From NCBI GenBank assembly GCA_014191855.1, contig BJHF01000002.1, forward strand, positions 62,001 to 126,000: a stretch of DNA of 64,000 bases, written 5' to 3'. The notes beneath the pieces were generated by a model. It was not told where the DNA came from. It did not search any database and saw only the letters and a list, made by a program, of their open reading frames with translations. The position numbers were made by a program, and so were the translations under genes. Of this stretch, positions 1 through 64,000 are shown in pieces; positions within the stretch are counted from its first letter, which is position 1, and each line of letters opens with the position of its first letter. This DNA comes from Deltaproteobacteria bacterium (lineage in GTDB: Bacteria > Myxococcota_A > UBA796 > SXON01).

Positions 1-47
1 CCGCCCCCAGGGGGAGCGGGATTCGACCGGATTGCCCGGAGGCGACC

Positions 48-314
48 CTACTTCTTGAGCGCGTTCGCCGCCTTCGCGAGGCGGCTGATGCGGCGCGCCG
101 CGGTGCGGCGGTGCAGGATGCCCTTGCGAGCCATCTTGTGCAGCGTCGACATCGTTTCGTTCAGGGTGACGGCGCTCGCCGCGGCATCGCCGGTGGCGAG
201 CGTTTCGCGCATCGACTTGACGGCGTTCTTGACGCGGCTCCGGGCCGCGCGGTTGCGCTCCTTGGATTCGCCGGTGGTGCGGATGCGCTTGATGGCGCTC
301 TTGTGGTGAGCCAT
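48..314 (-). CDS. rpsT: 30S ribosomal protein S20
   Basis: An 88-residue, strongly basic protein opening MAHHKSAIKRIR, the canonical S20 start. It is rich in Lys/Arg/Ala and built of long helices, as expected for the small-subunit protein that binds the 5' domain of 16S rRNA and helps early 30S assembly. Length matches the family (about 85-90 residues) and the ATG at 314 is the natural start. It is a single-gene unit, divergent from scpA with about 160 bp between them. No zinc or other metal motif is seen. The identification is close to certain from the N-terminal signature alone. Confidence 0.97.
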   Translation of the reverse strand: MAHHKSAIKRIRTTGESKERNRAARSRVKNAVKSMRETLATGDAAASAVTLNETMSTLHKMARKGILHRRTAARRISRLAKAANALKK

Positions 315-472
315 GGGTACACTCCAGTCTGCTGTACAGAGTTCGTTCGGGGTGCGCGTCTAAAAGCTCGCCGGGCGCTTGTCAAGGCGGGTCAGATCCG
401 GTAGACAGAGCATCCCCCCGATCGCTTCCCCGCGATCTCTCCGTACCCCGCCCCCGACGGACTCTGATTGCG

Positions 473-1300
473 ATGCTGGCCGAGCGCGCCTCGCTTGCGC
501 ATCCGAGCGCAGACCCTGTAAGCCAACGGTCAGAACCGCCGGTTCATATCGGCGTTTATGACGGTCCGCTGGACCTGTTGGTGTACCTCGTGCGCCGCGA
601 AGGCGTTGCGCTGCGGGAGATTCCCGTCGCGCGCATCTGCGACGCCTACCTCCAACACCTCCAAAACCTCGACGAGATCGACGTCGACCGCGCCGGCGAG
701 TACCTCGCCATGGCCAGCACGCTGTGCCTGCTCAAGGCGCGGGAGCTGTTGCCGAAGGCGCCGCGCGACGAGGAGAGCGAGGAGGAAGATCCTCGCCAGG
801 CCCTCGAGCGCCGCCTCGTGGAGTACGAGCGCTTCCGGGATGCGGCGCAAGACCTCGGCAATCGCCAACTCCTGGATCGCGATGTTTTTGCGCGCCCGGA
901 GGTGGCAGTTACCGCTTCCGAAACGCCGATCGACCCGAACACCGACACTTGGGGGCTCGCGACGCTGTTCTACGGCCTGCTGGAGCAGCGCAGCGCCGCG
1001 CCGCCGGAGCATAAGGTCACGTTCGAGGCCTATACCATGGCCGAGACCGTGCGCCGCGTGCTGCGCCTGCTTGATGACGGGGACGAGCACACGCTGTCCG
1101 AACTGTGGGCCGACATGCCGTTCCGCCGCGCGCGGCTCATCACCTTTCTCGGCGTGCTTGAGTCCGCGCGTTTCCAGCTCGTCGACGTGTGGCAGCGCAT
1201 TCATCTCGGCGCGATCAGCCTCAAAGCGCTGGTCCGCGCCGACGACGCCGACCTCTCGATGCTCGACTCCCACGAACACGACGACCTGAAACCCGAATGA
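473..1300 (+). CDS. scpA: Segregation and condensation protein A (kleisin)
   Basis: A 275-residue ScpA. The family signature YDGPLDLLVYLVRR sits near residues 29-42, followed by the IPVARICDAYLQHL helix and the AGEYLAMASTLCLLKARELLP stretch typical of the N-terminal domain that contacts the SMC neck. A central acidic linker (ESEEEDPRQ) and a C-terminal winged-helix-like part (LSELWADMPFRRARLITFLGVLE) follow. ScpA is the kleisin bridging SMC heads in the condensin that compacts and segregates chromosomes. scpB follows 10 nt downstream, the usual operon. The ATG at 473 gives a short extra N-terminal tail before the conserved block, so a later start cannot be excluded. Confidence 0.95.
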   Translation: MLAERASLAHPSADPVSQRSEPPVHIGVYDGPLDLLVYLVRREGVALREIPVARICDAYLQHLQNLDEIDVDRAGEYLAMASTLCLLKARELLPKAPRDEESEEEDPRQALERRLVEYERFRDAAQDLGNRQLLDRDVFARPEVAVTASETPIDPNTDTWGLATLFYGLLEQRSAAPPEHKVTFEAYTMAETVRRVLRLLDDGDEHTLSELWADMPFRRARLITFLGVLESARFQLVDVWQRIHLGAISLKALVRADDADLSMLDSHEHDDLKPE

Positions 1301-1310
1301 GCCCCGCCCC

Positions 1311-1991
1311 ATGAGCACCTCCGACGACGAGAACATCATCGCGTTTCCCTCCGCCGAGCCCGAAGTGGCGGAGATCGACGAGGCCGGCGTTGAGGTTGAC
1401 CCTCGCGTTTGCCCCCCGGAGCTGTTGGTGCCGGCGATCGAGGCCTGCCTGTTTGCGGTTACGACGCCCGTAACCGTGGCGGCGCTGGCGGCTGCGCTGA
1501 GCGTCGACGAAGGGCTGGTGCTGGCCGGGCTCGAGACGCTCCGCGAGCGCCAGGCACGTGCCGGCGCCGGCGTGCGGCTGGTGGAGCTCGGCGAGGGCTG
1601 GCAGCTTCGCACCGAGGCGCGAATGGCGAGCTGGGTGGCGGCGATCCGGGGCGGGAAGCCGTTCCGCCTCAGCCGCGCCGCGCTTGAAACCCTGGCCGTT
1701 GTGGCGTTCCGGCAGCCCGTGACCAAGGGTGCGGTGGACGACGTTCGCGGCGTAGACAGCGGCGGGATCCTGCGCACGCTGCTCGACCGCGGCCTGGTGA
1801 AGATGGGCGGCCGCAGCGAAGAGCCGGGGCGGCCGATGCTCTACGGCACCACGCCGCAATTCCTCACGTTGTTTGGGATGCGCTCCCTCGCCGACCTCCC
1901 CACCCTGCGCGATCTCCGGGTGCTCCAGGACGACGACGCGGAGCGAGCCGTCGTGCCGGTGGTGCCGTTTCCGATCGAGGAGAAGAAGTAG
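1311..1991 (+). CDS. scpB: Segregation and condensation protein B
   Basis: A 226-residue ScpB, partner of ScpA in the SMC-ScpAB condensin. After an acidic N-terminal extension come two winged-helix domains: LLVPAIEACLFAVTTPVTVAAL marks the first (about residues 39-60) and LSRAALETLAVVAFRQPVTKGAVDDVRGVDS the second (about 120-150), ending with the family motif GRSEEPGRPMLYGTTPQFL. ScpB dimers wrap the middle of ScpA and regulate the SMC ATPase. It starts 10 nt after the scpA stop and is clearly cotranscribed. The acidic first 35 residues are not part of the conserved domain. The product ends in a Lys-rich tail. Confidence 0.95.
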   Translation: MSTSDDENIIAFPSAEPEVAEIDEAGVEVDPRVCPPELLVPAIEACLFAVTTPVTVAALAAALSVDEGLVLAGLETLRERQARAGAGVRLVELGEGWQLRTEARMASWVAAIRGGKPFRLSRAALETLAVVAFRQPVTKGAVDDVRGVDSGGILRTLLDRGLVKMGGRSEEPGRPMLYGTTPQFLTLFGMRSLADLPTLRDLRVLQDDDAERAVVPVVPFPIEEKK

Positions 1992-2129
1992 GGGATGCGC
2001 CGCGATGCGCCCCGAAGCCCGCCTGACCTCGCAAACGGGCCAGCGCATCGCCCCCATTCTCTTGCTTCCTCTCACTCCCCGAGTTAGCGCCGCCCCGCCC
2101 ACGCGGTGACGCGCCGGCAGGAGTTTCAA

Positions 2130-2990
2130 ATGAACGAGGATGGAACGGAGCGGTTGGCCAAAGTGCTCGCCGCGCACGGGGTGGCGAGCCGTCGGGAAGC
2201 CGAGGCGATGATCGCCGCCGGCCGGGTGTCGGTGAATGGAAACGTGTCCGTTCACCCTGGGCAACCGGTGAACGAACGCAAGGATGCGATCCGCGTGGAC
2301 GACAAGCCCATGCCGGCCGCGCCGCGCCTCGTCTACTACGTGCTCTACAAGCCGAAGGGCTACATCGTGACCCGCGCCGACCCGAACGCGCGCAAGTCGG
2401 TGATGGAGCTGATGCCGGAGCTGCCCGAGCGGGTTGAGCCGGTTGGACGCCTCGATATCAACACCGAGGGCGCGCTGTTGCTCACCAACGATGGCGAGCT
2501 CGCCCATCGCCTCACCCACCCCAGCGCGGGCGTGCCGAAGCGCTACCTCGCCAAGGTGTACCGCACCCCCACCGACAAGACGATCGCCCGCCTCGAAGCC
2601 GGTATTCAGCTTGAGGATGGCAAGACGGCCCCCGCGAAGGTGCGCTTGATCAGCGCCACGGACGCGGAGAACGCGTGGATCGAGATCACCGTCACCGAGG
2701 GGCGGAATCGCCTGATTCGCCGCATGTTTGCGACGGTGGGACATCCGGTGAGCAAGCTGGTGCGTCAGTCCTTCGCCACGGTGACGATCCGGGGGCTGGA
2801 GCGTGGCAGCTTCCGGGCCCTCGGGGCCGACGAAGTGGAGCGGCTTCGCGAGATCGGCGAAGGCACGCCGGCAGCGTCGGCCGGCCGGCGTCCGAACCAG
2901 AAGAAGGACGGGTTCGCGAAGGCGGATCCGAAATGGCTGGAGCGGCGACTTGAGGGGAAGAAGAAGCGGATGGGCAAGCGGACGGGGTGA
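2130..2990 (+). CDS. rluB: 23S rRNA pseudouridine synthase, RluB/RsuA family
   Basis: A 286-residue pseudouridine synthase. An S4 RNA-binding domain occupies about residues 6-55 (ERLAKVLAAHGVASRREAE); the RsuA-type catalytic core follows with the active-site motif VGRLDINTEGALLLTNDGEL, catalytic Asp about residue 109. The C-terminal 35 residues are Lys/Arg-rich. The family isomerises a specific uridine in 23S (RluB) or 16S (RsuA) rRNA; the gene position after scpAB, common in many bacteria, favours RluB. I chose the ATG at 2130 because AGGAG lies 6 nt before it; the in-frame GTG at 2106 has no such site. A gap of 138 nt separates it from scpB. Confidence 0.93.
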   Translation: MNEDGTERLAKVLAAHGVASRREAEAMIAAGRVSVNGNVSVHPGQPVNERKDAIRVDDKPMPAAPRLVYYVLYKPKGYIVTRADPNARKSVMELMPELPERVEPVGRLDINTEGALLLTNDGELAHRLTHPSAGVPKRYLAKVYRTPTDKTIARLEAGIQLEDGKTAPAKVRLISATDAENAWIEITVTEGRNRLIRRMFATVGHPVSKLVRQSFATVTIRGLERGSFRALGADEVERLREIGEGTPAASAGRRPNQKKDGFAKADPKWLERRLEGKKKRMGKRTG

Positions 2991-3061
2991 ACCGGGCGGG
3001 GCGGCGGGAGGGCCCTGTCGCTACAAGGGTGCCGGACTCGACGTTGACCCCGACGCACCGT

Positions 3062-3264
3062 GCATCCCTAGCCGGATGAAACAGATCTTTTCGCATCCCG
3101 GGTTGGATGAAACCTACCGGCTCCAGGCCTGCGCCGCACCCCCGTCGAGGCTGCGAATGACGGGCGTTTCTCCGTTGGGACGGCGACGCTGGCGCCAAAA
3201 ATCGAGGTCGACGTTTCATCCGGCTGGGGATGCTCCGAAAGTGGTTTCATCTGGGTGGGGATGC
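3062..3264. repeat. Four copies of a 21-bp intergenic repeat in inverted pairs
   Basis: This fills most of the 341-bp gap between the pseudouridine synthase and the VOC gene. A 21-bp unit close to GTTTCATCCGGCTGGGGATGC occurs on the minus strand at 3062-3082 and 3093-3113 and on the plus strand at 3213-3233 and 3244-3264. Within each pair the copies are exactly 31 bp apart, and the two pairs face each other across about 100 bp. The arrangement resembles REP/BIME elements and could fold into a long hairpin. No coding sequence is evident in the gap. Confidence 0.8.
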
Positions 3265-3331
3265 TCGTGTCGCGGGCCGGCGAACTCGCCCACCGTGAGG
3301 CGACCCAACGCGGCGGGATAACGGGCGGGGC

Positions 3332-3730
3332 ATGTCGCTCGTCGATCACGTCAGTCTGTTCGTCGCCGATTATGAACGGTCCAAGGCGTTCTATGTGCGT
3401 GTGCTGGAGCCGCTCGGCGCGCAGTTGATCATGGAGTACGGCCGCGCGGCGGGGTTCGGCCACGACCGGAAGCCGGACTTCTGGATCGCCGAGGGGCCCG
3501 CGAGCTACCAGACGGCGGGGGACCTGTCTCCGATTACGCCGGTGCATCTGGCGTTTGTGGCTCGATCCAGGGCTCAGGTGGACGCGTTCTACGCGGCGGC
3601 GATCGCCGCCGGGGGGCGCGACTTTGGGGCGCCAGGGTTACGTCCCGAGTACCACGCGCAGTATTATGGGGCGTTTATCCTGGATCTGGACGGACACAAC
3701 ATCGAGGCTGTGGTGCACGGGCCGGGGTGA
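3332..3730 (+). CDS. VOC-family (glyoxalase/bleomycin-resistance/dioxygenase) protein
   Basis: A 132-residue single VOC module. It begins with the family's first beta strand MSLVDHVSLFVADYERSKAF (metal-ligand His at residue 6), has HLAFVARSRAQVDAFYAAA in the second half, and ends with YYGAFILDLDGHNIEAV, supplying the terminal Glu ligand. VOC proteins are metal-dependent enzymes or binding proteins acting on small molecules (glyoxalases, dioxygenases, fosfomycin or bleomycin resistance); the substrate cannot be told here. It is a stand-alone gene just upstream of the tRNA-fMet. Length is normal for a one-module member that works as a dimer. Confidence 0.88.
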   Translation: MSLVDHVSLFVADYERSKAFYVRVLEPLGAQLIMEYGRAAGFGHDRKPDFWIAEGPASYQTAGDLSPITPVHLAFVARSRAQVDAFYAAAIAAGGRDFGAPGLRPEYHAQYYGAFILDLDGHNIEAVVHGPG

Positions 3731-3770
3731 TGGGGCAGTGGCCCCGAGGGCACGACCGCGATCACCGACC

Positions 3771-3798
3771 TTGACGCGCCGCCGGAGGGAGTTAACAG
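3771..3798 (+). promoter_or_regulatory. Possible promoter of tRNA-fMet
   Basis: TTGACG at 3771-3776 is a good -35 hexamer. With a 16-nt spacer, TAACAG at 3793-3798 is a weak -10 candidate, ending 11 nt before the first base of the mature tRNA. Seen in sequence only; the -10 match is poor. Confidence 0.35.
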
Positions 3799-3809
3799 TG
3801 GGGACCTGT

Positions 3810-3886
<77 letters not shown>

Positions 3887-3901
3887 CTAAAAGGGTACAA
3901 A

Positions 3902-3939
3902 GAAAGCCCCAGAATCGCGAGAGCGGTTCCGGGGCTTTC
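3902..3939 (+). terminator. Hairpin after tRNA-fMet, element-borne terminator
   Basis: GAAAGCCCC (3902-3910) pairs perfectly with GGGGCTTTC (3931-3939), and the interior can extend the stem with wobble pairs. No T-run follows. It sits 16 nt after the tRNA CCA and parallels the hairpin at 50752-50789 that follows the displaced tRNA end, so the island probably supplies a replacement terminator. Confidence 0.6.
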
Positions 3940-3946
3940 GAGTCTG

Positions 3947-3969
3947 TGGCTCAATCCGGGCTCAAACGA
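3947..3969 (+). repeat. Left copy of 23-bp island-end repeat
   Basis: TGGCTCAATCCGGGCTCAAA plus CGA, identical to 50589-50611. It contains GGCTCAA twice, 11 bp apart. A related GGCTCAAACG occurs at 12978-12987 just before the integrase start. Placement about 60-90 bp inside each att core suggests integrase arm-type sites. Confidence 0.65.
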
Positions 3970-4091
3970 AATTCGTGGCTCACGCGATTCGCGTGCGGAC
4001 CGGAAGGTGGGCTCAGCGGCCCCGCGATAGACTGGGCGGCGAGCGCGGGGTTTGGCGTGGCGATGTTCTCTACCGTCGGCCCCCGAACGTC

Positions 4092-5378
4092 ATGGCTTGG
4101 GGCATCACCGTGAGCGACACGCACAGTCGCAATCGGTGGGGACTCATCGCCATCGCCGCCCTCCTCACCGCATTCGCCGCCTTCGAATCCGGAACCGCCC
4201 TCGCGAACGACGACTTCGGGTACCTGATGTGGGGCCTCCAGACCCGCGACGACCTGCTTGCGTGGGTGAGCGGCCCCGACTGGTTCACCTATCGTCGCCC
4301 GATGAACACGCTCTTGTGGTGGTTATCGGCCCAGACTGGCTTGGACGGCGGGCTGGTGCGGTGGTCACAGGTCGCCCTCTGGGTGAGCTTCGGTGCCACC
4401 CTGTTGACTGCCGCGCGCACCTCGAAGCGCGCGATGGTCACGCTCGTGCTGCTGCTCCTGACCAACCAGGTGTTCGTGGACCTTCTCCAGTGGCGAAGCT
4501 GGCTGACCACCACCGGGAGCCTCGCCTTCGTGGCGCTCGCCGCAATGGCGATGGAGCGCCGCAGTTCCGCCGTGAGCGTCGCCCTCCTCGGCGCGGTGGC
4601 CCTGGGGTTCAAGGAGGTCGGCGCGCTCGCCGTGGCGGTCATCGCCTTGTCGCGACCCGGATACCGAGCCGTGGGAGGATTCCTCCTCGTCGCCGTGTGC
4701 GCGAGCGCCTCGTCCTCGACGCAGAAGCTCGGACTCAGCTTCATCGGGGACAACATCCGCTTCCACGTGGAGACGGTGGCGCTCTTCTTGCCGGCGGTGC
4801 CCGTGCTCCTCGCCGCCCGATTCCCGAGGCTACCTGCCTGGAGTCTAGCCGCCCCCGTGATCCTGCTCGTACTCCCGACGCCGATTCGGGCAGGAGCGGT
4901 CGTCGTCACCGCCGGACTCTTCTTGCTGAGCGAAGCCCGCTGGTTACCCGCCGCCGCTGTGACGATGACCCTGCCACTCCTCGGCGCGGCCCACGCCCGC
5001 CAGTACCTTCTTGAAAGCTGGTCAATACTTCTGTTCGCCCTGACCGCCTCGAAGAAGCTCCCTATGCCTCCCGTCGTCGGGGTGACAATGCTCGTCCTTG
5101 CGGCTCCGTCCGCGATCAACTTTGAGGGCGCGCGCAGCCGCCTCCGCGACCAATTCGCCACCCAACGCGCGTTCCTCCGTGACTTCCACCCACCCCAGGC
5201 CGCACATCTCTACCATCCCGAAGTCGCTTGGTCCTGGGACCTCGACGCGCTGTATTGGGTGCAGGGCGGCGCCACGCTCGACGGTCGCCCTCCCGTCGGC
5301 ACGGAGCCTGTCCAGGTCGGACCGCTATCCGGCGTGTGGGCGGACGTTCGTCCAGTTCAAGGTAGCGGCAGCAAGTAA
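4092..5378 (+). CDS. Multi-spanning membrane protein, possibly glycosyltransferase-like
   Basis: About 428 residues starting MAWGITVSDTHSRNRWGLIAIAAL; the ATG at 4092 puts the first hydrophobic helix right after a short basic N-terminus. About ten hydrophobic segments follow across residues 17-360. The first loop has NDDFGYLMWGLQ and YRRPMNTLLWWLS, a layout (acidic pair in the first periplasmic loop, then repeated TM helices and a soluble C-terminus of about 75 residues) that resembles GT-C-fold glycosyltransferases of the PMT/ArnT kind, but no decisive motif is present. It is the first gene inside the island. Its 3' end overlaps the convergent lipoprotein gene by 22 bp. Function unassigned. 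Confidence 0.6.
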   Translation: MAWGITVSDTHSRNRWGLIAIAALLTAFAAFESGTALANDDFGYLMWGLQTRDDLLAWVSGPDWFTYRRPMNTLLWWLSAQTGLDGGLVRWSQVALWVSFGATLLTAARTSKRAMVTLVLLLLTNQVFVDLLQWRSWLTTTGSLAFVALAAMAMERRSSAVSVALLGAVALGFKEVGALAVAVIALSRPGYRAVGGFLLVAVCASASSSTQKLGLSFIGDNIRFHVETVALFLPAVPVLLAARFPRLPAWSLAAPVILLVLPTPIRAGAVVVTAGLFLLSEARWLPAAAVTMTLPLLGAAHARQYLLESWSILLFALTASKKLPMPPVVGVTMLVLAAPSAINFEGARSRLRDQFATQRAFLRDFHPPQAAHLYHPEVAWSWDLDALYWVQGGATLDGRPPVGTEPVQVGPLSGVWADVRPVQGSGSK

Positions 5379-7165
5379 ACGGAGCCCGAGCCCGAACCGC
5401 CGTAGGATGCGCCTGGGGCGGCGACGGCGAGCTCATCCACTCCATCGCCATCGAAATCACCAGCTTGCTCGATACGATAGCCGAAGCTCTCGCCCGCCGA
5501 CACGCCCTGCGCAGTGAACTGCATGGTCGTAAAGTCGAGGCTGCCCCCAAATTGGCGTTCCCCGGGCATCAACGCGAGGCGACCCTGTTCGGTGTATTGC
5601 GGCCAGTCCTCGGCCAGCACTGCGGCATCAGCCCGACCGTCACCGTCGAAGTCTCCGGCGGCCGCGACGCCGGTGATCCACTCGCCATCGGTGCCGTAGG
5701 TGAGGTAGTTGATCGCCTCGCCCTCGTCCACGAAGCCTGATAGATCGCCGATGTCCCACAACCCGAACGTCCAAGCTCCTGCGATGAAGTTGTCGGCCCC
5801 GTTGTAGTCGGTGTCGCCGATGTTCACCGCGGCGAGCACGCGGCCGGTAGACCAGGTGACGATTCCCGCCTCCGCGGAGTCTTCCAAGCTTCCGGAGACC
5901 GCCGCGCGAGCGTCGATCACATACAGGCCCGCGCTTCCCCCCGTCGTGAGCTGCTCCCCCACCATCAGCCACGGCACTCCGGGGCCGTCGTCGTCAAACG
6001 CCGTGCTGACCGACTCCGCGCCGCTGCCGTCCTGAGTGCCGAACAACACGAGGTCCGCCGTCGACGAGTCGGTGGACAACGAATCCCCGGGCGAGGACCA
6101 AACGTACACCGCACCACGGGCCATGCCTCCGCCCGGGTCGGCCGACGCCGTGATCGCGAACTCCTGGATGCCGTCGCCATCGACGTCATCGAGCCAGAGC
6201 GCATCCGAGCCGAACCAGGCTCCCGCAATCGTGCCCTCGACGGTCAGCGTGGACAGCACATCAACGGAGCCGGTCGCGCCGTCGCAAAGAGCTTGTCCAT
6301 CGAGGACGAATACGGTCCCCTCCCCGTCACGGTCGGAGACCTGCGAGACGGCCACACGACCGGCATCGCTCACGCGGACGGTCGCCGAGAGGTAGACGCC
6401 TGGGCCCGTTCCCGTGGCGTAACCACCGTCATCCGCGGATAAAACGCCGCTCGCACCACGGACCGCGTAGAGCGCGCCCTGCGCCGACTCTACGTACGGA
6501 GCGTTGACGAACAGGCAGTTTTCCTCGGGCCAAGCGGCGATCCGCCTGCCGAATTCGCCGCCCACGGCGACGCCATCGATGCGCGTCGCCGCGGCGTCGG
6601 CACTCCAAACGACAGCGTCGCGAGCGTCCCCGTCGCAATCATTGTCCGTCCCGTCATCCGCCCAGCCCTCGTCGGCAGCTGAGAACACCGCAGGGTCGTT
6701 GTCGTTGCAATCGTCGCCCCCCGCGGCTCCGGCCGCCTCGCCGTCGCCATCGACATCGACCAAGTCGGCACCGTCGCAATCGTCGTCGATGCCGTCGTAC
6801 GGCGTCTCGGTCGCGCCCGGGTTGGCGTCGGGGGCACGGTCATCGCAATCCAGGGCGTTGGCCACGAACCCGTCGGGCGCGTCGCAGCTGGCGGTTCCCG
6901 CGGTTGCGGCGTCGCCGTAGCTGTCCGCGTCGGAGTCGGAAAACCAGACCGGCGCGTTGGCAACCTCCTCGTCTACGTTGTGGTCACAGTCCTGATCGAC
7001 GCCGTCGCAAACCTCCAAGGCGCCGGGGAAGATCGTCGCATCCGCATCGTCACAGTCGTCCTCCTGGGCGTAGGAGTCGCCGTCGTGATCGGTGAGCTCT
7101 TCGAGGCGGCGAAGGTAGACGGCCTCATTGATCAGACAACCCGCGAGCAGAGGCAAAAGGAGCAT
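5357..7165 (-). CDS. MopE-like Asp/Cys-repeat lipoprotein with FG-GAP-like repeats
   Basis: A 602-residue protein. The chosen ATG at 7165 gives a lipoprotein signal, MLLLPLLAGC, with the lipobox Cys at residue 10. Residues about 25-190 hold putative metal-binding repeats of the type DCDDADATIFPGALEVCDGVDQDCD, known from MopE-like secreted proteins and many myxobacterial surface proteins. The rest has FG-GAP-like units such as AAAGDFDGDGRADAAVLAEDW and QAGDFDGDGVDELAVAAPGA, which form beta-propellers in integrin-like proteins. Likely anchored in the outer membrane and Ca2+-binding (family knowledge). It is a paralog of the chromosomal 51564-53702 product, with matching N-terminal order. It lies in the island's left cargo. 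Confidence 0.85.
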   Translation of the reverse strand: MLLLPLLAGCLINEAVYLRRLEELTDHDGDSYAQEDDCDDADATIFPGALEVCDGVDQDCDHNVDEEVANAPVWFSDSDADSYGDAATAGTASCDAPDGFVANALDCDDRAPDANPGATETPYDGIDDDCDGADLVDVDGDGEAAGAAGGDDCNDNDPAVFSAADEGWADDGTDNDCDGDARDAVVWSADAAATRIDGVAVGGEFGRRIAAWPEENCLFVNAPYVESAQGALYAVRGASGVLSADDGGYATGTGPGVYLSATVRVSDAGRVAVSQVSDRDGEGTVFVLDGQALCDGATGSVDVLSTLTVEGTIAGAWFGSDALWLDDVDGDGIQEFAITASADPGGGMARGAVYVWSSPGDSLSTDSSTADLVLFGTQDGSGAESVSTAFDDDGPGVPWLMVGEQLTTGGSAGLYVIDARAAVSGSLEDSAEAGIVTWSTGRVLAAVNIGDTDYNGADNFIAGAWTFGLWDIGDLSGFVDEGEAINYLTYGTDGEWITGVAAAGDFDGDGRADAAVLAEDWPQYTEQGRLALMPGERQFGGSLDFTTMQFTAQGVSAGESFGYRIEQAGDFDGDGVDELAVAAPGASYGGSGSGSVYLLPLP

Positions 7166-7240
7166 GCGTGGTCCGGCGCAGGGGCCGAGCATACCCCGGA
7201 GCGGAGGGTTGGGTCGACGGGGCGCCGGGGCCAGGTTCCC

Positions 7241-10200
7241 TTACCCCAACTTGAAGTTCGCCTCCCCGCTCCGCACGCAGTCCACCAGCTTCTTGTCCAT
7301 CTCCAGCGTTGCCACCGGGTCGCGCACTTCGCGCACCACCGTGGCGACGGGCTGATCGGCGTCGGGCACCTCGACGAGGCGGAGCACATAGCTCTGGCCG
7401 TCAACGCGAGCGCGGTGGAACTCGTTGGTCGTGATGCGGAAGCTGAGCGACGCCGCGCTTGCAACCGCCTTGATCTCGACGCGCTTGAGGGTGGGCCAGC
7501 CTGGATCACCCGGGTCGCCGTCCCACTCGATTAGGTCGAAGCCGGGGCCTCGCTCGGTTGAAACGTCGAAGACGGCTCGGAATGGCTCGACGAGGCCGAG
7601 AATATCGGCATGGGTCGCCGCGGCGAGCGCCGAACCATGCTCCTTCGCCACCGCACGCGCCCGGGTGGCCCCCGCGTTCGTGCTCCACGCGACGCCCGGC
7701 GCTTCACGGCGCTCCACGACGGCCGCGATGAGGGCGGAGCGGTCCGCCGCCGAAAGCCCCACGAACCGCTGCCACAGCCAGCGAAGGCACGCGAATTCCG
7801 CTGCTTCCCCGCGGATAGGATCACCCACCGAACCACCACCGGCGCCGCCACCCCGCCCGGCGACATCAGGCACCGAGCCCGTGAGCACGCCGCCTGACGC
7901 GACCGGCTCGGCGGAAGCGAGGGACAACGGTGTGCTCAGCCACGCCAGAGCTCGCCCTTCCGACTGTTTTTTCTCCGACGAGGCCACCGAGTTGAGCCCC
8001 ACCTCGATCACCTCGGCATCGACCGAACCGATCAGGGTTCGCAGCCAGGCGGGTCGGGCGCTCGCCGTGCAAAGCCCTTCCATCGCCGCCAAAGCGGCGT
8101 CGCCGAGCGCACGCCACTCCACGACCGCCCAACCGACGGCAGGACACGAGCCCACCCCGGCTGGCGCTCCAAGGTCTGCCGTTAGTGCGCCTTCACCCTC
8201 CCACCAGTCGATCCGAAGCACCCTCGCCAGTTCCCCGCGGAACACACCCGCGGCGCTCGCGGCCGGCACCGAAGCCGGCGCCGCGAGCAACCGAGTCGCC
8301 GCCGCCAGCGACGCCAGCCGAACCAGCGCGTCGCGACACGCGGACTCGCCGGCGATCACCATGTCGTTCATCGCCCCCCGGGTTGGCAGCAACGACCCGG
8401 CGTACGCGCGAAGCGGGCCTACAACGTCCACCGTGGCAGCGTCGCCGGCGGCCAAAACCGCCCGCAGCCACCGGACCGACCCCGCCGACCCAACGACCCC
8501 CCGGACTACGTCCTCGCGGAGCGCCGCGTTGGCCTGGAGTACCGGCGGAACCACGGCGTCAAAGTCGGCGGCTACCGCTGCCTCACGCGCCAGCTTTGCA
8601 ACAGCCAGCTCGGCCACCGAGGCGATCAGCTCCTCCACCCTCACGTCCTGGTCCCGCAGCGAGGCGCGCACTTCCTCCACATCCTCGGTGAGGGCCCAAC
8701 GGAAGGTGTGCTCGTAGGTCGGAGCCCCGACGGCGAACGCGATGGCGCGGGCGAGCGTTGCGGCGAGCGGGCGCCCAGCGAGCTCCGCCGCGTCCAGCGC
8801 CTCCCGAGAAGCCACCAGCCCAGGTTGATCGCCCGAACTCAGCCCGGACGGCGGACGCAGGCCGGCTCCACGATGGATCCGGAGCCGCTCAATGCGGTCG
8901 AGGAGCGGACGCGCGTCGCCGCTCGGATCACCTCGTCGGAGGGCGAGCACACCGATGAGCTCGGGCAAGCGTCGCTCCAACGCCGCGCGAAGTTGCACGA
9001 CGAGCGCGGCCGCTTCGGGGGAGTCGTCAGTGACACCCGCGAAGGCAGGCACTGCGGGCTGGGGCGTTTCAGGAGCCCCAAGCGCGGCGACCAACGTGGC
9101 GAAGCGCGGACGATCCCCGCGGTCAACGACGAGCACGAGCTGATGCCGCACCAACCCGACCGGCGGCTGCTCGCGGTAGTTCGCGACCTCAGAGCGAATC
9201 GTCGCGACGTGGCTACCCTTCGTCGCAGCTACGCGAACCGCAACGTAGGCGTCGCCGCGCGTCGCAAGCAACCAGCCGGGCCGCAGCGCGAGATCACGCG
9301 CGCACCAGTCAAATCGCACCGCGTCCGCCACCCCCTGCAGAGCGTCGAGCAGGCGCCGAAGCAGGAGGTTTGCCGCACCGACCCATTGGGTTCGACCCGA
9401 GAGGGGGGGCAGTTCGATGACCATCGCTCCCTCGGGCGGCAGGGTCGCCATCGCTCGCTCAATGTGGTCCGAAAGCAGGGACCATGCCTTGTGGACGGGC
9501 AGCTCGTTCGCGGGGAGGATGCCCAGGGCGCTCGCGAGCGGACGCAAAGGATCAACACCGCTCTCTGGCGCGTGGAGTCGCGCGAGCCACCCTGTCTGCG
9601 ACGTTGCGGCGTCGGCCAGCGATTCGTTGGCGTAGATCAGCGCGTTTGCCGGCCTCGCCGTTGCCTCGATGGCGTGCCGAGTCCAGCTCGGCCAGATCGG
9701 CGTTCGTGCCAATTGCACGCGCAGCAGCGACGGCATCGCCTGGAAGTCCTGGCGGACCGCGTGGTACCCGTGGCATCCCCAGGAGGTGGTGAGCGCAGGC
9801 TCGAGCTCAAGGAGCACCTCGGACAGCGCGGCGCGGACGGCGATCATCGCCGCGGCGTCCTCGACGTCAAGCAGTTCCTCGCTCCACGTCCACGTGAGCG
9901 CAACCGCGTAGTTGTCCCCGCCGCGGTTGGCTGGCGGCCTCCGCTGCGAGCCCGGTCCCGCCGGACAGCCTGGACTGTGCCCCGTCGTGAGGCTGGGGTG
10001 ATGGTGGGACGACCACGCGATCCGTCGCCACTCGCTGAGGACCGGAGCCAGCGAGCCCGGCAGTCCGTGCGGCTTCCCAGCGCTCCACGCCTTCGCGAGC
10101 GCCGGACGGACAGCCCCTGAAATTTCGCCCCCCCCGTCGGCCCAGTGCGCCCAACGAAGCTGCACAACGGGCCCGACGGCCACGCCGAGCGAGAGGAGCA

Positions 10201-12832
10201 GCCGGGCGAGGGCGCGACGAGGATCGGCCGTACCGAGGCGGGTGAGCATATCGACCGCGGGTTTCCATGCGTCGTCATCGATTCCCGCGATGAGCAGGGC
10301 TGGATTCGGCAGCACTGCTCGCGCATTCGCCATCGCCCGGACCGCCCGCGCCCATCGGTCACCCCGTGTGGTGGTTCCGTCGTCGCCGCGGGGCCCGTCG
10401 ATGCGCTCAAGCTCAACCGCCCAGTCGGCCCCGAACGCCAGCTCGTCCGCGCACGCCCAACCCCGCGAAGACGTCGGCACGGACACCCGGCCGAGCCGCC
10501 GCGCGAAGGCGAGGTCGTCCCGCGCGTTCGGAGACGCCTCGCTCATCGCCGCATGAATCCGTTGGGCGTTGATCGCCGCATAGGGGATCGCGGGCCACGC
10601 CGCGCGGTCGAGCAGATCGACGAGCGCGGCGAGGTAGCCGACCAGCTCCGTGCTCTCCGGCGCGGCGTCCGCCAACCGATCTGCGACCTCCTCCGCCAAC
10701 GTGCGGAGGCGCTCCAGCCGCCGCGCCCCCCAGCGCTTCCCGTGCTGGGTGAGCATCGCGACGACGAGCTCGTCGTTCGCCAAGTGCTCGTCCGCGAGGA
10801 AGATGGGGAGCGTGGACGGCGGGGCGGGGAGCGCCGAGATGTCATCCTTGTCGTCGCGGTTGCGCCAAAGAAGCACACGGGCGCGGCGGAGGAACTGGGT
10901 TCCGGCCTCCGTGCGCGCCTGCACTTCGAGTCGAACCAACCTCGTCCCCACTCCGACGTCGCCCGCAGCCGGGACGAGCGGGAGCCGCCCCCTACCCAAG
11001 ACCTCGGCCACGGCAGGCGCGACGTCCCCGCACCCTTGGAGCCAGGCGGCGATGACCCTCACCCAGGCGCGAGCGGCATCGGCGTCGGCGGCAATCGCCA
11101 TCCCCTCCGCGTCGCCGAACGCCTCGACCAGTCGGTTCGCGGTTACGATGGCTCGACCACGATCCGCGAGGAGATCGCCCAGGCCCACCACCGCAGCGCG
11201 CCCGCGACCTGCCGCACCCTCCACCGCAACCATGCGTTCAAAGGCGGCAACACACGAGTCGCTGGCCTGCAGTTCGGGCAGCCGCTGCCCGAGAACGACA
11301 AAAGCGCGGGTTCGCGCCCGGTCGAACAGCAGGTCGCCGCCCTGGGCGGGCGGACCCGCCGCCGTCGGCACACAGGCTGTCGTTTCAAGTGCACCCAGCA
11401 GTCCCTCGATGAACCCCTCAAGCTGGCCGTTTCGCGACTTCGGCCCCTCGGTCGGGACCATCGCCCAGGGCATACACGAAGCAAGCGGTGAACCGGCAGA
11501 GGCCGCGTATTCGGCGGCCGCGACGATTAAGCCTCGCGCATGTTCGAAGATCGAGGCGTTCTGAGCGGCCTGTCGCAGCTCCTTTCGGTTCGGCGTCACC
11601 ACGAAAGGCGCGTGGAGCACAAACGGGAGGCCCGCCGTGGCATGCTCGATGGGGTAGAACAGCGCAAGCGGGCGGTCGCCGCCGCGTGGCGACGCTGCCT
11701 TGGTTGGCACCCGAATCAGCGCGCGGATGGGGGAAGACTCCGGCCTTCCGTCGTCACGCGCCACCTCGAAGGGTGCGGAAAACTCAAGGTAGTCCTGCTC
11801 ACCGGCCAGCTCGGCCACCGGTCCCACCTCACCGAACCGGCCGACGCGAACGCGGATCAGCGTCCGTCGATACCCGGGCCCGCCCGCCCCGAGCGCCGCG
11901 TCAGCCTCCCGGTCGAAGTCGAAGCGCAGGGCACCAACGATGCTGCCCGCCCGGATACGGACGAGGTGTACCTCGCTGAATTGTCCAAGCGTGATCAGCA
12001 CTTCCGGCGTGAGGTCCATCAGGTGCGCCCACGCCTCGTCGGCAGCGTCTCGTCCGTCGGTGCCCTGCACCTGCCACGCACCGTCACCGAAAGGCAGGTG
12101 CACGGTGGTGCGGAACCCGGGGAGCTCGCTCAGCTCGCCCTCGGCGTCCAAGCCCTCCGCGGTGTGGCGCCTGGGCGACCCATCCTCCAGAAGGTCCTCC
12201 AGCAGGTCGGCGTCGTGACCGGCGCGACCATCCAGGAGGTGCGGCGCCCGGAACAGCGGGATCAAGGCTTGGTCGGCCCGCCGGGAAAGAGCGAGGCGCT
12301 CGCCTTCCTCTCCGTTCGTCCGAAGCCGCGAGAGCTCGGCCTCCACGAAACGCCATGTTTCCGAACGCAAAAATCCTACGCGATGGACCTCACCCTCGTC
12401 GGATCGGCTCCGCACGGCGTACCCCGCCGCGCGCAGGATGATCGACTTCAGGCCGATGCCCTTGTGGCCGACGTACCCCGCCTTATCCGCCTTCGTTGAC
12501 CGACCGAGAAGGCACACCGCATCGAGTACGGCGGGGTCCCAGAGCCGGAACGGTGCCCCGTCGTTCGCGACGATCACGCCTGATTCGGTGACCCCGAACC
12601 ACGCCCGGCCGCCGCCGCCCTCGTGGAGCGCATCCCGCGCGTTCTGCGCAAGCTCCAACCAGTAGCGATCCTCGTGGTCGCCGGCGAGCGCGCGCTCGGC
12701 GGCACCCACGGTCAACCACGTCTTCCAGTCCTCGTCGTGCTCCAAGGCGCGAGCCAGGGACGCGAGCCGCTCATCCACGAGGGCGGCGAGTTTCGAGGCT
12801 TCGTCGTGTGCTCTGGGGGAGTCGTCGTTCAT
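7241..12832 (-). CDS. Giant protein: Hsp90-type (sacsin-like) ATPase domain plus C-terminal DUF3883
   Basis: About 1863 residues from ATG 12832. The N-terminal 200 residues form a GHKL/Hsp90-type ATPase: LELAQNARDAL is the N-box and VGHKGIGLKSI a G-box, the arrangement of sacsin-like ATPases. A long middle region has no recognised domain. The C-terminus (EWDGDPGDPGWPTLKRVEIKAV then SFRITTNEFHRA) matches DUF3883, which has a nuclease-like (E-x-K) core. Large proteins with this pair of ends are frequent in defence islands, so a defence role is inferred, not shown. It is divergent from the integrase. A GTG 54 nt upstream is an alternative start. Confidence 0.72.
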   Translation of the reverse strand: MNDDSPRAHDEASKLAALVDERLASLARALEHDEDWKTWLTVGAAERALAGDHEDRYWLELAQNARDALHEGGGGRAWFGVTESGVIVANDGAPFRLWDPAVLDAVCLLGRSTKADKAGYVGHKGIGLKSIILRAAGYAVRSRSDEGEVHRVGFLRSETWRFVEAELSRLRTNGEEGERLALSRRADQALIPLFRAPHLLDGRAGHDADLLEDLLEDGSPRRHTAEGLDAEGELSELPGFRTTVHLPFGDGAWQVQGTDGRDAADEAWAHLMDLTPEVLITLGQFSEVHLVRIRAGSIVGALRFDFDREADAALGAGGPGYRRTLIRVRVGRFGEVGPVAELAGEQDYLEFSAPFEVARDDGRPESSPIRALIRVPTKAASPRGGDRPLALFYPIEHATAGLPFVLHAPFVVTPNRKELRQAAQNASIFEHARGLIVAAAEYAASAGSPLASCMPWAMVPTEGPKSRNGQLEGFIEGLLGALETTACVPTAAGPPAQGGDLLFDRARTRAFVVLGQRLPELQASDSCVAAFERMVAVEGAAGRGRAAVVGLGDLLADRGRAIVTANRLVEAFGDAEGMAIAADADAARAWVRVIAAWLQGCGDVAPAVAEVLGRGRLPLVPAAGDVGVGTRLVRLEVQARTEAGTQFLRRARVLLWRNRDDKDDISALPAPPSTLPIFLADEHLANDELVVAMLTQHGKRWGARRLERLRTLAEEVADRLADAAPESTELVGYLAALVDLLDRAAWPAIPYAAINAQRIHAAMSEASPNARDDLAFARRLGRVSVPTSSRGWACADELAFGADWAVELERIDGPRGDDGTTTRGDRWARAVRAMANARAVLPNPALLIAGIDDDAWKPAVDMLTRLGTADPRRALARLLLSLGVAVGPVVQLRWAHWADGGGEISGAVRPALAKAWSAGKPHGLPGSLAPVLSEWRRIAWSSHHHPSLTTGHSPGCPAGPGSQRRPPANRGGDNYAVALTWTWSEELLDVEDAAAMIAVRAALSEVLLELEPALTTSWGCHGYHAVRQDFQAMPSLLRVQLARTPIWPSWTRHAIEATARPANALIYANESLADAATSQTGWLARLHAPESGVDPLRPLASALGILPANELPVHKAWSLLSDHIERAMATLPPEGAMVIELPPLSGRTQWVGAANLLLRRLLDALQGVADAVRFDWCARDLALRPGWLLATRGDAYVAVRVAATKGSHVATIRSEVANYREQPPVGLVRHQLVLVVDRGDRPRFATLVAALGAPETPQPAVPAFAGVTDDSPEAAALVVQLRAALERRLPELIGVLALRRGDPSGDARPLLDRIERLRIHRGAGLRPPSGLSSGDQPGLVASREALDAAELAGRPLAATLARAIAFAVGAPTYEHTFRWALTEDVEEVRASLRDQDVRVEELIASVAELAVAKLAREAAVAADFDAVVPPVLQANAALREDVVRGVVGSAGSVRWLRAVLAAGDAATVDVVGPLRAYAGSLLPTRGAMNDMVIAGESACRDALVRLASLAAATRLLAAPASVPAASAAGVFRGELARVLRIDWWEGEGALTADLGAPAGVGSCPAVGWAVVEWRALGDAALAAMEGLCTASARPAWLRTLIGSVDAEVIEVGLNSVASSEKKQSEGRALAWLSTPLSLASAEPVASGGVLTGSVPDVAGRGGGAGGGSVGDPIRGEAAEFACLRWLWQRFVGLSAADRSALIAAVVERREAPGVAWSTNAGATRARAVAKEHGSALAAATHADILGLVEPFRAVFDVSTERGPGFDLIEWDGDPGDPGWPTLKRVEIKAVASAASLSFRITTNEFHRARVDGQSYVLRLVEVPDADQPVATVVREVRDPVATLEMDKKLVDCVRSGEANFKLG

Positions 12833-13008
12833 GACCACAACCTTAACCCAGCCAAACACTGACGCCTCACGCCGGTGCGCGAACATCCGGCAAGCATCGC
12901 TTCCTGCAAAACAACCCGAAGGTCATTCGTCGACTACACCTGGTAGCACAAGGATGATACAGAACCGGCGTGTCGCTGGCTCAAACGCCAGCCGCCCCCG
13001 GAGCACCC

Positions 13009-14133
13009 ATGCCCAAGATCGGAGCCCCCTACCGCCGCGGTGACCGCTGGCGGATCGCGTGGACGGACGCCGACAACGAGCGCCGGTTCGCCACGTTCCG
13101 GACGAAGGCGGAGGCCGCAGCCGAGCAGGCTCGCCTGAAAACCGAGACGGCGGCCATCAAGTCGGGTGCGCTCGCCAGACCCCCGGCCGCCCACACGTTC
13201 AACGAGCTCGCCGACTACTGGATGGAGCACCGCGCCTCTCGGAAGCGGTCGGAGAAGGACGACCGGAGCATCATCGAGGCCCACCTCCGTCCTCACTTCG
13301 GGAAGATGCAAGTGACGAAGCTCGACGTGCGGGCGGTGGATGCGTTCCGCCGTCGCGTGGCGGAGGTCGAGCCAGGGAAGAAGCCCCTCTCCGACAAGAC
13401 GATCCACAACCACCTCACCCTGCTGATCTCCATGTTGAACATGGCCGTCGAGCTGCACTGGCTCACATCGGCACCCCGGATCAAGAAGCCCAAACTCGTC
13501 GAGGGCGACTACGCCTGGATCCGCGGAGCGAGCGACATCCACCGCTTCCTGGAGGCCGCGCGCGAAGAAAACCCGGGTATCTTCGAGCTGTACGCCACGG
13601 CCATCTTCAGCGGACTTCGCGCCGGCGAGCTCCTCGGTCTGCGCTGGGACGACATCGAGTTCAGCGGCGAGAACCCGCTGATCACCGTCAAACGGAGCTA
13701 CGATAAGCCGACGAAGACCGGCGCTATCCGCCATGTTCCGCTGATGGACGCGCTCAAGCCGGTCCTGCGCGAGTGGAGGGCGCGCACCCCGGGTACATGG
13801 GTGTTTCCGGGTCGCACCGGGAACATGCAGTCCCCCTCGGCGAGGGTGCTGCAGGAAACGTTCCAACGGGTGGTGGAGCGCGCCGGGATCGCCACGAGCG
13901 GTGAGCGACTGACGTTCCACGATCTGCGCCACACCTTCGCGAGCCACTGGGTGATGCGGGGATGGGACTTGTACAAGCTCCAGAAAGTGCTTGGGCACAA
14001 GAGCGTGCAGATGACCCAGCGCTACGCTCACCTCACGCCCGAGGCGTTCAACGGGCTGAGGGGGTTGCTGCCGGGCGCGGTGCCGGGGGTGGGGGCGGGC
14101 GGCGACGTGGTGGCGATGGGGGGGCGGAGGTAG
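13009..14133 (+). CDS. Tyrosine recombinase / phage-type integrase
   Basis: A 374-residue tyrosine integrase. The N-terminal arm-binding part (MPKIGAPYRRGDRWRIAW) precedes a core-binding SAM-like domain (FNELADYWMEHRASRKRS) and the catalytic domain. All six catalytic residues are visible: Arg204 (SGLRAGELL), Lys236 (KTGAIRHVP), His304 and Arg307 (HDLRHTF), His330 (LGHKS) and nucleophile Tyr339 (RYAHL). It is expected to integrate and excise the island at tRNA-fMet. The start at 13009 has GGAG 5 nt upstream; an in-frame GTG at 12970 is possible. The gene is intact, so the island may still be mobile. Confidence 0.95.
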   Translation: MPKIGAPYRRGDRWRIAWTDADNERRFATFRTKAEAAAEQARLKTETAAIKSGALARPPAAHTFNELADYWMEHRASRKRSEKDDRSIIEAHLRPHFGKMQVTKLDVRAVDAFRRRVAEVEPGKKPLSDKTIHNHLTLLISMLNMAVELHWLTSAPRIKKPKLVEGDYAWIRGASDIHRFLEAAREENPGIFELYATAIFSGLRAGELLGLRWDDIEFSGENPLITVKRSYDKPTKTGAIRHVPLMDALKPVLREWRARTPGTWVFPGRTGNMQSPSARVLQETFQRVVERAGIATSGERLTFHDLRHTFASHWVMRGWDLYKLQKVLGHKSVQMTQRYAHLTPEAFNGLRGLLPGAVPGVGAGGDVVAMGGRR

Positions 14134-14392
14134 GCGAGCCGGTAAACGCCGCCGATCTCGATCACGGACGGAGTGAACAATGCCCTGGCCTCGGTCGGCG
14201 ACTCGACTCGTTGTGGGCCGCGCCGAAGGCCCACCCCGGGCCGGCGAACCGGCAGCGGGGTGGGCGCGGGGGTCTTCGGCGGCTTTTGCCGCGCTGGCCG
14301 GGAGGGAGAGTGGTCAGAACCTGGGCACGGGGCCCGCGTCCGTGAACGGAGGCCATCTGGCCGGCGCCCCCGAATCCGGAGGCGGTCGTGAG
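14134..14392 (-). ncRNA. Non-coding region downstream of the DGR template repeat (possible TR-RNA spacer)
   Basis: These 259 bp between the integrase stop and the TR hold no supported gene. A strong nested hairpin lies at 14230-14264: CCCACCCCG pairs with CGGGGTGGG, and inside it GCCGG pairs with CCGGC around a 4-nt loop. In the Bordetella phage DGR, structured RNA flanking the TR is needed for priming by the RT-Avd complex, so this may be the equivalent spacer. Alternatively the hairpin simply ends transcription of the integrase or the TR RNA. Confidence 0.4.
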
Positions 14393-14514
14393 CTCGCGAG
14401 GCGGAAGCCGTAGTTGTTGTTGGCGTTGCTCGGGGTGTTGTTGTTGCGATAGGCAACCGTCGCGTTCGACGCGTTGTTGTTCCAATTGCCACCCCGAATC
14501 ACACGGTTGGAGCC
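14393..14514 (-). repeat. DGR template repeat (TR)
   Basis: A 122-bp region 46 bp downstream of the RT gene that aligns without gaps to the VR at 16627-16748. The coding-strand TR holds about 33 adenines. Eighteen positions differ from the VR and all eighteen are TR adenines; the other 89 positions are identical. The TR reads in the target frame as [20 protein letters not shown] and onward, with AAC/AAT codons exactly where the target protein varies. Similarity stops at both ends, with G/C mismatches just outside the 3' boundary, as expected for IMH versus IMH* differences. Confidence 0.97.
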
Positions 14515-14560
14515 TGCTCCCTCCTTGCCTCGCTCAACGTCGCTCGCCGAGAGGGGCGCG

Positions 14561-15559
14561 TCAACCTTCGCCGCCGCCCGCCACGATCTTCTGTCGCAAC
14601 CTCAACGTGTCCGCATGGGTGGCCCACGCGAGCACCGAGCCGGCGCGCCGCTGGGCGTCCTCGTCGCTGAGCAGTCCCGCAGCAGACAGCAGCCGCAGCG
14701 TGCGAAGCCGGCGTCGAAGCCGACGAACCCGGACCGAGTCGAGCCGGACGAGGCGCGGCCAAATGCGGAAGCCGAGGTAGGGAACTCCCGCGCACACGGG
14801 CGCGACAATCGTGGCCTCGGTCTTGAGCGCGAGGCCAAGCTCGGCGTTCACCCACGTTTCCGCCCGCGTGGCCCAGGCCCGCACGGACGCGTTGTCGGGG
14901 CCGAACCACAACACGTCATCCATGTACCGAACGAGGGCCGGGACGCGGAGCGTGCGGCGCGCGAATTGGTCGAAGAACGAGAGATAGAAGTTCCCGAAGT
15001 GCTGGGACGTGAGGTTGCCGATGGGGATGCCGGTGGCGGCCCCCGGGGCGCCCACTACGAGGATGCGCTCGACGACCGTACGGAGGCGCGCGTCCGTCAA
15101 ACAAGCGGCCAGCCTCGCGAGGAGACGATCATGGGGGACAGTCTCAAAGAAGTGGCGTATGTCAAGCTTTACGAACCAGGGGTGGAGACGGGTGTGGCGC
15201 TGGGCGCGCAGCACGGCGGCATGAGAGCCCTTGCCCGGGCGGCAGGCGTAGCTATCGTGATCGGCGCGGGCTTCGAACAGGGGATTCAGCTCGGCGCAGA
15301 CGGCATGGTGAACGACGCGATCGCGAAACGCCGCCGCGGAGATCGTGCGGGGCTTCGGCTCACGGATGCGGAACGTCGTATGCGCGCGCGGCATCCAGGT
15401 CCCGGCGAGCAGTTCCCTCTCCATAATGAGCACCTCCGACTCAAGATCGGCTAGGAACGCGGCGACCTCGCGGGAAGCTCCGTGGCCGCGCGCTGCTCGC
15501 AGCGCGGCCGCACGCAAGGCGCCGAACGAGGCCATCCGGTCGAAGGAGGGGGCGATCAC
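14561..15559 (-). CDS. Reverse transcriptase of a diversity-generating retroelement
   Basis: A 332-residue RT of the group II intron/DGR lineage. The palm motif YMDD is at residues 212-215 ([10 protein letters not shown]), and the SQ motif [14 protein letters not shown] places Ser-Gln at 185-186, the diagnostic position of DGR and intron RTs. Earlier motifs are visible ([23 protein letters not shown]). There is no maturase or endonuclease domain. DGR RTs copy the TR RNA with errors at adenines, and the cDNA then replaces the VR. The start ATG overlaps the avd stop by 4 nt, so the genes are translationally coupled. The TR follows its stop by 46 bp. Confidence 0.97.
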
Positions 15560-15903
15560 GGCCGCGATTCGATGTGTTTGCGCCAGCCACCCAGCATGCG
15601 CCCCGCCTCGTCCACGCCTCGGACGACATGTTCGAACCCGCCGGTGTCCAAATACCTGCGGTCGTGGGCGAGCCGCAGCAGCACGTGGAGCCGCACGAGC
15701 AGTAGGTCGGCTTCGGCGAGCAACACCCGCTTTCGCGGCGCCGGCGCCCAGCGCGCCTCGGCGATGCGCTCCAGAAAATCCAGCACGATCCCGTCGATGC
15801 GGCCGGCGAAGGTGAAGCGGACGACCTTCGGGAACTTCGCTGTTCGATCCAGAAGATCGCCGACGACCCGCTCCCAGAGCACCAGCAGCGCGGGCTCATC
15901 CAC
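15556..15903 (-). CDS. avd: DGR accessory variability determinant (Avd)
   Basis: A 115-residue all-helical protein. FPKVVRFTFAGRIDGIVLDF, LLLVRLHVLLRLAHDRRYLD and VDEAGRMLGGWRKH are the conserved blocks of the Avd four-helix-bundle family, which forms a pentameric barrel that binds RT and the TR RNA and is essential for mutagenic homing. I placed the start at GTG 15903 because the family begins just there and it overlaps the end of the HRDC gene by 8 nt; the open frame extends further upstream, but that part is a basic, low-complexity translation of the HRDC gene in another frame. It is followed by RT with an ATGA overlap. Confidence 0.93.
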   Translation of the reverse strand: MDEPALLVLWERVVGDLLDRTAKFPKVVRFTFAGRIDGIVLDFLERIAEARWAPAPRKRVLLAEADLLLVRLHVLLRLAHDRRYLDTGGFEHVVRGVDEAGRMLGGWRKHIESRP

Positions 15904-16387
15904 CGGCTTCGCCAGCGGTGCGGAGCAGGGCGAGCAGGTCATCGGCGTAATCGCGAATGCGCGCCTCGCCGACCCCGTGTACCCCTTCCAGCGCCGCCTT
16001 CGTCTCCGGCCTCGCACGCGAAATATTCGCGAGTTGGCCGTTGGTGAACAGGACGTACGGCGGGCGACCGTCCCGCTTGGCGCGGTCGTTGCGCCACTTG
16101 CGGAGGGCCTCGAAGATGGCGCGGTGTTCGGGTTCGAGCTCGATCGTCGCCTCCGACTCCCCCCTCCGGCCCTCGGCCACCTCCCTCCGGTGGGGGGAGG
16201 ACGAAGCGCCGCGACTCGTCGCCTCCCGATACCGCACCACCATCGTGAGCGTCGGCACCCCGTCGTGAACGAACCAGTGCTCGGTGGCGTCTATCGCGTC
16301 GTGCTCTGCGAAGAAGGCGGTCAGCGCGGTATCGTCAAACGTGCCCGCCACCGGATCGAGCTTGAAGGTGAACATTCGCATCTTCAT
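15896..16387 (-). CDS. HRDC-domain protein associated with DGRs
   Basis: About 163 residues. The N-terminal half (MKMRMFTFKLDPVAGTFDD then ALTAFFAEHDAIDATEHWFV) is the segment typical of DGR-linked HRDC proteins. The C-terminal half is an HRDC domain (IFEALRKWRNDRAKRDGRPP through LANISRARPETKAAL and GVHGVGEARIRDYADDLLALL), a nucleic-acid-binding module of RecQ and RNase D. HRDC proteins are a known accessory of a subset of DGRs and may help cDNA or target handling; their role is not settled. Between the halves is a charged low-complexity insert rich in Ser/Arg/Glu. ATG 16387 is chosen over 16411; 16381 is also possible. Confidence 0.85.
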   Translation of the reverse strand: MKMRMFTFKLDPVAGTFDDTALTAFFAEHDAIDATEHWFVHDGVPTLTMVVRYREATSRGASSSPHRREVAEGRRGESEATIELEPEHRAIFEALRKWRNDRAKRDGRPPYVLFTNGQLANISRARPETKAALEGVHGVGEARIRDYADDLLALLRTAGEAGG

Positions 16388-16613
16388 GCGGAGTCCGTCC
16401 GCGGCATCCACCGCTGGGGGCTATCGCCCCCAGACCCCCATGTGATCGCACGACAACCTCCCTGCCGCCCCCCCACGTCTCCGCGCTCAGGCGGCCGGCC
16501 GGCTACCGCACGGCCAAGCTCGCCCGGCGCTCCCACGTGGGGGGGGGGGGGGGGCGAAAGTCGCTTTTGAGGCCGAGAAAGCGAAGACTTCCAAGCGAAC
16601 AAGGGTTCAAGTA
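16388..16613. other. Intergenic region with 16-G tract and a hairpin next to the VR
   Basis: This 226-bp gap lies between the DGR target and the HRDC gene. It contains an uninterrupted run of 16 G (16539-16554) preceded by CCCAC. Around 16558-16590 AAGTCGCTTT can pair with AAAGCGA-AG-ACTT around a 10-nt loop, about 37 bp beyond the 3' end of the VR. Hairpins just downstream of the VR promote target recognition in the Bordetella phage DGR, so this is a candidate equivalent. No gene is seen. Confidence 0.55.
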
Positions 16614-18056
16614 TCAAGGGATCGACCTCGCGAGGCGGAAGCCGCAGTAGTTGTAGGCGAAGCTCGGGGGGTAGAAGTTGCGATAGGCAACCGCCGCGAG
16701 CGACGCGTCGGTGCTCCAATAGCCACCCCGAACCACACGGTAGGAGCCGGATGCCGGCCCGGGCGGGTCTGACGTCGCGACACCGCTGCCGTAGCCCCCG
16801 TACGCGCTGTCATACCAGTCGTTCGTCCATTCCCAAACGTTCCCGCTCATGTCGCAGAAGCCCCACGCGTTTGCGGCCAACGAGCACCCCGAGTGTGCGT
16901 ACGTTCCCATCGTGTACGCATTCTCGTGCGTCCAAGCTACGTTCGCCGCCGTGTTTGAGCCTGAGTAAGTAGTGTCTACGCCGGCGCGGGCCGCGTACTC
17001 CCACTCCGCTTCGGTGGGCAGGCGGTAGCCCGGGCACGAGTACGGATCCGCGAGGTAGGCGGCGGCCATGTCCGTGCCGTCCGCAAGGTAGCACTCGGTC
17101 AGGCCCTCTTCGGTGGAGAGCCAGTTCGCGTACATTCCCGCGTCGTACCAGGTCATCGTGTCGGCCGGGCAGTCGGCCGTAGTGCCCGTGCAGGGGTAGC
17201 TGGGGAGCGACGAGTAGGTCCAGCTCGTGTTGCTCGGGTCGGTCTCCCATTCCCCGCGCGTGGTCTCCGTTTGGGCAAGGTAGAAGTGGTGGCTGAGCGT
17301 CACATCGTGATCGAGGTAGGAACCGCCCGAGTCACCAAGTCCGCTGCCCATCGAAAACGTGCCGCCTGTAAGGTAGATCATCGTGGCCCCGGAGGCGGCG
17401 CTATACGACGCCGCGCAGCCCGCCAGCACGTCCGGCAGCGAGGCGTCGGTGTCGTCGCAGTCGGTCGCGTCGGCAACGTAGGCAGCGGGCTCGTCGCAAG
17501 CGAGGGTCGTATATGCGGCGTCGCCAAACCCGTCGCCGTCCGTGTCCGCATACCAGGTTGCGGCATCCGCGGCTGAAGACTCATCAACGGTGCCATCGCA
17601 GTCGTTGTCCACGCCGTCGCACACCTCGTCGGCGCCGGGGGAAATGGCCGCGTCGGTGTCGTCGCAGTCCGTCGCGAGCGGGTAGCCGTCCCCGTCCGCG
17701 TCCTCGGTGGCCGTGTCCACTGAAGTGTCCGCCGTATCCACCGCCGTGTCCGAGGTATCTACCGAGGTATCCACGGCCGTATCGGCGGTGTCGCTCGTGT
17801 CGGTGGCCGTGTCCGACGTATCGAGGCCCGTGTCGGCGCCCGTGTCTGTGTCCCCTGTGTCAACGCCAGTTTCACCGCCGGTATCCCCAGTTTCGCCGGT
17901 CTCCGAGCCGGTTTCGCCCGTGTCCACGACGCCCGTGTCCCCCGTCTCCCCGCTGTCCACCTCCCCGCTGTCGCTCGGCTCCACTGCAAAACCGACTTTC
18001 TGCGTGATCTCCGCCGGAAGGATCAGCGTACACCCTGCCAAATAGAGCGCGATCAC
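16614..18056 (-). CDS. DGR variable target: lipoprotein with MopE-like repeats and FGE-sulfatase/C-type-lectin domain
   Basis: A 480-residue protein. GTG 18056 overlaps the upstream stop as GTGA and gives the lipoprotein signal MIALYLAGC (Cys at residue 9). Next is a Thr/Asp/Gly/Glu-rich linker of more than 70 residues with many ETGDTG-like units, then two Asp/Cys MopE-type repeats (DCDDTDAAISPGADEVCDGV and a partner), then an FGE-sulfatase domain (MIYLTGGTFSMGSG, GYRLPTEAEWEYAARAG, WGFCDMSGNVWEWTNDWYD), a C-type-lectin-like fold widely used by DGR targets. The VR covers residues about 437-477 and ends just before the C-terminus. Likely surface-exposed with a diversified ligand-binding face. 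Partner unknown. Confidence 0.93.
   Translation of the reverse strand: MIALYLAGCTLILPAEITQKVGFAVEPSDSGEVDSGETGDTGVVDTGETGSETGETGDTGGETGVDTGDTDTGADTGLDTSDTATDTSDTADTAVDTSVDTSDTAVDTADTSVDTATEDADGDGYPLATDCDDTDAAISPGADEVCDGVDNDCDGTVDESSAADAATWYADTDGDGFGDAAYTTLACDEPAAYVADATDCDDTDASLPDVLAGCAASYSAASGATMIYLTGGTFSMGSGLGDSGGSYLDHDVTLSHHFYLAQTETTRGEWETDPSNTSWTYSSLPSYPCTGTTADCPADTMTWYDAGMYANWLSTEEGLTECYLADGTDMAAAYLADPYSCPGYRLPTEAEWEYAARAGVDTTYSGSNTAANVAWTHENAYTMGTYAHSGCSLAANAWGFCDMSGNVWEWTNDWYDSAYGGYGSGVATSDPPGPASGSYRVVRGGYWSTDASLAAVAYRNFYPPSFAYNYCGFRLARSIP
16627..16748 (-). repeat. DGR variable repeat (VR)
   Basis: A 122-bp region at the 3' end of the target gene, gaplessly homologous to the TR at 14393-14514. 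Eighteen substitutions relative to the TR, all at TR adenines, change 15 residues. Examples are [11 protein letters not shown] to [19 protein letters not shown] to RNFYPPSF and ANNNYG to AYNYCG. The invariant GFRLA follows the last variable codon. All four kinds of outcome at adenines (A retained, or C, G, T) are present, so this VR has been through mutagenic homing. Confidence 0.97.
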
Positions 18057-18937
18057 CACGTCACCGCCGCGACAACGCCGAAGGCCACGCCCGCGCCCGC
18101 TGCGACGTAACAACCGTAGCTGAGCCCGTTTGTCCCCGTCGCCATGCCCTCAAGCTTCGCCCGGTAGTTTGCGCGCTCTTCGTCGCCAACGTCGCCGTCG
18201 AGCGCCAGCTGCGCATCAAAGTCCGCGCGCCCCTCCGCCGCGAGCGCGTAAAGCACGCCCGAGGTGATCAGCGACGCTCCAGAGAGCACCAACCACGGCG
18301 CTCGATGCCCCCACTCGCCGGAGGGCGGTCGCTCCGCCGTTCCCCGCGCGTCGCTCAGGTTCGCTGTCGCCACCGACGATTCGGCCACCGGAACCACCCA
18401 GTCGAAGCCGACTTCGTCCGGCCAGCGGTAATGCGTCGCGAGCACCGCACCCTGCCCGTCGAGCTGCTGCAAGATCGCCGCGCGTAATGACGGGGCCCGG
18501 AGCACGTGCGTACCGTCGGCTTCGATCCAGCCGCTGCCCGGCTTCGGCAGCTCGGCGCCCAGGTCGTCGTGGAGGTAGAGCATGGCGGCTGTGACCTGTC
18601 CGCGGATGGGGTGCCCGTCCGGCAGTAGCGCCGTTGGAATCTGGTGTCCCGGCTCGGTGGCAAACACACCCGCCAGCGCGAGGGGAACCCGGTCGAGCCG
18701 CTGGTCGAGGAAGGCGCCAAGGGCCTCGACGCGATGAATCCGTGCCTGGGCGTTCACGCTCAGCACCTCGGCGGCGCACGACGTCCGCAACTCCAGGGCC
18801 GCGGTGGAGTCCTTGAAGCCAGCGCGATCAGCCTTGGCAAAGGCCGACTCCGCCGAGTTCGCCGCTTCGAGGATGTCGCCCGTGTCGAACATCCGCGGAC
18901 ACTCGGCGAGCGCATGGGTTGCGAGGAGGAGGAACAT
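18053..18937 (-). CDS. Secreted or membrane protein of unknown function upstream of the DGR target
   Basis: A 294-residue protein with a short signal peptide, MFLLLATHALAECPRM. The middle is helical with scattered Cys (CAAEVLS), then ILQQLDGQGAVLATHYRWPDEVGFDWVVPVAES. The C-terminal third has two hydrophobic stretches, APWLVLSGASLITSGVLYAL and CYVAAGAGVAFGVVAAVTW, probable membrane helices. The layout resembles myxobacterial signal-peptide proteins with C-terminal helices found beside PEGA-type genes, but no family is recognised. Its stop overlaps the target gene start (GTGA), so it is probably cotranscribed with the DGR and may help display or export the variable lipoprotein. Confidence 0.6.
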   Translation of the reverse strand: MFLLLATHALAECPRMFDTGDILEAANSAESAFAKADRAGFKDSTAALELRTSCAAEVLSVNAQARIHRVEALGAFLDQRLDRVPLALAGVFATEPGHQIPTALLPDGHPIRGQVTAAMLYLHDDLGAELPKPGSGWIEADGTHVLRAPSLRAAILQQLDGQGAVLATHYRWPDEVGFDWVVPVAESSVATANLSDARGTAERPPSGEWGHRAPWLVLSGASLITSGVLYALAAEGRADFDAQLALDGDVGDEERANYRAKLEGMATGTNGLSYGCYVAAGAGVAFGVVAAVTW

Positions 18938-19084
18938 CGTGAGAGCGTAGCCTACGGGGCGCGTTTATGCCGGCCGGGCGCCCTCTCTGCCTGGGGGTAC
19001 CGGGCCACGGGGAGCGCGCACTCGGCCGGGCCATGAGCGATCTGTCGAGTAGCGCCTCATGCCGCGAAGGCCCCCCCCGTCCCC

Positions 19085-19882
19085 CTACTCCACCCGCAGC
19101 TCCACCATGATCACCCCGACGGCACCCTCGAACCACCACGCCGTCGGCGTGAAGTGGACCGTCATCCCGACACAGACCAGCTCCACGAGCTGGTGCAGCT
19201 CGACGATTTGCGCGTTCGCGGCCGCTTCATCGTGCGCCATGAGCGCCCGCGTGGCCGGCTCCACACCGATGAGCACGCGGCACTGCTGCCCGCGGCCAAG
19301 GGCGGAAACGAGGCGCCGGTGTAGGTTTCCGTCGAGCAGATCGACGACCGCGTGAACCGGCGGATACTGCCGCGTGAGTGCGTTCCGGTCTCCCAGGATG
19401 CTGTGGAGCACCGCCTCGGAGAGCGGCCGATGGGGGTGTTCGATGATCTGTGCGGTCATGGCGCGAGGTTCCCGTGGGTGCGGACGTGGCGGCGGGGGTG
19501 GCAATACGACCGTGACCGGCGGCGTGGGGTGACCGTGCCGAGGCGGTGGCACAACCGGCCCTGGCGTTCGCCCTGGCGTTCCGCCCGGCGCTACTCGCTC
19601 CCCGATCCGCGCGGCCACCAGCGCCCGGATGTACTCCGCCAGGCTGGCGCGGCCGGCGATGGCGCGGATGGAAGTGACCACCGTGTCGTCCAATGACACG
19701 CTGATCCGGGCCGCTGCGTCGATAGCCCGGAGGGCAAGGCCGACGACGACGCGCTGCCCCGGGCGCGAGCCCCGCTCCGCGAGCTGCGCGAGCAACGTCG
19801 ACACGGGCACGTCGCCCGCCACGGCCTTGGCGTCCGCGAGCTGCGAAGCGGTGAGGTGGACGGTGACGACGGTGCGGGACAC
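19085..19882 (-). CDS. Possible ribbon-helix-helix DNA-binding protein with Pro-rich linker
   Basis: A 265-residue protein from GTG 19882. Two stretches look like ribbon-helix-helix units: RTVVTVHLTASQLADAKAVA (residues 3-22 onward) and ARISVSLDDTVVTSIRAIAG followed by RASLAEYIRALVAARIG (about 58-94). A Pro-rich linker (VVLPPPPPRPHPREP) leads to a C-terminal domain of about 120 residues of unknown type (residues 140-265). Three GGTAGTA repeats and an inverted partner sit directly upstream, which fits autoregulation. It lies between the DGR and BREX blocks with about 150 bp on each side, and could regulate either. Family assignment is by eye and weak. Confidence 0.5.
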   Translation of the reverse strand: MSRTVVTVHLTASQLADAKAVAGDVPVSTLLAQLAERGSRPGQRVVVGLALRAIDAAARISVSLDDTVVTSIRAIAGRASLAEYIRALVAARIGERVAPGGTPGRTPGPVVPPPRHGHPTPPVTVVLPPPPPRPHPREPRAMTAQIIEHPHRPLSEAVLHSILGDRNALTRQYPPVHAVVDLLDGNLHRRLVSALGRGQQCRVLIGVEPATRALMAHDEAAANAQIVELHQLVELVCVGMTVHFTPTAWWFEGAVGVIMVELRVE

Positions 19883-19890
19883 CGCATGCA

Positions 19891-19946
19891 GGTAGTACGC
19901 GACGCTGGTAGTAGCAAACCTACAAGGTAGTAGGCGGTTTACTACT
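19891..19946 (-). promoter_or_regulatory. Candidate operator: repeated GGTAGTA boxes
   Basis: On the plus strand GGTAGTA occurs at 19891-19897, 19907-19913 and 19926-19932, and an inverted TACTACT at 19940-19946, all within 64 bp upstream of the possible RHH gene. Spacings of 16, 19 and 14 bp are near two helical turns. Clustered short repeats upstream of a small DNA-binding protein are typical of autoregulatory operators. Confidence 0.5.
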
Positions 19947-20032
19947 CATCTTGCCATGCTTGGGGTGCTTGCCACCCGCCCCCAACTCGCCGGCGACGGC
20001 GAAAAATCGGCGACGAAAAAATCACCGGCCCC

Positions 20033-22177
20033 TCAATCCGCCCACTCCCGCCGCATCCCCTCCCCCACTTCCACCTCGCGCGCCCACTGCACCGCCCCCG
20101 CTACGTCGAGGAACGCCGTACGCAAAAACTCCTGCTCAAATTCATCGGGCAGGCACGCCTGGAACGCCGACAACACCGCCGTTCGGGTGTCGGTGTCGAA
20201 GCGCCCCCACTCGTCCACGGGCGGAAGATCACCCTCGACCAGCATTTCCTGCACCGCGACGAGCCCCTCCACGATGGCGGGTCGCACGCCCTTGATCTTC
20301 ACCGAGATGTTGCTGACCGTGGCTTCAACGCCCAGAGTCGCCGTGAGCAACCGGGCGAGCACCAGGTTGATCCGGGCCCCGGCGAAGGTGTACCAGATGA
20401 GGCGGTCGTCGTCACGGACGACGGGACGAAGCCGGCCGCCGAGGCCGAGGCCCCGCACCTGTTCGCGTGCGTGTTCCAGCCACGCAGCGGCCGTGGGGGA
20501 GACGCCAAGGGGCACCTCGTTCGACACGAGGAGGTCGAGGATCCGCTCACACACCACCCGCGAGAACGCAGCCGGGCGGCCGGTCCACGACGGCACAACG
20601 CCCGCGGGGGCGGGGCGCACCCTGATCGTCCCGCTCTTCAGGTCGATGTCTTCGGTGGCCCACGCCCGCCCGGCGAGCCGGAACGCGCGTTTGCCACCCG
20701 CGAGCTGGCCGACGAACCAGCTCTGGATGGTGCCGATGTCGTGGCCCGCGTGCCTCACCGTCAGCACCTGCGGCGAGTCGAACACCGCGTAGAGCTTGAA
20801 GAAGTTGCGCCCCCCAAAAACCTTCTCCGCGCGTTGGCCCAACATCAGGACCCCATCGGCCTCGTCGAGCCAGCCCTCCGTTCGCAGGTGCGCCACGAGG
20901 GTCGCGAATTCGTCGAGGGTGACCCCGGAGAACGACGGTACCGGGTGTAGGCGGCGCCAGAGCGTCGCCGGGGTGAGCCCCCCACTCTCCAGCAGGTTGG
21001 CGAAGAGCTGGTGAACGAACACCGTCCAGTTCCGCGCGCTGGGCGCGATAGCCTCCACCCAGCCCTCCTCGAAGCGCGAGACAAGCGCCAGCGCCAGGAG
21101 CAGATCTTCGGGGGCGTCCGCCACGAACGTCATGCGGGGGACAGTGCCCGCGCGCCGGCCGGTCCTCCCTAGGCGCTGCGCGAGCGACGAGACGGTGGCG
21201 GGGGCATCAAGCTGGAAGATGTGATCGAGGTCGCCGATGTCGATCCCCAGCTCCAGGCTGCTGGTTGCGACGAGCGTGGCGCCGGGAGCGGTCTCGAACG
21301 CCAGCTCTGCCTCGTCCCTCGCTGCCCGACCGACAGACGAGTGGTGAACCCACACCTGCACCCCCACCTCTTGCAGGGTTTTCGCCAACTCCTCCGCCCG
21401 GGAGCGACTCTCCACGAACACCAGGCGCTTCTGGCCCGCGCCGAGATCGCGGATGATCCCCGCCGCCGCTCGCGTGCCCTGGGCCGCATGCCAGGCGAAC
21501 TCCGCTTTCTTTCGCTCCGAGGCCGGGGCCACCACCACGGGCTGAGCGGTAGCGCCGCTCCCTTGGAGCCACCGGGCGAGGGCTGCCGGATTGCCAACCG
21601 TGGCGGAGAGCCCGATGCGCTGAATGTGGGTGCCCGACCGGAGCTGGAGCCGCTCCAGAACGGAGAGCAGGTGAGCACCGCGAGGATCCGCCGCGAAGGC
21701 GTGAACCTCGTCGATCACGGCGATGCGTACGCGCGGCAGCAGCAGCCGGGCGTTGTCCGCTGGAGAGATGAGCAGCACCTCCAGCGACTCGGGAGTGATC
21801 ATCAACACGTCGGGAGGCTCGGCCACGATGGCGCGCCGGGTCGCAGCGGGCACGTCGCCATGCCACTTTCCCACCCGAAGCCCCACCGCCTCCGCCATGC
21901 GAGAAAGCCGGGCTTCCTGGTTGTTTAGCAGCGCCCGTAGGGGGCAGATGTAGAGGGTGGACACCGCCGCCAGCCGGTCGCTGAGCACGCGGGAGAGCAC
22001 CGGGAACGCTGCCGCCTCCGTCTTCCCTCCCGCGGTCGGTGCGAGCACGATGCAGTCCCGTTGATCGAGGATCGGCGCGATGGTCGCCTCCTGTACCGGC
22101 CGAAGGCCCGGAAACCGGAGCACGTCGCGAACAAGGTAGCGAACCGACGGATGGAGACGGGCGAAGTCGCCGCTCAC
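20033..22177 (-). CDS. brxHI: BREX system DEAD/DEAH-box helicase BrxHI (Lhr-like)
   Basis: A 714-residue superfamily 2 helicase. Motif I APTAGGKT is at residues 46-53, motif II DEVH at 156-159 (IAVIDEVHAFAADPRGAH), motif III GLSATVGNP near 190, and motif VI QRLGRTGRRAG after ATSSLELGIDIGD. The Lhr-like core is followed by a C-terminal half specific to the family. BrxHI is a signature gene of type 2 BREX, together with BrxD and PglWXYZ; its exact step in defence is not known. The GTG start at 22177 overlaps the brxD stop by 4 nt. It is the last gene of the BREX block. Confidence 0.9.
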   Translation of the reverse strand: MSGDFARLHPSVRYLVRDVLRFPGLRPVQEATIAPILDQRDCIVLAPTAGGKTEAAAFPVLSRVLSDRLAAVSTLYICPLRALLNNQEARLSRMAEAVGLRVGKWHGDVPAATRRAIVAEPPDVLMITPESLEVLLISPADNARLLLPRVRIAVIDEVHAFAADPRGAHLLSVLERLQLRSGTHIQRIGLSATVGNPAALARWLQGSGATAQPVVVAPASERKKAEFAWHAAQGTRAAAGIIRDLGAGQKRLVFVESRSRAEELAKTLQEVGVQVWVHHSSVGRAARDEAELAFETAPGATLVATSSLELGIDIGDLDHIFQLDAPATVSSLAQRLGRTGRRAGTVPRMTFVADAPEDLLLALALVSRFEEGWVEAIAPSARNWTVFVHQLFANLLESGGLTPATLWRRLHPVPSFSGVTLDEFATLVAHLRTEGWLDEADGVLMLGQRAEKVFGGRNFFKLYAVFDSPQVLTVRHAGHDIGTIQSWFVGQLAGGKRAFRLAGRAWATEDIDLKSGTIRVRPAPAGVVPSWTGRPAAFSRVVCERILDLLVSNEVPLGVSPTAAAWLEHAREQVRGLGLGGRLRPVVRDDDRLIWYTFAGARINLVLARLLTATLGVEATVSNISVKIKGVRPAIVEGLVAVQEMLVEGDLPPVDEWGRFDTDTRTAVLSAFQACLPDEFEQEFLRTAFLDVAGAVQWAREVEVGEGMRREWAD

Positions 22178-23505
22178 AAGTCGAAGCCTTCCGGGAGCGG
22201 CGCGACCTCGGCCTCGGCCACGTTGCGCCCCTCGATGGCAGCCCGCTCCGCGTCGGCCAGCTCCGGATCCGTCGCGTTCACCTGAAACCGGAAGTGCTCG
22301 TGTGGCCGGTACGCGACGTGTTGTTGGCAGCGGCCCAAGACTCCGATCAGCTCACGCAGGAACCGGCGCGGCGTCGTCTCGACCTTGCCACGAAACGCGC
22401 CGGCCACCTCGCCAGCGAGTCGCGAGACGAAGGCGTCGTCGCAACGGTCGGTCGTGCCCGGATACCGAACCTCGTACAGATCGCGCACCGCAACGCCTAC
22501 ACTCTGGAGCCGCGCAGCGTTGAAGGGGGGAAGGGCGATCTGAGCCGCGTCGAGGTCGGGGAAAGGGCCGTCGTCGAGGGTGCCAATGCGCTGCTGGAGC
22601 GGTTCCAGCATCGGCACCGCCCGCGAGGAGGTGAAGAAGCTCGACGTCCCGGCCACGACGAGCAGCACCCCCGGCACCTGCCCCGCCTCCATCGCGCCCA
22701 TCCAGTTCTGGAGCAGTTCCAGGCCGGTTTTCCGGGAGTCGGCGCGGGGGAGGCGCACCAGGCGCTCCACCTCGTCCACCACCACCACGAGGCCGCGGTA
22801 GCCGGCTTGGGTGACGAGCGCGGCGAGGCCCCGGAGCATCGGGAGCACGTCCGTAGCGTCGAGGTTTCCGACGAGGTGCGCCCGCCGCTTGGCGGTGGCC
22901 GCCACCTTGGGATCGCCTCCGACCCATTGGAGCAAGGCGCGGGCCACCTCCTCCTCCCCGGCGAGAGACGCCGCCGCGTAGGCGCCCAGCGCCTGGGCGA
23001 ACGCGGGCGCGGCGTCCGCCACCCCGCCGAGCATGGTCTTGACCTCCTTGGACAACGCCTCGTCGAAGCCCGGTTCACCCGGCTGGAGCCCGTGCCCCAG
23101 CGAAGGGTCCATCACGCGCTCGGTCGCCTTGTATAGCCACTGCTCGGCCACGTGGCGCAGCGCACCATCCGGGCGCTCCGACACCCCCAGCCCCGAGCAG
23201 AGCGCTCGGTACACCGCCACGGGTTTGTGGAGCGGCACCTCGGGGTAGCTCACGCGGACGTAGCTGGCCGCGAAGCCTTCCTTCCGGGCCAACGCGGCGA
23301 GGTAACGCAGGAAGAACGTCTTCCCCGCGCCGAAGTCGCCGCGGACGAAGCGGGCTCGGCCTCGCCCCGCGGCGATCCGCGGAAGCTCCTTTGCCAAGGC
23401 GGCGATGTGGGCCTCGATCCCCGTGGCGATGGCGTCCTGGCCCTCAGCCGGCACCTCACCCACCCGCAGCGCCTCGATGACGATGTCGGCTGTACGTTCG
23501 TCCAT
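22174..23505 (-). CDS. brxD: BREX system ATP-binding protein BrxD
   Basis: A 443-residue AAA-type ATPase. Walker A is GDFGAGKT (residues 56-63), followed by the family string FFLRYLAALARKEGFAASYV; Walker B is GLVVVVDEVERL. The protein matches BrxD (DUF2791-type P-loop), found in BREX types 2 and 6. It is believed to act with the partner helicase. ATG 23505 was chosen because it overlaps the pglZ stop by one base (TGATG), consistent with every other junction in this operon; the open frame allows 7 more residues upstream. Confidence 0.9.
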   Translation of the reverse strand: MDERTADIVIEALRVGEVPAEGQDAIATGIEAHIAALAKELPRIAAGRGRARFVRGDFGAGKTFFLRYLAALARKEGFAASYVRVSYPEVPLHKPVAVYRALCSGLGVSERPDGALRHVAEQWLYKATERVMDPSLGHGLQPGEPGFDEALSKEVKTMLGGVADAAPAFAQALGAYAAASLAGEEEVARALLQWVGGDPKVAATAKRRAHLVGNLDATDVLPMLRGLAALVTQAGYRGLVVVVDEVERLVRLPRADSRKTGLELLQNWMGAMEAGQVPGVLLVVAGTSSFFTSSRAVPMLEPLQQRIGTLDDGPFPDLDAAQIALPPFNAARLQSVGVAVRDLYEVRYPGTTDRCDDAFVSRLAGEVAGAFRGKVETTPRRFLRELIGVLGRCQQHVAYRPHEHFRFQVNATDPELADAERAAIEGRNVAEAEVAPLPEGFDL

Positions 23506-26000
23506 CAACCGCGTCCTCCCACCCAACGATACCGCCGCTCACCGCCCGATTCTTCCTCGACAAACGGCGCTGAAACGCCGGCCCGTGCGAGCAGCGCGAG
23601 GCACCGACTCATCACACCGCCCACGATGAAGGGGGCCTGCCCGAGCAGGACACAAAGTTGGGCCATGGTCAGAACCTCGGCGCGCGCCAGGTGAGCGAGG
23701 GCTCGGAGCGCCAAGGGTTGGGACGCGAGGGCACGCTGCACGCCGTCCGAAAGGTCCGATCCGGGCACGCTGGGCGGTGCCCCGAGCACGCGCACTGGCT
23801 CCGGGGCGGGCGCGAGCTCCTCCGTCGCCGCGCCGGTCCACCACCAACTCGGCGGCCGCGGACGCCCCTCCGCTCCCTCCACGCGCCCCAAAAACGCGAG
23901 GGGCACAATCATCTCCTCGATGCCGGCCCCGCCGTGGAATCCCCGGTGTTGCGGCCCGCAAAAGTGGCCCAGCGCAACGAGGCAGTGCAGCGGGGAGAAC
24001 GGAAGCGGTCCCTCGCGAAACTCAACGGACCCGGGGAGCGGCTCCGCACCGAAGCGCGCCCCCAGCGCGCTGGCCGCCACCTTGCGGTCGCCGGCCAGAA
24101 ACGGCGTGTGCCCGTGGTCGGCGGTCACGACGACGGTCCATCCGTGGTCAGCCGCGAACCGGATCGCGTCCAGGGCACCGCCGCCGAGCGCCGCGAGGCT
24201 CCACTCGGCGAGGGCCGTCGTTTCCTTGCTGGAAAGGGCGTCGTCGACCCCGTTGAACACGGCGGCGACGATGCGTTCGTTACCTGAGCGCAACGCTGCG
24301 ATCAGCGCGCTGGGGTCGGCCAGGTCGCCCTTGAGGAACAGCGTCCGCGGGTGTTGGCGCAGGGCCGCGTTGCGCGAGAACGCTTGTTTGTCGGCCGTAC
24401 TGTTGGCCACGACGCTCTCCGAGTCGGTCAGCGAGGCGTTGCCGGGAATCTCGCCAGCAAAGATCGCGCGGCGCGCGTGGCTCGTAACCGTCGGCACCGG
24501 CGAGATCGCGACGTGGAAAGGGCCGATAGCGGCGAGGTCGTCACGGAGCGGGCCATCCGCCACCGCTGGAAGCCGGAGCCCCAGGCCGGGAGGCAACGCC
24601 TCCGCGATCTCGGTGAACGTGGACAGGTCGCCCCCATCGAGGACGACGAGGAAGACCCGCTCACCGGCATCCACAAGGCGAGCGACCACCGACCGGGAGA
24701 CGTGGGCGAGCGGCAGGGGCGCGCGCAGGTCCTTCGAGGCATTCACCCGCCCCCAGTTGGCGGAAAACGTCTCGGCGAAGGCGCGGTTCCACACGTCACG
24801 CCACGCGAAAGCGCGCGAGAGGATCGCCTTGGTGGCCTCGGCCATCGCGCCGGACTCGCCGCCGGCCCGGCGCCGAATGCGGCGAATCGCAAGGTCGAAC
24901 CAGCCGATGTGATCGCGAGCCGCCCACGCCCACTTCACCCAGTCCGCGGGCGGGAGGGCCGTGCGCGTTGCCCGGGCGAGGCGGGCGAGGTCCCGCACCT
25001 GGGCGATCTCCTCGTTCGCATCGTCTGCGTGGATGTTGGCACGCAGGGCATCGATCAGGCCGTCATCCGGAGGATCGCCGTCGGCGCATCGATGAGCGAA
25101 GTCGAACAACGCCTGGTCGAGCGCGGCGCGGACGAGGGGCAGCCGCGGTGCCTGTTGCTCCGTGATGCGGCGTCGATGCGCCAATTGCTCCGCCGTCGCG
25201 AGTGCAGCTCGGGCGCGCTCGGGGGCCACGCGCCAGGCTTGTCGGAGGGCGAGATCGACGAGGTTTCGCAGCTCGCGCCACTCTCCCGGCGAGCGGGGAA
25301 CCGGCTCGACGGCCGTTTCGGGCGTCAGCTCCGCGAGCGCCCCGGCGGCCACCAGGCCCGGGATGTCGCCCGTGCGGGCGGCATAGGCCAACCAGCGGCC
25401 GGTGCGCGGATGCGCTTCGACGAGGGCTCGCTCCAGCATCTCGGGGATCCGCGTCGTCGGGGCTCGGTCGATGATCCAGCGCGCGAGAAGGTCAGAGTCA
25501 CGCTCGCGATCCAGCCGCTCATCCGTCCCGAGCTCGGCGGCGACAAGAACCGCCCGCACCTCAGCCGCGGTCACGATGCCGTGCTGGCTCCACCGGGAGG
25601 ACTGGTCGCGGAGGCGATCCAGCGACGCCAACACCGCGGCGCCCACCTCGTCCTCGGGGAGCGGCTCACAATCGCGGCCCGTCAGCGCCGCCACGATGTC
25701 GTCGGCCCGCAGCTCCACGGGCTTCCGCAGCCAGGCGCGCCCGGCGATGTCGAGCGGCGGCACAAACGCAGGGGGGACGATGGCGAGCAGCCGCGACGCC
25801 TCCGGCAGAGCGTCGCGGAGGGTCAGCTCGCCGGTCACGCGCTGGATGCGCCACTCCTCCCCGAGGAGCACGGCCGACGCCGACACGTCCCGGAGCACCA
25901 CGTGGTCGCGAACCAACACCAGATCGTGTTTCAGCGCCTCGCTCTGCTGTCCACGACGTAAACAGGCGTCTAACGCCCGCTCGCCGAAGGTGAGCGTCAC
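23505..26000 (-). CDS. pglZ: BREX phosphatase-fold protein PglZ
   Basis: An 831-residue PglZ, the only gene common to all BREX types. The alkaline-phosphatase-superfamily core is in the C-terminal half: LDGGD (residues 454-458) holds the first metal-binding Asp, and VVVTADHGHTPFL (DHGH at 628-631) and GGAGIEEMIVPLAFLG supply the others. The N-terminal half is helical and BREX-specific. PglZ is required for defence and for PglX function in known systems. GTG 26000 overlaps the pglY stop (GTGA). The last 60 residues resemble a winged-helix module. Confidence 0.93.
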   Translation of the reverse strand: MTLTFGERALDACLRRGQQSEALKHDLVLVRDHVVLRDVSASAVLLGEEWRIQRVTGELTLRDALPEASRLLAIVPPAFVPPLDIAGRAWLRKPVELRADDIVAALTGRDCEPLPEDEVGAAVLASLDRLRDQSSRWSQHGIVTAAEVRAVLVAAELGTDERLDRERDSDLLARWIIDRAPTTRIPEMLERALVEAHPRTGRWLAYAARTGDIPGLVAAGALAELTPETAVEPVPRSPGEWRELRNLVDLALRQAWRVAPERARAALATAEQLAHRRRITEQQAPRLPLVRAALDQALFDFAHRCADGDPPDDGLIDALRANIHADDANEEIAQVRDLARLARATRTALPPADWVKWAWAARDHIGWFDLAIRRIRRRAGGESGAMAEATKAILSRAFAWRDVWNRAFAETFSANWGRVNASKDLRAPLPLAHVSRSVVARLVDAGERVFLVVLDGGDLSTFTEIAEALPPGLGLRLPAVADGPLRDDLAAIGPFHVAISPVPTVTSHARRAIFAGEIPGNASLTDSESVVANSTADKQAFSRNAALRQHPRTLFLKGDLADPSALIAALRSGNERIVAAVFNGVDDALSSKETTALAEWSLAALGGGALDAIRFAADHGWTVVVTADHGHTPFLAGDRKVAASALGARFGAEPLPGSVEFREGPLPFSPLHCLVALGHFCGPQHRGFHGGAGIEEMIVPLAFLGRVEGAEGRPRPPSWWWTGAATEELAPAPEPVRVLGAPPSVPGSDLSDGVQRALASQPLALRALAHLARAEVLTMAQLCVLLGQAPFIVGGVMSRCLALLARAGVSAPFVEEESGGERRYRWVGGRG

Positions 26001-29000
26001 TCCAGCGTCTCGACGATGATGCGCACGCGGAGCCGCGCGGCGGGGTTCGCCGCCACCGCCGCGGCCAGCTCCTTCTGGGCCAACAAAACGATGTCGCTCC
26101 GCGTGCCCTCGCAGCGGCGCTCTTGCGGGGCCCGACGGGCGGCTTCCTCCTGGGCCCGCCGCAGCGCCTCTTCGGCAGCCAACGCCTTGGCTTCGGCTGC
26201 CGCCCTAGCCGCCTCAGCGGCGGACTTGGCCGCCTCCGCCTCGATCCGCGCCTGCTCCGCCCGGCGCGCTTCCTCCTCGGCCGCGCGGCGGAGAGCCTCC
26301 TCCTCGCCGGCCTTCCGCGTCGCTTCGATCTCGGCGGCCTTTCGCCGCTCCTCCTCGTCCCGGCGGCGCTGGGCCTCGCCCTCGTCGTCGTCGTTCCGGC
26401 GAGACAGGATCGCCTCGAAGCGCTGGGTGGCCTCGGCCCGCCACGCGGGTAGGTGCTTCGCCAATAATCCGGAGTCCCAGGGGTCGCGGAGCAGGTTCCG
26501 CAAGCGGATCACCACCGCCGTCTTGTCGGCCTCGTCACCAACCAGGGCGATCTGCCGAAACGCCGTTTCCATCCCCGTGATGTCCTTGAGCGCGGCTGCC
26601 TCGTCGGCAAGGCTCGCCCGCACCGAAACGAAGTGTTGCACCGCCGGCTTTGCGCCGGGAGACCGGGCATCCGCAGCGAGCGCCAACCGCCGACACCGCG
26701 CGGCGTTGCCCGGTTCGGCGAGCACGCCTTCCACGAAGGTCGCGAGCTCTCGGGCCGCGTTTCGGCGGGCCGACTGATCGTGATCGACGCCCGCCCAGGC
26801 CGCCACCCCCTTCATGCTGGCCTCGTACAGCGCGAGCGACTTCGACAGGTTCATGCAGGGCTCGACGACGTCCCGGCTCAGCTTCGCCTGCTCCGGGGAT
26901 GTCGGGAGGTCGGCGCGGCCGCGCACGGCGAGCAGCTTCTCGGCCACCGACTTGGCCTTGTCCCAGGTGGGCGAGTCCACCACTTCGTCCTTCACGAGCC
27001 GGAATTTCTCCGGTAGCTCCGAAAGGCCGACGATGGTCGTGCTGCGCTCCGCGATCCGGGCCTCGAATTCCTCGACTTGAAGCAGGTACAACAGCCAGAG
27101 GTTGGCCAGCTCGCGGGTGAAGCCGAAGCCCCAATTGTCGGCATCGCGGGGACGCCGGTCGTCGTACTCGGCCACCAGGCGCGACCGCAGATCCGCCGCC
27201 TCGAAGGTTCGCCGATCCGCGATCCAGTTGCGGATCGGGGTGAGGTACCGACCGTCGAGGCGGGGGGTGATGCTGCCGGCACCCTTGTGCGCCAACTCCA
27301 GGGGGAGCGCGAGGGACTCGACCGTGGCCATCTCCGCGGCGCGGAGCTCCACCGGCTGGCGGGTCTTCGCGGCCTTCACCACGACGTCCGCCACCAATTG
27401 GAGGTCGGCGAGCGCCACCCGGCGCCGGAAGTCAGGGTGGTTCGGGTACCGCTTGCTCAACACGTGGCCGGCGAGGCTCTCAACCGCCCGACTGCGGTCG
27501 ATGGCGGGGAGGTTCACGCCGGCGAGCGAAGTCTTGGAGGGCGCGATCACCCCATCTTCGAAGTACAGCCGCTGGATTGCCTGCTCCAGCTCGGTGCGCC
27601 GGCCGAGCTGAAAGCCTTCGAGCGCCCGCTTCGTGGCGTCGGCCTCGCGCGGCGGGATGTCTTCGAAGTAGTGCCGCTCGTGGGTGCGGATCTCCTCCAC
27701 CGCGGCGGCGTTGTCGAGCGCCGCCCGCTCGGATGGCGAGAAGTGCAGGGGGAGCCACGATAACGCCCATGTCCCACCACGGGCGCGCTGCGCGTCTACC
27801 GTCTGAATGTCGTCGTCGCGCCCCTTCCCCGGCTCTTCGTCGAAGGGGTAGTCCACGAGGATGAGGAACTCGTGCGCGCCGGGGTCGAACTCGTTGTTGG
27901 ACCCCGCATAGGAGCAGGTTCGAACGTTACGAATCCGCACGAGCCCCTTCCGCCGGGTTCCCTTCCACAGCACCTCGACGGTCGCCTCGTTGCCATCCTT
28001 GATGCCGAGCCCAAGCTGCTCCACGAGCACCTTGCGGATGTACTTGAAGCGCTCCGGCGGTCCCACGGCAGCGCGCGCCAGCCCGAGCACTTTTTCGTAG
28101 TCGACCTGCTCGGTCTTGATGTGGATCGACGGGTCGCCTTCGCTTCCAACCGGTTGAACCTGCGGTGCGACCCCCTGAAGCTTACGAAAGAGGTTCGCGA
28201 CCCGGCTAATCCCCGCGCGCTCGTGGACGACGCTGACGTCGGCCTCGTTGAGCCGAAGCAGCATCGAGGCGGTGATCCGCTCGCGGAGCGCCAGGCCGTC
28301 CGCGAAGTAGGGGCGGTCGGAGAGCTGGCACAACAGCACGGTGCGCACCAGAGAACGCAGCACGGCGGGTTCCGTGGCGTTGTCCCTCGCGATGGCGTCG
28401 ATCTTGCCTTCGAGGCGAACGTAGGTGTCGTAGGAGTCGGACATGCGCTGGTTGAAGCGTGTCGAGGTGTTTCCCCGGATGAACTGCACGTTTTCGTTGG
28501 CGAAGACGAAGTCCCAGAGCGCGCCCACCGGGATGAACTTGCCTGGGGTCATCTCCGCGTGTCGGTTCAAGAGCACGTACAGCGCCGCAACGGCGGTGCG
28601 GTTGCGCGAGAGCGCCTGGGTCACGTCGACGAGGATGCGGAGGAGGGCGGGATGAAAGGGGTAGAGTCGCCGCACGAGCTCGGGCGGAAGGTTCCCCGAG
28701 AAGGCGGCGATGGCCTCGCGATTGCGGTTGAAGAGGGCGGAGATCGCGGCCTCGAAGGCCTCCGCGTCGGCAGCGGGGCGATCCGGTCGGCGGGCCAGCA
28801 CGCGCTCGGCCGCTACGTCGTAGAGGTCCTGATCCTCCAATTGCACCCGAGGGTCAAACCGATCCTTGATGAAGCCAAGCTGCGCCTGAAAGTCGTGCTC
28901 GGACATGTCTTCCGGACAGGTGCGGGCGATGTCCTGTTGCACCGCCACCGCCACAAAGAAGGGAAGCGCCCGCGCGGCGTCGTGATCCACCATCGCGGAG

Positions 29001-29857
29001 AGCGTGTTGATCTGGCTGATGTACTCCACCCGGTTCTTGCCGCGAATCCAGATGATCAGCTCGTCGATCAGCCAGGCCACGGCGGTGTACCCGTGTTCCT
29101 TCGCGTGGCGTGCGATCCGGTCGAGGCCAGGGCGCACGTCGAGCCACAGGTCTTCCGGGCGCAGCTCATCCTGCCCGTGATTCCTCCAGTTCTGGAAGGC
29201 AGCGGCGAGCGCGAGACGCCCCTCCAACCCGCCCTTGCGGCCAGCCTCGATCCACTTGCGAAGCATCGGGGCGGGCATCCCCACGGGCCAGCCCGCGATG
29301 GCGCGGGTTTCGAGCTCGGAGGCGAGCTGGCTCACGAGAACATCGAGGCCGCCGAGGCGCTGGGCATCCCGGTCGATGAGGTCGAACACCCGCGCATCGT
29401 CGGTGAACCCGAGCCGGGGCACGTTCGACGGCAACGCCTCGTTAAACGCCGTGTAGAGCGCGGAGCTCAGGCTCTTCTTGTCCATCATGTTGAGGCGGAC
29501 GACGAGCACCTTATTCTCGTCTAACCATGGGTTTTCGGCGCGCAGCTTCCGCAGCGCAGGGTGGCCGAGATCGTAGACGTCGGGGTCGCGCTCCAGCATC
29601 TTGCCGAGCACGGTGAGCAGGTGGGACTTGCCCGATCCGAAAGAACCGTAGATGTATCGGCCGATGTCCCGGTTATCGCCGAGGCGCAGTCCCATCTCGC
29701 GGAGCAGCGTTTCGAGCTGCTGGCGCACCTTGTCGCCGACGACGAACGTGCGGAGGTTGTCGCGCACGCGCTCCGCAGAGTCGGTGAGCCGCGTGATGAA
29801 CGCATCGAGGTCGGTGGCGTCCTGCCACTGCAGATGATCGCGGAGACGGAGGGACAA
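25997..29857 (-). CDS. pglY: BREX large ATPase PglY
   Basis: A 1286-residue P-loop ATPase, the type 2 counterpart of BrxC. Walker A is GSFGSGKSH (residues 71-79) in YIYGSFGSGKSHLLTVLGKM. A long helical body follows, with TAVAWLIDELIIWIRGKN as a probable Walker B region. The C-terminus from about residue 1180 is a highly charged Ala/Glu/Arg coiled coil, then a short beta segment (ARLRVRIIVETLE). The start codon appears to be TTG (29857) with no clear Shine-Dalgarno, 27 nt after the PIN gene stop. This contrasts with the tight overlaps elsewhere and may lower its expression. Confidence 0.92.
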   Translation of the reverse strand: MSLRLRDHLQWQDATDLDAFITRLTDSAERVRDNLRTFVVGDKVRQQLETLLREMGLRLGDNRDIGRYIYGSFGSGKSHLLTVLGKMLERDPDVYDLGHPALRKLRAENPWLDENKVLVVRLNMMDKKSLSSALYTAFNEALPSNVPRLGFTDDARVFDLIDRDAQRLGGLDVLVSQLASELETRAIAGWPVGMPAPMLRKWIEAGRKGGLEGRLALAAAFQNWRNHGQDELRPEDLWLDVRPGLDRIARHAKEHGYTAVAWLIDELIIWIRGKNRVEYISQINTLSAMVDHDAARALPFFVAVAVQQDIARTCPEDMSEHDFQAQLGFIKDRFDPRVQLEDQDLYDVAAERVLARRPDRPAADAEAFEAAISALFNRNREAIAAFSGNLPPELVRRLYPFHPALLRILVDVTQALSRNRTAVAALYVLLNRHAEMTPGKFIPVGALWDFVFANENVQFIRGNTSTRFNQRMSDSYDTYVRLEGKIDAIARDNATEPAVLRSLVRTVLLCQLSDRPYFADGLALRERITASMLLRLNEADVSVVHERAGISRVANLFRKLQGVAPQVQPVGSEGDPSIHIKTEQVDYEKVLGLARAAVGPPERFKYIRKVLVEQLGLGIKDGNEATVEVLWKGTRRKGLVRIRNVRTCSYAGSNNEFDPGAHEFLILVDYPFDEEPGKGRDDDIQTVDAQRARGGTWALSWLPLHFSPSERAALDNAAAVEEIRTHERHYFEDIPPREADATKRALEGFQLGRRTELEQAIQRLYFEDGVIAPSKTSLAGVNLPAIDRSRAVESLAGHVLSKRYPNHPDFRRRVALADLQLVADVVVKAAKTRQPVELRAAEMATVESLALPLELAHKGAGSITPRLDGRYLTPIRNWIADRRTFEAADLRSRLVAEYDDRRPRDADNWGFGFTRELANLWLLYLLQVEEFEARIAERSTTIVGLSELPEKFRLVKDEVVDSPTWDKAKSVAEKLLAVRGRADLPTSPEQAKLSRDVVEPCMNLSKSLALYEASMKGVAAWAGVDHDQSARRNAARELATFVEGVLAEPGNAARCRRLALAADARSPGAKPAVQHFVSVRASLADEAAALKDITGMETAFRQIALVGDEADKTAVVIRLRNLLRDPWDSGLLAKHLPAWRAEATQRFEAILSRRNDDDEGEAQRRRDEEERRKAAEIEATRKAGEEEALRRAAEEEARRAEQARIEAEAAKSAAEAARAAAEAKALAAEEALRRAQEEAARRAPQERRCEGTRSDIVLLAQKELAAAVAANPAARLRVRIIVETLE

Positions 29858-29884
29858 GGCGCGCTCGGGCTGGGGAGGGCGATC

Positions 29885-30484
29885 CTACTCCGTTCGCGAG
29901 GGGGGGAGCCATGCATCGAGCCGGGCGAAGGTCGAGGCTGAGGACGGGCGGGCCGCGACCGTCTCGCGGAGGCCGCCCTGCCAGTCCCCAGGGCGCGGGA
30001 TGCCCTGCCGGGCACCGAGCGGCTGGTGCCCGAGTTGGACACGCTCCGTGAGCGCCTCGTCGCGGTGAATGACGAACCCGGCGAGATCGACAACATCGAC
30101 GACGAGGATTCCCGCGGCGCGCGCCCAGCCCGTCGCTGGGGAGTCGTGCGTGTACACCGGGCACGCCAACCGCTTAGCCAGCACCAGGAGCCCGATGTCG
30201 ATGTCGCCCGGCCTGGGCGTTAGGCGGTGATGAGCGTTCGCGAACGGCTTGAGCTCCTGGGGCCGCACGCGCTCAGAGCGAAGGACGCCCGCCGCAAACC
30301 AGCGCCCGTGATGTTCACGGAGAGAGAGCTTGTTCTGCTCGACGATCACCCCCTGGGTAGCGACGATTCGCACGCCCCACCCCGCAAGCAACTCCAACAC
30401 CCCAATGGGGTCAAGCCCGAGGGAACCGCCGGACAGTTGCTTGGCGTGCAAAGCGGCATTCGCGTCGAGCGCGAGGTCGGACAC
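29885..30484 (-). CDS. PIN-like domain protein paired with the Xre-ImmA gene
   Basis: A 199-residue protein with PIN-like acidic positions: LALDANAALHA at the N-terminus, GDIDIGLLVLAKRLACPVYT and THDSPATGWARAAGI in the second half. PIN domains are Mg2+-dependent ribonucleases used as toxins. The upstream neighbour, 12 nt away, encodes an Xre/ImmA protein, and ImmA/IrrE-type regulators are commonly paired with PIN-like proteins (for example DUF4411) in defence islands. I infer a toxin/regulator pair. The catalytic set is incomplete by eye, so an inactive PIN fold is possible. Confidence 0.6.
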   Translation of the reverse strand: MSDLALDANAALHAKQLSGGSLGLDPIGVLELLAGWGVRIVATQGVIVEQNKLSLREHHGRWFAAGVLRSERVRPQELKPFANAHHRLTPRPGDIDIGLLVLAKRLACPVYTHDSPATGWARAAGILVVDVVDLAGFVIHRDEALTERVQLGHQPLGARQGIPRPGDWQGGLRETVAARPSSASTFARLDAWLPPSRTE

Positions 30485-30496
30485 ACGCGCTCCCGG

Positions 30497-31699
30497 TCAG
30501 TCGGCGGTCCAGTCGAGCGAGGCAGAGGTCCGGAACGTCGCCTGGGGTGTGAAGCCAAGTTTACCACCGACTTCCTGCCATCGTGCCATGTCCACGCGGA
30601 GGTTTTCGCGCACATAGCCTTCGCTCACCAACCCTGACGCGTGCGCACGCAACAGCAGGTCGAAGAGGGGGCCGGCCCGAAGTGGAGATACGCCAGAAGC
30701 AAGCGCCGCAGCATTTAGCTCGGGGGACGGATCGGCCCGATTCCACATGGCGGACGACGGCTCCCGAATCGCAATTTCGCCGCTGTATGCGATCCGTTGC
30801 ACATCGTTGAGGCGCGCGCGCGCAGCGAGATAGCCGACCCCGAAGGTGGTCATCAGGTGCTCAACGCGGCGACCAAGCTCCAGATCGCGGGTGCCGCTCC
30901 ACGCCTCCCGCAGGCCGTCCGTGGGTGCAAGGAGGCAAGCCGAGAAGGCGCGTGCGCGGCGCTCGATGCTGTCCTCCGCATCCCGCGCGACGCCCTTACG
31001 CCCCTTCGGGTAGGCGATGGCGCAGAACCGGTTCATCCCCTGCATTTTGGGGCGGTCGAACAGGAGGTGACAGAGCTCGTGCGCCAGCGTGATGCGCCGG
31101 CCCGTCGCCGCCTGGGTGTGTTCCCCCCGCCGATTCAGCACGATCACGGCACCCGTTTCCGGGGTGCCGAAGCAGAAGGCATCCACCTTCTCGTCGAGCG
31201 TTGCGCTCAACACCAATACGCCGAGCGGCCGGAGGAGCTGATCCGTGACGGACAGGATCGGGGCGGAGCCCAGGCGGAACTCCGCGCGCACTCGGCTCGC
31301 GAGCCGGTCGGGCGCGCCATCCTTGGGGTGTCGGTAGTCGTCGTCCGCGGCGAAGTTCAACACCCGGCTCCAACCATTGTCGTCACCGAGCTGCGCCTGA
31401 AGCCAGCGCGCTGTGCGCGCCACCGTGGCGGCCTCGCAGATCTCGAAGCGCGCGGTGACCGAGAGCACGGCACCATCCCCGCGCAGCAGTGCGGCCACCG
31501 GTGGCAACGTCGCCGATCCCGCTTCCAGCGCGTCGCCGACGTCGACGCCGTAGACATCCCCGAGCGTCGTGGCCTCGTCGTGATCGAGGTCGTCGTCGAT
31601 CTCCGCCGCTGCGAGCCTAGCGAGGCTCAGACCGGTGGCGCTCGCGACCTGATGCTGCGAGAACCCGAGATTTTCACGAATGGTTCGAAGCACCGTCAT
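30497..31699 (-). CDS. Xre-family regulator with ImmA/IrrE metallopeptidase domain
   Basis: A 400-residue protein. The N-terminal HTH (TIRENLGFSQHQVASATGLS, residues about 6-25) is Xre-like. The central part carries the zinc-peptidase motif HELCH (residues 207-211) within ITLAHELCHLLFDRPK, followed by ARAFSACLLAPTDGLREAW, the usual ImmA/IrrE continuation. Such proteins cleave or control repressors and antitoxins (ImmA of ICEBs1). It is followed after 12 nt by the PIN-like gene and then pglY. A 7-bp inverted repeat lies 37-59 bp upstream of its start, so it may autoregulate and drive the pglY half of BREX. Confidence 0.88.
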   Translation of the reverse strand: MTVLRTIRENLGFSQHQVASATGLSLARLAAAEIDDDLDHDEATTLGDVYGVDVGDALEAGSATLPPVAALLRGDGAVLSVTARFEICEAATVARTARWLQAQLGDDNGWSRVLNFAADDDYRHPKDGAPDRLASRVRAEFRLGSAPILSVTDQLLRPLGVLVLSATLDEKVDAFCFGTPETGAVIVLNRRGEHTQAATGRRITLAHELCHLLFDRPKMQGMNRFCAIAYPKGRKGVARDAEDSIERRARAFSACLLAPTDGLREAWSGTRDLELGRRVEHLMTTFGVGYLAARARLNDVQRIAYSGEIAIREPSSAMWNRADPSPELNAAALASGVSPLRAGPLFDLLLRAHASGLVSEGYVRENLRVDMARWQEVGGKLGFTPQATFRTSASLDWTAD

Positions 31700-31735
31700 G
31701 CCATCTCGGTCGGAGCAGGTTCGCGCGAGCGGTCA

Positions 31736-31758
31736 CCGTAACACGTCAGGAGTTACGG
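31736..31758 (-). promoter_or_regulatory. Candidate operator upstream of the Xre-ImmA gene
   Basis: CCGTAAC (31736-31742) and GTTACGG (31752-31758) form a perfect 7-bp inverted repeat with a 9-nt spacer, in the 158-bp gap upstream of the Xre-ImmA start. This size and position fit an Xre-type dimer site. Confidence 0.5.
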
Positions 31759-31852
31759 GAAACGGGGAGGATAGGCGTGCGGTCATCGCCCGGCCGCTGG
31801 TGGCCACCAAGTCGCCCCGCACGAGCGGAGGTTCACTACCGGGCGTACGCTT

Positions 31853-31888
31853 CGCGATCACGACCGCGGGGGCGCGGTCGTGATCGCG
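31853..31888 (-). terminator. 16-bp perfect hairpin at the end of the upstream BREX block
   Basis: CGCGATCACGACCGCG (31853-31868) is exactly inverted at 31873-31888, leaving a 4-nt GGGG loop. It overlaps the last codons and the stop of the preceding gene. On the minus strand no T-run follows, so it may be a Rho-independent-like block, an RNA stabiliser or a protein site. It separates the pglW-pglX transcript from the Xre-ImmA/PIN/pglY part. Confidence 0.6.
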
Positions 31889-32817
31889 AGCATTCCACCA
31901 TGCTCATCGGCCATCACACCCAGAACGCCAGCCCGGGTGGCCCGATCCTCCAACCGCAGCCTCGCGTCTTCGTGGTCCCCCTCGGCGTGCAGGCGAATCT
32001 CAACGATGGATAGATCCCTGTCGTCGGGATCCTGGTGTGCCAAGAGCGTCACAGATCGGACTTGTGGGTCGTCGAACGCCAGACCCACCAACATCAGCAT
32101 GGGGAAGATGAGCGTCCGGTGCGCCTCGCGCCAGTGAGATGGGAGGGCTCGGTCATCGATCACCACTCCCGGGACCGCGATCTCGTCGCCGATGACGGCG
32201 CGCAACGCGGCTAGGCGAACGGACGTCAACTCCAGCAGGGCGGTAGCGGCAGCGTTTGCGACGTCGTGGGAGGGTGCCGGAACGTCGCCGAGGAGCACGG
32301 CCATCCAGGCGATTGCAAGCACGTCGTGGCTCGCGCTGGCCTCCGTTATCCGCGCCATCTCCACGATCCAACGTGATCCCGGGTTCGGCGCCCGCCACTT
32401 TGACACCACCCCCTGGAAGCCCTCCACCGCATCGGTGAACATCAGCTCAAGCGCCCGCCGAAGTTGGAACGAACGCTCGCCGCCGAGTAGACGGGCCGCG
32501 CGCCGCTGGAAGTCGCCGAGCACTGCCGGCGGCGGTGGGCGCATCCATTCGTTGACCAGCTCCGACGACTCCTCGACGGGCTTCTCGCAGAGCGCGTTTA
32601 GCCATCGGAACCGCAGGATCGCCCCGCGAGCGAGGCAGTCCGGGAGCCGGCAGAGAAATGCGTCGGCATCTGGGGAGGCAAACAGGGGGCGCGCAACCTC
32701 GTCCAATAGATGCGTCGCGAAGGCTCGCGCCCACACATCAGCATCGTCAGGAAGCTGGCTGGGTACGAGAACCGGCGCGGTAGAGGCGGTCACGCTCAAT
32801 ACAGTATCCCCCACCAT
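31858..32817 (-). CDS. Unknown protein encoded between pglX and the ImmA/PIN pair
   Basis: About 319 residues from ATG 32817 (MVGDTVLSVTASTAPVLVPS). The frame stays open further upstream, but that part is Pro-rich and overlaps the pglX end, so I rejected it. The protein is mostly helical and Ala/Leu-rich (AWARAFATHLLDEVARPLFA-like segments, ALELMFTDAVEGFQGVVSKW, LTSVRLAALRAVIGDEIAV). No motif, signal peptide or membrane helix is seen and no family is recognised. It lies 67 nt after pglX, and its 3' end contains the 16-bp hairpin. Its position suggests a BREX accessory gene, but this is inference only. Confidence 0.55.
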   Translation of the reverse strand: MVGDTVLSVTASTAPVLVPSQLPDDADVWARAFATHLLDEVARPLFASPDADAFLCRLPDCLARGAILRFRWLNALCEKPVEESSELVNEWMRPPPPAVLGDFQRRAARLLGGERSFQLRRALELMFTDAVEGFQGVVSKWRAPNPGSRWIVEMARITEASASHDVLAIAWMAVLLGDVPAPSHDVANAAATALLELTSVRLAALRAVIGDEIAVPGVVIDDRALPSHWREAHRTLIFPMLMLVGLAFDDPQVRSVTLLAHQDPDDRDLSIVEIRLHAEGDHEDARLRLEDRATRAGVLGVMADEHGGMLAITTAPPRS

Positions 32818-32884
32818 CTCCGGCGCCCACTGCGGCGGTGAAGACGGCGCACAAGGTGGCCGCGGTCCGGGGTTTGGGCTCAAC

Positions 32885-35800
32885 TCAGCCGGGTCCAGGT
32901 GCGACGAGACCACCTACCCCACGGCGAAACTTCCGGCGCGCCCCTCGGCCGGCCACCACGAGGTCGCCGGTGGCCACCAGATCGTCGAGCACCCGCTCCA
33001 GCCGATCCGGTGCCCCTCTCCAGCTTCGTTCGAGCGCGTCGAAGGGCAGCTCGTCGTGTTGCGTGTCGGCGCGCGGGCCAAACAGTGAGCTTTGGGGCGG
33101 CATCGCCTTGTCGAAGAGGGCCATGGCGCCGCCGCGCTCGGCGAGGGTCGGGGCAGTCGTGAGGCGCTCCTGCTCGGCACCGATCACCACCTCGCCGCGC
33201 CTCCACGCTGCCCAGCGCTCCACGACGGGGCACGGGCAGGAGGGCTGGTTGCACACTTCCTGCGCGAGCGCGTGTAGCTCCGCGTGCTCGGCGGCGTTGG
33301 CCCACCGTTTTACGTCGGGGAGGCTCTCCCACAGGCCGAGCGTGGCACCGCATCGGCGGGGGTCATCGGAGGTGGGGGCGGGCAACGGCGCGTCGGGGTG
33401 GCGCTCGGCGAGGGTGAACGCCTCAACTTGCGCCAGGGCCCGGTCCTTGTCGCGCCCACCGTTCCACCCGTAGCGGGCCGGGCTGAGGTCGGCGTAGAGG
33501 ATGAAGCGCTCGCGGGGGACGTTGAGCTTGCCGCGAGTGGCGAAGTAGCTGCTTTGGAAGTCGGCCTTGTCGAACTTCGGCGGGAGCGGGATGTTGTTCG
33601 TGACGACGCCGGACTCGTCATGGAGCGGCTCGCCTGTGCGCGGGTCGACGAGCTGGGTCACCGCTGCGTCTTCCTGGTCCTGGAGCGCCCACACCCGCTT
33701 CCACTCGTCGAGCTTGCGGAGGCCCTCCGCGGTGTAGACGCGACGGGGGTTGTCGGGGAGCGCCGCGCCTTTGAGCAACTTCTCCGCCACCACCGCGAGG
33801 TCGGTGCGCGCACCTTCCCCGGTGAAGACGGCGGCGACGGCGGCGACGCGCGGATCGCGCTGCCACGCGGAGACGACGGCTTCGAGGCGATAGGGCTTCG
33901 GGGTGGCGAGCGCGGCAGACGCCGTGTGCTTGGATTGCTCGGAGCGAGGGGCGAACAGGTCTTCAAGGCGGTCGAGGAGCCAGCGCTCGGCGCCGGAGGT
34001 CGCTTCTTTGTCGAGGTCGGGGGTTTGCCAGCGGCGCTTGTAGGCGAAGGACTCCAGTAATTGAAGGCGCGGGTCGGCCTCTATGGCGGCCATACGGGTT
34101 TCAAGGCGTTCGCGGTGGCCGCCCTGGTAGCGGGCGGGGATGTCGGTGACGCGGTCGTGGCCGTGGCGGGACCACCACTTCGACTTCTCGTCGGCGTCCG
34201 CCTCATCATCGGCGCGGGCGGCGAGGATCTCGAAGGGGCGGTGGCCGGGCGCGAGGGGCTCGATTGCGTCGGGGCCGACGGCGGGGAGCGGGTCGATCAG
34301 GGCGTAGGAGCCGTAGGTCAGCCAGTCCAGTTCTTCCTGGAGGGCGACCATGCGCTCGGTGAGGGCTCGGTAGCGGCCGCGGGCGGCGGTGAGCTTTGTG
34401 GGGAGGTCTGCGGGCGTCCAGTCGGTCGAGGCGAGGACGGCGGCGGGGAGGCAGGCGGCACGGGCGGTGGCGGTGGCGTCGAGGGCGCGGGCGAGGGCGA
34501 TGCGGGCGGGGCCGTCGCGGGTGGTGAGGGGGGCGGATTGGAGCTTGGTCGAGTCGTACTCGTAAAACTGCTCCCACGGTTCGGCCTTGATGCCCTCGCC
34601 AACCCCCTGGGCGCCCTTGCAGTGGAATACCTGTTTCATCCAGAAACCGAGCGCACTGCTGTTGAGGACGCCGAGCAGGTCCAGGTGGTCATTATCGTTG
34701 GCCACGGCGGGTAGTTTGATTACCGGGGCCGTGCGATTGAACACCTTCCCACCCCGATCAAGGACAAACTGGCTGTGGGTTGACACGAATGCGAATGTGA
34801 TGGACAACCGAGTACTCAACTTTTCAAGAGCCAAAAAGCTGAGTTCCGACCATTGTAATCCGCGTTGAATCTGGGTCTTTCCGAAGAATATCCGCCCCTG
34901 GAGACGCCAACGGTACGGCCAAAGAAACCGGAACGAGGCATCGGCCCGGCCGAGTCGAAGCGCCACGAACGAGCTGCGGTCATACGGAAAGATACACTCG
35001 GTAAGGCGCTGGGCGTAATCCCGGATGTCGTCCCCAACTCCGAATCCACAGACTTGGTCGGCAGGGACACCCATTCTTGCGAGGCTTCCTGGGCTGTGAG
35101 TAAAGACATCGTCTTCAAGCGTGAGTGCCATAACCCCGGTTGAAGCTGCGACCTGGGCAACAGTCTCGGAGGCCGCATCCTCCATCTCCTTCTTGATTTC
35201 CGCAGCGAATCCGCCCCCCAAGCTCCATGGATGGGCTTCGTAGGTACGGCGGGTCAGTATCTTCTTGGTCACATAGGGGTTCGCGTCCTCGGGTCCGTCG
35301 CCCAGCGCGGTGATTGCGCTCCAAACCATGCCCCGCTCCTCCTCGCCCTCCTTCGGTCGCTTCGGTTCTCCGCGCTTCCCCAGCGCCGCCCACACCAGGT
35401 CGCTCGCTGGCGCTCGCGCCCGGCCAAATAGGATGACCGTCGGAGTCCCGTGCCCCGGGATGTACGCCCCCGAGGTGTCCACAACTCCGGTGAGGTCCCA
35501 ACGCGGAAAAACAGTCTCTACCAGCTTTTTTCCAAATTCACGCTTCATGAAGCTGTTCGCCGTGATTTGCCCCATGAAGCCACCGCGCGTCCCCAGTACG
35601 AACAGGCGCTCCACGAATGGCGCAGAAAGCGCATACTTGCCGGCTGCGGAGCGTGGCCAGAACACCCGATAATCATCCCGCTTCTTCACATCCTTGGGCG
35701 TGATGTACGGCGGATTCCCGACCACGACATGGAACGCCCGATCAAGGAACCTCGCGTTGCGCTCTCGCTCTTCAGGCGTTGCGTACGACGAAAGCAGGTC

Positions 35801-36820
35801 GTTCCCCGCGAACAACGTGCCCTGTTTTCCCGCGTGCGCCCCGCGCTCCCACGGGATCAGCGAGTCCAGCACCGCGAGGTTGAACGTCAGCGTTCGCAGC
35901 CGCCCCAGGTCCCGCTCGCCCGTCCACGCCATCACCTCCAGCAGCAGCCGAAAGCGCGCGATGTCCACCGCGTGCGCGTTGATGTCGGATCCCCACACCG
36001 AGGCCCGCGCCCGCTCGCCCGCCTCCCACCGGCCCAAACCCCGAGCCTCCAACCACGCCGCGAGCCGCCGCCACGCACCGATCAGAAAGTGCCCGCTCCC
36101 GCAGGTGGGATCGAGCACGCGGAAGGTCTCGTCCTTCGCCCGAAGCGCCTCGGGGTCGAACTCCACGAGCGCGGGGGTGAGCGTCTTGTCGAGGATGTAC
36201 GACTCGACGAAGTGCGGTGTCTGCAACAGGGCAAAGCGCTTGCGCACCTCGCCGTCGAGGTCCTGGTACAGGTCCCCGAGGAAGCGGCTTTCGAACCCGC
36301 CGCCATTTGTGTCGGCGGCGGTGCCGCCCGCCTCGACCGGCCGCCAGTCGTAGAGCAGGTTCCCCCGCCCGTCTTCTTTGTGCCACAGGGTCCACGCCTC
36401 GCGGCAGAGGTCCTCGCTTGGCAGTGCCAATTCCTCGTCGCCTGCCTCGAACAGGGTGGGAAAGTCCGTCGCGAGGTCGCTGAAGATGAACGCGAAATAG
36501 GCCCGTTTTCCCAGCGCCGGGGCGAGTTGCCGGAACGCTTCCTCGCCGCGCAAGCCCCGGATCCGCTCGAACTCCAGCGCGCCCAAGTCTTCGAGCACGC
36601 GAACGTAAACCGTCCGCAACAGGAACTGCACCGCGCTCTTGCGGGCGGCCATCGCCGTGTAGTCGTCCGCGCGCCCGCCGACTTCGGCGGCAGCGTGGCG
36701 CTTCGCGCTGGCGGCCTGCATGACAGGGTCCGCGCGCACGGCGGCGATGTGCGCCTCAGCGATGCGCTTCTCCAGCTTCTGGAGGTCTTTCAGCAGCGTC
36801 TTGTACGTTTCGGCGTTCAT
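32885..36820 (-). CDS. pglX: BREX N6-adenine DNA methyltransferase PglX
   Basis: A 1311-residue class 1 methyltransferase. The SAM-binding motif DPTCGSGHF is at residues 237-245 (motif I) and the catalytic NPPY at 369-372 (motif IV, VVGNPPYITPKD), giving N6-adenine specificity. A long C-terminal half carries the target-recognition region. PglX methylates host DNA at a BREX motif and so marks self, while non-methylated phage DNA is blocked. Its ATG overlaps the stop of the last small paralog gene (ATGA). Length fits the type 2 form. No frameshift or phase-variable tract is seen in the gene. Confidence 0.95.
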   Translation of the reverse strand: MNAETYKTLLKDLQKLEKRIAEAHIAAVRADPVMQAASAKRHAAAEVGGRADDYTAMAARKSAVQFLLRTVYVRVLEDLGALEFERIRGLRGEEAFRQLAPALGKRAYFAFIFSDLATDFPTLFEAGDEELALPSEDLCREAWTLWHKEDGRGNLLYDWRPVEAGGTAADTNGGGFESRFLGDLYQDLDGEVRKRFALLQTPHFVESYILDKTLTPALVEFDPEALRAKDETFRVLDPTCGSGHFLIGAWRRLAAWLEARGLGRWEAGERARASVWGSDINAHAVDIARFRLLLEVMAWTGERDLGRLRTLTFNLAVLDSLIPWERGAHAGKQGTLFAGNDLLSSYATPEERERNARFLDRAFHVVVGNPPYITPKDVKKRDDYRVFWPRSAAGKYALSAPFVERLFVLGTRGGFMGQITANSFMKREFGKKLVETVFPRWDLTGVVDTSGAYIPGHGTPTVILFGRARAPASDLVWAALGKRGEPKRPKEGEEERGMVWSAITALGDGPEDANPYVTKKILTRRTYEAHPWSLGGGFAAEIKKEMEDAASETVAQVAASTGVMALTLEDDVFTHSPGSLARMGVPADQVCGFGVGDDIRDYAQRLTECIFPYDRSSFVALRLGRADASFRFLWPYRWRLQGRIFFGKTQIQRGLQWSELSFLALEKLSTRLSITFAFVSTHSQFVLDRGGKVFNRTAPVIKLPAVANDNDHLDLLGVLNSSALGFWMKQVFHCKGAQGVGEGIKAEPWEQFYEYDSTKLQSAPLTTRDGPARIALARALDATATARAACLPAAVLASTDWTPADLPTKLTAARGRYRALTERMVALQEELDWLTYGSYALIDPLPAVGPDAIEPLAPGHRPFEILAARADDEADADEKSKWWSRHGHDRVTDIPARYQGGHRERLETRMAAIEADPRLQLLESFAYKRRWQTPDLDKEATSGAERWLLDRLEDLFAPRSEQSKHTASAALATPKPYRLEAVVSAWQRDPRVAAVAAVFTGEGARTDLAVVAEKLLKGAALPDNPRRVYTAEGLRKLDEWKRVWALQDQEDAAVTQLVDPRTGEPLHDESGVVTNNIPLPPKFDKADFQSSYFATRGKLNVPRERFILYADLSPARYGWNGGRDKDRALAQVEAFTLAERHPDAPLPAPTSDDPRRCGATLGLWESLPDVKRWANAAEHAELHALAQEVCNQPSCPCPVVERWAAWRRGEVVIGAEQERLTTAPTLAERGGAMALFDKAMPPQSSLFGPRADTQHDELPFDALERSWRGAPDRLERVLDDLVATGDLVVAGRGARRKFRRGVGGLVAPGPG

Positions 36821-37254
36821 GGGCGGCGGCCCCCCGGGGCCGGGGATGGCGTCGTGAGCTTCGTGAACTCGGCGCGGATATACGGCTCACCGTCCCGCAT
36901 CACCACCTCGGTGTGAACCACAAACCGAGCGTCGGCGGGCTGGAGCGTGAGGCAACGGGTGAGGATGGCGTTGGCGATCCGTGCGCGCCGGGGCTCCCCG
37001 CGCGGCAAGGCTCGCCAGCGGTCGATCAGGTCCGGACCGGCGAGGTTTTGGGCGCCTCCGAGGAATCGGGAGACGTTCCAAGCCAGCGCGGCGAGCTCGG
37101 CCAGTTCGGCGACGCCTTCGGGGTTGTCGGGCGGATTCAGCTCGCATTCGAAGGGCTGTGCCAGCGCGGCGAGCACGGCCGACATCGGCACTTCCGCCTC
37201 AGATTCGGGCTGCGGTGCAGGACGGCGCGGAGACCGGGGGTTCCACCTCGCCAT
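36817..37254 (-). CDS. BREX-embedded small paralog 4 (unknown family)
   Basis: 145 residues, MARWNPRSPRRPAPQP at the start. It shares with its three upstream neighbours the N-terminal tag M-(G/A)-(K/R)-W-(K/N), a central LAALAWNVSRFLGG motif and a C-terminal strand after a basic/Pro/Asp segment (PADARFVVHTEVVMRDGE). It is the most divergent of the four: the Asp-Arg-Arg-x-x-T-G motif is replaced by DARFVVHTEV. Its start overlaps the previous stop by one base (TGATG) and its stop overlaps the pglX start by 4, so translation is coupled to pglX. Soluble, no signal peptide. Function unknown. Confidence 0.7.
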   Translation of the reverse strand: MARWNPRSPRRPAPQPESEAEVPMSAVLAALAQPFECELNPPDNPEGVAELAELAALAWNVSRFLGGAQNLAGPDLIDRWRALPRGEPRRARIANAILTRCLTLQPADARFVVHTEVVMRDGEPYIRAEFTKLTTPSPAPGGRRP

Positions 37255-37727
37255 CAGGGAGTCCCGATTGAGGCGGCGCGAAGACGCAGAAGCGAGCCTT
37301 CAATCTCCACGTTGACGCCGGTCAGCAGGCGTCGGTCGTCAGGCTGCAGCTCGCGGGCTCGGTCGAGCATGGCCCAAATCTCCGGGGCCAGCTCCGGCGC
37401 CAGTCGGCACATCTCACGCAGGCCGGCGAGGGCGGCTGCGGAGGCGTCGCCCCGCACGCGGGAGGAGTTCCACGCTTGCATCGCGATGGTGGCCAGCAGC
37501 CGGTTGGTCTGCAAATCTGTGGGACAGCCCAACCGCTCGCGGGTCGGGCCCATCAAGTGGTCGATGATGTCGACGTTCTGCACGATGTCTCGACGCGTGG
37601 CTTTCACCAGCACCTTCCTACCCAGGAGCGCCTCGGCGTGCGCGCCGGCCTCGGCGATCCGCTCCGCCGTTTGCACGATTCGACCGGAACGCGGGCGCAG
37701 GCGGGGGTTGGGTTTCCATTTGCCCAT
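37254..37727 (-). CDS. BREX-embedded small paralog 3 (unknown family)
   Basis: 157 residues beginning MGKWKPNPRLRPRSGRIVQT. The start at 37727 is set by the TGATG overlap with the preceding paralog and by the conserved MGKWKP opening; the open frame upstream of it is a translation of the neighbour in another frame. The middle has MQAWNSSRVRG, matching AWN-x-SR in all four copies, and the end has PDDRRLLTGVNVEIEGSLLR, close to the end of paralog 1. The N-terminal 40 residues after the tag are longer than in paralog 2 and helix-rich. Function unknown; likely to act with PglW/PglX by position. Confidence 0.72.
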   Translation of the reverse strand: MGKWKPNPRLRPRSGRIVQTAERIAEAGAHAEALLGRKVLVKATRRDIVQNVDIIDHLMGPTRERLGCPTDLQTNRLLATIAMQAWNSSRVRGDASAAALAGLREMCRLAPELAPEIWAMLDRARELQPDDRRLLTGVNVEIEGSLLRLRAASIGTP

Positions 37728-38131
37728 CAGTCGATCTCGCTGGACGTGGCGTGCACGACCACCCCGCTGTCGACAACGCGGATGCTGGCCCCCGTGACGA
37801 CGCGGCGATCCGTGGGAAAATCCCGACACGCGATTTCAAATATCCAACCGTACACCGCGGTGATGTTTGGATTGCCCCGGCACGCTTCGTCGTGGGCCTC
37901 GTCCACGAGCGCGCGCATATGCTCCCCCTGGAGCGCAAGGCGCGAGGCATTCCACGCCAATTTGCACAGCTCCAGCCACGCCTCGTATCCCGACTCCGTT
38001 TCGGGGATCTCCGACCGCTCCGTGATGTGTGCGATCAGCTCCCCGAGGATCGCGGACATCGGGGGCCGGGCGCTGCGAGCGCGCTGCCGGCCGGCCCGGA
38101 CGAGCCGGGGATCGGGCTTCCACTTGCCCAT
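37727..38131 (-). CDS. BREX-embedded small paralog 2 (unknown family)
   Basis: 134 residues, the shortest copy: MGKWKPDPRLVRAGRQRARS, then PPMSAILGELIAHITE, the shared CKLAWNASRLALQGE motif, and the C-terminal PTDRRVVTGASIRVVDSGVV. The sequence pattern, helix-helix-AWNxSR helix-basic turn-beta strands, is the same in its neighbours but identity is low, so the duplications are old or rapidly diverging. One-base TGATG overlaps join it to paralogs 1 and 3. No catalytic residues are evident. Confidence 0.72.
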   Translation of the reverse strand: MGKWKPDPRLVRAGRQRARSARPPMSAILGELIAHITERSEIPETESGYEAWLELCKLAWNASRLALQGEHMRALVDEAHDEACRGNPNITAVYGWIFEIACRDFPTDRRVVTGASIRVVDSGVVVHATSSEID

Positions 38132-38616
38132 CAGTCGTCCCCACCAACCGAGGCCGCGTTCACCCGCATCTCGCCACCCCCGAGGATGTCAACCGTGACG
38201 CCCGTGATCAGGCGGTGATCCTCGGGGTACATCCTGCGAGCGCGAGAGAGCACGGCCTCGAATACCGGCGCCATATCGGGTTCCAAGTCCGCGACCTTGC
38301 GCCGCGCTGCTTCCACCTCGGCCAGCGAGCCCTCGCCGCGGAGGGCCAGGCGCGAGACGTTCCACGCCGTCGAGCACAGCAGCGCGAGTGTCTCCATCGG
38401 CCGTTTTTCCACGGGGATGTCCACGAGTCGCCGGATGGGGGCCATCAAGTCGACGAGTATCGCCGAGGCGGCAACGCGGGTGCCGCGCAGGGGACGCTGA
38501 ATCGGGTCCGCTTCTGTGCCCACGATCCGGGCCAGGCCGTTCGTGGCCGCGCGTTCGGCACCGGCGAGAGCGTTCGTTGAGCTGCGCCGCGCCCGCTTCG
38601 CTTTCCACTTGCCCAT
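38131..38616 (-). CDS. BREX-embedded small paralog 1 (unknown family)
   Basis: 161 residues, MGKWKAKRARRSSTNALAGA at the start. ATG 38616 was chosen over the codon just before it because it overlaps the pglW stop as TGATG and gives the shared MGKWK opening. Conserved features are CSTAWNVSRLALRGEGSL in the middle and YPEDHRLITGVTVDILGGGE at the end. It is the closest of the set to paralogs 2 and 3. First of four tandem copies between pglW and pglX; such a cassette is not part of the standard type 2 BREX gene list known to me. Confidence 0.72.
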   Translation of the reverse strand: MGKWKAKRARRSSTNALAGAERAATNGLARIVGTEADPIQRPLRGTRVAASAILVDLMAPIRRLVDIPVEKRPMETLALLCSTAWNVSRLALRGEGSLAEVEAARRKVADLEPDMAPVFEAVLSRARRMYPEDHRLITGVTVDILGGGEMRVNAASVGGDD

Positions 38617-41600
38617 CAAACACTCTCCAGGAACACCGCACCCATGTCCGGCGTACAGGCGAGGTTATACCGCTCGTTCAGCCGCACGCGGTCGTCGTGG
38701 ACGCCGCCCGGGATCGCAAACACCACGAGGCCGTGGGTGCCGCCGCGGGCACGTTCGTAGAAGCCGCTGAGCCAGTCCATCAGGCCGAGGGTGCCGAGCA
38801 GCGCCGGGCGGGCGAACACCGTGACCACCCCCGGCCGCGCGTCACGCTCCAACTGGCGCAGCGCCGGCCGCACTTCGTCCGCAACCCAGCCCCAGTCGGC
38901 CTTGGGGTTCGCTTCGAAGTAAGGCACCTGCTCCCAAAGCTCCGCCGCCTTCAGCGCGTCGATCACCGTGCGGTCCACATCTTCGAAGCGCACGCGGTCG
39001 TCCCCCAATTCCGCTCGAAGCCAGCCGACAAGCTCCCGGGAGCACCGATGGGCGGACTCCGGCCGCATCACGACCACCCGCACGCCGCCGCGGTCCACCT
39101 GCGCTACCAGGGAGCGCACCACGCCAGCCTCCGGCCCGGCTCGCTGTCGCGGCACCGTCGCATCCACGATGGGGTTCACCACCGGCGAAGCCAGGGAAAC
39201 GCGACCGGGATCCGACCACACCCCGCCATCCAACCGATACCCCGCCTGCTCCAACGTGAGCGCGAGATCGTCGCAGTCGCCCACTCCCTCCCAGCGGCTC
39301 CGGGCCTCGATCACCAGCTCCTCCGCCGACGCCTGGGCAGTTCCGACCGGGCGGAGCTGGATGAGCGCATCGACCAATGGCACCGGAGGCAAGTAGAGCG
39401 CACCCAACGCATCGATCCGCAGGTTGGGCGAGAGGGCGAGCAATGCGTCGAGGAGCCCGGTCGCGTCGGCACCCCAGCGCACCAGGGCCCGGCGCGTGTC
39501 CTCGTCGAGCGCGTCCCATGTGGTCGCCTCCAACGTGCGCCGGAACCGGGGCGGCCACTGCACTGTGTCCTCCAGCGCCTCCACGAGCACCGGCAGCGCC
39601 TCAACCCGCCAGGGTGGACGAGCGACGTACTCCAAACCACCCGCGTCGGTCGGCCGAAGGTCGTCGCGGAGGAGCAACGCCGCCAATCTCGCGTAGCCAC
39701 TCGCCGAGACCGCCCCGCGTGGACGCAAGGGAAGCCGGTTGGTGAGCGCCTCCGCCACCTCGTCGAGTCCGGCGAACCCCACAGCCGGCAGCAGCTCCTC
39801 CACGAGCCCGACGAGCTGGCGGCCGACGCTCCCCGGCTTCCGCAGGTCATCGGTGTCGATGAGCTGATGGATGCGCTGGCGACTGACGCCGAGCAGCTCC
39901 CCCGCTCCGGGGAAATCCCGCGCATGGCCATCGTTGAGCCCCACCACGGCGGCAAGCGCGGCGTAGGCTCGATCCCCCACCTCGGCACGCAGGGCCTCGT
40001 CCAGCGCGTCGAGCCCGTCGAAGCCCCCGTCGCGACCGGCCAGCCGGACGAGGTGTTTTCGGGTGGCGTCTCTCCGTTCCACGGGGAAGTTCGGCAGCCC
40101 AGCGAGCGCCACGAGCGGCATCCTCGCCAGGTCGCCCACCGTGCGGATGCCGCGTTCACCAAACGCCGCGGTTTGCCCCTTGCTGAGCCCCAGCTCCACG
40201 CTCCCGAGCAAGCGTTCATCGTTCGCCAATGCCGGGTAGTACCGCTCCAACGCTGCGGGGGCCTCGGTGGGCAGATCGGGCCAGCGCGCCCGAGCCTGAT
40301 CGGCGTAGGCCAATAGCTCCCGGGTGGTCTTGGCCCCGACGTTGGGGAGTCGGGCGAGGAGCGGGGCGTCCAACGCCGCGAAGTCACCCACCGTGACGAC
40401 GGCGAGCCGCGCCAGGGCGCCTTGGGCCCGCACCGACAGGGGCAGGTCGTTCACCAGATCGCCCGGCGCTGCCGCTTCGGGCAGGGCGGCGGTGTCGGCC
40501 GAGCGGGTTCGCGACGGGCGGGCGGAGGCGAGCGCGCCATCCAGCGCCACCAACGCTTCGGGAATGCCCCGCGGGCGGCGCTCCCTCGTGGGCGAGAGGG
40601 CCGCCACGAAGACTCCGGCCAGCGCCTTTGCCGCCGCCGGACTGAACGAATCCGGGAACAGCTCCGGCTCGATGGCGGGCTCGTGACCGCTGTCGGGCGC
40701 AGCGGAGCCGAAAGGGTGAGCGCCGGTGAGGAGCTGGTACAGAACGAGGAAGGCGGCGTATTGGTCGTTCGCCTTCGTCCACCTCCCCTCGGCATACAAC
40801 AGCGGGTCTTTGTACTGCACGGTGCCGACGGCCAAGCCGCCCTCGGCGCTGAGGTTCGCCGCGAGGCCGAGGTCCACCAAGGTCACCCGAGCGTCCGGCT
40901 CCCGGAGCATGACATTGTCGGGCTTGACGTCGCGATGGAGGAAGCCCGCTTCGTGCAGCGCGTGCAACCCGCCCAAAAGGCCGCGCGCGACGTCGAGGAA
41001 CCGCGCAGGCTCGAAGGGATCGCCAGCCCCGGCCCAGAGCGTCGCCGTCACCCCCTCCACGAACGCGAGGCCGAGCACGATGTGGTCGCCCTCGGGCTCG
41101 ATGCTCAACACATCCACGACATTCGTGTGCTTCACCGCCCGACCGATGCGGTACTCCTCCCGCAGGTGGGGCGCGTGCACAGCCTCGGCGATCTTGAGCA
41201 CGACCACGCCCTCGGCGTGCAGGTGGGTCGCCAGCCACGTCGTGCTGGTGGACCCTCGCCCCAGCCGCTGCTTCAGCACGTAGCTCCCGCGCACTTCGCG
41301 CCCCACCGCCCACTCGGTCGGGGTGGCCACCTTGGTCAGCTCCGCGTGCGCCGCTTCCAGCGCCTCCGCCACCTCCTCGGCCCCGGCAGGTCGATGCGCC
41401 GGGTCGGGATGCAGCAGGGCAACGAGCGTGCGGAACACGGCTGGTGGTACCTGTCGCCCACCGACGTCGAAGGGCACGAGGCTGAAGGGGCGAAGTACCG
41501 CATCTGGCGTGGCAAAGAGCGGCCGGCCCGCGAACAGCTCGTGGAGCAACGCGCCGAGGGAGAACAGGTCGGAACGAGCCGTCGCCTCCCCGGATCGCAG

Positions 41601-42716
41601 CGCTTCGGGCGCGCTGCAGCGAAAGCTCGGATCCCCCAGCGACGTGCCGGTGATCGTTTGGCTCACGGCGGTGAGATCGCGGGCGAGGTCGAAGCCCGTG
41701 AGCCGAACGTCCGCCTGCGCTTCGCCGCTTCGGCCCGTCACAAGTACCGCCTCGGGGCACAAGCGCCGATGAACGAGTCCGCGGGCGTGTACCCAGGCGA
41801 CAGACCGAGCCACCCGGGCGGCGACCGCGAGCCGCGGGGCCAACCCGGGCGCCCGGTCTCGAACCCACACGTCGCAGGGCACCAGCGGCGTCGTGTCATC
41901 GAACATCAACACCACGCGCCGCGGATCGTCGGTGACCTCGAAGAAGTCGCGGTAGCCAAGCAGATCTGGGCCCCCACGCAGCTTCTCGTGGAGCGTGGCC
42001 TCCCGCATCGCGTGGTTGCGCGTGCGTTCGCGCTCGGCAGTGTCCTCGCCGCTCACGGTGTGGACGTGGAGCACGCGCTTGTCGTCCCCACGTCGGGCCA
42101 GCCATGCCTGATAAGGGCGGTCTTCCGCCGCGAGCCGCTGTTCGAGGTGGAAGCCGTTGATCTGTTCCGGCGCGCGCGTAGCCGAGCCGTCGTTCAGGAA
42201 CTTGTGGACGGCGCTGAGCACCCCCGGCGCGATGCGACGCCCATCGCCGAAGGCGGTGGGCGTCGTGAGCGCCTGAACGATGTCCCGCTGGGTGCAGACC
42301 AGACTCGCGAAGTCGGGGGTGATGTGCGGGACCGCGTCGCCCCGCGACAAGAACACGAGCCCCTGCACCCACACGTCGGCAAGGTCGCGACGAAGCGCGA
42401 TGAGGCGGCCCTTGAGTGAGCGGGACTTCGCGAGGATCAACGGGAGCGGTGACTGAACGAAGGCACCATCGGCCAGCGTCCAGCGATCTCGATTGCCGGT
42501 GATCGTGCCGCCCCAGCTCTTCAGCTCGACGGCGAACACCCCGTGAGGCGCCACCACCACCGCGTCGTGCTCGTAGGTTTGCGCCCGTTGCCCCGTCGCC
42601 AGCTCGATGTTGCTGTACACGACGTAGTTGTCCGGCAATCCAGCGACCAACGCCCGGATGCCTCGTGCTTCGCCGTCGTGGGCCGGGAGGCCCTTGGCCA
42701 CATGCCGTGCCGCCAT
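38616..42716 (-). CDS. pglW: BREX serine/threonine kinase PglW
   Basis: A 1366-residue protein. Residues about 10-150 form a NERD (nuclease-related) domain (YEHDAVVVAPHGVFAVELKS with Glu-x-Lys). A first kinase-like domain around residues 200-430 is degenerate: HRRLCPEAVL near 316 replaces the HRDxKPxN loop. A second kinase (about 475-730) is intact, with RLGRGSTSTTW, HRDVKPDN at 594-601 and VDLGLA in place of DFG. The C-terminal half includes helix-hairpin-helix-like segments (LPNVGAKTTRELLAYA). PglW is the type 2 BREX signature kinase. Its ATG overlaps the preceding stop by one base. Confidence 0.93.
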   Translation of the reverse strand: MAARHVAKGLPAHDGEARGIRALVAGLPDNYVVYSNIELATGQRAQTYEHDAVVVAPHGVFAVELKSWGGTITGNRDRWTLADGAFVQSPLPLILAKSRSLKGRLIALRRDLADVWVQGLVFLSRGDAVPHITPDFASLVCTQRDIVQALTTPTAFGDGRRIAPGVLSAVHKFLNDGSATRAPEQINGFHLEQRLAAEDRPYQAWLARRGDDKRVLHVHTVSGEDTAERERTRNHAMREATLHEKLRGGPDLLGYRDFFEVTDDPRRVVLMFDDTTPLVPCDVWVRDRAPGLAPRLAVAARVARSVAWVHARGLVHRRLCPEAVLVTGRSGEAQADVRLTGFDLARDLTAVSQTITGTSLGDPSFRCSAPEALRSGEATARSDLFSLGALLHELFAGRPLFATPDAVLRPFSLVPFDVGGRQVPPAVFRTLVALLHPDPAHRPAGAEEVAEALEAAHAELTKVATPTEWAVGREVRGSYVLKQRLGRGSTSTTWLATHLHAEGVVVLKIAEAVHAPHLREEYRIGRAVKHTNVVDVLSIEPEGDHIVLGLAFVEGVTATLWAGAGDPFEPARFLDVARGLLGGLHALHEAGFLHRDVKPDNVMLREPDARVTLVDLGLAANLSAEGGLAVGTVQYKDPLLYAEGRWTKANDQYAAFLVLYQLLTGAHPFGSAAPDSGHEPAIEPELFPDSFSPAAAKALAGVFVAALSPTRERRPRGIPEALVALDGALASARPSRTRSADTAALPEAAAPGDLVNDLPLSVRAQGALARLAVVTVGDFAALDAPLLARLPNVGAKTTRELLAYADQARARWPDLPTEAPAALERYYPALANDERLLGSVELGLSKGQTAAFGERGIRTVGDLARMPLVALAGLPNFPVERRDATRKHLVRLAGRDGGFDGLDALDEALRAEVGDRAYAALAAVVGLNDGHARDFPGAGELLGVSRQRIHQLIDTDDLRKPGSVGRQLVGLVEELLPAVGFAGLDEVAEALTNRLPLRPRGAVSASGYARLAALLLRDDLRPTDAGGLEYVARPPWRVEALPVLVEALEDTVQWPPRFRRTLEATTWDALDEDTRRALVRWGADATGLLDALLALSPNLRIDALGALYLPPVPLVDALIQLRPVGTAQASAEELVIEARSRWEGVGDCDDLALTLEQAGYRLDGGVWSDPGRVSLASPVVNPIVDATVPRQRAGPEAGVVRSLVAQVDRGGVRVVVMRPESAHRCSRELVGWLRAELGDDRVRFEDVDRTVIDALKAAELWEQVPYFEANPKADWGWVADEVRPALRQLERDARPGVVTVFARPALLGTLGLMDWLSGFYERARGGTHGLVVFAIPGGVHDDRVRLNERYNLACTPDMGAVFLESV

Positions 42717-43513
42717 CAGGCCTCCCCCGCCAGCAGGCGGGCGCGACCGGCGAGGAAGCTGCGACGCAGGATGCCGTGCGCAATCCCGACTTCAACCGCC
42801 TGCCCGGCTTCTCCGGCACGCGGAGCGAACAACAACGCGGGGAAGGAGTGGGCGACGGCCCAGGCTTCGTCGCACTCTCCAGCGCCCCGGCGAAGCTGGT
42901 CCGCCAACGCCCATGCGAGGGCGACCGAGTCGGGCGCCCCGCGGGTGGCGCGTGTCAGCCGCGTTTTCTGCCCAATGATCGTGATGCAACCGGCCATCGC
43001 GAGGGCGGTGTGCAGGGTGCTCCTCGTCTTCTTGAACGCCTCCTCGGGGAGCCCCGGACGGAGCACCGACCGGAGCCAGCGATCCCACTCGGAGGCGGGG
43101 ATCAGGCCTGCGTCGGCGGGGGCAAGCGGGGCCTCGGAGCGCAGCAATGCCGGGCGAACCAGCGTCGTCAGCGCGGGGAGGATCAGCGGTCGCTGGGAGA
43201 GCAGCCGCGCGCGAACCAGGCCGCGGCGGCGTGAGGCAGAGCCGCCATGGAAAAGCTGGAGGAATGCCGTGTTCTTTACGGCTCCGTCCTGCCAGTCCAA
43301 CAGCTCGTCGCGCACGATCCCCACCAGCTCCCGGCGCCGGGCGAGGCTGCCCTGGGGGATGGCGGCGTGGCCTTCCACGATCCACTCGGCGAGCGGCCTG
43401 CCGGGAACCGCGAGTTCCAGCAGCGTCAGTGCCTCAGGTTCGTTGAGCGTTCGCGTCCACGACGGGAGCCAGCTCTGCGGAGGTGGCGCCTGCTGCGGGA
43501 GGGACGAGGTCAT
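42716..43513 (-). CDS. BREX leader protein 2, possibly BrxA-like
   Basis: 265 residues from ATG 43513, placed by the ATGA overlap with the upstream stop. The protein is helical: ALTLLELAVPGRPLAEWIVE, then GSLARRRELVGIVRDELLDW and SEWDRWLRSVLRPGLPEEAF followed by KKTRSTLHTALAMAGCI. This order of helices, with an Arg-rich early helix and a Lys-x-Arg-x-T helix ending in AMAGCI, recalls BrxA (DUF1819) of other BREX types, but similarity is by pattern only. No membrane helix or nuclease motif is seen. It is directly coupled to pglW (TGATG). Confidence 0.55.
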   Translation of the reverse strand: MTSSLPQQAPPPQSWLPSWTRTLNEPEALTLLELAVPGRPLAEWIVEGHAAIPQGSLARRRELVGIVRDELLDWQDGAVKNTAFLQLFHGGSASRRRGLVRARLLSQRPLILPALTTLVRPALLRSEAPLAPADAGLIPASEWDRWLRSVLRPGLPEEAFKKTRSTLHTALAMAGCITIIGQKTRLTRATRGAPDSVALAWALADQLRRGAGECDEAWAVAHSFPALLFAPRAGEAGQAVEVGIAHGILRRSFLAGRARLLAGEA

Positions 43514-44184
43514 GCCCAACGAACGTCCAGTTGCAGCTCGGCGGCCAGCGCCTCGGCGGGGGCCCAACCGCGGATGCCCATCGCCCGGTCGAAGCGTACG
43601 CCCTGCTTCACCGCCCGGCGCAGCGCATCGGAGGTGTAGATCGTGGGCGGGTTGGCGCGGGCCTCAACCGCAGCGAGGCCCACAAGCGCACGCTCCTCGT
43701 CGGTGTCGGCCACGAAGGCGAACTGATCGTGGAACGAGAGGCCGGGCTGACCGACTACGTGCCACGCGGCGATCCGGCCCGCGGAGCCCGGCAATTCCAG
43801 TACGCGCTCACGGGGAAGCGGGCGCGGGAGCTGGGAAAACGCGCCGCCGGCGGGGAGGCCCAAGCCGCGGGCCGCCGCGCGGAGGAACGTGGAGGCGTCG
43901 GTTTGATCCGGCGTGGACGCGTCACGCACCAGCGCCTCCGCCTCCGCTTCCGAAAGGTCGGCGAGCGGGTCGATGGTCCAGCTCGCGAATCCAAACGGCG
44001 TCGGGAAGGACTCGGCGAGGTCGGCGTGGAGCACCTCGACGAAGGCCCGCCAACCGAGGTTTCGTCGGATTCGGTGCCACTTTTCGAACCCGGGCTCGGA
44101 AACGCGGGGCGACCGGAGCCCACCCGGGCGTTCGAGGCGCGCGATGGAGCGAAGCGTCCACGGGAGGGCGGGATGAGGCGGCAT
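43510..44184 (-). CDS. BREX leader protein 1, unknown
   Basis: 224 residues, MPPHPALPWTLRSIARLERP at the start. Contains EKWHRIRRNLGWRAFVEVLH, SEAEAEALVRDASTPDQTDA and FHDQFAFVADTDEERALVGL, ending in a short strand (AELQLDVRWA). It looks soluble and mixed alpha/beta; no known motif is recognised. By position (the first gene of the block, before a possible BrxA) it might correspond to a BrxB-like protein (DUF1788), but I see no convincing match. It is divergent from the secreted-protein gene, with 147 bp between, which should hold the main BREX promoter. Confidence 0.55.
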   Translation of the reverse strand: MPPHPALPWTLRSIARLERPGGLRSPRVSEPGFEKWHRIRRNLGWRAFVEVLHADLAESFPTPFGFASWTIDPLADLSEAEAEALVRDASTPDQTDASTFLRAAARGLGLPAGGAFSQLPRPLPRERVLELPGSAGRIAAWHVVGQPGLSFHDQFAFVADTDEERALVGLAAVEARANPPTIYTSDALRRAVKQGVRFDRAMGIRGWAPAEALAAELQLDVRWA

Positions 44185-44331
44185 GCGGGACGGGCGTTCT
44201 AGCCCGGGAGGGAGGGTGGGGCGACGTAATTGGCGGGGTGGCGCGTTCCGGCGCGTGCGTCGGCTCGCGTCGCGTTAGCCGGGCTGCGACGTCACACGAC
44301 GTTCCCCGATCACCCCTCCCTGGGAGTTCAC

Positions 44332-44823
44332 GTGCGCATTGGCCTCATTCTCATCACCGCCGCGCTCCCCACCCTCCTGTGTCCGCATGCAGCGCTGGCC
44401 GGAGACTGGAAGGCGATCATCGCCAAGGACATGGTCGTGGTTGCCAACGGCAAGATGACCATGGACCGTTACTCGCTGTGCAAGGTGAAAGTGCCCGGCG
44501 CCAAGAAAACATCGGTACAACTTCGCGTCTATGCGGAGGCGTCTGAGAGTGCCGGGATATCCCGTGACTTCTTCGTGTCTCGGGGGCAAGCCGCTCAGAC
44601 CGGCATCATCATGTTCCTAGGCGCTGGATACGCGAAGGGAACCGCCGTCTCGGCTACGGGCGCGCTCGATTGCCACGCGATCACCGCGCCCATCGGCAAG
44701 GTCGACGTAGAAGTCAGCGCGTACATGACCGGCGAGGGCGTTCAGCTCGCCGTCATGGACGCCGCGACGGGGACGACAGCGCAGGATGTCACCATGTGGG
44801 CCGACTTGTTCGAGGAGAAGTAG
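44332..44823 (+). CDS. Small secreted protein of unknown function
   Basis: 163 residues from GTG 44332, which has GGAG 5 nt upstream and starts a signal peptide (MRIGLILITAALPTLLCPHA then ALAGDW, cleavage after ALA). The upstream open frame of 34 residues lacks support. The mature part is beta-rich (KMTMDRYSLCKVKVPGAKKT, VQLRVYAEASESAGISRDFF, GKVDVEVSAYMTGEGVQLAV) with two Cys that could form a disulfide. No family is recognised. It lies in the island between BREX and the replication module; the nitrilase-like gene starts 47 nt after it. Confidence 0.65.
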   Translation: MRIGLILITAALPTLLCPHAALAGDWKAIIAKDMVVVANGKMTMDRYSLCKVKVPGAKKTSVQLRVYAEASESAGISRDFFVSRGQAAQTGIIMFLGAGYAKGTAVSATGALDCHAITAPIGKVDVEVSAYMTGEGVQLAVMDAATGTTAQDVTMWADLFEEK

Positions 44824-44870
44824 CGGGCGTGGCGAGAACGGCCGCGTCGGCTGCGCGATAGCGATTGATC

Positions 44871-45767
44871 ATGCAGAGCCTTCAGCGATCCAAACGCCCT
44901 GCCCCGGCCTCCACGCCAGCGACTCGGCAGGTCACCGCGCCCCTCGGTTCCGACGAACTGGTGACGCTCGTCGCCGTCTCGTTGCGCGTAGGGACCGCCA
45001 GCGTTCGGACCGCGGCGCTCACCACGGCCCTTGATGCGGCGTTCACGGGCACGACGCCAGGGCCTCGCATCGTCTTGCTCCCCGGGTGGACCGCGGGCTG
45101 GCCCCTCTCCGACAGCGTGGTCGTGGATGTGTGCCGTCGCCACAGCGCGGCTGTCCGCTTCGAGCGCGCCCAGGTTGGCACAGGGTTCTGGACGTCCTAC
45201 GATGCAAATGGCGACACCAACGGGCGGCGGATTCACCAGTGGATCACCGATTCCGGCCAGGCCGACCGCCAACCCGACCGAGTTCGCGACATTCTGCGGC
45301 GGAGCGCGCCCGGTGGGGAAGGCACGATCCACCTCGCGGGCGTTGATGTGGGCCTGTTGTGCTGCGGGGAGAACAACATCCTGCGGTGCGAGCAAAGCCA
45401 CGAAAATCGGGTCTCCGTCCGCCACGATCCGCAGGCGTCGCTGTTCGACCACGTTGCCGTCGTGCTCAACGGGGCGCACACGAGGATGGGCAACTGGGGA
45501 AAGCTCACCAAGCGCTTCGAGTACCTCAGTCGGGGCCGGCGGCTCGCCCTATTCATCACGAACAACCTGGCTCGCGCAGCCGGACAACCCGGGACGTCGT
45601 GGCGCGGGGCGGTGCGCGCCTACTTCAACGGAGCGCTGCTCGCGGACGGTGGCGGCGTTCTCGGGGCGCAGCGCGACGTCGATGTTCGCGTCGTCGCGGA
45701 CGACGCTCACGATCAGGCGTGCGCGTTGGTTGTCCGGGCCAAGGGGAGCTTGCTGAAGGCGAGGTAG
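44871..45767 (+). CDS. Possible nitrilase-superfamily (carbon-nitrogen hydrolase fold) protein
   Basis: About 298 residues (ATG 44871; a TTG two codons earlier is possible). GPRIVLLPGWTAGWPLSDSV resembles the first active-site strand of nitrilases, though Trp stands where the catalytic Glu is usual, and VDVGLLCCGENNILRCEQS resembles the strand carrying the nucleophile Cys and the following Glu. HDPQASLFDHVAVVLNGAHT and GRRLALFITNNLARAAGQPG fit the later strands. Catalytic completeness is doubtful, so it may be a non-catalytic or divergent member. No signal peptide. Substrate unknown. It is convergent with the DUF3987 gene. Confidence 0.45.
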   Translation: MQSLQRSKRPAPASTPATRQVTAPLGSDELVTLVAVSLRVGTASVRTAALTTALDAAFTGTTPGPRIVLLPGWTAGWPLSDSVVVDVCRRHSAAVRFERAQVGTGFWTSYDANGDTNGRRIHQWITDSGQADRQPDRVRDILRRSAPGGEGTIHLAGVDVGLLCCGENNILRCEQSHENRVSVRHDPQASLFDHVAVVLNGAHTRMGNWGKLTKRFEYLSRGRRLALFITNNLARAAGQPGTSWRGAVRAYFNGALLADGGGVLGAQRDVDVRVVADDAHDQACALVVRAKGSLLKAR

Positions 45768-45819
45768 GGCCGACGGGGTCGGCGTTGCCATGGAACCGAC
45801 GCACCTCCATCCCAATACG

Positions 45820-45867
45820 CCCACAACGCCCACAACTCATCGCGCGGCGGGTTCTGGGCGTTGTGGG
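45820..45867. terminator. Bidirectional hairpin between convergent genes
   Basis: CCCACAACGCCC (45820-45831) pairs perfectly with GGGCGTTGTGGG (45856-45867), a 12-bp stem with a 24-nt loop, in the 118-bp gap between the nitrilase-like gene and the DUF3987 gene. No clear T-run on either side. Position suggests a shared terminator. Confidence 0.5.
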
Positions 45868-45885
45868 AGTTCTGGGATGACCGGC

Positions 45886-47472
45886 CTACCCCAGCTTCCA
45901 GGCGTGCGGGTTCACCTCCCAGCGGTCCGAAGGCGGACGGCCGGTACTCTTCGCGGGCGGCACGACCAGCCGGATGTACTCATGCTGCTCCAAAAGCCTC
46001 AGGGCCTGTTTGGTGTCCGACGCCGAGCCGCCGACGGTCCGAGTCCCATGGTAGGCGTCGCGAGTGCAGAACTCACTGAGGTTGTGCGCCTCAATCCACG
46101 TGAGGAGCCGCTGCGCGCCGCCGACCACGGGATCCGCGCCCATCATCCCAAACGCAACCAGGCCGTGCGCGAGGTAGTACCGTGCGAGTTGCACGGCCCG
46201 CTGCATGCACCCGGCGCCGATGTCGCCGACGTGATCGCCTCCGGCGGCTGCGTCGGCGAAGTGGAGCAGGCCGGCGAGGCGCAGCGACGTGCCGGCCAGC
46301 TTCGCGGACCAGGCCGCCACCTGGGAAAGGTCGCCACGGGGGCCAAGCCTCGGCTCCAACTCCCGCTCGAACGCACGATAGACCTCCAGCGCCGCGGGAG
46401 AGAGACTGACGGTGATGCTCTGATCAGCGGCGACGGCGCGCGCCAACTTGTCCACATTACGCGACCACTGCTCGACCGCGCGCTGAGGCAACTCAGGCGG
46501 ATCAACTTGACGAGTACCCAAAGGGTTCGGCGGCACCGAGTAGAGGAAACGCGCCAGGAGCCCGCGCCCCTGCATGGCGCTGTCGGTGGCCAGGAGGCGG
46601 AGGATCGAAGGCTGGACCGCCACGGCCACCGTGAGGGCAGGCCGGTCGATGTGGTTGGGCTCGCGGCTGACCCGATCCACGGTCAGGCGGTCCCCGGCGT
46701 GTCCCTTCAGGTAAACGTCGAGGTTGGGAGGTCCCTTTGCGTACCGCCCCTGGAACGCATCGAAGATCCCCCCTTCGGCGCTCACGACGGCGATTCGGTC
46801 GCCGTTCTCGCTCATCAGCCCGGCCAGCCGCTCGGGCGTCGCGTCATCCACCAGCAGCCGAGGGGGAGCCGGCAGCTTCAGGTCCGTCACCTCCTTGGCG
46901 AGCGCGGTCACGGCGTCGAGATTTCCGTCTTGCTTGGCGGCGCGCCTCGCCTCCGCCAAGTTGGCTTCGGCCAGCGCGAGCCGCTCGCGCTGTTCGAGAA
47001 GGCGGGGTGCCGCCTCATCCTGCAGGCGGCGTTCGAGTTGCTCCAGTGGGGCGATCATCATCCTTACAACTGCGCTCTTCCGACACCCTGGCGGGAGTGC
47101 AACGACGACGAAGAGGTTCACGCCCTCCTCGTGCGCTCCCCGGGATCGAACGCGCACGCGCCCACCAAGCAGCGTCGCCAGCACCGCGAGGGCGAAGGTC
47201 CCGGCCATGTCGGGAGGCGTTTGGGTTTCGACCGCGACGCCCGTTACGAATTCGGCGACCCAGCCGGGGAGTGTGTCGACCGGAAAGCGGGTGGCGCACT
47301 CCGTTTCGACGAAGCGCATGGGCGGTTCCCAGGCTCCCGAAGGCGGCAGCCGCGTCTCGACAGGCGTCGTCAATGCCGCCTCATCGACGATGTCTTGGGC
47401 CGTCGCGCCGGCCCGCGCAGCGTCGTTCACATCTACCTTTGGAGTCGAATCCAGGCTTTCCACGCGATTCAT
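45886..47472 (-). CDS. DUF3987-type (YfjI-like) helicase/ATPase-related protein
   Basis: 528 residues from ATG 47472, set by the TGATG overlap with the primase stop; the long open frame upstream is the primase in another reading frame. WVAEFVTGVAVETQTPPDMA and FALAVLATLLGGRVRVRSRG, then FVVVALPPGCRKSAVVRMM (a degenerate P-loop), LLVDDATPERLAGLMSENGD and MQGRGLLARFLYSVPPN are the characteristic blocks of DUF3987 proteins, which occur beside primases in integrative elements and phage satellites and probably take part in element replication. The C-terminal 100 residues look like a winged helix (LEQHEYIRLVVPPAKSTG). Confidence 0.82.
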   Translation of the reverse strand: MNRVESLDSTPKVDVNDAARAGATAQDIVDEAALTTPVETRLPPSGAWEPPMRFVETECATRFPVDTLPGWVAEFVTGVAVETQTPPDMAGTFALAVLATLLGGRVRVRSRGAHEEGVNLFVVVALPPGCRKSAVVRMMIAPLEQLERRLQDEAAPRLLEQRERLALAEANLAEARRAAKQDGNLDAVTALAKEVTDLKLPAPPRLLVDDATPERLAGLMSENGDRIAVVSAEGGIFDAFQGRYAKGPPNLDVYLKGHAGDRLTVDRVSREPNHIDRPALTVAVAVQPSILRLLATDSAMQGRGLLARFLYSVPPNPLGTRQVDPPELPQRAVEQWSRNVDKLARAVAADQSITVSLSPAALEVYRAFERELEPRLGPRGDLSQVAAWSAKLAGTSLRLAGLLHFADAAAGGDHVGDIGAGCMQRAVQLARYYLAHGLVAFGMMGADPVVGGAQRLLTWIEAHNLSEFCTRDAYHGTRTVGGSASDTKQALRLLEQHEYIRLVVPPAKSTGRPPSDRWEVNPHAWKLG

Positions 47473-48629
47473 CACCGTGCACCCCGTGCGCTGAGGCGGC
47501 GGACGAGCGCGCTCACGTCGATGCGGCGGAGCCGGCGGCCGGGCAGCGCGGCTGCGATCTGGAGGGCGTACCCTTCGCCTGCTGCGTCCCGGTCGACACA
47601 CACCCAGCCTTCGCAGTCGGGGTTCGGCCAGAGTACATCGGCGAGCGCTTGGAAGCCGCCGCTCGCCGCGCCGAGCACGGCGACGCGTGGCTCGGCGGCC
47701 ACCGAATCCACACCCTTGACCCGATCCACCCCGAACAGGGCCGCCGCCGTCAACCAGTCGGTCATGCCCTCGCACAGCAGTATTGCCCGGACAGGGCCGG
47801 CGAACTCGCCGCGGAGCACAGCCAGCGCAGTCGGGCAGGCGAACAGCAACCGCGACGCGCTGAAACGCCCTCCAAGGGCCGAGGGCACCGCCTCCGCCGC
47901 CGGGCCAGGCCAAAGCGTCTTCGGTTTGCCATCCGTGACGCGACGTGCGTGGATGCTCGCGAGCGTTCCATTTGCTTCGTAGGCGCGGGTGAGAAGCCGC
48001 CAGTGCTGGCAGCGCCCCGGCGCCCACCACTCCAGCCGCGGCGCCGATTCCGGCAACGGCGCGAATCGAGCGAGGTCGTCGCGTTCGATGACCGGGGCAA
48101 GATCGGCGAGCCCGCGGGACGAAAGGAAGCGGCGGTCGATGACGGCCAGGGGGTGCTCCCCGCCGCTCGTCACGGGGTGGCACGCCGCCCAAAGTGCGGC
48201 AACTTCATGGGCGGGGGGGCGACGAAGCGCTGCGGTGTCGGTCGGTGCCCGACGGCGGACGACCGGCAGCGAACCCTGCCCGCCGAACCATTCGGCGACG
48301 CGTTGGAACGTCCCGCGCCCACCCCCCTTCATGGAGCTGCCCGTGAGGGAGTAGGCGACAAATTCGATGGCGTCACCCCCGCATTGGCACGCGAAGCACT
48401 TCCAACGCATACCGCCGGCGAACACCGAGACCGGAAGGCGCTTTCCCGACGAGCCCCGCCGCGGCGCGTGGCACACGGGGCACCCGAACCCAGAGCGCAC
48501 CGTTCCGTCCACACCCAGGCGCGCTGCAACGTCGGCGACCAGAGACGCGCGGGCATGTTGAAGCCAGTCGCTGTCGCCGAGTGACCGGCCATGCAGAGTC
48601 GCTTGATTCGCAGTACGATAATCCGACAT
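47472..48629 (-). CDS. Mobile-element DNA primase (CHC2 zinc finger plus Toprim)
   Basis: A 385-residue primase. A zinc ribbon with GFGCPVCHAP and WKCFACQCGGDAIEFV lies in residues about 48-95, and a Toprim domain about 250-370 has AILLCEGMTDWLTAAALFGV (the catalytic Glu) and GWVCVDRDAAGEGYALQIA (the Asp-x-Asp). It is shorter than chromosomal DnaG and lacks the DnaB-interacting C-terminal domain, as in phage and plasmid primases. A strong Shine-Dalgarno, AAGGAGG (48639-48645), lies 9 nt upstream of ATG 48629. It is coupled to the DUF3987 gene and probably starts its own translational block. Confidence 0.88.
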   Translation of the reverse strand: MSDYRTANQATLHGRSLGDSDWLQHARASLVADVAARLGVDGTVRSGFGCPVCHAPRRGSSGKRLPVSVFAGGMRWKCFACQCGGDAIEFVAYSLTGSSMKGGGRGTFQRVAEWFGGQGSLPVVRRRAPTDTAALRRPPAHEVAALWAACHPVTSGGEHPLAVIDRRFLSSRGLADLAPVIERDDLARFAPLPESAPRLEWWAPGRCQHWRLLTRAYEANGTLASIHARRVTDGKPKTLWPGPAAEAVPSALGGRFSASRLLFACPTALAVLRGEFAGPVRAILLCEGMTDWLTAAALFGVDRVKGVDSVAAEPRVAVLGAASGGFQALADVLWPNPDCEGWVCVDRDAAGEGYALQIAAALPGRRLRRIDVSALVRRLSARGAR

Positions 48630-48729
48630 TTCTTACGTCCTCCTTTGCTGGTGCAACGCTGCCCCCAAGTGGAAGGCGAGGAGCGTCACTTCGTGGTGTT
48701 TGCGAGGGTTGAAGAGAGTTTGAGGCCGG

Positions 48730-48942
48730 TCAGGGATCCGCATCGGAATCGAAGTCGTCCATTTCCTCCGGATCCGCCTCGCTGTCGGGCTCCGCTTCGC
48801 CGTCGGGCTCCTCTTCGCCGTCGCACTCGTCGTCGTCGTAGTCGGGCTCCTCGGCCTCAACCTGGACGCGTGGACGGCGGTGGAAGGGCAGGCACACCAG
48901 GGCGGCGCTGGCCCCAACGCAGGAATCAAGTGCCGGGATCAC
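48730..48942 (-). CDS. Very acidic small protein coupled to the AlpA-like gene
   Basis: A 70-residue protein starting at GTG 48942, which overlaps the HTH stop as GTGA. The first 30 residues are hydrophobic/basic (PALDSCVGASAALVCLPFHR); the last 40 are nearly all Asp/Glu/Pro/Ser (PDYDDDECDGEEEPDGEAEP and onward). A polyacidic tail like this mimics DNA or binds basic proteins, as in anti-restriction or histone-like antagonists, but this is only suggestive. Too short for confident assignment; supported by the overlap, reading direction and position between excisionase-like and primase genes. Confidence 0.45.
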   Translation of the reverse strand: MIPALDSCVGASAALVCLPFHRRPRVQVEAEEPDYDDDECDGEEEPDGEAEPDSEADPEEMDDFDSDADP

Positions 48943-49142
48943 CGCCCACCTCCGTGAGGCCGGCCGTCCCGGGGTTCCTCGCGATGCTGGTCGACCCAGG
49001 CGCGGAGGGCGACGAGATCGAAGCGTTTGAACCGGGGGCCGAACGAGATCACGGGGATGCGTCCCTGGCTGGTGAGGGCGTAGAGGGTCGAGACGGGGAT
49101 GCCGAGAAATTCCGCTGCTTCGCGGTAGGTGACGAGCTTCAT
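48939..49142 (-). CDS. AlpA/excisionase-family HTH protein
   Basis: A 67-residue winged-helix/MerR-like domain: MKLVTYREAAEFLGIPVSTL (helix-turn-helix) then YALTSQGRIPVISFGPRFKR (wing) and FDLVALRAWVDQH. This is the standard helix_turn_helix_17/AlpA fold of Xis-like directionality factors and satellite regulators. It is the first gene of the replication-like module and probably controls excision or the primase block, as AlpA does for integrase in P4-type elements. ATG 49142 is the family start. The last 15 residues are Gly/Arg-rich and non-conserved. Confidence 0.88.
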   Translation of the reverse strand: MKLVTYREAAEFLGIPVSTLYALTSQGRIPVISFGPRFKRFDLVALRAWVDQHREEPRDGRPHGGGR

Positions 49143-49264
49143 GGTTAGGGCTCCGAATCATGTGGATGAAGCCGGAGCCAGTGCGACCCCGCTGTCCCCC
49201 TTCATCACCTTTCACCCCCGCCCTCCGCCCGCAGGGCGAATCGGCGATTCGGAGTCCTTGACAC

Positions 49265-50566
49265 ATGGCGATTGACGAAGCAGCGCCACAACTCGGCACG
49301 GTGCACGCGCCGTTTGCGCACCGCTTCGGCTACCTTCCGACGGTCGGGAGCCGCGCAGATCGCTTGTGGTGGCGCGTGGATGTCGTGCCGTGCAGTGGCG
49401 CCGCCGACGAGGGTGTGATCGTCACCACCCTCACGCCAAGCGTTCAAGTCGGCATCGACGTGGTACGCGCCCGCGACGCGTACCGGATTTGGCTCGCTGG
49501 AGGGCGCAAGCCCACCGCGGCACCCGCGATCCTCGAGTTGATCCCCTCGGTTGCCGGACGCATGTACCGCGCGGCGCCGGGACCTGCAGAGGTGCTCGCG
49601 TGTGTGCGCGAGACTGCGACGACGGCAGCGCGCCTCGCCGAAGAAATTCGTCGTCATGCGGATCCCCGCCCGCACGTTCTACGCCTCCTCGGCGAACGCC
49701 CCTTCGTCTTCGTCAATGAGCACTTGAACCTCGACAGGCTGCTGCCCCCGGCGCACGGACGTTGCCGATCCGCCGTCGAGGCCGCGAACGCGCGCGCCGA
49801 TGCAGACGCAGAGCGAGGGCCTGAGCGACCGCGAGGCGCGCTGGTGGGGGGACTCCCCCTCCAGGCCGACGTGGCCGTGCTGCACGCGCTCAGCGCCGAG
49901 CCAGAGTCGAAGCATGCGGCCCTGTTCGTCCTCCACGCTTGGCTCAAAGGCGGGGTCAATCCCGTCAAAACGAGCAATTCCCATCCCGACAGCAGCCTCT
50001 CACGGAAACTTCGAGCGGATGTCGTGGACGAGATCGCCCGCGGAGTGGTTGGGCCATCCTGCAGCCAAGCCGCGGACAGCCTGCGCCGCGCTGCGAAGGA
50101 TTGGGCAAACGGCGTGACCCGCCTAACCGAGTCACCCGTCGCGTTTGTTGCTCAGTGGGGCAGCCACGAGAGCCCCCCGCAGGGCTTGGCGGATCCGCAC
50201 ACTCTCGTTGCAGCCTGGCTCCGCACCACCGCTGCCGAGCGCCACCTGCGAGCGCTATCCGGGTACCGATGGCCAGACTGGCGCGTCCTCTCCGTCGCTG
50301 ACTACAAGTTTGAGACCTTTCTACAAAGGCGATTCCGGAGCTTTGTCCGAATCTCCGGCAACGTGAGCGATGCCGACGCCGAGCGCGAGCCTCGGTTGCG
50401 TCGCCTACTATCTGCCGGGTGCCAGATGCGAACCGATGGTGAGTCGGCAATCAACCTTGGGTTATTCATCGACGCCGCCAAGCACCCGGAGCTCGCAGAC
50501 GGGGAACTGAACCTGTGGGGGGCGCTCTTTGACGTGCACGCCGTCGTTCCCCCTGCCTCGCGATAA
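49265..50566 (+). CDS. Unknown protein at the right end of the island
   Basis: A 433-residue protein opening MAIDEAAPQLGTVHAPFAHR. Segments such as DRLWWRVDVVPCSGAADEGV, TATTAARLAEEIRRHADPRP, RPFVFVNEHLNLDRLLPPAH and AAWLRTTAAERHLRALSGYR suggest an alpha/beta soluble protein. No motif, signal peptide or membrane segment is recognised. Base composition is somewhat lower in GC toward its 3' end than in its neighbours. It is divergent from the AlpA-like gene and is the last gene before attR, a typical cargo position. Some island-end genes of this kind are defence effectors; nothing here proves that. Confidence 0.6.
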   Translation: MAIDEAAPQLGTVHAPFAHRFGYLPTVGSRADRLWWRVDVVPCSGAADEGVIVTTLTPSVQVGIDVVRARDAYRIWLAGGRKPTAAPAILELIPSVAGRMYRAAPGPAEVLACVRETATTAARLAEEIRRHADPRPHVLRLLGERPFVFVNEHLNLDRLLPPAHGRCRSAVEAANARADADAERGPERPRGALVGGLPLQADVAVLHALSAEPESKHAALFVLHAWLKGGVNPVKTSNSHPDSSLSRKLRADVVDEIARGVVGPSCSQAADSLRRAAKDWANGVTRLTESPVAFVAQWGSHESPPQGLADPHTLVAAWLRTTAAERHLRALSGYRWPDWRVLSVADYKFETFLQRRFRSFVRISGNVSDADAEREPRLRRLLSAGCQMRTDGESAINLGLFIDAAKHPELADGELNLWGALFDVHAVVPPASR

Positions 50567-50588
50567 TCGTAACCACTACCGTTAGTTC

Positions 50589-50611
50589 TGGCTCAATCCG
50601 GGCTCAAACGA
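50589..50611 (+). repeat. Right copy of 23-bp island-end repeat
   Basis: Identical to 3947-3969 and in the same orientation, 90 bp inside the right att core. Beside it are TGCCA-AGAA-TGGCA (50622-50635) and two GCCAAGAAT copies 18 bp apart (50623, 50641) in an AT-richer stretch. These are plausible arm-type or accessory-protein sites. Confidence 0.65.
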
Positions 50612-50701
50612 GCCTCACATTTGCCAAGAATGGCAGGAAAGCCAAGAATAGAAATCGGCATAGCAAGGACGGAATAGAACAGTGACGTTTTTGGTTCCGT
50701 T

Positions 50702-50746
50702 CTCATAACCCGAAGGTCACAGGTTCAAATCCTGTTCCCGCAACCA
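50702..50746 (+). other. attR core: 3' half of tRNA-fMet
   Basis: 45 bp identical to 3842-3886 (anticodon loop to CCA). There is no 5' half or acceptor partner upstream, so it is not a functional tRNA. It is the original chromosomal 3' end displaced by integration, and marks the right boundary of the island. Confidence 0.92.
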
Positions 50747-50751
50747 ACCTT

Positions 50752-50797
50752 GAAAGCCGCTTTTCGTCGAGAGACGGGGGGCGGCTTTCATCGTTTT
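50752..50797 (+). terminator. Displaced original tRNA-fMet terminator
   Basis: GAAAGCCGC (50752-50760) pairs with GCGGCTTTC (50781-50789) and is followed by ATCGTTTT, a standard intrinsic terminator. It stands 5 nt after the tRNA fragment, where the tRNA gene's own terminator would have been before integration. Confidence 0.75.
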
Positions 50798-50860
50798 GAG
50801 CGTGTTTCGTGACCACAGCGCTTCGACGCGCCCCCGCGGCCGCTGCGAACCGCGCCCCCC

Positions 50861-50917
50861 GCGAAACGCCGCCACCCCCGCCCGACCACGCACATAGGCC
50901 GCGCGTTTCGCCCCCAT
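50861..50917. repeat. Dispersed hairpin element, copy A
   Basis: GCGAAACGC (50861-50869) and GCGTTTCGC (50903-50911) form a 9-bp inverted repeat. The 57 bp, ending CGCCCCCAT, closely match 54223-54279, including CCGCCACCC after the first arm and ACGCACAT before the second. Both copies are chromosomal, outside the island. REP-like. Confidence 0.7.
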
Positions 50918-50930
50918 TCATTCGCCCCCA

Positions 50931-51527
50931 TCACCCCGCCTCCCCATCCCCTCGCCCCACACCCAACGCATCGGCCATCCGATTGACGTAGTTGAAGAAC
51001 CCGGCGATGGACGTCACCTGAAGCACGCCCCGCTCGTCGAGCCCCACTGCCCGCAGCCCCTCCAGATCGGCCGGGCCCAAAGCCCCCGGCGTACGCGTCA
51101 TCTTCTCAGCGAAGCGCACGATCACGCGCTCCCGCTCGGTCAGCTCAGCGGCCTCCGGATCGCTCCGTACGCTGGCCACAAAAGCGTCATCCCCAGTCAC
51201 GACACGCAGAAACTCTGCGTGAGACTCCAGTCAGTAAAAGCACTCGTTTGCGCGGGAGACGACGACGGCGATCAGCTCTTGCTCCCGACGCGAAAGGGGC
51301 AACTCGGGGTCGAGCATCGCGCGGAGGCCCGCAAACATGTGGAACATCACGTCGGGCAATTGCGCGTGGGAGGCGACGATGCTCTCTCGGGCGAGGGCGA
51401 TCGGCAGGCGACTGTCGGCCCTCGGAGGGCCATACTCCGGCGGATACCCCGCCCGAACCTCGCGAAGGCGGGACAGGTACCGGGCATGCTCCGGGTCACG
51501 GGGGAGGACGGGGCGAATCCAGGTCAT
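50931..51527 (-). CDS. AhpD-like peroxidase-family protein with in-frame UGA (probable selenoprotein)
   Basis: A 198-residue protein if the in-frame TGA at 51233-51231 is read as selenocysteine (residue 99). The sequence runs SRANECFY-U-LESHAEFLRVVTGDD, so UGA stands exactly where AhpD/CMD-type peroxidase-related proteins have the second Cys of CxxC(xx)SH. The frame is open and family-like on both sides: PELPLSRREQELIAVVVSRA before, and RERVIVRFAEKMTRTPGALG, SIAGFFNYVNRMADALGV after. A perfect hairpin follows the UGA at the right distance for a bacterial SECIS. These enzymes reduce peroxides by redox-active thiols or selenol. Without Sec incorporation it would be a pseudogene with a nonsense mutation. 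Confidence 0.8.
51203..51233 (-). promoter_or_regulatory. Candidate bacterial SECIS element
   Basis: On the minus strand TGA (51233-51231) is followed after 9 nt by CACGCAGA-GTT-TCTGCGTG (51221-51203), a perfect 8-bp stem (7 bp if the A-U closing pair opens) with G at the start of the loop. The loop G lies 18 nt after the UGA. Bacterial SECIS hairpins lie immediately downstream of UGA inside the coding region with a G in the first loop positions, so the match is good. Confidence 0.75.
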
Positions 51528-51563
51528 GGCGCCGTCTTATCCGCCCGCGGTTAGGCGACGGGG

Positions 51564-53702
51564 ATGTTCTTGCTGCTCGGCGCCGCGTGCATCCTCGACT
51601 ACGCCACGTACCAGGCGTGCCTCGCCGAGCTGACCGACAACGATGGGGACGGCGTAAACGAGGTGGAGGGAGACTGCAACGACGACGATGCGGCGGTGTT
51701 TCCTGGCCAGGAGGAGACGTGCAACGAAGCGGATGACGATTGCGACGGCGGGGTGGACGAAGCGGACGATGTTGTCGGGGCGGAGTGGTACCCGGACAGC
51801 GATGCGGACGGGTTCGGGAGCGGGGAGGCGGTCATCACGTGTGAGCCCCCAACAGGGATGGTCCAAAGCGGTGGAGATTGCGACGACACCGACGACGCGG
51901 CGTTCCCCGGCGCGCCGGAGCGGTGCAACGGCGCAGATGACGACTGTGACGGCGACGCGGACGAGGCGGACGACGTAGAGACCCTGGATTGGTACGCCGA
52001 TCTCGACGGCGACGGTTGGGGCTCCGACAACGTGATCGCGAGCTGCACCGACCCCGGATCGGCTTCGCTGGCGACAGGCGATTGCGACGACGAGGCCGCC
52101 GCCGTTCACCCCGAAGCCACCGAAACGTGCAATGGCGCAGACGACGACTGCAACGGAGCCGTGGACGACGCGCCGGCCGTTACTTGGTACCTCGACCGCG
52201 ACGAGGACGGATATGGCGACGAAGGCACGTCCTACCTTATTTGTGCGCCGCCTCCAGGGTATGTTCGCGACGGCTCCGATTGCGATGACGAAGACGACGC
52301 GCGGCACCCGGGAGCGGAGGACGCCTGCGAGGATGGGGTGGACAACGATTGCGACGGGCTGGACGTAACCTGCAGCCTCCCCTCTGGAGAAAGCACGGGC
52401 GCGGATGCCAGCGCCTCGTTCACGGGCACGGCCGGCGAGGCGTACATGGCCCGCACCGTCGCGGCGGCGGGCGACCTCGATGGGGACGGAAACGACGAAC
52501 TGCTGCTCGCCCGAGGCGGCTTCGACGACTTCACCGGGGAGGTGATCATCCTCGCCGGAGGCGCAGAATTGTACCTCGGCGCGGTGGACACCGACCGGAC
52601 CGGGACGGCCCTTCGCGGTCCGGTCGGCACGTCGGCATTTGGCGTGTCGCTGAGCGCCGGGCAGGACACGGATGGCGACGGCGTGGGCGACATTCTCGTC
52701 GGCAGCCAGGGGGCAAATCACGCGCACCTGTTCGCGGGCGGCGCCCATCTGCTGGCGGGCAACCTTGAGAGTGACGACGCGACGGTCCGGCTGGAGGGTC
52801 CGGCCGACGGCGTGGATTTCGGGCTCGCCGTGGCGCTCGTCGGGGACGTGGACGACGACGGATGGGGGGACTGGCTCGTGGGCGACTACGGCTACCAGGG
52901 CACGGGCGCGGCGTTCCTGTTTTATGGCAATGGGGCCCCTGGCACCCGGAGCGCCAACGACGCCGACGTGGTGACGCTGCTCGGCGAGCGAGCCGACGCC
53001 CAGGCCGGCCAGGAGGTGACGGGGGTCGGCGACTTCGATGGGGATGGGGTGGGGGATTTTTTGGTGGCCGACAACGTGACCACCGGCGGAGAGACCGCTC
53101 GAAACCACGCTTACCTCATGCTCGGCTCGACCAGTCGTTTCGTTTCGGGAGCGTTGGCCGACGCGGATCTGGCCTATGCCGGAATGCCCACCGACAGCGC
53201 GTTCGCCTCGGTATCAGGCCTTGGCGACATCGACGGGGACGGTCGCGACGATTCGGCGCTCTCCGCAGCTGGCACGAACGCGAGCGCGGGCGCGGTGTTC
53301 GTCTTGTTCGGCGACCCAGCCCCCACCGCCGGCGTCGAGATTTCGGACGCGGCGGATGTGACATGGACAGGCGCGGTGGCCGGGGAGGGCCTGGGCGCGT
53401 CCGTAGGAGGACCGGGGGAGGTAACGGGCGACGGCTACCGGGATCTCGCCGCAGCAACCACGCGATCTGGGTCGACGGGAGCCCATATCTACATCCTCGC
53501 CGGCGCCGCCGCGCTCCGAGGAACCTACAGTACCGCCGACGCCTGGGCCGATGTCGCCGGTGGCAACGCCGAGGCGCAGGGAGACGCGATCTCGGGAGCG
53601 TCGGACGTAAACGGCGACGGCAGCGCGGATCTGCTCTTCAGCGCTTGGGATGCGTCGAGCGCCCAGGGGCAGGCTTGGCTCTTCTACGGGGCGACGCCGT
53701 AG
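51564..53702 (+). CDS. MopE-like Asp/Cys-repeat lipoprotein with FG-GAP-like propeller
   Basis: A 712-residue protein with a lipoprotein signal MFLLLGAAC (Cys residue 9). Residues about 25-275 carry about five Asp/Cys units (DCNDDDAAVFPGQEETCNEA then DDDCDGGVDEADD, and so on), each with WYPDSDADGFG-like spacers. From about residue 290 on there are FG-GAP-like beta-propeller repeats: AAGDLDGDGNDELLLARGGF, SAGQDTDGDGVGDILVGSQG, VGDFDGDGVGDFLVADN, GLGDIDGDGRDDSALSAAGT and SDVNGDGSADLLFSAWD. Such surface proteins are abundant in myxobacteria; Ca2+ binding is likely from DxDxDG loops. Divergent from the AhpD-like gene; paralog of the island protein at 5357-7165. Confidence 0.9.
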   Translation: MFLLLGAACILDYATYQACLAELTDNDGDGVNEVEGDCNDDDAAVFPGQEETCNEADDDCDGGVDEADDVVGAEWYPDSDADGFGSGEAVITCEPPTGMVQSGGDCDDTDDAAFPGAPERCNGADDDCDGDADEADDVETLDWYADLDGDGWGSDNVIASCTDPGSASLATGDCDDEAAAVHPEATETCNGADDDCNGAVDDAPAVTWYLDRDEDGYGDEGTSYLICAPPPGYVRDGSDCDDEDDARHPGAEDACEDGVDNDCDGLDVTCSLPSGESTGADASASFTGTAGEAYMARTVAAAGDLDGDGNDELLLARGGFDDFTGEVIILAGGAELYLGAVDTDRTGTALRGPVGTSAFGVSLSAGQDTDGDGVGDILVGSQGANHAHLFAGGAHLLAGNLESDDATVRLEGPADGVDFGLAVALVGDVDDDGWGDWLVGDYGYQGTGAAFLFYGNGAPGTRSANDADVVTLLGERADAQAGQEVTGVGDFDGDGVGDFLVADNVTTGGETARNHAYLMLGSTSRFVSGALADADLAYAGMPTDSAFASVSGLGDIDGDGRDDSALSAAGTNASAGAVFVLFGDPAPTAGVEISDAADVTWTGAVAGEGLGASVGGPGEVTGDGYRDLAAATTRSGSTGAHIYILAGAAALRGTYSTADAWADVAGGNAEAQGDAISGASDVNGDGSADLLFSAWDASSAQGQAWLFYGATP

Positions 53703-54315
53703 TTCCGGCGGGGTCGAGTTCGAGCACCCAGGGCGTTGTGCGGATCCAGGTCCCTTCGTCAGGCGAACCACGCCGCACAACGCGGCGCCACACGCGCGGG
53801 CCGCTGGAGGGCGCAGCATTCTCAGTGCCGGGAGGGGGCCAGCTCGCCCCCCACGATGTGAGAACGTTTCATGCGAGTTTTTCTCAGATCAGCGGGAGCG
53901 AGGGCCTCCCCCGTTTCGTTGTGAGAGCGTTTGGCTTGAAATGCTCTCACAACGCAGGGGGCGACTCCCACAACGGCGAGGGCGACTCCCATTCCCGCGG
54001 GGGGGACCTCGCCCTCCGGCCGTTGTGAGAATCCGGCCTATCGAAGCAGGTAGAATCGTGGTGTGGCGCCCGCCGCGCCGTCAGGCGCCCGCCGCGCCGT
54101 CAGGCGCCCCGCGCCGTCAGGCGCCCGCCGCGCCGTCAGGCGCCCGCCGCGCCGTCAGGCGCCCCGCGCCGTCAGGCGCCCCCCTGCGGCCCGAAGCCCG
54201 CCGCCCGTAGCGCGCGCTCCCCGCGAAACGCCGCCACCCGCTCCTGAAAACGCACATGGGCCGCGCGTTTCGCCCCCATGCTCCCACCGCCCGCATCCTC
54301 AGGTTAGGAGCTGAA
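53703..54315. repeat. Gene-free region with hairpins, a 55-bp tandem repeat and dispersed hairpin copy B
   Basis: No gene is supported in these 613 bp. Two perfect 11-bp inverted repeats are seen: GCGTTGTGCGG (53733-53743) with CCGCACAACGC (53773-53783), and GTTGTGAGAGC (53918-53928) with GCTCTCACAAC (53943-53953). From about 54062 to 54184 six GCCGTCAGGCGCC units alternate at 19, 17 and 19 bp, making a 55-bp higher-order period repeated twice. At 54223-54279 is the second copy of the chromosomal hairpin element (arms GCGAAACGC and GCGTTTCGC). The first hairpin may end transcription of the upstream lipoprotein gene. Confidence 0.75.
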
Positions 54316-54756
54316 ATGGCCACCACGCTCTGCTGCCCTCACGACGCTTCCCCCCTCACCACCGAGCACTACGAAGGTGGGGTGAACGTGGATAGCTGCC
54401 CCGTTTGCCACGGCGCGTGGCTGGAGCAGGGCGAGCTGGACACGATCTTGAAGACGCGGGAGCGCGCCGTGGCGCAGTCGGAGAGCCCGGAGTCCGACGC
54501 GGTAGCCGCCGCGTACGAGATGGCGAAGGACAAGGCGGCGCCGGCCATCCAGTGCCCGAGCTGCAACGAGCCGCTCTCGCGCGAAGAGTTCGGGTTCGCC
54601 TCCCGGATCCTCGTGGATGTATGCCCGAAGGGCTGCGGTCGCTGGGTGGACAGGGGCGAGATCGCCGCGCTCGAGCAGTTCTACGAACAGAACCGCCCGG
54701 CCCAACGGCAACTCCCCTCGTTCCTCACGGCGATCCTGGTGATGCTGGGGCAGTGA
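54316..54756 (+). CDS. Zinc-ribbon (TFIIB-type zinc-finger) protein
   Basis: A 146-residue protein with two zinc ribbons. The first is CCPHDASPLTTEHYEGGVNV followed by DSCPVCHGAWLEQGEL (residues about 6-42). The second is CPSCNEPLSREEFGFASRIL followed by DVCPKGCGRWVDRGEI (about 75-115). Both match the zf-TFIIB pattern CPxCxxxL...C..C.G.W.D..EL found in many bacterial proteins of unknown role. The start is ATG 54316 with GGAG upstream; the frame extends 20 residues further but through the hairpin repeat. Its last 32 bp overlap the convergent membrane-protein gene. Confidence 0.85.
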   Translation: MATTLCCPHDASPLTTEHYEGGVNVDSCPVCHGAWLEQGELDTILKTRERAVAQSESPESDAVAAAYEMAKDKAAPAIQCPSCNEPLSREEFGFASRILVDVCPKGCGRWVDRGEIAALEQFYEQNRPAQRQLPSFLTAILVMLGQ

Positions 54757-55093
54757 TCGCGGCGGAGCTCACCTCCGCAGCGGGGAGCCGCGCTTCGATC
54801 GCCTCCAGCTTTCGGGCGAGCGCCTCGAGCCGGGCGGTCGTTTGTTCGTCGATCTGGGAGGCCGCCATGCGTGACGCATCGACGTCGATCATCATCGCCT
54901 CATAATTGCGCTCGGACATCCAGAGGTTCAGGCCGAGCATGCCGAAGATCAGCGTGATGAGCACCACGCGCGCCCACCAGGTGTCACGCGCGTGGCGGTC
55001 GTGGAATTCCTCGAGGTCCTTCACGTTCACGGCCACTTCGGGTTCGCCCCGGTAGGGCAGGCCTACCGATTTCGCGTCTTCCAATTGGGACAT
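54725..55093 (-). CDS. Small membrane protein with coiled-coil tail
   Basis: A 122-residue protein from ATG 55093. A cytoplasmic N-terminus (SQLEDAKSVGLPYRGEPEVA) precedes one transmembrane helix (VVLITLIFGMLGLNLWM, about residues 44-60), then an extracytoplasmic amphipathic coiled coil (ASQIDEQTTARLEALARKLE, about 82-101) and an Ala/Pro/Ser tail. No family is recognised. A GTG two codons upstream is an alternative start. It lies in the same direction as the histidine kinase, 94 bp downstream of the kinase stop, but a link is not evident. Confidence 0.65.
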   Translation of the reverse strand: MSQLEDAKSVGLPYRGEPEVAVNVKDLEEFHDRHARDTWWARVVLITLIFGMLGLNLWMSERNYEAMMIDVDASRMAASQIDEQTTARLEALARKLEAIEARLPAAEVSSAAITAPASPGSP

Positions 55094-55187
55094 GATCACC
55101 CCCTGGAGCGTGGACTTTACAACTTCTACACGAATGGGGGAAGCCCCCTGCGCAGCGTTTTTAGGTATTTTTCGGCGATCTTTCGGC

Positions 55188-56549
55188 TCACCCCAGCGTC
55201 GGCAACACGACCATCATCGTCGTGCCCCCGCCCGACGTCTCGCCGAGCGTGATCTCGCCCCCATGCACCTCCACGGTTCGCCGCACGATGGCCAGCCCGA
55301 GCCCCGTTCCCCGACTCCTCGTCGTGAAGAAGGGTTCGAACACCCGATCGCGGAGGTCTGCGGGGATGCCCGGTCCGCGGTCGATGACCGCCACCTCGCA
55401 GCGGGATCCACGATCCCGGGCTTCCACCCTCACACATCCCTGCCCGTTCATGGCCTGACCGGCGTTGAGCACGAGGTTCAGGAACACCTCGCGGAGCATG
55501 GCCGGGTCGGCGCTCAGCACCGAGTGGTCCCCCGCCACCTCCACGGTCACCGCCTTCATCGTCGGATCCTGGCTCACAAGCGAAGCCGTCTCCCGGAGCA
55601 CCGCCTGCACGTCTACCGCTGTGCGATTTGGCGCACGCGGCCGTGCGTAGAGCAGCAGGTCGCACACCGAGTCGTTGAGCGAGGCGATGCGCGCCCGGAT
55701 GTCGGCGACGATCTTGCGGTCGCGACTGTCTGGCGGCAAGCGCTCCCCGATGATCTGCAGCGCACCGCTGATCCCCGTGAGCGGATTCTTCACTTCATGG
55801 GCCACGACCGCAGCCATCTCGCCGAGGCGCGCCAGCGCGGCTTGCTCCCGAAGCCGAGCCTCCGCGCAGCGCCTCGCGGTGACGTCGTGACGGATCGCCA
55901 AATACCGCCTGGGTTTTCCGTGCTGATCGCAGAGCGGCACGATCGTCGTGTCGAGCCAATACAAGGTGCCATCTTTCGCCCGGTTGCAGATCTCACCTCG
56001 CCACGACTTTCCGCTCTGAACGGTGGCCCAAAGCTCGGCGAAGAAGCTGGCGGCGTGGGTGCCGGAGTTTAGGAGCCGCTGGTTGCGACCCAGAAGCTCG
56101 TCGCGCGCATAGCCAGCGCGCTCGCAAAAGCGGTCGTTGACGTGCACAAGCGTGCCTTCAAGGTCGGTGGCGCACACGAGCGCCGACTGGTCGAGGGCGT
56201 ACTGCGTTTCTCCGAGGGTCGCGGTCGTTCGGCGAAGGCTCTCGCTCACCCGTCGGGTGTGGGTCACGCCCGCCGCCGTGGCGCCGACGGCGAGCAGCGC
56301 CAACACCCGGTTGGTGACCCCGAGCGCGATATCCCCGTTGGGCGGCGAGAGTATCGCGCCGAGGACCGTGAGGATCGTGGCGACCCCCGCCACCTGCACC
56401 GCGTGATTCCGGCTCTGGCTCCAAAGGCCGAGCACCACCGGCAGCAGGTAGAGCACGGGCACCGCCACACCCATCGGCGTGGCCGCGTCGGCGGCAAACG
56501 TCCCGATCACGAGGGCCACGCTGAACCAGAGCATCCGATCGTCGGTCAC
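55188..56549 (-). CDS. Membrane PAS-domain sensor histidine kinase
   Basis: A 453-residue sensor kinase. The first 95 residues hold about four transmembrane helices (SVALVIGTFAADAATPMGVA, VPVLYLLPVVLGLW, VAGVATILTVLGAIL, VLALLAVGATAAGV) without a large periplasmic domain. A PAS domain follows (about 115-230; CATDLEGTLVHVNDRFCERA, GTLYWLDTTIVPL). The phospho-accepting His is residue 251 (VAHEVKNPLTG), and the ATPase motifs are NLVLNAGQAM (N), DRGPGIP (G1), FEPFFTTRSRGTGLGLAIV (F/G2) and GGGTTMMV (G3). It is divergent from the response regulator gene with 44 bp between, and they probably form one two-component pair of NtrB-like type. Confidence 0.93.
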   Translation of the reverse strand: MTDDRMLWFSVALVIGTFAADAATPMGVAVPVLYLLPVVLGLWSQSRNHAVQVAGVATILTVLGAILSPPNGDIALGVTNRVLALLAVGATAAGVTHTRRVSESLRRTTATLGETQYALDQSALVCATDLEGTLVHVNDRFCERAGYARDELLGRNQRLLNSGTHAASFFAELWATVQSGKSWRGEICNRAKDGTLYWLDTTIVPLCDQHGKPRRYLAIRHDVTARRCAEARLREQAALARLGEMAAVVAHEVKNPLTGISGALQIIGERLPPDSRDRKIVADIRARIASLNDSVCDLLLYARPRAPNRTAVDVQAVLRETASLVSQDPTMKAVTVEVAGDHSVLSADPAMLREVFLNLVLNAGQAMNGQGCVRVEARDRGSRCEVAVIDRGPGIPADLRDRVFEPFFTTRSRGTGLGLAIVRRTVEVHGGEITLGETSGGGTTMMVVLPTLG

Positions 56550-56593
56550 GACAAGGGCTCACGGCGGCACAGCCCTTGCTCACTCCCCGTGGG

Positions 56594-56956
56594 ATGTCCG
56601 CCATTCCCACCGTCCTGATCGTCGAAGATGAGCTGCTCATCCGCTGGGCACTGGGAGAGCGGCTGGTGGCCGCCGGGTACCGCGTGGTGGAAGCGGAAGA
56701 CGGGCGGTCGGCGCGCGAGGCGTACGGCGCCGGAATCGACGCCGTCGTGTTGGACCTCCGCCTGCCCGACACCAGCGGAATCGAGCTTCTCCGGCACTTC
56801 AAGCGCGCGATCCCCACCGTTCACGTGCTGTTGATGTCCGCCTACGCCACCCCGGAGGTGGAGCTGGAAGCGATGCGCCTGGGCGCTGCCGCGGTGGTTG
56901 GCAAACCTTTTGAGGTGGATGAAATGGTCGCAAGGGTGACCGCACTTCTGGCGTGA
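56594..56956 (+). CDS. Single-domain response regulator (CheY-like)
   Basis: A 120-residue receiver domain with no output domain. Acidic pocket Glu11-Asp12 (VLIVEDELLI), phosphorylation site Asp54 (AVVLDLRLPD), the Ser/Thr switch in LLMSAYATPE and Lys104 (VVGKPFE) are all present. ATG 56594 starts at the conserved strand; the frame allows six more residues upstream. It is divergent from the PAS histidine kinase, its likely partner. With no output domain it probably acts by protein contact or through a phosphorelay. Confidence 0.92.
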   Translation: MSAIPTVLIVEDELLIRWALGERLVAAGYRVVEAEDGRSAREAYGAGIDAVVLDLRLPDTSGIELLRHFKRAIPTVHVLLMSAYATPEVELEAMRLGAAAVVGKPFEVDEMVARVTALLA

Positions 56957-57086
56957 ATCGGGGCGCATCCCCCAGAGCCCAGCAACTTCTGTGCCCCAGT
57001 CGGGGGAAAACGATCGCCGGCTGTGTAGAAGTCCCCGGGCTGTACGTACGCGCGTGGCTCGGCGCTTCGTGGTACCCTCCCCGACC

Positions 57087-58136
57087 ATGTCGCTCGTCGC
57101 GTTCTGGCTCCTCCTGGTGGGCCTCTTTTCTCCGGTGTCCGCTGCCGACGCCACGGGCGTGCTCAAGGTCGCCACCGCGGCTCCCGGGGCGGAGGTGTAC
57201 CTCGATGGTGCGCTCATCGGCGCGGCACCGCTCACCAAGTACATCGTCGTCGGAAAGCATAAACTTAGGGTTGTCGCAGACAACTTCGACCCGCTCGTCC
57301 GGCTGGTCGACATTCAGGCCGGGAAAACCGTGGAGCTCAACGCCACACTCACTCCCGGGCCGGGCTCGATCGAGTTCACGGGTCCGCCAGGAGCTACCGT
57401 GACGATCGGCGGACAAACCTACTCGGTGCCGATCCGGATCCCCTCGCCCGGGCCGGGCGCGCTCGACTACCGCGCCGCCGCCGCGGGCTTTGAGGACACG
57501 CCGGGCAACCTGCAGCTCGTCAAGGGCAGGAACTACCTGGTTGATCTGGTTTTGGAGTCCAGCGAGGGCGTGATCGCGATCACGACGAAGCCGGCCGGCG
57601 CGAGCGTGGAGCTGGATGGCGAAGACATCGGCGTCACGCCGACCAAACGCACCGGTCAAACGAACGGTCCGCACGGCGTTTCCGTGACTCTGGATGGCTA
57701 CGGCACCGCCTACCGGATGGTAGATACGACGAAGGGTGGGCGAGGCACGGCCGACGTGACGTTGTCCAAGTCCTTCGCCGACTTGACGGTAAACACCGCG
57801 AGCGATTCGGCGCGCGTGCTGTTCAACCGGGTGGACGTGGGCTCGGGGCTGGTCGTGAAGGTGCCGCACGTCGCCAAGGGCCGGCTCGAGGTCACCATCG
57901 TAGACGGGGAAAAGACCCTCGCTTCCGGCAAATTCGAAGTGCCCGAGAGCGGCGCGCTCACGCTGCGGCAGGCGGGCAGCGCCGTGATCGAGCAGAAGCC
58001 GCTCACCCAGCAGTGGACCTTCTGGGCGGCCGTCGGCGGCGGGGCCCTGGTGGCCGGTACGACCGCCGGCGTGGTCGTCGCCGCAACGCAGCCTGAACCC
58101 GCGCCGGTAGGCGACGTAGTGGTAACGCTCCCATGA
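57087..58136 (+). CDS. Secreted/membrane PEGA-domain protein
   Basis: A 349-residue protein with a signal peptide (MSLVAFWLLLVGLFSPVSA, cleavage near ADA). Three or four PEGA-type beta units follow: VATAAPGAEVYLDGALIGAA, ITTKPAGASVELDGEDIGVT and related stretches such as VNTASDSARVLFNRVDVGSG. The C-terminus has one hydrophobic helix (FWAAVGGGALVAGTTAGVVV AAT-type), probably membrane-spanning. PEGA proteins are surface or periplasmic structural proteins of unknown specific role. Its stop overlaps the start of the giant repeat gene by 4 nt, so the two are made together. The frame extends 32 residues upstream, but ATG 57087 gives the signal peptide. Confidence 0.85.
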   Translation: MSLVAFWLLLVGLFSPVSAADATGVLKVATAAPGAEVYLDGALIGAAPLTKYIVVGKHKLRVVADNFDPLVRLVDIQAGKTVELNATLTPGPGSIEFTGPPGATVTIGGQTYSVPIRIPSPGPGALDYRAAAAGFEDTPGNLQLVKGRNYLVDLVLESSEGVIAITTKPAGASVELDGEDIGVTPTKRTGQTNGPHGVSVTLDGYGTAYRMVDTTKGGRGTADVTLSKSFADLTVNTASDSARVLFNRVDVGSGLVVKVPHVAKGRLEVTIVDGEKTLASGKFEVPESGALTLRQAGSAVIEQKPLTQQWTFWAAVGGGALVAGTTAGVVVAATQPEPAPVGDVVVTLP

Positions 58137-61100
58137 ACCTACATAACTTCGGATTGCTCCTGCTCCTCGCCGCGTGCACGACGGAGGATGGTCGCACCAG
58201 CCTCGTCGTGACCGTGACCGGCGAGGAAGCGCTCGCTGCGGCGGATAGCTTCGCGATTTTCGTTGATCCGACTTCCCCTTTCCTCAATGGCGATGGCGTA
58301 GAGCTCACCGAGGCCGACGACGACTGCCTCGGCGACTGGGTGGTGGACGACGCCGCGCTGGAGTGCAAGGTGAACGTGCCGATCAAGGACGGCGCGTTCT
58401 CCACCGTGGAGCTGATGCCGGGCACCGACAACACCCCGTTCAACCTGACCGGAGCGGGCTGGCGTGACGACGTGCTCACGGTGGGTTCCAGCACCTACGG
58501 GCCGCTCTCCTTCGAAGACGGCGTGGTGCAGCACGTGGAGCTGCCGCTGGCGCCGCTCGAGAACCCGATCGACGGCTGTCACGACGAGCAGGACAACGAC
58601 GAAGACGGCTGGCGGGACGCGGAGGATCCCGAGTGCGCGACCGGAACCACCGAGATTGCGTTCGGCACCAACGAGTGCAACGACGGCCTGGACAACGACG
58701 GCGATGGCTCGATCGACGCCGACGATTCCCGTTGCCTGGACGCGCTCGGCACCGCCGAGGCCGGCGCCTGCGAAGACAGCCTGGACAACGACGCCGACGG
58801 CTGGCCCGACGACGAAGACCCGGATTGCGCCGATCTGGGCGAAGAGCTGGGCTTTGGCGGAACCGCCTGCAACAACGGCGCCGACGACGACGGCGACAAC
58901 AAAACGGATGCCGACGATCCGCAGTGCGACAACGCCCTCGACGACGACGAAGCCAAGCTTCCGTGCGAGGACGACACCGACAACGACGGCGACGGGTGGA
59001 CCGACGAAGCCGACCCCGACTGCGCCTCGGGCGACCTCGAGATCAGCACCTCCGACTACCTGTGCAACAACGGGATCGACGACGATCTCGACGGGCTTGC
59101 CGACAACGATGACACGGGTTGCTCCTCGGCCACGGATGACACCGAGCTGAACATTTGTGACGACGGGCTCGACAACGACGGCGACAGCTACGCCGACCTC
59201 GACGACCCCGGCTGCGACACCAAGGCGGACGACGACGAAGGCGGGATCGAGAACGCTTCCGCCTGCAGCGATGGCCTGGACAACGATGGCGATGGCCTCG
59301 TAGATGGCTTCGATGCCGAGTGCGTGAGCGCTTGGGACGACTCGGAATTCGGCGATTGTAACGATAGCTATGACAACGACGGGGACGGCTGGGCCGACGA
59401 CGCGGACCCGGACTGCGCCACCCTTGGCACCGAGCGCAGCTTCGGCGACACGGCGTGCAACGACAACGTGGACAACGACTCAGACGGGCGCAAGGACAGC
59501 GACGACAGCGCGTGCACCTCGGCGAGCGACGACGACGAGACCGACGCCTGCAACGACGGCGCGGACAACGACGGTGACGGCTGGGCCGATGGTAACGACC
59601 CCGATTGCACCTCGGGGATCGAGGAGCTCGGCTACGGCAGCGGCGAGTGCAACGACGGCGTAGACAACGACGGGGACCTGACCTTCGACGCCGCCGACAG
59701 CCTCTGCGTGCTCGCGACGACCGCTGCGGAGGCCGGAGACTGCGAGAACGGCCTGGACGAAGACGGCGACGGGTGGTTCGACGAGGAGGATCCGGACTGT
59801 GCGGCCGGGGTGACCGAAGTCGGCTTTGGTGGTAATGAATGCAACGACGGGCTCGACAACGAGACGACGGGCGACGGGCTCATCGACGCCGAGGACCCCG
59901 ACTGCCTGGACGCCAATGACGCCCTGGAGACCGCGTACGCCTGCGCGAACGGTTTGGATGACGACGGTGACGGATGGACCGACACCGACGACCCGGCGTG
60001 CGCAGCCGCGACCGGCAGCACGGAGAGCCCCGCCTCCAGCGCCTACGCCTGCAACAACGGCAGCGATGACGACGCCGACGGGCTCAACGACGCTGAAGAT
60101 CCGGGCTGCAGCAACGGAAAGGACAACAGCGAGATTGATCCGATCACCGATTGCACCGACGGCCTCGACAACGACGCCGACGGCTGGGCTGACGAGCTCG
60201 ACCCGGACTGCGCCGACGGCACAACCGAGCCCGGCTACGGAACCGCCGCTTGCAACAACGGGAACGACGACGATGGCGACGCGCTGATCGACGCGCGAGA
60301 TCCCGATTGCGCCTCGGCGACGGACAGCATCGAGGACAGCGCGACGAGCGACTGCGCCGACGGCGCCGACGGCGACCTCGACGGCTGGGTGGACGACGCA
60401 GATCCGGATTGCGACGGTGGTTCCGCGGAAGTGGGCGTTGGTTCAAGCGCGTGCAATGACGGCGCGGACAACGACACGGATCGCGACATCGACGCGGACG
60501 ACGTCGGCTGCGCGAGCGCGAACGACGGCGATGAGACGGACCCTTCGGGGACGTGCTTCGACGGCGCCGACAGCGACGGCGACGGGTGGGCGGACAGCGC
60601 CGACCCGGACTGCGACAGCGGCAGCGACGAGCTGGGGTTCGGCAGCGGCGAGTGCAACGACGGCCTCGACAACGATGGAAACCACGCCATCGACGCCGGC
60701 GATAGCGCTGGCTGCACCTCGGCGACCGACGCCGTGGAAGATCCCGCGGCCGACGACTGCCAGAACGGCGAGGACGACGACGGCGACGGGTGGATCGACA
60801 CCTTTGACGCCGATTGTTCACGAACCGGCGACGAAACGGGCACCGGCGCGCGCGAGTGCGAGAACGGGCTGGACGACGATCACGACGGCAAGGCCGACGC
60901 CGATGACGACGGCTGCGCGGTCGGTTGGGACGACGACGAGTCCACCACGCCCGACGACTGCGACAATGGCAGTGACGACGACGGAGATGGCTGGGCCGAC
61001 GACCTCGACCCCGACTGCGCCGCGAGCGGCGACGAGGTGGGCTTCGGCACCGTCGACTGCAACGACGGCGAGGACGACGACGCCGATGGCGCCGTCGACG

Positions 61101-62413
61101 CCGACGACCTTGACTGTGAAGATGCCCAGGATGGCGATGAAGTTTCCGCGAGCGCCTCGTGCAGCGACGCCACGGATGACGACGCCGACGGCTGGACCGA
61201 CGGCGACGATCCCGACTGCCTCGCGGGCGGCTCCGAAGGGGACGGATACGCGGCTTCGGCGTGCACGGACGCCACCGACAACGATGGCGACGGGCTGGGC
61301 GACGCCGACGACCCCGACTGCGAGAGCGGCTGGGACAACGACGAGGCGGCCGGATCCACCGACTGCGGCGACCTCTCCGATGAGGACGGGGATGGCTGGC
61401 TCGACGCGGAGGATCCCGACTGCGATGCGAGCGGGTTCTCCGCGCTCGCGTGCAACAACGGCGTGGACGACGACGGAGACGGCTGGATTGACGCCGACGA
61501 CTCGGGATGCCTGGACGGCAGCGACGACGTGGAGACCGATCCCGCCGCCGTGTGCGCCGATAGCTTGGACAACGACGGAGACGGCTGGACGGACGCCGAC
61601 GATCCCGACTGCGTGAGCGCCACCGCCGAGCGCGGTGCGGTGGGCCCCGCCGAGTGCCACGACGGCGCGGACAACGACGGCGACGGCCTGAGCGACGCAG
61701 ACGACAGCGACTGCGCCAGCGCCTGGGACAACGTGGAGTCGCCGACGTCCGCGGGCGGTCCGAGCTGCGTCGATGGCGCCGACGACGACGGCGACGGCTG
61801 GACCGACAGCGACGACCCCGACTGCGCCTGGCTGGGCGAAGAATCGGGCACGGACGCCGACTTCGTATGCAACGACGGCGTGGACACCGACGGCGACACG
61901 CTCACCGACGCCGACGATCCTGGCTGCGACGTCGCGATGGACGCCGACGAAACGCACACCCCCGAATGCGAGAACGGCGACGACGACGACGGAGACGGCT
62001 GGGTAGACCTGCTCGATCCCGTCTGCACCACCGGCACCGATCTCTTCGAGGACGATGGCCTCGCCGGCACCGAGTGCAACGACGGCGTCGACAACGACGG
62101 CGACGGCCTCCTCGACAGCGAAGACTGGGGTTGTGAAGACGGCGCCGATAACGACGAGGTCGATCCCTCGACGTCCTGCAACGACGGCGTCGACTCCGAC
62201 TGCGACGGCTGGATTGATCTCGACGATCCCGACTGCCCTACGCCAGTGACGGACACCGAGCGCACGGTGGACTGCGCCACCGCGCCTGAGGAGGACTGGG
62301 GCTATAACCTTGACTATCAGTGCAACGACGGTGTTGATAACGACGGGATCGAAGGATTCGACTCCGCCGAGCCCGACTGCCGATCGGGGTACGACAACCT
62401 CGAAGCGTACTGA
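58133..62413 (+). CDS. Giant Asp/Cys tandem-repeat lipoprotein (38 units)
   Basis: A 1426-residue lipoprotein (MNLHNFGLLLLLAAC, Cys residue 15). After a unique domain of about 130 residues (VVTVTGEEALAAADSFAIFV, EDGVVQHVELPLAPLE) there are, by my count, 38 units of about 31-35 residues built as C-N-D-G-x-D-N-D-G-D-G-x-x-D-x-x-D-P-D-C. Units alternate between a GW type ending GFGxxEC and a shorter type ending near DDxE, giving a two-unit period of about 65. Each unit has DxDxDG Ca2+-loop features and two Cys, probably disulfide-bonded, so a long rigid Ca2+-dependent stalk is likely. Coupled to the PEGA gene and, by TGATG, to the next lipoprotein. Confidence 0.9.
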   Translation: MNLHNFGLLLLLAACTTEDGRTSLVVTVTGEEALAAADSFAIFVDPTSPFLNGDGVELTEADDDCLGDWVVDDAALECKVNVPIKDGAFSTVELMPGTDNTPFNLTGAGWRDDVLTVGSSTYGPLSFEDGVVQHVELPLAPLENPIDGCHDEQDNDEDGWRDAEDPECATGTTEIAFGTNECNDGLDNDGDGSIDADDSRCLDALGTAEAGACEDSLDNDADGWPDDEDPDCADLGEELGFGGTACNNGADDDGDNKTDADDPQCDNALDDDEAKLPCEDDTDNDGDGWTDEADPDCASGDLEISTSDYLCNNGIDDDLDGLADNDDTGCSSATDDTELNICDDGLDNDGDSYADLDDPGCDTKADDDEGGIENASACSDGLDNDGDGLVDGFDAECVSAWDDSEFGDCNDSYDNDGDGWADDADPDCATLGTERSFGDTACNDNVDNDSDGRKDSDDSACTSASDDDETDACNDGADNDGDGWADGNDPDCTSGIEELGYGSGECNDGVDNDGDLTFDAADSLCVLATTAAEAGDCENGLDEDGDGWFDEEDPDCAAGVTEVGFGGNECNDGLDNETTGDGLIDAEDPDCLDANDALETAYACANGLDDDGDGWTDTDDPACAAATGSTESPASSAYACNNGSDDDADGLNDAEDPGCSNGKDNSEIDPITDCTDGLDNDADGWADELDPDCADGTTEPGYGTAACNNGNDDDGDALIDARDPDCASATDSIEDSATSDCADGADGDLDGWVDDADPDCDGGSAEVGVGSSACNDGADNDTDRDIDADDVGCASANDGDETDPSGTCFDGADSDGDGWADSADPDCDSGSDELGFGSGECNDGLDNDGNHAIDAGDSAGCTSATDAVEDPAADDCQNGEDDDGDGWIDTFDADCSRTGDETGTGARECENGLDDDHDGKADADDDGCAVGWDDDESTTPDDCDNGSDDDGDGWADDLDPDCAASGDEVGFGTVDCNDGEDDDADGAVDADDLDCEDAQDGDEVSASASCSDATDDDADGWTDGDDPDCLAGGSEGDGYAASACTDATDNDGDGLGDADDPDCESGWDNDEAAGSTDCGDLSDEDGDGWLDAEDPDCDASGFSALACNNGVDDDGDGWIDADDSGCLDGSDDVETDPAAVCADSLDNDGDGWTDADDPDCVSATAERGAVGPAECHDGADNDGDGLSDADDSDCASAWDNVESPTSAGGPSCVDGADDDGDGWTDSDDPDCAWLGEESGTDADFVCNDGVDTDGDTLTDADDPGCDVAMDADETHTPECENGDDDDGDGWVDLLDPVCTTGTDLFEDDGLAGTECNDGVDNDGDGLLDSEDWGCEDGADNDEVDPSTSCNDGVDSDCDGWIDLDDPDCPTPVTDTERTVDCATAPEEDWGYNLDYQCNDGVDNDGIEGFDSAEPDCRSGYDNLEAY

Positions 62414-63294
62414 TGACCTCGATGTGCCTACGCGTGGCCAGCCTCGTACTTTGGGGGGTGCTGGTCGTCGGGTGCGACAGCGGCGCACGCCCGGAACCGT
62501 CCGGCGAAACGGGTGACGCATCCGGGAACGGGGATGACACGGGCCAACCACCCGATGAAGACACTGGAGAATCCGACACCCTCTCCATTGAGCGGGGCGA
62601 GTGCGACGCGCTTCTGGATCCGTGGATCGCCGCAAGCGCGAGCGACGCCCTCGCCACGTGGCTGCTGGTGAGCGAAGGCGCGAACTTCATGACGTCTGCG
62701 GGGCAGGCCGCGGCGCTGGGGGATGAGCATTGCCCGGTCGTGACCACGGAAAGCACCGAGACCAGCACGCACCAGGAGATCGTGGGCGGCTGCACGGCCG
62801 CCACGGGGTGGTCGTTCGCGGGAACCGCGACGGTCGACGTGGCCCTCAACAACGGGATCCCGTCGAGCTACCACTACGTCTACGCGGGCTTCGGGGCCGA
62901 CTTTGACGACGGGAGTGACAGCCTGCACTTCCTGACGACCGGCGACATCGCGATTGCCGCAGCCGCCCGCACCTTCGACTTGACGTGGGAGGCGTCGGGT
63001 GCCGGCCGGTACGCCGATCAGGCCGGGCTCGGGAACGTGACGCTGCTGGCCTCCGCCGGGGAGTCCGGCAACGGCGTCACCGCGAGCGGGTACTTCCGCG
63101 TGCGGCGGAGTCCGGACGGGCCGGAGGGTGATGCCTGCTTTTTTGAAGATTTTCCTGGGATGAGCGACTGCGGCTCCGCCGGCACAATCACCCTCACCGG
63201 CGCCACGATCGCCGAAATCACGTGGGGCGAGGAGCCGTGCGGCTGCCACGACGTGCTCCTGGACGGTGTCGACGCCGGCCAAGCCTGCGAGTGA
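62413..63294 (+). CDS. Lipoprotein of unknown function
   Basis: A 293-residue lipoprotein: MTSMCLRVASLVLWGVLVVG then the lipobox Cys at residue 21 and a Gly/Asp/Thr/Glu-rich linker (ETGDASGNGDDTGQPPDEDT) of the kind seen in the DGR target and other proteins here. The mature part is beta-rich with about eight Cys (ECDALLDPW, EHCPVVTTE, GGCTAATGWSFAG, DACFFEDFPGMSDCG, EPCGCHDVLLDG). No family is recognised. Its start overlaps the giant repeat gene stop by one base, so PEGA, repeat protein and this lipoprotein form a three-gene operon, perhaps a surface assembly. Confidence 0.7.
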   Translation: MTSMCLRVASLVLWGVLVVGCDSGARPEPSGETGDASGNGDDTGQPPDEDTGESDTLSIERGECDALLDPWIAASASDALATWLLVSEGANFMTSAGQAAALGDEHCPVVTTESTETSTHQEIVGGCTAATGWSFAGTATVDVALNNGIPSSYHYVYAGFGADFDDGSDSLHFLTTGDIAIAAAARTFDLTWEASGAGRYADQAGLGNVTLLASAGESGNGVTASGYFRVRRSPDGPEGDACFFEDFPGMSDCGSAGTITLTGATIAEITWGEEPCGCHDVLLDGVDAGQACE

Positions 63295-63484
63295 GCGAAT
63301 CGGCCCTCCGCTGACGCCCCAAAACGGGCGACGCCCCCTCGGGAACCGACGGATCGCCCGCTGCGGGCGAGTCCGTCGGGCCGGTGGGGGTGGCAGGACC
63401 CGGCGCACCTACGGTGTCGACACCACACGCCTTTGGGTCGAACGATCCGGTTTCGTGATAAACGCCGCCCCCGAGGACGCCCCC

Positions 63485-64000
63485 ATGCTGAAGAACGCCC
63501 GTCGCACCCACACCTGCGGGGAGCTCCGCCCCGAGCACGCCGGCCTCTCGGTTGTCGTGCAAGGCTGGGCCCAGAACGCGCGCGACATGGGCGGCGTGGT
63601 GTTCGTGAACCTCCGCGACCGCAACGGGATTGTGCAGGTTGTTGCGGATGAACGCTCGCCCGAGGCCGTCCGGCAAACCGCAGCCGGCGTGCATCTGGAG
63701 TACGTCGTGGAAGTGGAGGGCGTGGTGGCGCTCCGGGCAAGCCCGAACCCCAAGCTGCCCACCGGCATGATCGAGGTCGTCGCCTCCAGCGTGAAGATCC
63801 TCTCCCGCACCCCCGCGCTCCCCTTCTCCATCGAAGGCCACATCTCCGCGAACGAGGATCTGCGGCTCCAGTACCGCTACCTCGATCTTCGCCGCCCCGA
63901 GGTCCAGAAAAACCTGATCGCCCGCCACCGCGGCGCCATGGCCGTGCGGAAGTTCATGGACGGCGAAGGCTTCGTGGAAGTGGAGACGCCGATCCTCACG
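63485..64000 (+). CDS. aspS: Aspartyl-tRNA synthetase, 5' part (runs off the window)
   Basis: The first 172 residues of AspRS, open to the window edge. MLKNARRTHTCGELRPEHAG starts the bacterial N-terminal OB-fold anticodon-binding domain; VVQGWAQNARDMGGVVFVNL and LRDRNGIVQVVADE are its core, and LPFSIEGHISANEDLRLQYR then YLDLRRPEVQKNL is motif 1 of the class II catalytic domain. The last residues (FVEVETPILT) are the end of motif 1. Charges tRNA-Asp with aspartate. 190 bp lie between it and the lipoprotein gene. Essential gene, consistent with a chromosomal flank. Confidence 0.96.
   Translation, partial: MLKNARRTHTCGELRPEHAGLSVVVQGWAQNARDMGGVVFVNLRDRNGIVQVVADERSPEAVRQTAAGVHLEYVVEVEGVVALRASPNPKLPTGMIEVVASSVKILSRTPALPFSIEGHISANEDLRLQYRYLDLRRPEVQKNLIARHRGAMAVRKFMDGEGFVEVETPILT

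Follow-up and report, generated by a model that had tools for sequence, protein, structure and literature searches.

A complete chromosomal diversity-generating retroelement with a template-trailing RNA and apparently several targets of two kinds

The question raised by this locus is whether two similar repeats, lying on either side of a reverse transcriptase (RT) gene, belong to a complete diversity-generating retroelement (DGR) and how far the action of such an element reaches in its genome. The window, i.e. the whole stretch of DNA that was analyzed, comprises 64,000 nucleotides of a deltaproteobacterial contig (BJHF01000002.1). The template repeat (TR; 14393-14514, minus strand) holds 33 adenines and ends in GCGAG|CTCA (IMH*-like), and the variable repeat (VR; 16627-16748, minus strand), which lies in the 3'-terminal part of the target gene, ends in GCGAG|GTCG (IMH-like). 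The original prediction had described a gap-free alignment of 122 bp with 18 differences; recomputation gave the same differences at the same coordinates, and the pair was also the longest family in an independent repeat search. All 18 changes from TR to VR (10 A>T, 5 A>G and 3 A>C) fall at adenines of the coding-strand TR. The recount likewise agreed that 15 of the 33 adenines are unchanged and that all 89 non-adenines are identical in this cis VR. The probability of such a distribution arising by chance is 7e-13 (hypergeometric). At the protein level, 15 of 40 residues are substituted, in accordance with the earlier count, and these residues lie within the FGE/C-type-lectin domain of the target. 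A 3'-terminal VR in the gene for a C-type-lectin-fold target is itself a feature by which a DGR is recognized.

The three genes between the repeats are intact, supported by Pfam matches, overlap one another and share the minus strand with the target, which bears out the single overlapping set proposed previously. The RT (332 aa; 14561-15559) matches RVT_1 (3e-15) and has intact YMDD and TSQ motifs. Across an eight-sequence alignment, YMDD is invariant, and so is the SQ motif of DGR type (IPIGNLTSQ). Its closest solved relative is the chain named reverse transcriptase in 8ub7 (1e-42), which we take to be the RT of the BPP-1 DGR. An Avd-type accessory protein (approximately 15556-15903; bAvd PF22296, 2e-11, above the cut-off) and an HRDC accessory protein (15896-16387; HRDC, 4e-19) complete the set. 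The latter consists of an N-terminal beta-alpha-beta-beta domain and the HRDC domain; the N-terminal domain is well predicted, yet the significant PDB matches all cover the HRDC part. The target (16614-18113, minus strand) is a predicted lipoprotein with an Asp/Thr-rich linker, a MopE motif and an FGE-type C-type-lectin domain (FGE-sulfatase, 6e-42). Among solved structures it is closest to TvpA (2y3c, 2e-27), a variable protein of the Treponema denticola DGR, and in the structure prediction the VR region is of low confidence. The start of the target gene is uncertain, from a GTG at 18056 to a TTG at 18113, and the upstream start is favored because it provides a charged n-region followed by VVIALYLAGC. 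The interval originally assigned to the element, 14134-18056, does hold the TR, VR, RT, Avd and HRDC, but the target may start beyond its end, and it includes neither the partner gene that precedes the target (18053-18937, minus strand; without a Pfam match) nor the targets at other places of the genome. The original prediction also lacked the template RNA and the decayed second cassette described below. No stem-loop was detected 3' of the VR; for five VRs, the folding of the 3' flank did not surpass that of shuffled sequences. A run of at least 16 G/C bases was observed approximately 75-90 nt downstream of the VR in the window (16539-16554) and at a paralogous target (locus L042), and it could be a phase-variable or an assembly-prone tract.

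The organization of the cassette is kept in relatives of the same phylum. The gene order HRDC-Avd-RT-TR recurs in the relatives, HRDC and Avd both precede the RT in 13/13 of their cassettes, and in 11 relatives the VR is located upstream and the TR downstream of the cassette genes. Taken together, the 12 TR/VR pairs (11 relatives and the window) differ at 204 of 375 template adenines vs 11 of 1128 other bases. The relatives' targets combine FGE domains with parts of kinase, SAM-kinase, subtilase, Ig or MopE type. The search for the target VR in related genomes that had been suggested with the original prediction revealed similar VRs in the same-genus genomes G005 and G009 and in a family member, G020; no RT was found in G005 and G009, through loss or incompleteness. 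In G020 the cassette is located on contig C62, whereas the four VRs that match its TR are on C46 (three) and C367. A 14-nt insertion was noted in the TR of G020 (L011, 1976-2111), and all four VRs are without it. The adenine-only pattern recurs in another 11 cassettes from the lineage and in unlinked VRs, which sustains the claim of completeness. The locus is confirmed as a genuine, complete DGR; it is a chromosomal (cellular) one and represents one more case of a known type of system.

The host genome, a 6.95-Mb MAG, was searched with the TR, and matches were obtained at seven places, the TR and VR of the window included. The remaining ones are a second TR (TR2) and a VR on contig C39, and VRs on contigs C134, C200 and C228. 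Compared with the window TR, the four remote VRs, all on other contigs, differ at 17/33, 21/33, 21/33 and 19/33 adenines and at 4/89, 7/89, 9/89 and 23/89 non-adenines, respectively, and the adenine bias is significant in all of them (Fisher, 1e-9 to 1e-3). The non-adenine differences form a gradient, rising from the fresh cis VR to the drifted remote VRs, and the 4-23 such differences in the latter suggest that they are rarely refreshed or no longer refreshed. After GAG, the VRs of the genome continue with GTCG and the TRs with CTCA, so that the IMH/IMH* difference is present. Contig C39 carries a decayed second cassette, in which TR2, with a 27-nt deletion, adjoins an RT remnant of ~54 aa. 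In the decayed cassette at L042 (4967-5430), only the C-terminal part of the RT is left, and by eye the neighboring sequence resembles a GxxExxY-type protein. The C39 VR has at TR position 18 the base of the window TR, not that of the neighboring TR2, and it spans the stretch deleted from TR2, which is consistent with this VR having been written in trans, or at a time before TR2 changed. The C200 target is a fusion of a Ser/Thr kinase with an FGE domain. In the MAG assembly, the targets on C39 and C134 look frameshifted, and C200 and C228 are short contigs for which mis-binning is possible. Judged from these sequences, the targets that the DGR has apparently served number at least five and are dispersed in the genome.

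The adenine-confined pattern is, at the level of sequence, a demonstration of past mutagenic homing at the locus, as had been claimed, and the DGR is probably active now. We infer this present activity from the genomic record: ongoing homing is plausible because the cis VR has no non-adenine drift and all parts are intact. The same pattern could, however, be the fossil of a formerly active element that is now silent and decays like the copy on C39. The decayed state of that sister cassette, the non-adenine drift of the remote VRs and the failure to find an RT in any same-genus genome searched would all suit a fossil, which we nevertheless regard as unlikely, since the proteins and the RNA of the window are all intact and the cis VR shows 0/89 non-adenine differences, so that homing must have been recent relative to neutral drift. 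It is somewhat less probable still that the additional VRs are gene-duplication copies of one diversified target, produced without homing in trans. Copies of the partner gene stand beside the paralogous targets on C39 and C228 at 85-87% identity, so these loci were duplicated. However, VRs within the genome differ from one another at 19-25 of the 33 TR-adenine columns (~60-75%) and at 4-29 of the 89 other columns, which mostly match, and differences concentrated at template-adenine columns point to repeated, separate homing events. Moreover, the C200 VR belongs to a different protein, the kinase-FGE fusion, the C39 VR agrees with the window TR at position 18 and covers what TR2 has lost, and the four VRs of G020 are on contigs other than that of its cassette.

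A further alternative concerns the neighborhood, in which the DGR would be part of a defense island and would diversify a sensor for the adjoining BREX type 2 system. This system (20033-42716, minus strand) is located directly upstream of the cassette on the same strand and comprises PglW (38616-42716), PglX (32885-36820), BrxC/PglY (25997-29857), PglZ (23505-26000), BrxD (22174-23526) and BrxHI (20033-22177); an integrase gene lies downstream of the cassette. Such a functional link is very improbable, because within contexts of up to 20 kb neither the BREX genes nor the integrase were found beside the relatives' cassettes, with the exception of one weak helicase match. The BREX/integrase neighborhood was therefore rejected as a part of the DGR, and the adjacent BREX-2 island looks incidental.

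The reading of the locus as a probably active DGR with targets in cis and in trans extends to a structured RNA that trails the template. In a four-locus comparison, conservation runs ~180 nt beyond the TR. The RNA core (14270-14359, minus strand) consists of a helix with a UCACGG loop, an AGG...UGACCA linker, a second helix and CGAAGA, and is followed by a terminal G+C-rich, terminator-like hairpin (14229-14265, minus strand). A covariance model (R1), built from five distant loci with the window excluded, finds the window RNA at 14270-14359 on the minus strand with 45.3 bits (E 4e-11). Among 31 sequences, double changes were observed in 13 of 14 pairs, with a covariation of 0.720 vs at most 0.124 for slid partners and 0/500 shuffles as high; these alignments are model-fitted and the counts lean toward the model, a bias against which the slid partners and the shuffles serve as controls. 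When 284 genomes of the phylum were searched, 33 matches were obtained, in 22 genomes. One match, L110, looks like a false positive and was discarded. An RT or RT remnant lies close upstream of the RNA in 24 of 29 testable loci, and the other five include units of TR and RNA that are separated from the RT. In G235, such a unit is located upstream of the target with the RT on the same contig at a distance of 3.7 kb, and the VR differs from the TR at 8/28 adenines and 0/84 non-adenines. In G101:C44, a unit with a nearby VR (25/33 adenines and 11/88 non-adenines differ) lies on a 97-kb contig on which no RT was found. The host genome has exactly two RNA matches, both at TRs. In a Thiodictyon DGR (L041, TR 3601-3739), the TR is followed by hairpins that include a UUGGUAG...CGAAG motif resembling the terminal hairpin seen in several chromosomal relatives.

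Viral DGRs allowed the position of the RNA to be compared in elements of the opposite gene order. When 80 viral loci, picked by their RT alone, were scanned with the RNA model from chromosomal loci, 28 of 36 matches (E <=5) were on the RT strand and at most ~240 nt upstream of the RT; in 19 of the 20 loci checked, the TR (closest candidate each) ends 3-25 nt before the RNA. After retraining with 18 viral RNAs, the model gave 40 matches in held-out viral loci, of which 38 occupy the same place upstream of the RT and two are tandem copies in one locus. The RNA thus lies 3' of the TR even where the RT is on the opposite side, and therefore it follows the template. In Rfam, the viral element is assigned to RT-14 (RF02921) and the BPP-1 spacer to Phage_DGR (RF03022), both of which share with the window RNA a position 3' of the TR. 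The segments named RT-14 are matched by the model of the window lineage, whereas no Rfam family matched the window itself, with no score above the gathering cut-off of Phage_DGR or RT-14, and in eight chromosomal relatives none exceeded the threshold (a weak RT-15 hit in one, 22 bits against a cut-off of 82). The BPP-1 spacer was not detected by models R1-R3, and a resemblance to the window RNA is seen only by eye (UACGG loop, AGG...A, CCUGC-hairpin-CGAACA). Also by eye, the conserved adenine of UGACCA (14314), the predicted priming base, falls opposite position 56 of the BPP-1 spacer, an A that is the priming position there. The window RNA is best called, from these comparisons, a diverged branch of the known DGR RNAs. 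On viral contig L149, a template-like repeat together with the RT-14 RNA occurs in three tandem copies (3229, 3533 and 3837), 304 nt apart.

In BPP-1, the spacer RNA recruits RT-Avd, and a spacer adenine primes cDNA synthesis into the 3' end of the TR (PMC12875486). The locus very probably operates in a comparable way, as a cellular, RNA-primed and adenine-mutagenic DGR that homes into FGE/C-type-lectin targets in cis and in trans. An operon transcript would carry the TR with the structured RNA directly 3' of it, and this RNA, by analogy with BPP-1, may recruit and prime the RT-Avd complex. The RT places random bases opposite the adenines of the TR when copying it, a pattern that the sequences show for several genes and species, and the cDNA would home into VRs ending in GCGAG|GTCG (IMH), with the TR itself spared; this one-way direction is suggested by the different ends of VR and TR (GAGGTCG vs GAGCTCA). 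The HRDC protein, co-encoded in all relatives examined, probably aids strand opening or homing. The presumed targets are FGE/C-type-lectin binding domains, namely the cis lipoprotein and FGE proteins in trans, including a Ser/Thr-kinase sensor, whose lectin surface may be a diversified ligand site with specificities re-rolled on a fixed scaffold. A wider and decidedly tentative proposal, which we hold to be possible but short of probable, is that the lineage maintains a distributed hypermutation network, in which one RT-Avd-HRDC set would serve separable units of TR and trailing RNA (an undescribed subfamily) and write in trans to unlinked lipoprotein and kinase sensors. Hints of this are given by G101:C44, G235, TR2 on C39 and the VRs that lie remote from the cassette in G000 and G020. 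Novelty lies above all in the targets of two kinds, which are apparently distributed, and in the RNA branch that is tied to the template. The locus offers a clean chromosomal DGR in which one template apparently serves several targets, belonging to two kinds, and its RNA stays with the TR on either side of the RT. The way in which an RT finds and primes its template thereby becomes testable outside one model phage, and the covariance model can find DGR templates, including RT-less ones that RT-based surveys overlook.

Among the known systems, the BPP-1 DGR shares adenine-specific TR/VR differences, Avd and a homologous RT (bRT, 8ub7). Its structured spacer RNA is likewise 3' of the TR (PMC12875486), but the order is TR-Sp-RT as opposed to RT-TR-RNA in the window, no HRDC gene is annotated in its cassette, its target is a viral tail, and a stem-loop follows its VR. 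In the T. denticola DGR, a single TR goes with as many as seven remote VRs, an HRDC accessory gene and TvpA (PMC4891356). It thus resembles the window in its HRDC accessory, its several remote targets, many of them lipoproteins, and the closest solved target structure, but according to the published description its HRDC gene lies between TR and RT, whereas in the window the TR comes after the RT and Avd and HRDC occur together in one operon. The DGRs of Thiohalocapsa PB-PSB1 share FGE-fused conflict-type targets and degenerate loci, and trans activity is the best explanation of their VRs, as here (PMC10907252); that genome, however, has several independent DGR classes, while the window genome has one intact cassette and one remnant. 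Elsewhere in the window, 7241-12886 (minus strand) encodes a protein of 1881 aa with a NO VEIN C-terminal domain and an N-terminus similar to the defense protein TmtA.

Follow-up and report, generated by a model that had tools for sequence, protein, structure and literature searches.

Lipid-anchored DGR targets of the FGE type are already known. In the available excerpts of PMC4891356, 62% of the DGR targets of Treponema denticola bear lipoprotein signals, so the view of the initial annotation of the DNA described here, that such a target is unusual in itself, cannot be kept. Excerpts of PMC10907252 propose FGE-type DGR targets as conflict-system sensors, and give Legionella as the only case in which diversification of a cellular DGR target has been molecularly confirmed. 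The short repeat PF11617 is named for MopE of Methylococcus capsulatus, a cell-surface and secreted protein (PMC3423442, in excerpt). The ligands and the presentation of cellular DGR targets are mostly unknown in the field.

Here we describe a DGR whose target bears on both questions. As judged by comparison of TR and VR, the cassette has altered an FGE/C-type-lectin domain at adenines within its final 40 codons. Comparison with relatives shows this domain to be one of several interchangeable heads on a lineage-specific unit, which pairs an upstream membrane-type protein with an overlapping lipoprotein.

Results

A complete DGR in a defence-rich stretch

The window (the whole stretch of DNA analysed, 64,000 nucleotides, G000:C2:62001-126000 of a 6.95-Mb draft genome) holds a complete DGR on the minus strand. 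Together with an upstream partner gene it spans 18937 to 14393, in the transcription order partner, target, HRDC, bAvd, RT, TR:

18053-18937, minus strand: partner gene whose product has a signal-like stretch at the N-terminus and two hydrophobic segments towards the C-terminus; overlaps the target start (homology, sequence)
16614-18059, minus strand: DGR target gene; the encoded lipoprotein combines a Thr/Asp/Gly linker, a MopE repeat and a variable FGE domain (Pfam; start by homology)
16627-16748, minus strand: VR core, 122 nt (A-specific changes relative to TR)
15896-16411, minus strand: HRDC-domain accessory protein (PF00570, E 4e-19)
15556-15942, minus strand: accessory protein bAvd, start ATG 15942 or GTG 16017 (PF22296, E 1.7e-11)
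14561-15559, minus strand: reverse transcriptase with motif IGNLTSQ (RVT_1, E 3.2e-15; phrog_1423, E 2e-94)
14393-14514, minus strand: TR core, 122 nt, within a wider repeat at 14390-14521 (repeat search and TR/VR comparison)
12970-14133, plus strand: tyrosine integrase adjoining TR (PF00589, E 1e-31)

The locus thus combines an A-type TR/VR pair, bAvd and HRDC accessory proteins and a DGR-type reverse transcriptase, whose IGNLTSQ motif we take to be diagnostic of that type. Two other frames were rejected: 15441-15899, which is Ser/Arg-rich and matches no family (the accessory gene is bAvd, in frame 15556-16017), and 12934-14031 (minus strand), which is antisense to the integrase.

Within the ungapped 122-nt core, 18 of 33 TR adenines are changed in VR versus 0 of 89 non-A positions (Fisher p 7e-13). 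The region 16614-18056 had been called a DGR target, and it does carry a true VR at its 3' end. Adenines occur in 19 TR codons; 15 of these are altered in the window VR, none is able to give a stop, and the ceiling of adenine mutagenesis is about 8e18 proteins. At the VR end, where an IMH site and a hairpin would be expected in a DGR, TR and VR share CGGCTTCCGCCTCGCGAG and then diverge; no hairpin beyond chance was found just after the window VR. Nor was a tRNA found near the cassette, the sole tRNA found in the window lying at 3810-3886. We extended the TR/VR analysis to 165 loci: the window, 160 loci from the RT alignment and 4 of order relatives (L079 and L041, though one contig, are both counted). 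A TR/VR-like pair is present in 136, with template base A in 135 and T in one (L147).

On one side the DGR adjoins a BREX-type row at 20033-42716 (minus strand; BrxHI, BrxD, PglZ, BrxC, PglX and a PglW-like kinase). On the far side of the integrase, 7241-12886 (minus strand) encodes an 1881-aa protein with a NOV_C end and a PADLOC match to TmtA (E 4e-69). The DGR is therefore located in a defence-rich stretch. The spacer that separates the target from the HRDC gene contains a run of 16 G (16539-16554).

Architecture of the target

The initial annotation described a lipobox, a Thr/Asp/Gly linker, MopE-type repeats and a variable lectin-like domain on one protein. Pfam (FGE-sulfatase PF03781, E 5.6e-42; MopE PF11617, E 7e-12) and the sequence confirm a lipobox, the linker, MopE and an FGE domain on a minus-strand ORF ending at 16614:

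18030-18059, minus strand: short signal MVIALYLAG plus lipobox Cys (position kept in 11 homologous lipoproteins)
17706-17972, minus strand: 89-residue Thr/Asp/Gly linker with 25 T, 20 D and 14 G (sequence)
17580-17669, minus strand: full MopE repeat (PF11617), mature residues 122-151 (Pfam, above cut-off)
17439-17462, minus strand: beginning of a second, partial MopE repeat (HMM stretch at E 0.32 and sequence)
16617-17390, minus strand: FGE/C-type-lectin domain (Pfam; 2y3c by sequence and fold)

The mature protein thus reads lipobox Cys, CTLILPAEITQKVG, linker, full MopE, partial MopE and FGE with VR, the last at mature residues 429-468 of 472. Two MopE repeats had been claimed; one is full and above the Pfam cut-off, while the other is only partial. 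Pfam describes PF11617 as a putative metal-binding motif, and Ca2+ binding by the target repeats is likewise putative.

We consider GTG 18059 a more likely start than 18056 because four of 11 homologous lipoproteins (L288, L289, L290 and L293) show ATG at that codon. The precursor then has 481 aa. TTG 18113 also stays a candidate and would give a longer, Arg-rich n-region. The lipobox L-A-G-C lies at the same place in the homologues, as in a bacterial lipoprotein. Lipidation of the Cys is nevertheless not certain, because the signal from 18059 has nine residues without positive charge. Signals of about nine residues, uncharged in this sense and overlapping the upstream stop codon, occur in the window (18030-18059) and at L285-L290 and L293. 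In E. coli, the +2 residue serves as an outer-membrane sorting rule for lipoproteins; in the target it is Thr, not Asp.

The modules were also said to be common to at least two other surface proteins of the window. The window has two further MopE proteins (5357-7192, minus strand; 51564-53702, plus strand), and lipobox and MopE are indeed common to all three. The Thr/Asp/Gly linker is not: a six-frame regex scan of the window found it in the target gene only, so neither of the other two MopE proteins has it, and such linkers are present elsewhere in the genome. MopE repeats were sought with Pfam and a local HMM, a regex having missed the window protein itself. Searched against its own genome, the target gives 363 matches, most of those listed over the MopE region. 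We read 22 MopE ORFs in 20 regions of this genome, and 18 have a lipobox; a control run gave 17 of 21 MopE ORFs versus 14 of 169 other open frames, the latter including non-genes.

Among the DGR targets compared, the window's stands alone in its MopE repeat. Pfam found FGE in all 51 uncut targets of related RTs, NACHT in 17, kinase in 8, caspase in 4 and MopE in one, the window's (48 from genome contigs, the window and two from order relatives; L151, with X residues, was left out, as were targets truncated at a contig end and every viral target). The local MopE HMM, run on 145 target ORFs with viral and cut ones included, again found only the window's. A lipobox detector, which can miss signals, flags five of the 145 (window, L114, L117, L145 and L175). 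By eye, the window and L117 are lipoprotein-like; L114, L145 and L175 look like Sec or transmembrane segments. We found no publication in the open-licence literature that brings DGR and MopE together.

The variable head

The closest solved relative of the head is T. denticola variable protein 1 (TvpA, 2y3c), by sequence (E 2e-27), by Foldseek (E 1.4e-15) and by VIA-align (Z 28.5, rmsd 3.0, 250 residues); the folds match and the VR lies at the C-terminus. The DGR proteins TaqVP and Mtd are further down the VIA-align list (Z 11.9 and 11.8). The target model has a mean pLDDT of 60.8; in the FGE part, blocks of ten residues score 52-93, and the linker and MopE part is below 50. The active-site Cys pair of true FGE (LCHDSYC in 2q17) has no Cys counterpart in the target, where the matching stretch falls within the VR. 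We infer that the head probably serves in binding rather than as an FGE enzyme.

A partner-lipoprotein unit with different heads

Pfam gives no match for the partner gene, whose C-terminal hydrophobic segments lie in windows from residues 214 and 271. Each of the 22 genomes in the taxonomic family of the window has a match to this gene family (E up to 1e-5). We examined 12 partner loci with at least 42% identity (own contigs C2, C34, C39 and C228; G043 C121; G046 C48; G034 C189; G030 C20, C116, C160, C184 and C199). At 11 of the 12, spread over five genomes, the gene that follows begins on the partner stop or a few bases from it and encodes a lipoprotein. These lipoproteins are similar at the N-terminus, with a hydrophobic signal, a Cys and then a conserved stretch, for example CTLISDVEITEKVG or CILITDPAIDEKVG. 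The exception is C34, where a kinase follows the partner instead. Among 20 readable, more distant family members, none has an overlapping lipoprotein; in six, a lipobox-like stretch lies no more than about 130 nt away.

The lipoprotein half of the unit consists of a short signal, CTLI...K.G, an Asp/Thr stalk and often MopE. It is the head that changes. Pfam recognises FGE in the window and G043, FG-GAP in G030 C184 and C160, and Kelch in G034; the G046 C48 lipoprotein has MopE and no other head recognised by Pfam. The G030 C116 head has a NosD-like match below cut-off, and those of G030 C20 and C199 are FG-GAP-like by eye.

The unit appears to exist without this DGR, because no RT match was found at E 1e-20 in G043, G046 or G034, all of them draft genomes. 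The FGE end in G043 is VR-like relative to the window TR (18 of 33 A versus 11 of 89 non-A changed), so this gene may be an orphan DGR target.

Variable repeats elsewhere

VR-like sites occur at four further places in the window's own genome, with these changes relative to the window TR: C39, 17/33 A and 4/89 non-A; C134, 21/33 and 7/89; C200, 21/33 and 9/89; C228, 19/33 and 23/89. C39 (L008, about 12897-14898) is a decayed second DGR: the RT is a remnant of its last 54 residues, TR misses about 24 nt, the target is frameshifted and split over frames, and the partner gene holds a stop. C134 retains a short FGE relic, broken in two. C200 is a Ser/Thr kinase-FGE fusion, and C228 carries an FGE lipoprotein that has an Asp/Thr linker but lacks MopE, adjoining a further, cut copy of the partner-lipoprotein pair.

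The RT of G030 is 75% identical to that of the window, and five remote VRs in this genome are A-biased (A versus non-A: 18/34 v 3/91, 19/35 v 6/97, 16/37 v 4/94, 22/35 v 3/91 and 23/33 v 7/93). Their carriers are three kinase-FGE genes, one Asp/Thr-linker lipoprotein and one gene that is cut off. The G030 TR (L035 1955-2130) contains an extra 14 nt, not a multiple of 3, that is absent from all five VRs; this TR may be dead, or the 14 nt may be an assembly error. Loci L010 (375-1955) and L072 (G030 C46, three genes) carry Ser/Thr kinase-FGE fusions with VRs, one of them with a SAM domain by Pfam. These fusions are possible inward-facing trans targets. Cassette targets of order relatives include L040 4126-6729, caspase-like by eye plus FGE, and L043 864-4436, NACHT plus FGE.

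In a tree of 29 FGE domains with the VR removed, four kinase heads cluster (support 84/82), and the VR-bearing lipoproteins fall in separate groups, mixed with members without a detected VR. This picture agrees with a VR that was acquired by several FGE genes already in place, and VR loss would give the same tree. At E 1e-20, the RT is found in six of 63 genomes of the order; of the 11 in the genus, only that of the window has it. The patchy RT and the integrase next to TR suggest that the cassette arrived by transfer; the integrase may have carried it.

Discussion

We propose that the target is a DGR-diversified, lipid-anchored binding protein, a reading to which we give a probability of roughly 65%. 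Counted in its favour are the adenine-specific VR changes, the RT with its HRDC and bAvd proteins, TvpA as closest relative in sequence and fold, the overlapping lipoproteins with different heads at 11 of 12 partner loci, the lipobox in 18 of 22 MopE ORFs, Thr at the +2 residue, the A-biased VR-like copies elsewhere, the 19 adenine codons free of stop risk and the missing FGE Cys pair. Counted against it are the uncharged nine-residue signal, the kinase at partner locus C34, the low pLDDT of linker and MopE, and the capacity of a lipoprotein to face the periplasm. In most related targets, moreover, the N-terminus is of a NACHT, kinase, caspase or other type, so FGE heads often act inside the cell. 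In the mechanism we envisage, the lipoprotein would be translated coupled to its partner and sorted to the outer membrane, and its stalk would keep the variable face away from the cell. Mutants would be selected for binding changing ligands such as other cells, phages or surfaces. The same or a sister RT/TR would also have acted in trans to rewrite further FGE genes, one of them a kinase-FGE fusion.

The same protein might instead face the periplasm as an internal sensor of invasion, with the upstream membrane protein relaying a signal inward. The proposed sensor role of FGE-type targets, the NACHT, kinase and caspase parts of related ones, the adjoining BREX-type genes and the two hydrophobic segments of the partner all suit such a sensor. 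Yet the long acidic stalk and MopE are common to lipoproteins with FG-GAP or Kelch heads, and no effector gene was recognised next to the target; we regard the sensor as unlikely. Much less credible still is a phage or prophage receptor-binding protein within an integrated element. An integrase adjoins TR and the RT is patchy within the genus, but the lipobox, the stalk and the partner are traits of a chromosomal family, the scanned neighbours are integrase and defence genes, and PHROGs found no tail or capsid family on five proteins. A single-protein RT query of viral contigs gave no match; an alignment query did, its best viral relative being 41% identical. The cassette could also be a recent relic that rewrote its targets earlier and is now inactive, as the decayed C39 copy and the 14 nt in the G030 TR might suggest. 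All cassette genes in the window are open, however, and the VR core is free of non-A changes, which makes inactivity improbable.

We return to the lipid-anchored binding protein, and favour host-adapted lipoprotein display over a phage tail protein, as the initial annotation did. That preference gains from the recurrence of the N-terminus, stalk and upstream gene in relatives (no related RT being found in three), from the prevalence of lipoproteins among MopE ORFs and from the distance of the best viral RT. The surface exposure that was part of the original proposal stays putative.

Because the DGR head sits on a unit that bears other heads in relatives, the lineage offers natural controls: anchor and partner stay the same while heads differ, and a related RT is found in some genomes but not in others. 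These make the display idea directly testable. The 3' ends of existing FGE genes that match TR suggest a route by which DGR targets are recruited. More tentatively, and with considerable doubt, we suggest that the lineage owns a modular display unit with swappable heads into which the DGR has been plugged. The same DGR family would then rewrite in trans both outward lipoprotein heads and inward kinase-FGE sensors of one cell, yielding paired recognition repertoires outside and inside.

How does the locus compare with known systems? With M. capsulatus MopE the target has only the short repeat in common, and copper or calcium binding by the target is putative. The kinase-CLec and STAND-FGE targets of cyanobacteria and Thiohalocapsa share the FGE/CLec head, the VR at the 3' end and remote targets, and their kinase fusions resemble those of C200 and G030 (excerpts of PMC7517822 and PMC10907252); in the window target, by contrast, the head is not joined to any kinase, NACHT or caspase part. 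The Legionella target is likewise a DGR-varied lipoprotein at the surface (Arambula 2013, as cited in excerpts of PMC8144416 and PMC10907252). We found no description in the open-licence literature of the stalk, the partner or the swappable-head unit, which we consider the novel part. The T. denticola DGR with TvpA shares an FGE/C-type-lectin variable protein, lipoprotein targets, an HRDC gene, several remote targets, and gains and losses. To what the excerpts of PMC4891356 mention, the window adds a Thr/Asp/Gly stalk, MopE, an overlapping partner and bAvd.

What the first reader, a model, noticed from the sequence alone, without database searches (positions are those of the whole stretch)
36817..38616. 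Four tandem diverged paralogs embedded between pglW and pglX of a type 2 BREX
Four consecutive small genes (161, 134, 157, 145 residues) all start MGKWK or MARWN, share a central AWN-x-SR motif and end in a basic turn plus beta strands (PxDxRxxTGxxV). All are joined by one-base overlaps and coupled to pglX. I do not know such a cassette as part of standard type 2 BREX. Tandem diverging copies suggest an accessory specificity or immunity family, perhaps subunits of a hetero-oligomer or targets of phage antagonists.
Basis: partly seen in the sequence, partly recalled or inferred. Interest (0 to 1): 0.82.

Follow-up and report, generated by a model that had tools for sequence, protein, structure and literature searches.

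The report
Four related small genes inside BREX-2
Between two core genes of a bacterial anti-phage system (type 2 BREX) sit four diverged copies of one small gene, from an uncharacterised protein family that elsewhere occurs alone and away from BREX, so they look like an unusual add-on cassette whose job is unknown.

Summary
On the minus strand, four ORFs (161, 134, 157 and 145 aa) lie between pglW and pglX of a complete type 2 BREX operon. They are true paralogues: each is found by a profile of the other three at E 5e-27 to 8e-12. They are joined by TGATG one-base overlaps; the last overlaps pglX by four bases. They match nothing in Pfam, NCBIfam, PHROGs or PADLOC. They are not BREX-specific: a profile built only from outside relatives ranks the four first in the window (E 1e-14 to 2e-7; next 0.75). 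That wider family is patchy (24 of 377 genomes in the phylum), usually single-copy, standalone or a C-terminal domain, in unrelated contexts. Only the window has a tandem array beside pglW. The closest relative is a lone, apparently frameshifted copy with no BREX nearby. None of nine other BREX-2 loci has the cassette; several carry different cargo there (MazF module, Schlafen genes, YhcG nuclease, ATPases), three carry nothing. A confident AlphaFold core (four helices plus a hairpin) has no clear PDB match. My best reading is an accessory cassette with a shared docking N-terminus and diverged cores that modulate BREX; the mechanism is inferred only.

The parts
38131..38616 (-). paralogue 1, 161 aa; MGKWK start, AWNVSR, PEDHRLITGVTV; basic N-terminus (net +8 in 47 aa), alpha4-beta2 core
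37727..38131 (-). paralogue 2, 134 aa; MGKWKP start, AWNASR, PTDRRVVTGASI
37254..37727 (-). paralogue 3, 157 aa; MGKWKP start, AWNSSR, PDDRRLLTGVNV
36817..37254 (-). paralogue 4, 145 aa; MARWNP start, AWNVSR, PADARFVVHTEV; most diverged copy; ATGA overlap with pglX
38616..42716 (-). pglW: NERD nuclease-related domain, two protein kinase stretches, RNAP-alpha-CTD-like domain
   Evidence: PADLOC PglW E 8e-284
32885..36820 (-). pglX: adenine-specific methyltransferase
   Evidence: PADLOC PglX 1120 bits
25997..29857 (-). pglY / brxC ATPase
23505..26000 (-). pglZ
   Evidence: NF033446 BREX-2 PglZ, 210 bits, cutoff 200
22174..23526 (-). brxD ATPase
   Evidence: PF10923, E 3e-111
20033..22177 (-). 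DEAD/DEAH helicase in the position of brxHI
30497..31699 (-). HTH plus M78 peptidase protein (RmrA/ImmA-like) between pglX and pglY: a second cargo site
29885..30484 (-). 199-aa partner gene of the HTH-M78 protein; PIN-like by my reading only
   Evidence: no family match
42716..43567 (-). unnamed gene directly upstream of pglW, conserved upstream of pglW in three other BREX-2 loci of the phylum
   Evidence: 34-40% identity
43510..44184 (-). second unnamed upstream gene, conserved in the same three loci
   Evidence: 48-54% identity

Best explanation
The finding is a local tandem expansion of an uncharacterised small-protein family, placed as cargo at the pglW-pglX junction of a BREX-2 operon and translationally coupled to both neighbours. 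Shown here: homology, membership of a wider non-BREX family, operon coupling, absence of the cassette from nine other BREX-2 loci, other cargo at the same site in several of those, and a confident alpha4-beta2 core behind a basic N-terminus with an MGKWKP motif. Inferred: the proteins are accessory regulators of BREX. The near-constant N-terminus would dock to one shared partner (most likely PglX, PglW or DNA held by the complex), while the diverged cores answer to different ligands such as phage anti-BREX factors or signals, tuning or restraining PglX/PglW activity.
For: Leave-one-out profiles join all four. A profile of 25 outside members recovers the four as the top window ORFs, with a gap to E 0.75. 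Four copies plus the lone G034 copy form one clade (99/94). The copies are 24-35% identical overall, yet the first six residues of copies 1-3 match at 5-6 of 6 positions, and the lone relative also has MGKWKP. S88 and R89 are invariant in this subfamily and almost absent outside it. TGATG/ATGA coupling runs without a break from pglW to pglX, which suggests co-production with both. The junction is a cargo site elsewhere: CopG/MazF-PemK module, two Schlafen-like genes and ParA, YhcG PDDEXK nuclease, ParA-like ATPase genes, AAA ATPase; nothing in three loci. The domain is fused behind Ser/Thr kinases twice in G167. In Streptomyces, PglX is toxic unless restrained by PglZ and PglW kinase activity is essential (PMC4365076), so extra control of PglX would make sense.
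Against: No direct evidence of any interaction with a BREX protein. The family is not associated with BREX outside this locus. The shared N-terminus could reflect translation initiation or the duplication unit rather than docking. One locus only; no second BREX-2 with the cassette was found, so neither conservation of the linkage nor selection on it can be tested.
Confidence: 0.33

Rival explanations
1. Passenger cargo. The array arrived in a BREX cargo site with no functional tie to BREX and is carried as a self-contained defence or addiction module, or as a neutral remnant of a mobile element.
For: The same junction carries unrelated modules in other BREX-2 loci. Outside relatives often sit by mobile or toxin-antitoxin genes: overlapping an IS66 transposase, by IS66/IS21 genes, next to HipA and MqsA-like genes, by an addiction-module antitoxin, before a Schlafen AlbA_2 gene.
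Against: No toxin-like or enzyme partner inside the cassette, no IS66-like sequence in the window, all four frames intact, and unbroken translational coupling with pglW and pglX.
Confidence: 0.3
2. Antidotes or restraints for PglX or PglW. The small proteins bind and hold the co-translated, potentially toxic methyltransferase or kinase/nuclease until infection.
For: Position directly between the two genes; in S. coelicolor PglX is toxic without PglZ and PglW was hard to express in E. coli (PMC4365076); the domain is fused to kinases in G167.
Against: Other BREX-2 systems manage without it, three of them with nothing in the junction; four diverged copies are more than one restraint needs.
Confidence: 0.17
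3. Subunits of one hetero-oligomer: four specialised chains that assemble into a single complex.
For: Four coupled genes of one fold with a shared N-terminal motif; the C-terminal beta hairpin could in principle pair between chains.
Against: Relatives function, presumably, as single genes or single C-terminal domains; no complex prediction could be run.
Confidence: 0.12
4. Decayed array with little present function, expanded by unequal recombination.
For: The nearest relative, in G034, is a lone copy split by an apparent frameshift, so loss happens in this lineage.
Against: Four intact frames, neighbour-like third-position GC, conserved start motif and core residues.
Confidence: 0.08

Closest known systems
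Type 2 BREX / Pgl (pglW, pglX, pglY, pglZ, brxD, brxHI)
   Same: Complete set of core genes in the usual order around the cassette.
   Different: None of nine other BREX-2 loci examined has the four-gene cassette.
Auxiliary and backup effectors embedded in BREX operons (PMC12839542)
   Same: Extra genes inside or beside the core locus, as that census describes (Schlafen, HEPN, PIN, PD-(D/E)XK, HNH).
   Different: These four match no nuclease family or any other Pfam/PADLOC family and form a tandem paralogous array; the sections I read do not mention them.
Wider uncharacterised 'WN' domain family (small proteins and C-terminal domains, e.g. L145, L149, L165; WP_012516872.1 on an Alteromonas plasmid)
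   Same: Same core: S at the first core helix, invariant W then N, D-x-R before a C-terminal hairpin.
   Different: Outside members are almost always single, lack MGKWKP and the SR after WN, and usually carry K/R where this subfamily has A126.
Lone copy in a genome of the same family-level group (G034, L008)
   Same: MGKWKP start, SR after W, clade support 99/94 with the four.
   Different: Single, apparently frameshifted, between a pseudouridine-synthase-like gene and flagellar-like genes (my reading of the neighbours), beside an addiction-module antitoxin; no PglW found in that genome.

Membership tests
Type 2 BREX operon | PglW kinase with NERD domain | tested here: met
Type 2 BREX operon | PglX, PglY/BrxC, BREX-2 PglZ, BrxD in one operon | tested here: met
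Type 2 BREX operon | BrxHI helicase | tested here: inconclusive
   A DEAD/Helicase_C protein sits in its place; it was not scanned with a BrxHI-specific model
Standard BREX-2 gene set (is the cassette part of it?) | Cassette present in other BREX-2 loci | tested here: not met
   Absent from L024, L025, L026, L154-L159; nine loci only
Wider WN-domain family | Found by a profile built without the window genes | tested here: met
   E 1.2e-14, 1.4e-11, 3e-10, 2e-7; next window fragment 0.75
Wider WN-domain family | W-N in the second core helix and D-x-R before the hairpin | tested here: met
Toxin-antitoxin module | A toxin and a cognate antitoxin gene side by side | tested here: inconclusive
   No TA family match for any of the four; remote or new toxins cannot be excluded
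IS66 passenger gene | Lies within or beside an IS66 element | tested here: not met
   tblastn of an Alteromonas IS66 transposase and TnpB finds nothing in the window; met only for outside relatives
Ocr-like DNA mimic | Strongly acidic whole protein | tested here: not met
   Net charge +5, -2, +7, +1 with basic N-termini
Known PDB fold | Confident structural match | tested here: inconclusive
   Foldseek no hit with E below 0.8; second-look best Z 6.8 (3fbz_A) and 6.1 (8j2w_B), below the level that means relatedness

The most novel reading that the evidence does not exclude
A new accessory layer of BREX-2: a diversifying tandem array of small adaptors that share one docking motif and carry different sensing cores, giving one BREX complex several independent triggers or anti-inhibitor guards.
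Probability: 0.15. Interest if true: 0.8.

Novelty: new variant of a known kind. Interest (0 to 1): 0.5.

Why it matters
If the cassette works with BREX, it shows that a core anti-phage operon can take up and multiply a small regulatory family, and gives an entry point to how BREX-2 is switched, which is poorly understood. Even if it is only cargo, it documents a widely scattered domain (found in three phylum-level groups searched, absent from Pfam) and shows that the pglW-pglX junction carries different cargo in different BREX-2 systems.

Tried and rejected
Family libraries: Pfam, NCBIfam, PHROGs and PADLOC gave nothing for the four, nor did Pfam for the wider family beyond isolated weak hits. 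PDB sequence profiles gave no relative. Foldseek on PDB and viral models and two second looks gave no convincing fold; a missed or lower-ranked fold is not excluded. A PglW search of 345 actinomycete genomes found none, but only two candidates per genome were scored, so this is not evidence of absence. Plasmids hold no tblastn relative of copies 1 and 3 and phages none of copies 1 and 3; a viral contig scan gave none. DNA-mimic idea rejected on charge. IS66-passenger idea fits some relatives, not the window. Inverted-repeat search did not delimit the IS66 element around the Alteromonas relative. Hits G305, G145, G068 and G007 were judged chance (weak, or inside long unrelated frames).

Full report
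What is there. Four ORFs on the minus strand, 161, 134, 157 and 145 aa, fill the space between pglW and pglX exactly as described. Junctions pglW/1, 1/2, 2/3 and 3/4 all read TGATG, and copy 4 overlaps pglX by ATGA. Third-position GC matches the neighbours. The operon is a complete BREX type 2: PglW, PglX, PglY/BrxC, PglZ, BrxD and a helicase in the brxHI position.

Are they paralogues? Yes. BLASTP gives E 2e-21 (1 v 3) and 1e-18 (1 v 2). A profile of any three finds the fourth at E 5e-27 to 8e-12. In the window's own genome there are exactly four copies, all here. They are old duplicates: 24-35% identity.

What family? No library names them. Profile searches of the window's phylum group (probably Myxococcota by my reading; the tool does not name it) found first a few, then 24 of 377 genomes with relatives. 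To avoid circularity I built a profile from 25 outside members only. It ranks the four window ORFs and the G034 copy above everything else, at E 1e-14 to 2e-7, with the next window fragment at 0.75; hhalign between the two groups gives probability 98%. Smaller samples of three other phylum-level groups, centred on records titled as a gammaproteobacterium, a planctomycete and an actinomycete, gave 1 of 125, 4 of 124 and 0 of 119. Members are about 120-250 aa proteins, or C-terminal domains, for example behind Ser/Thr kinases in G167 or behind a weak DUF6930 match in G069 and G066. Pfam has no model for the domain.

What marks this subfamily? The wider family shares W85, N86, D133 and R135. The four copies and the lone G034 copy add S88 and R89, which are 5% and 0% outside, and W4 of the MGKWKP start. 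The five form a clade (99/94), with the order inside unresolved. The G034 copy has MGKWKP in one frame and the core in another, so it looks frameshifted; it is single, beside an addiction-module antitoxin, and no PglW was found in that genome.

BREX link. In three other BREX-2 loci of the phylum and six on plasmids, none has the family. The pglW-pglX junction there holds: two Schlafen-like genes and a ParA-like gene (G282), a YhcG PDDEXK nuclease (G249), a CopG/MazF-PemK module (Thiodictyon), ParA-like ATPase genes (Streptomyces NBC_01334), an AAA ATPase (Polaromonas), nothing (G116, Rhodococcus, Azospirillum), and an unclear split gene (Sphaerotilus). The junction is therefore a variable cargo site. 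Nine loci is a small sample and the genome search for PglW was not exhaustive. The auxiliary-effector and type 2 sections of PMC12839542 describe embedded nucleases and similar cargo; I found nothing like this array in what I read.

Structure. AlphaFold with the 24-member alignment gives mean pLDDT 83.5, about 93 over most of residues 50-157: four helices (50-64, 71-92, 98-111, 113-128) and a beta hairpin (136-144, 150-157), behind a lower-confidence N-terminus. The N-terminal tails of copies 1-3 are strongly basic (net +7 to +8) and the cores neutral to acidic. No PDB match is convincing.

How it might work. Shown: one family, one coupled operon, one shared start motif, diverged cores, cargo-type position. 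Inferred: the shared N-terminus binds a common partner in the BREX complex or DNA, and the diverged cores respond to different ligands. Work on the Streptomyces Pgl system shows that PglX is toxic without PglZ and that PglW kinase activity is needed (PMC4365076), so additional small regulators encoded between the two are plausible. Passenger cargo is nearly as likely, because relatives elsewhere lie by mobile and toxin-antitoxin genes.

Verdict. As a mechanism it is open. I place it as a new variant (accessory cassette) of a known kind (BREX-2), interest 0.5.

Noticed in passing
window 43510-44184 (-) and 42716-43567 (-): Two unnamed genes upstream of pglW are conserved in the three other BREX-2 loci of the phylum (48-54% and 34-40% identity) but match no Pfam or PADLOC model and were not found in six plasmid BREX-2 loci; possibly lineage-specific core genes.
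   Followed up: partly
window 29885-31699 (-): HTH-M78 peptidase gene (RmrA/ImmA-like) and a 199-aa partner between pglX and pglY: a second cargo site in the same operon.
   Followed up: partly
L162:5986-6381 and L161:5986-6381: A relative of the family overlaps the 3' end of an IS66 transposase gene on two Alteromonas macleodii plasmids; it may be an IS66 passenger gene.
   Followed up: partly
L139:7394-7828 and L133:1492-1803: Two near-identical copies (97% DNA identity over 326 bases) of a relative at contig ends in G185, as expected of a mobile element or of an assembly duplication.
   Followed up: no
L146:4332-6497 and L134:367-1794: Two G167 proteins with an N-terminal Ser/Thr kinase and a C-terminal copy of the domain.
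   Followed up: no
window 45886-48192 (-): DUF3987 protein upstream of the BREX operon, a type often linked to mobile elements by my own knowledge.
   Followed up: no

What the first reader, a model, noticed from the sequence alone, without database searches (positions are those of the whole stretch)
50931..51527. AhpD-like active-site UGA with a SECIS-like hairpin: probable new selenoprotein
An in-frame TGA replaces exactly the second Cys of the CxxC active site (CFY-U-LESH). The frame is open and family-like on both sides, and a perfect 8-bp hairpin with a G-first loop starts 9 nt after the UGA, the loop G being 18 nt after it. Sec-containing AhpD-like proteins are known in bacteria. A random nonsense mutation landing at this residue with this hairpin is unlikely.
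Basis: partly seen in the sequence, partly recalled or inferred. Interest (0 to 1): 0.8.

Follow-up and report, generated by a model that had tools for sequence, protein, structure and literature searches.

The report
Selenocysteine-containing AhpD-like peroxidase gene
A gene that looks broken by a stop codon almost certainly encodes an intact antioxidant-type enzyme in which that codon is read as selenocysteine at the active site; it is a well-supported but ordinary new member of a selenoprotein family already on record.

Summary
An ORF at 50931-51527 (-) has one internal TGA (51231-51233) at the second active-site Cys of C96-F-Y-U99-LESH103. An 8-bp hairpin with a G-first loop follows (51203-51221, loop G at +18). 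The selenocysteine reading is strongly supported. The same genome encodes SelA, SelB, a Sec-type SelD and tRNA-Sec(UCA). The TGA is kept at the same codon in 27 of 34 further homologues examined, across the phylum, and the other 7 have Cys. The hairpin is conserved with compensatory changes, has low synonymous divergence and is absent from the Cys homologues. Purifying selection is similar on both sides of the TGA. All 30 genomes with the TGA form have SelA; 5 of 9 with only the Cys form lack it. The hairpin alone would not have been convincing: about 4% of all TGAs in this GC-rich window are followed by some bSECIS-like stem of at least 8 bp. The protein belongs to TIGR01926 (peroxidase-related, AhpD-like) and keeps all five AhpD proton-relay positions. 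Sec-containing AhpD-like proteins (CxxU) have been known since 2005. So this is real, a new member of a known kind, of modest interest. Sec insertion and peroxidase activity are inferred, not shown.

The parts
50931..51527 (-). AhpD-like peroxidase-related selenoprotein gene, 198 aa with Sec at residue 99
   Evidence: TIGR01926 119.6 bits against a cut-off of 81.8; CMD PF02627 36.5 against 23; dN/dS about 0.1-0.2 against family relatives on both sides of the TGA
51231..51233 (-). In-frame UGA read as selenocysteine (U99), second residue of the CxxU redox pair
   Evidence: TGA at the same codon in 27 of 34 other homologues, Cys in 7
51203..51221 (-). Bacterial SECIS hairpin: 8-bp stem, 3-nt loop GUU, loop G 18 nt after the UGA
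   Evidence: 92.5% of cells paired, 3 pairs with compensatory changes, 0/500 shuffles reach the covariation score; meets the bSECIS constraints quoted
51216..51278 (-). Codons 84-104 hold the AhpD active-site pattern E84-x11-C96-x-Y98-U99-x3-H103
   Evidence: invariant across the aligned relatives; matches the five proton-relay positions Glu36/Cys48/Tyr50/Cys51/His55 of PA0269
50931..50933 (-). True stop codon (TGA)
   Evidence: the alignment of relatives ends here; the orthologue L020 ends with TAG

Best explanation
This is a functional selenoprotein gene. The ribosome reads UGA codon 99 as selenocysteine because SelB, carrying Sec-tRNA(Sec), binds the hairpin that starts 9 nt downstream. The 198-residue product is an AhpD-fold, peroxidase-related thiol/selenol oxidoreductase (TIGR01926). 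Its Cys96/Sec99 pair, with Glu84, Tyr98 and His103 as proton relay, probably reduces a peroxide or passes electrons to a peroxiredoxin-type partner, with Sec in the place of the usual second Cys of the CxxC pair. Shown by computation: gene, family, TGA conservation, SECIS conservation with covariation, and presence of the machinery. Inferred: actual Sec insertion, peroxidase or adaptor activity, and substrate.
For: The own genome has SelA (460 bits, cut-off 268), SelB (314, cut-off 242), SelD (391, cut-off 125, itself with a TGA in HGGG-U-GCK) and tRNA-Sec with anticodon UCA (66.6 bits). The orthologues G006 (82%), G016 (78%) and G034 (53%) and the wider family keep TGA at this codon: 28 Sec against 7 Cys including this gene. 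The SECIS stem is conserved with compensatory changes (C-G to G-C, C-G to U-A, A-U to G-C) and lost in the Cys homologues (2-5 of 8 pairs). In the ten SECIS codons dS is 0.14-0.20, against about 0.9-1.4 beyond them; dN is about equal before and after the TGA (0.136 and 0.139 for L019). SelD of the same genome has a hairpin of the same geometry, 8/8 pairs with loop GGC. SelA is present in 30 of 30 genomes with the TGA form and in 4 of 9 with only the Cys form (Fisher p = 0.0002). The proton relay is complete. AhpD-fold PDB matches: 2oyo, 6k40, 3c1l, 2pfx, 2prr.
Against: There is no experimental proof of Sec insertion. The fold energy of the region is not exceptional. The machinery genes lie on other contigs of a draft genome in 329 contigs (93% complete, 4% contamination), though SelA is over cut-off in 48 of 58 related genomes. 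No redox partner gene was recognised next to it. Peroxidase activity of TIGR01926 proteins is not established here. The structure model is of moderate quality (pLDDT 69).
Confidence: 0.95

Rival explanations
1. Pseudogene or nonsense mutation: the TGA is a real stop and the gene is decaying.
For: A mechanical ORF caller splits it into a 98-aa ORF and an 89-aa ORF.
Against: The same TGA is found across families of the phylum, with purifying selection downstream of it and a covarying SECIS.
Confidence: 0.02
2. Sequencing or assembly error for TGC/TGT.
For: The window comes from a draft genome in 329 contigs.
Against: Independent genomes carry TGA at the same codon, including G338 with only 2 contigs. 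Cys homologues lack the hairpin.
Confidence: 0.01
3. UGA reassigned genome-wide, or read by a suppressor tRNA as another residue such as Trp.
For: An open frame through a TGA would also be expected under such a code.
Against: TGA also serves as the normal stop at the end of this gene and of several relatives. A scan of the window found no other TGA readthrough candidate with coding signal on both sides. The residue aligns with Cys, and tRNA-Sec, SelA and SelB are present.
Confidence: 0.01
4. A selenoprotein, but not a peroxidase: an AhpD-fold oxidoreductase with another substrate, as Bmp8, a debrominase of the same fold, shows is possible.
For: Bmp8 (6ohi) is among the fold matches. TIGR01926 is a subfamily named only 'peroxidase-related'. 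No AhpC-like neighbour was recognised.
Against: All five proton-relay positions of AhpD are present. Sequence similarity is highest to the peroxidase-related structures.
Confidence: 0.3

Closest known systems
AhpD-like selenoprotein family with CxxU, listed under TIGR01926 in PMC13188914 ('AhpD-like' of the Sargasso Sea survey 2005, COG2128; 'AhpD-like 1' of GOS 2008)
   Same: Same NCBIfam family over the cut-off, same CxxU motif with Sec at the second Cys, bacterial SECIS downstream.
   Different: CFYU-LESH subgroup of this lineage, with an N-terminal stretch of about 60 residues that is not matched by the family profile. The published sequences could not be aligned here.
AhpD-related (seleno)protein NF041238 (AhpD_rel_CFYUT; 'hypothetical protein 1' of the Sargasso Sea)
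   Same: CFYU motif; matches the part of the profile around the active site (62.5 bits).
   Different: Well below the cut-off of 175 and only part of the 357-position profile is matched: not a member.
Cys-containing peroxidase-related proteins of known structure (2oyo, 6k40, 2pfx, 3c1l, 2prr)
   Same: AhpD fold, CxxC at the same place, about 28-40% identity over the aligned part.
   Different: Cys where this has Sec; no SECIS expected.
AhpD of Mycobacterium tuberculosis (1gu9)
   Same: Proton-relay residues at matching spacing, with Tyr98 in the place of His132.
   Different: Distant in sequence and topology; weak fold match.

Membership tests
Bacterial selenoprotein gene | Sec machinery (SelA, SelB, SelD, tRNA-Sec) in the same genome | tested here: met
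Bacterial selenoprotein gene | In-frame UGA aligned with a conserved Cys of homologues | tested here: met
Bacterial selenoprotein gene | bSECIS: 4-16 bp upper stem, 3-9 nt loop, G in the first two loop positions, UGA-to-loop spacing 16-37 nt, MFE <= -7.5 (rule quoted) | tested here: met
   8 bp, loop GUU, 17 nt between the UGA and the loop, -14.4 kcal/mol; covariation
Bacterial selenoprotein gene | Selenium incorporated in the protein | not testable with these tools
   needs 75Se labelling or mass spectrometry
TIGR01926 peroxidase-related enzyme (AhpD-like) | Score over the curated cut-off of 81.8 | tested here: met
   119.6 bits
TIGR01926 peroxidase-related enzyme (AhpD-like) | AhpD fold and CxxC/CxxU with Glu, Tyr and His proton relay | tested here: met
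   (model pLDDT 80 or more over most of residues 81-180, low at the N terminus)
TIGR01926 peroxidase-related enzyme (AhpD-like) | Peroxidase activity | not testable with these tools
   needs the purified protein
NF041238 AhpD_rel_CFYUT | Score over the curated cut-off of 175 | tested here: not met
   62.5 bits

The most novel reading that the evidence does not exclude
In this phylum the AhpD-like family has diversified mainly as selenoproteins, with several deep Sec-only subgroups and at least two SECIS geometries inside one protein family. Some members may be paired with each other or specialised for substrates other than peroxides. Because the lineage includes genomes without SelA whose copies have Cys, it could serve as a natural test of how Sec/Cys exchange and SECIS birth or loss proceed.
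Probability: 0.35. Interest if true: 0.45.

Novelty: new member of a known kind. Interest (0 to 1): 0.27.

Why it matters
A normal gene caller would annotate this gene as two fragments or a pseudogene; it should be annotated as one selenoprotein. It adds a well-supported example, with a covarying SECIS and Cys counterparts in relatives that often lack SelA. It also points to a bacterial lineage in which most genomes carry SelA.

Tried and rejected
Fold-energy tests did not separate the SECIS from background in this GC-rich sequence, so they are not used as evidence. A covariance model of the SECIS found only this site in the own genome; of the next matches (E >= 0.5) five were printed and none showed a convincing TGA-plus-hairpin context. 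The genome-contig scan gave only two close relatives, both already known through the genome search. No functional link to neighbours was found: the divergent gene has MopE and FG-GAP motifs, and 49265-50566 has no Pfam hit. A literature search for Myxococcota selenoproteins returned nothing. Membership in NF041238 was tested and rejected.

Full report
What is there. The minus strand of the window, 51527 to 50931, holds an ORF with an ATG start and one internal TGA at codon 99. The context is C96-F-Y-[TGA]-L-E-S-H103. Nine nucleotides after the TGA an 8-bp hairpin starts, CACGCAGA-GTT-TCTGCGTG, with the loop G at +18.

Is it more than chance? On the hairpin alone, only moderately. Of 1,224 TGA trinucleotides on both strands of the window, 51 (4.2%) are followed by some bSECIS-like stem of at least 8 bp, and this one alone has the exact geometry. 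Random synonymous recoding of the same peptide gives 8/8 pairs in 0.4% of trials. The fold energy is not unusual. The decisive evidence is comparative.

Comparative evidence. (a) Among 35 aligned family members of the phylum, including this one, 28 have TGA at the same codon and 7 have TGC or TGT. The window gene sits in a supported clade (100/98) of six sequences, all TGA. (b) In 20 sequences with this hairpin type, 92.5% of stem cells pair, three pairs show compensatory changes, and no shuffle reaches the covariation score; sliding the partners destroys the signal. The Cys homologues have only 2-5 of the 8 pairs. (c) Against the orthologues L019 and L020, dS is 0.14 in the ten SECIS codons and about 0.9-1.4 beyond them and upstream; dN is nearly the same upstream and downstream of the TGA (0.136 and 0.139; 0.156 and 0.176), so the part after the TGA is translated and selected. 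(d) All 30 genomes with the TGA form, the own genome included, have SelA over the cut-off, while 5 of 9 genomes with only the Cys form lack it (Fisher p = 0.0002). Related genomes are not fully independent, so that p value is only a guide.

Machinery. The genome in which the window lies encodes SelA, SelB, SelD and a tRNA-Sec with anticodon UCA. SelD is itself a selenoprotein gene, HGGG-U-GCK, and its hairpin has the same geometry: 9 nt, 8/8 pairs, loop GGC with the G at +18. The machinery genes are on other contigs of a draft genome (329 contigs, 93% complete, 4% contamination), but 48 of 58 genomes in the relatives set carry SelA over the cut-off, so contamination is an unlikely source.

Protein family and mechanism. 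The product scores over the cut-off of TIGR01926, peroxidase-related enzyme (119.6 against 81.8), and of the Pfam CMD family. Its best solved relatives are 2oyo, 6k40, 2pfx, 3c1l and 2prr, confirmed by a fold comparison of a moderate-quality model. E84, C96, Y98, U99 and H103 match in spacing the proton relay Glu36, Cys48, Tyr50, Cys51 and His55 described for PA0269, and the corresponding set of M. tuberculosis AhpD (PMC3141380). The likely mechanism is that of an AhpD-type peroxidase or adaptor with a Cys/Sec pair; the order of the catalytic steps and the substrate are inferred. A non-peroxide substrate remains possible: the debrominase Bmp8 has the same fold.

Known or new? Sec-containing AhpD-like proteins with CxxU have been reported since the Sargasso Sea survey (PMC1088965), were abundant in the GOS survey (PMC2398784), and are listed under TIGR01926 in a 2026 review (PMC13188914). 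The hairpin meets that review's bSECIS rules. This is therefore a new gene of a known selenoprotein family. It is not a member of the neighbouring family NF041238, whose cut-off it misses by far.

Neighbourhood. The gene stands alone, divergent from a large MopE/FG-GAP repeat protein. That arrangement is kept in the congeneric genome G006. Only 2 of 11 genomes of the genus, the own one included, carry the gene, so it is patchily distributed.

Noticed in passing
L035:1318-1908 (+), next to L020: In genome G016 a second AhpD-like gene with an in-frame TGA (CEFUTGAH) lies a few hundred bases downstream of the orthologue. Similar motifs occur in L027 (CEFURGAH), L025 (CHFUREGH) and L061 (CEFULGAH); L035 and L025 score just below the TIGR01926 cut-off.
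   Followed up: partly
L053, L055, L056, L058, L062, site of the TGA: A second SECIS geometry in the same protein family: stem around GACCTC/GAGGTC with a 6-nt loop CGTGCT, loop G about 26 nt after the TGA.
   Followed up: partly
L010, minus strand: SelD of the window's genome is itself a Sec protein (HGGG-U-GCK) with a hairpin of the same geometry as the finding.
   Followed up: yes
relatives of G000: SelA is over the cut-off in 48 of 58 genomes of the order-level set, although Sec-rich bacteria are described as mostly anaerobic; the lifestyle of this lineage was not examined.
   Followed up: no
window 51564-53702 (+): Divergent neighbour: a 712-aa protein with four MopE-type putative metal-binding motifs and FG-GAP repeats, syntenic in G006.
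   Followed up: no
L039 (CALQBK020000004.1): The public record is titled 'Bifidobacterium breve', but its gene is 78% identical to this one and its contig matches G016:C4, which genome search places in the same family as the window: the title looks mislabelled.
   Followed up: no
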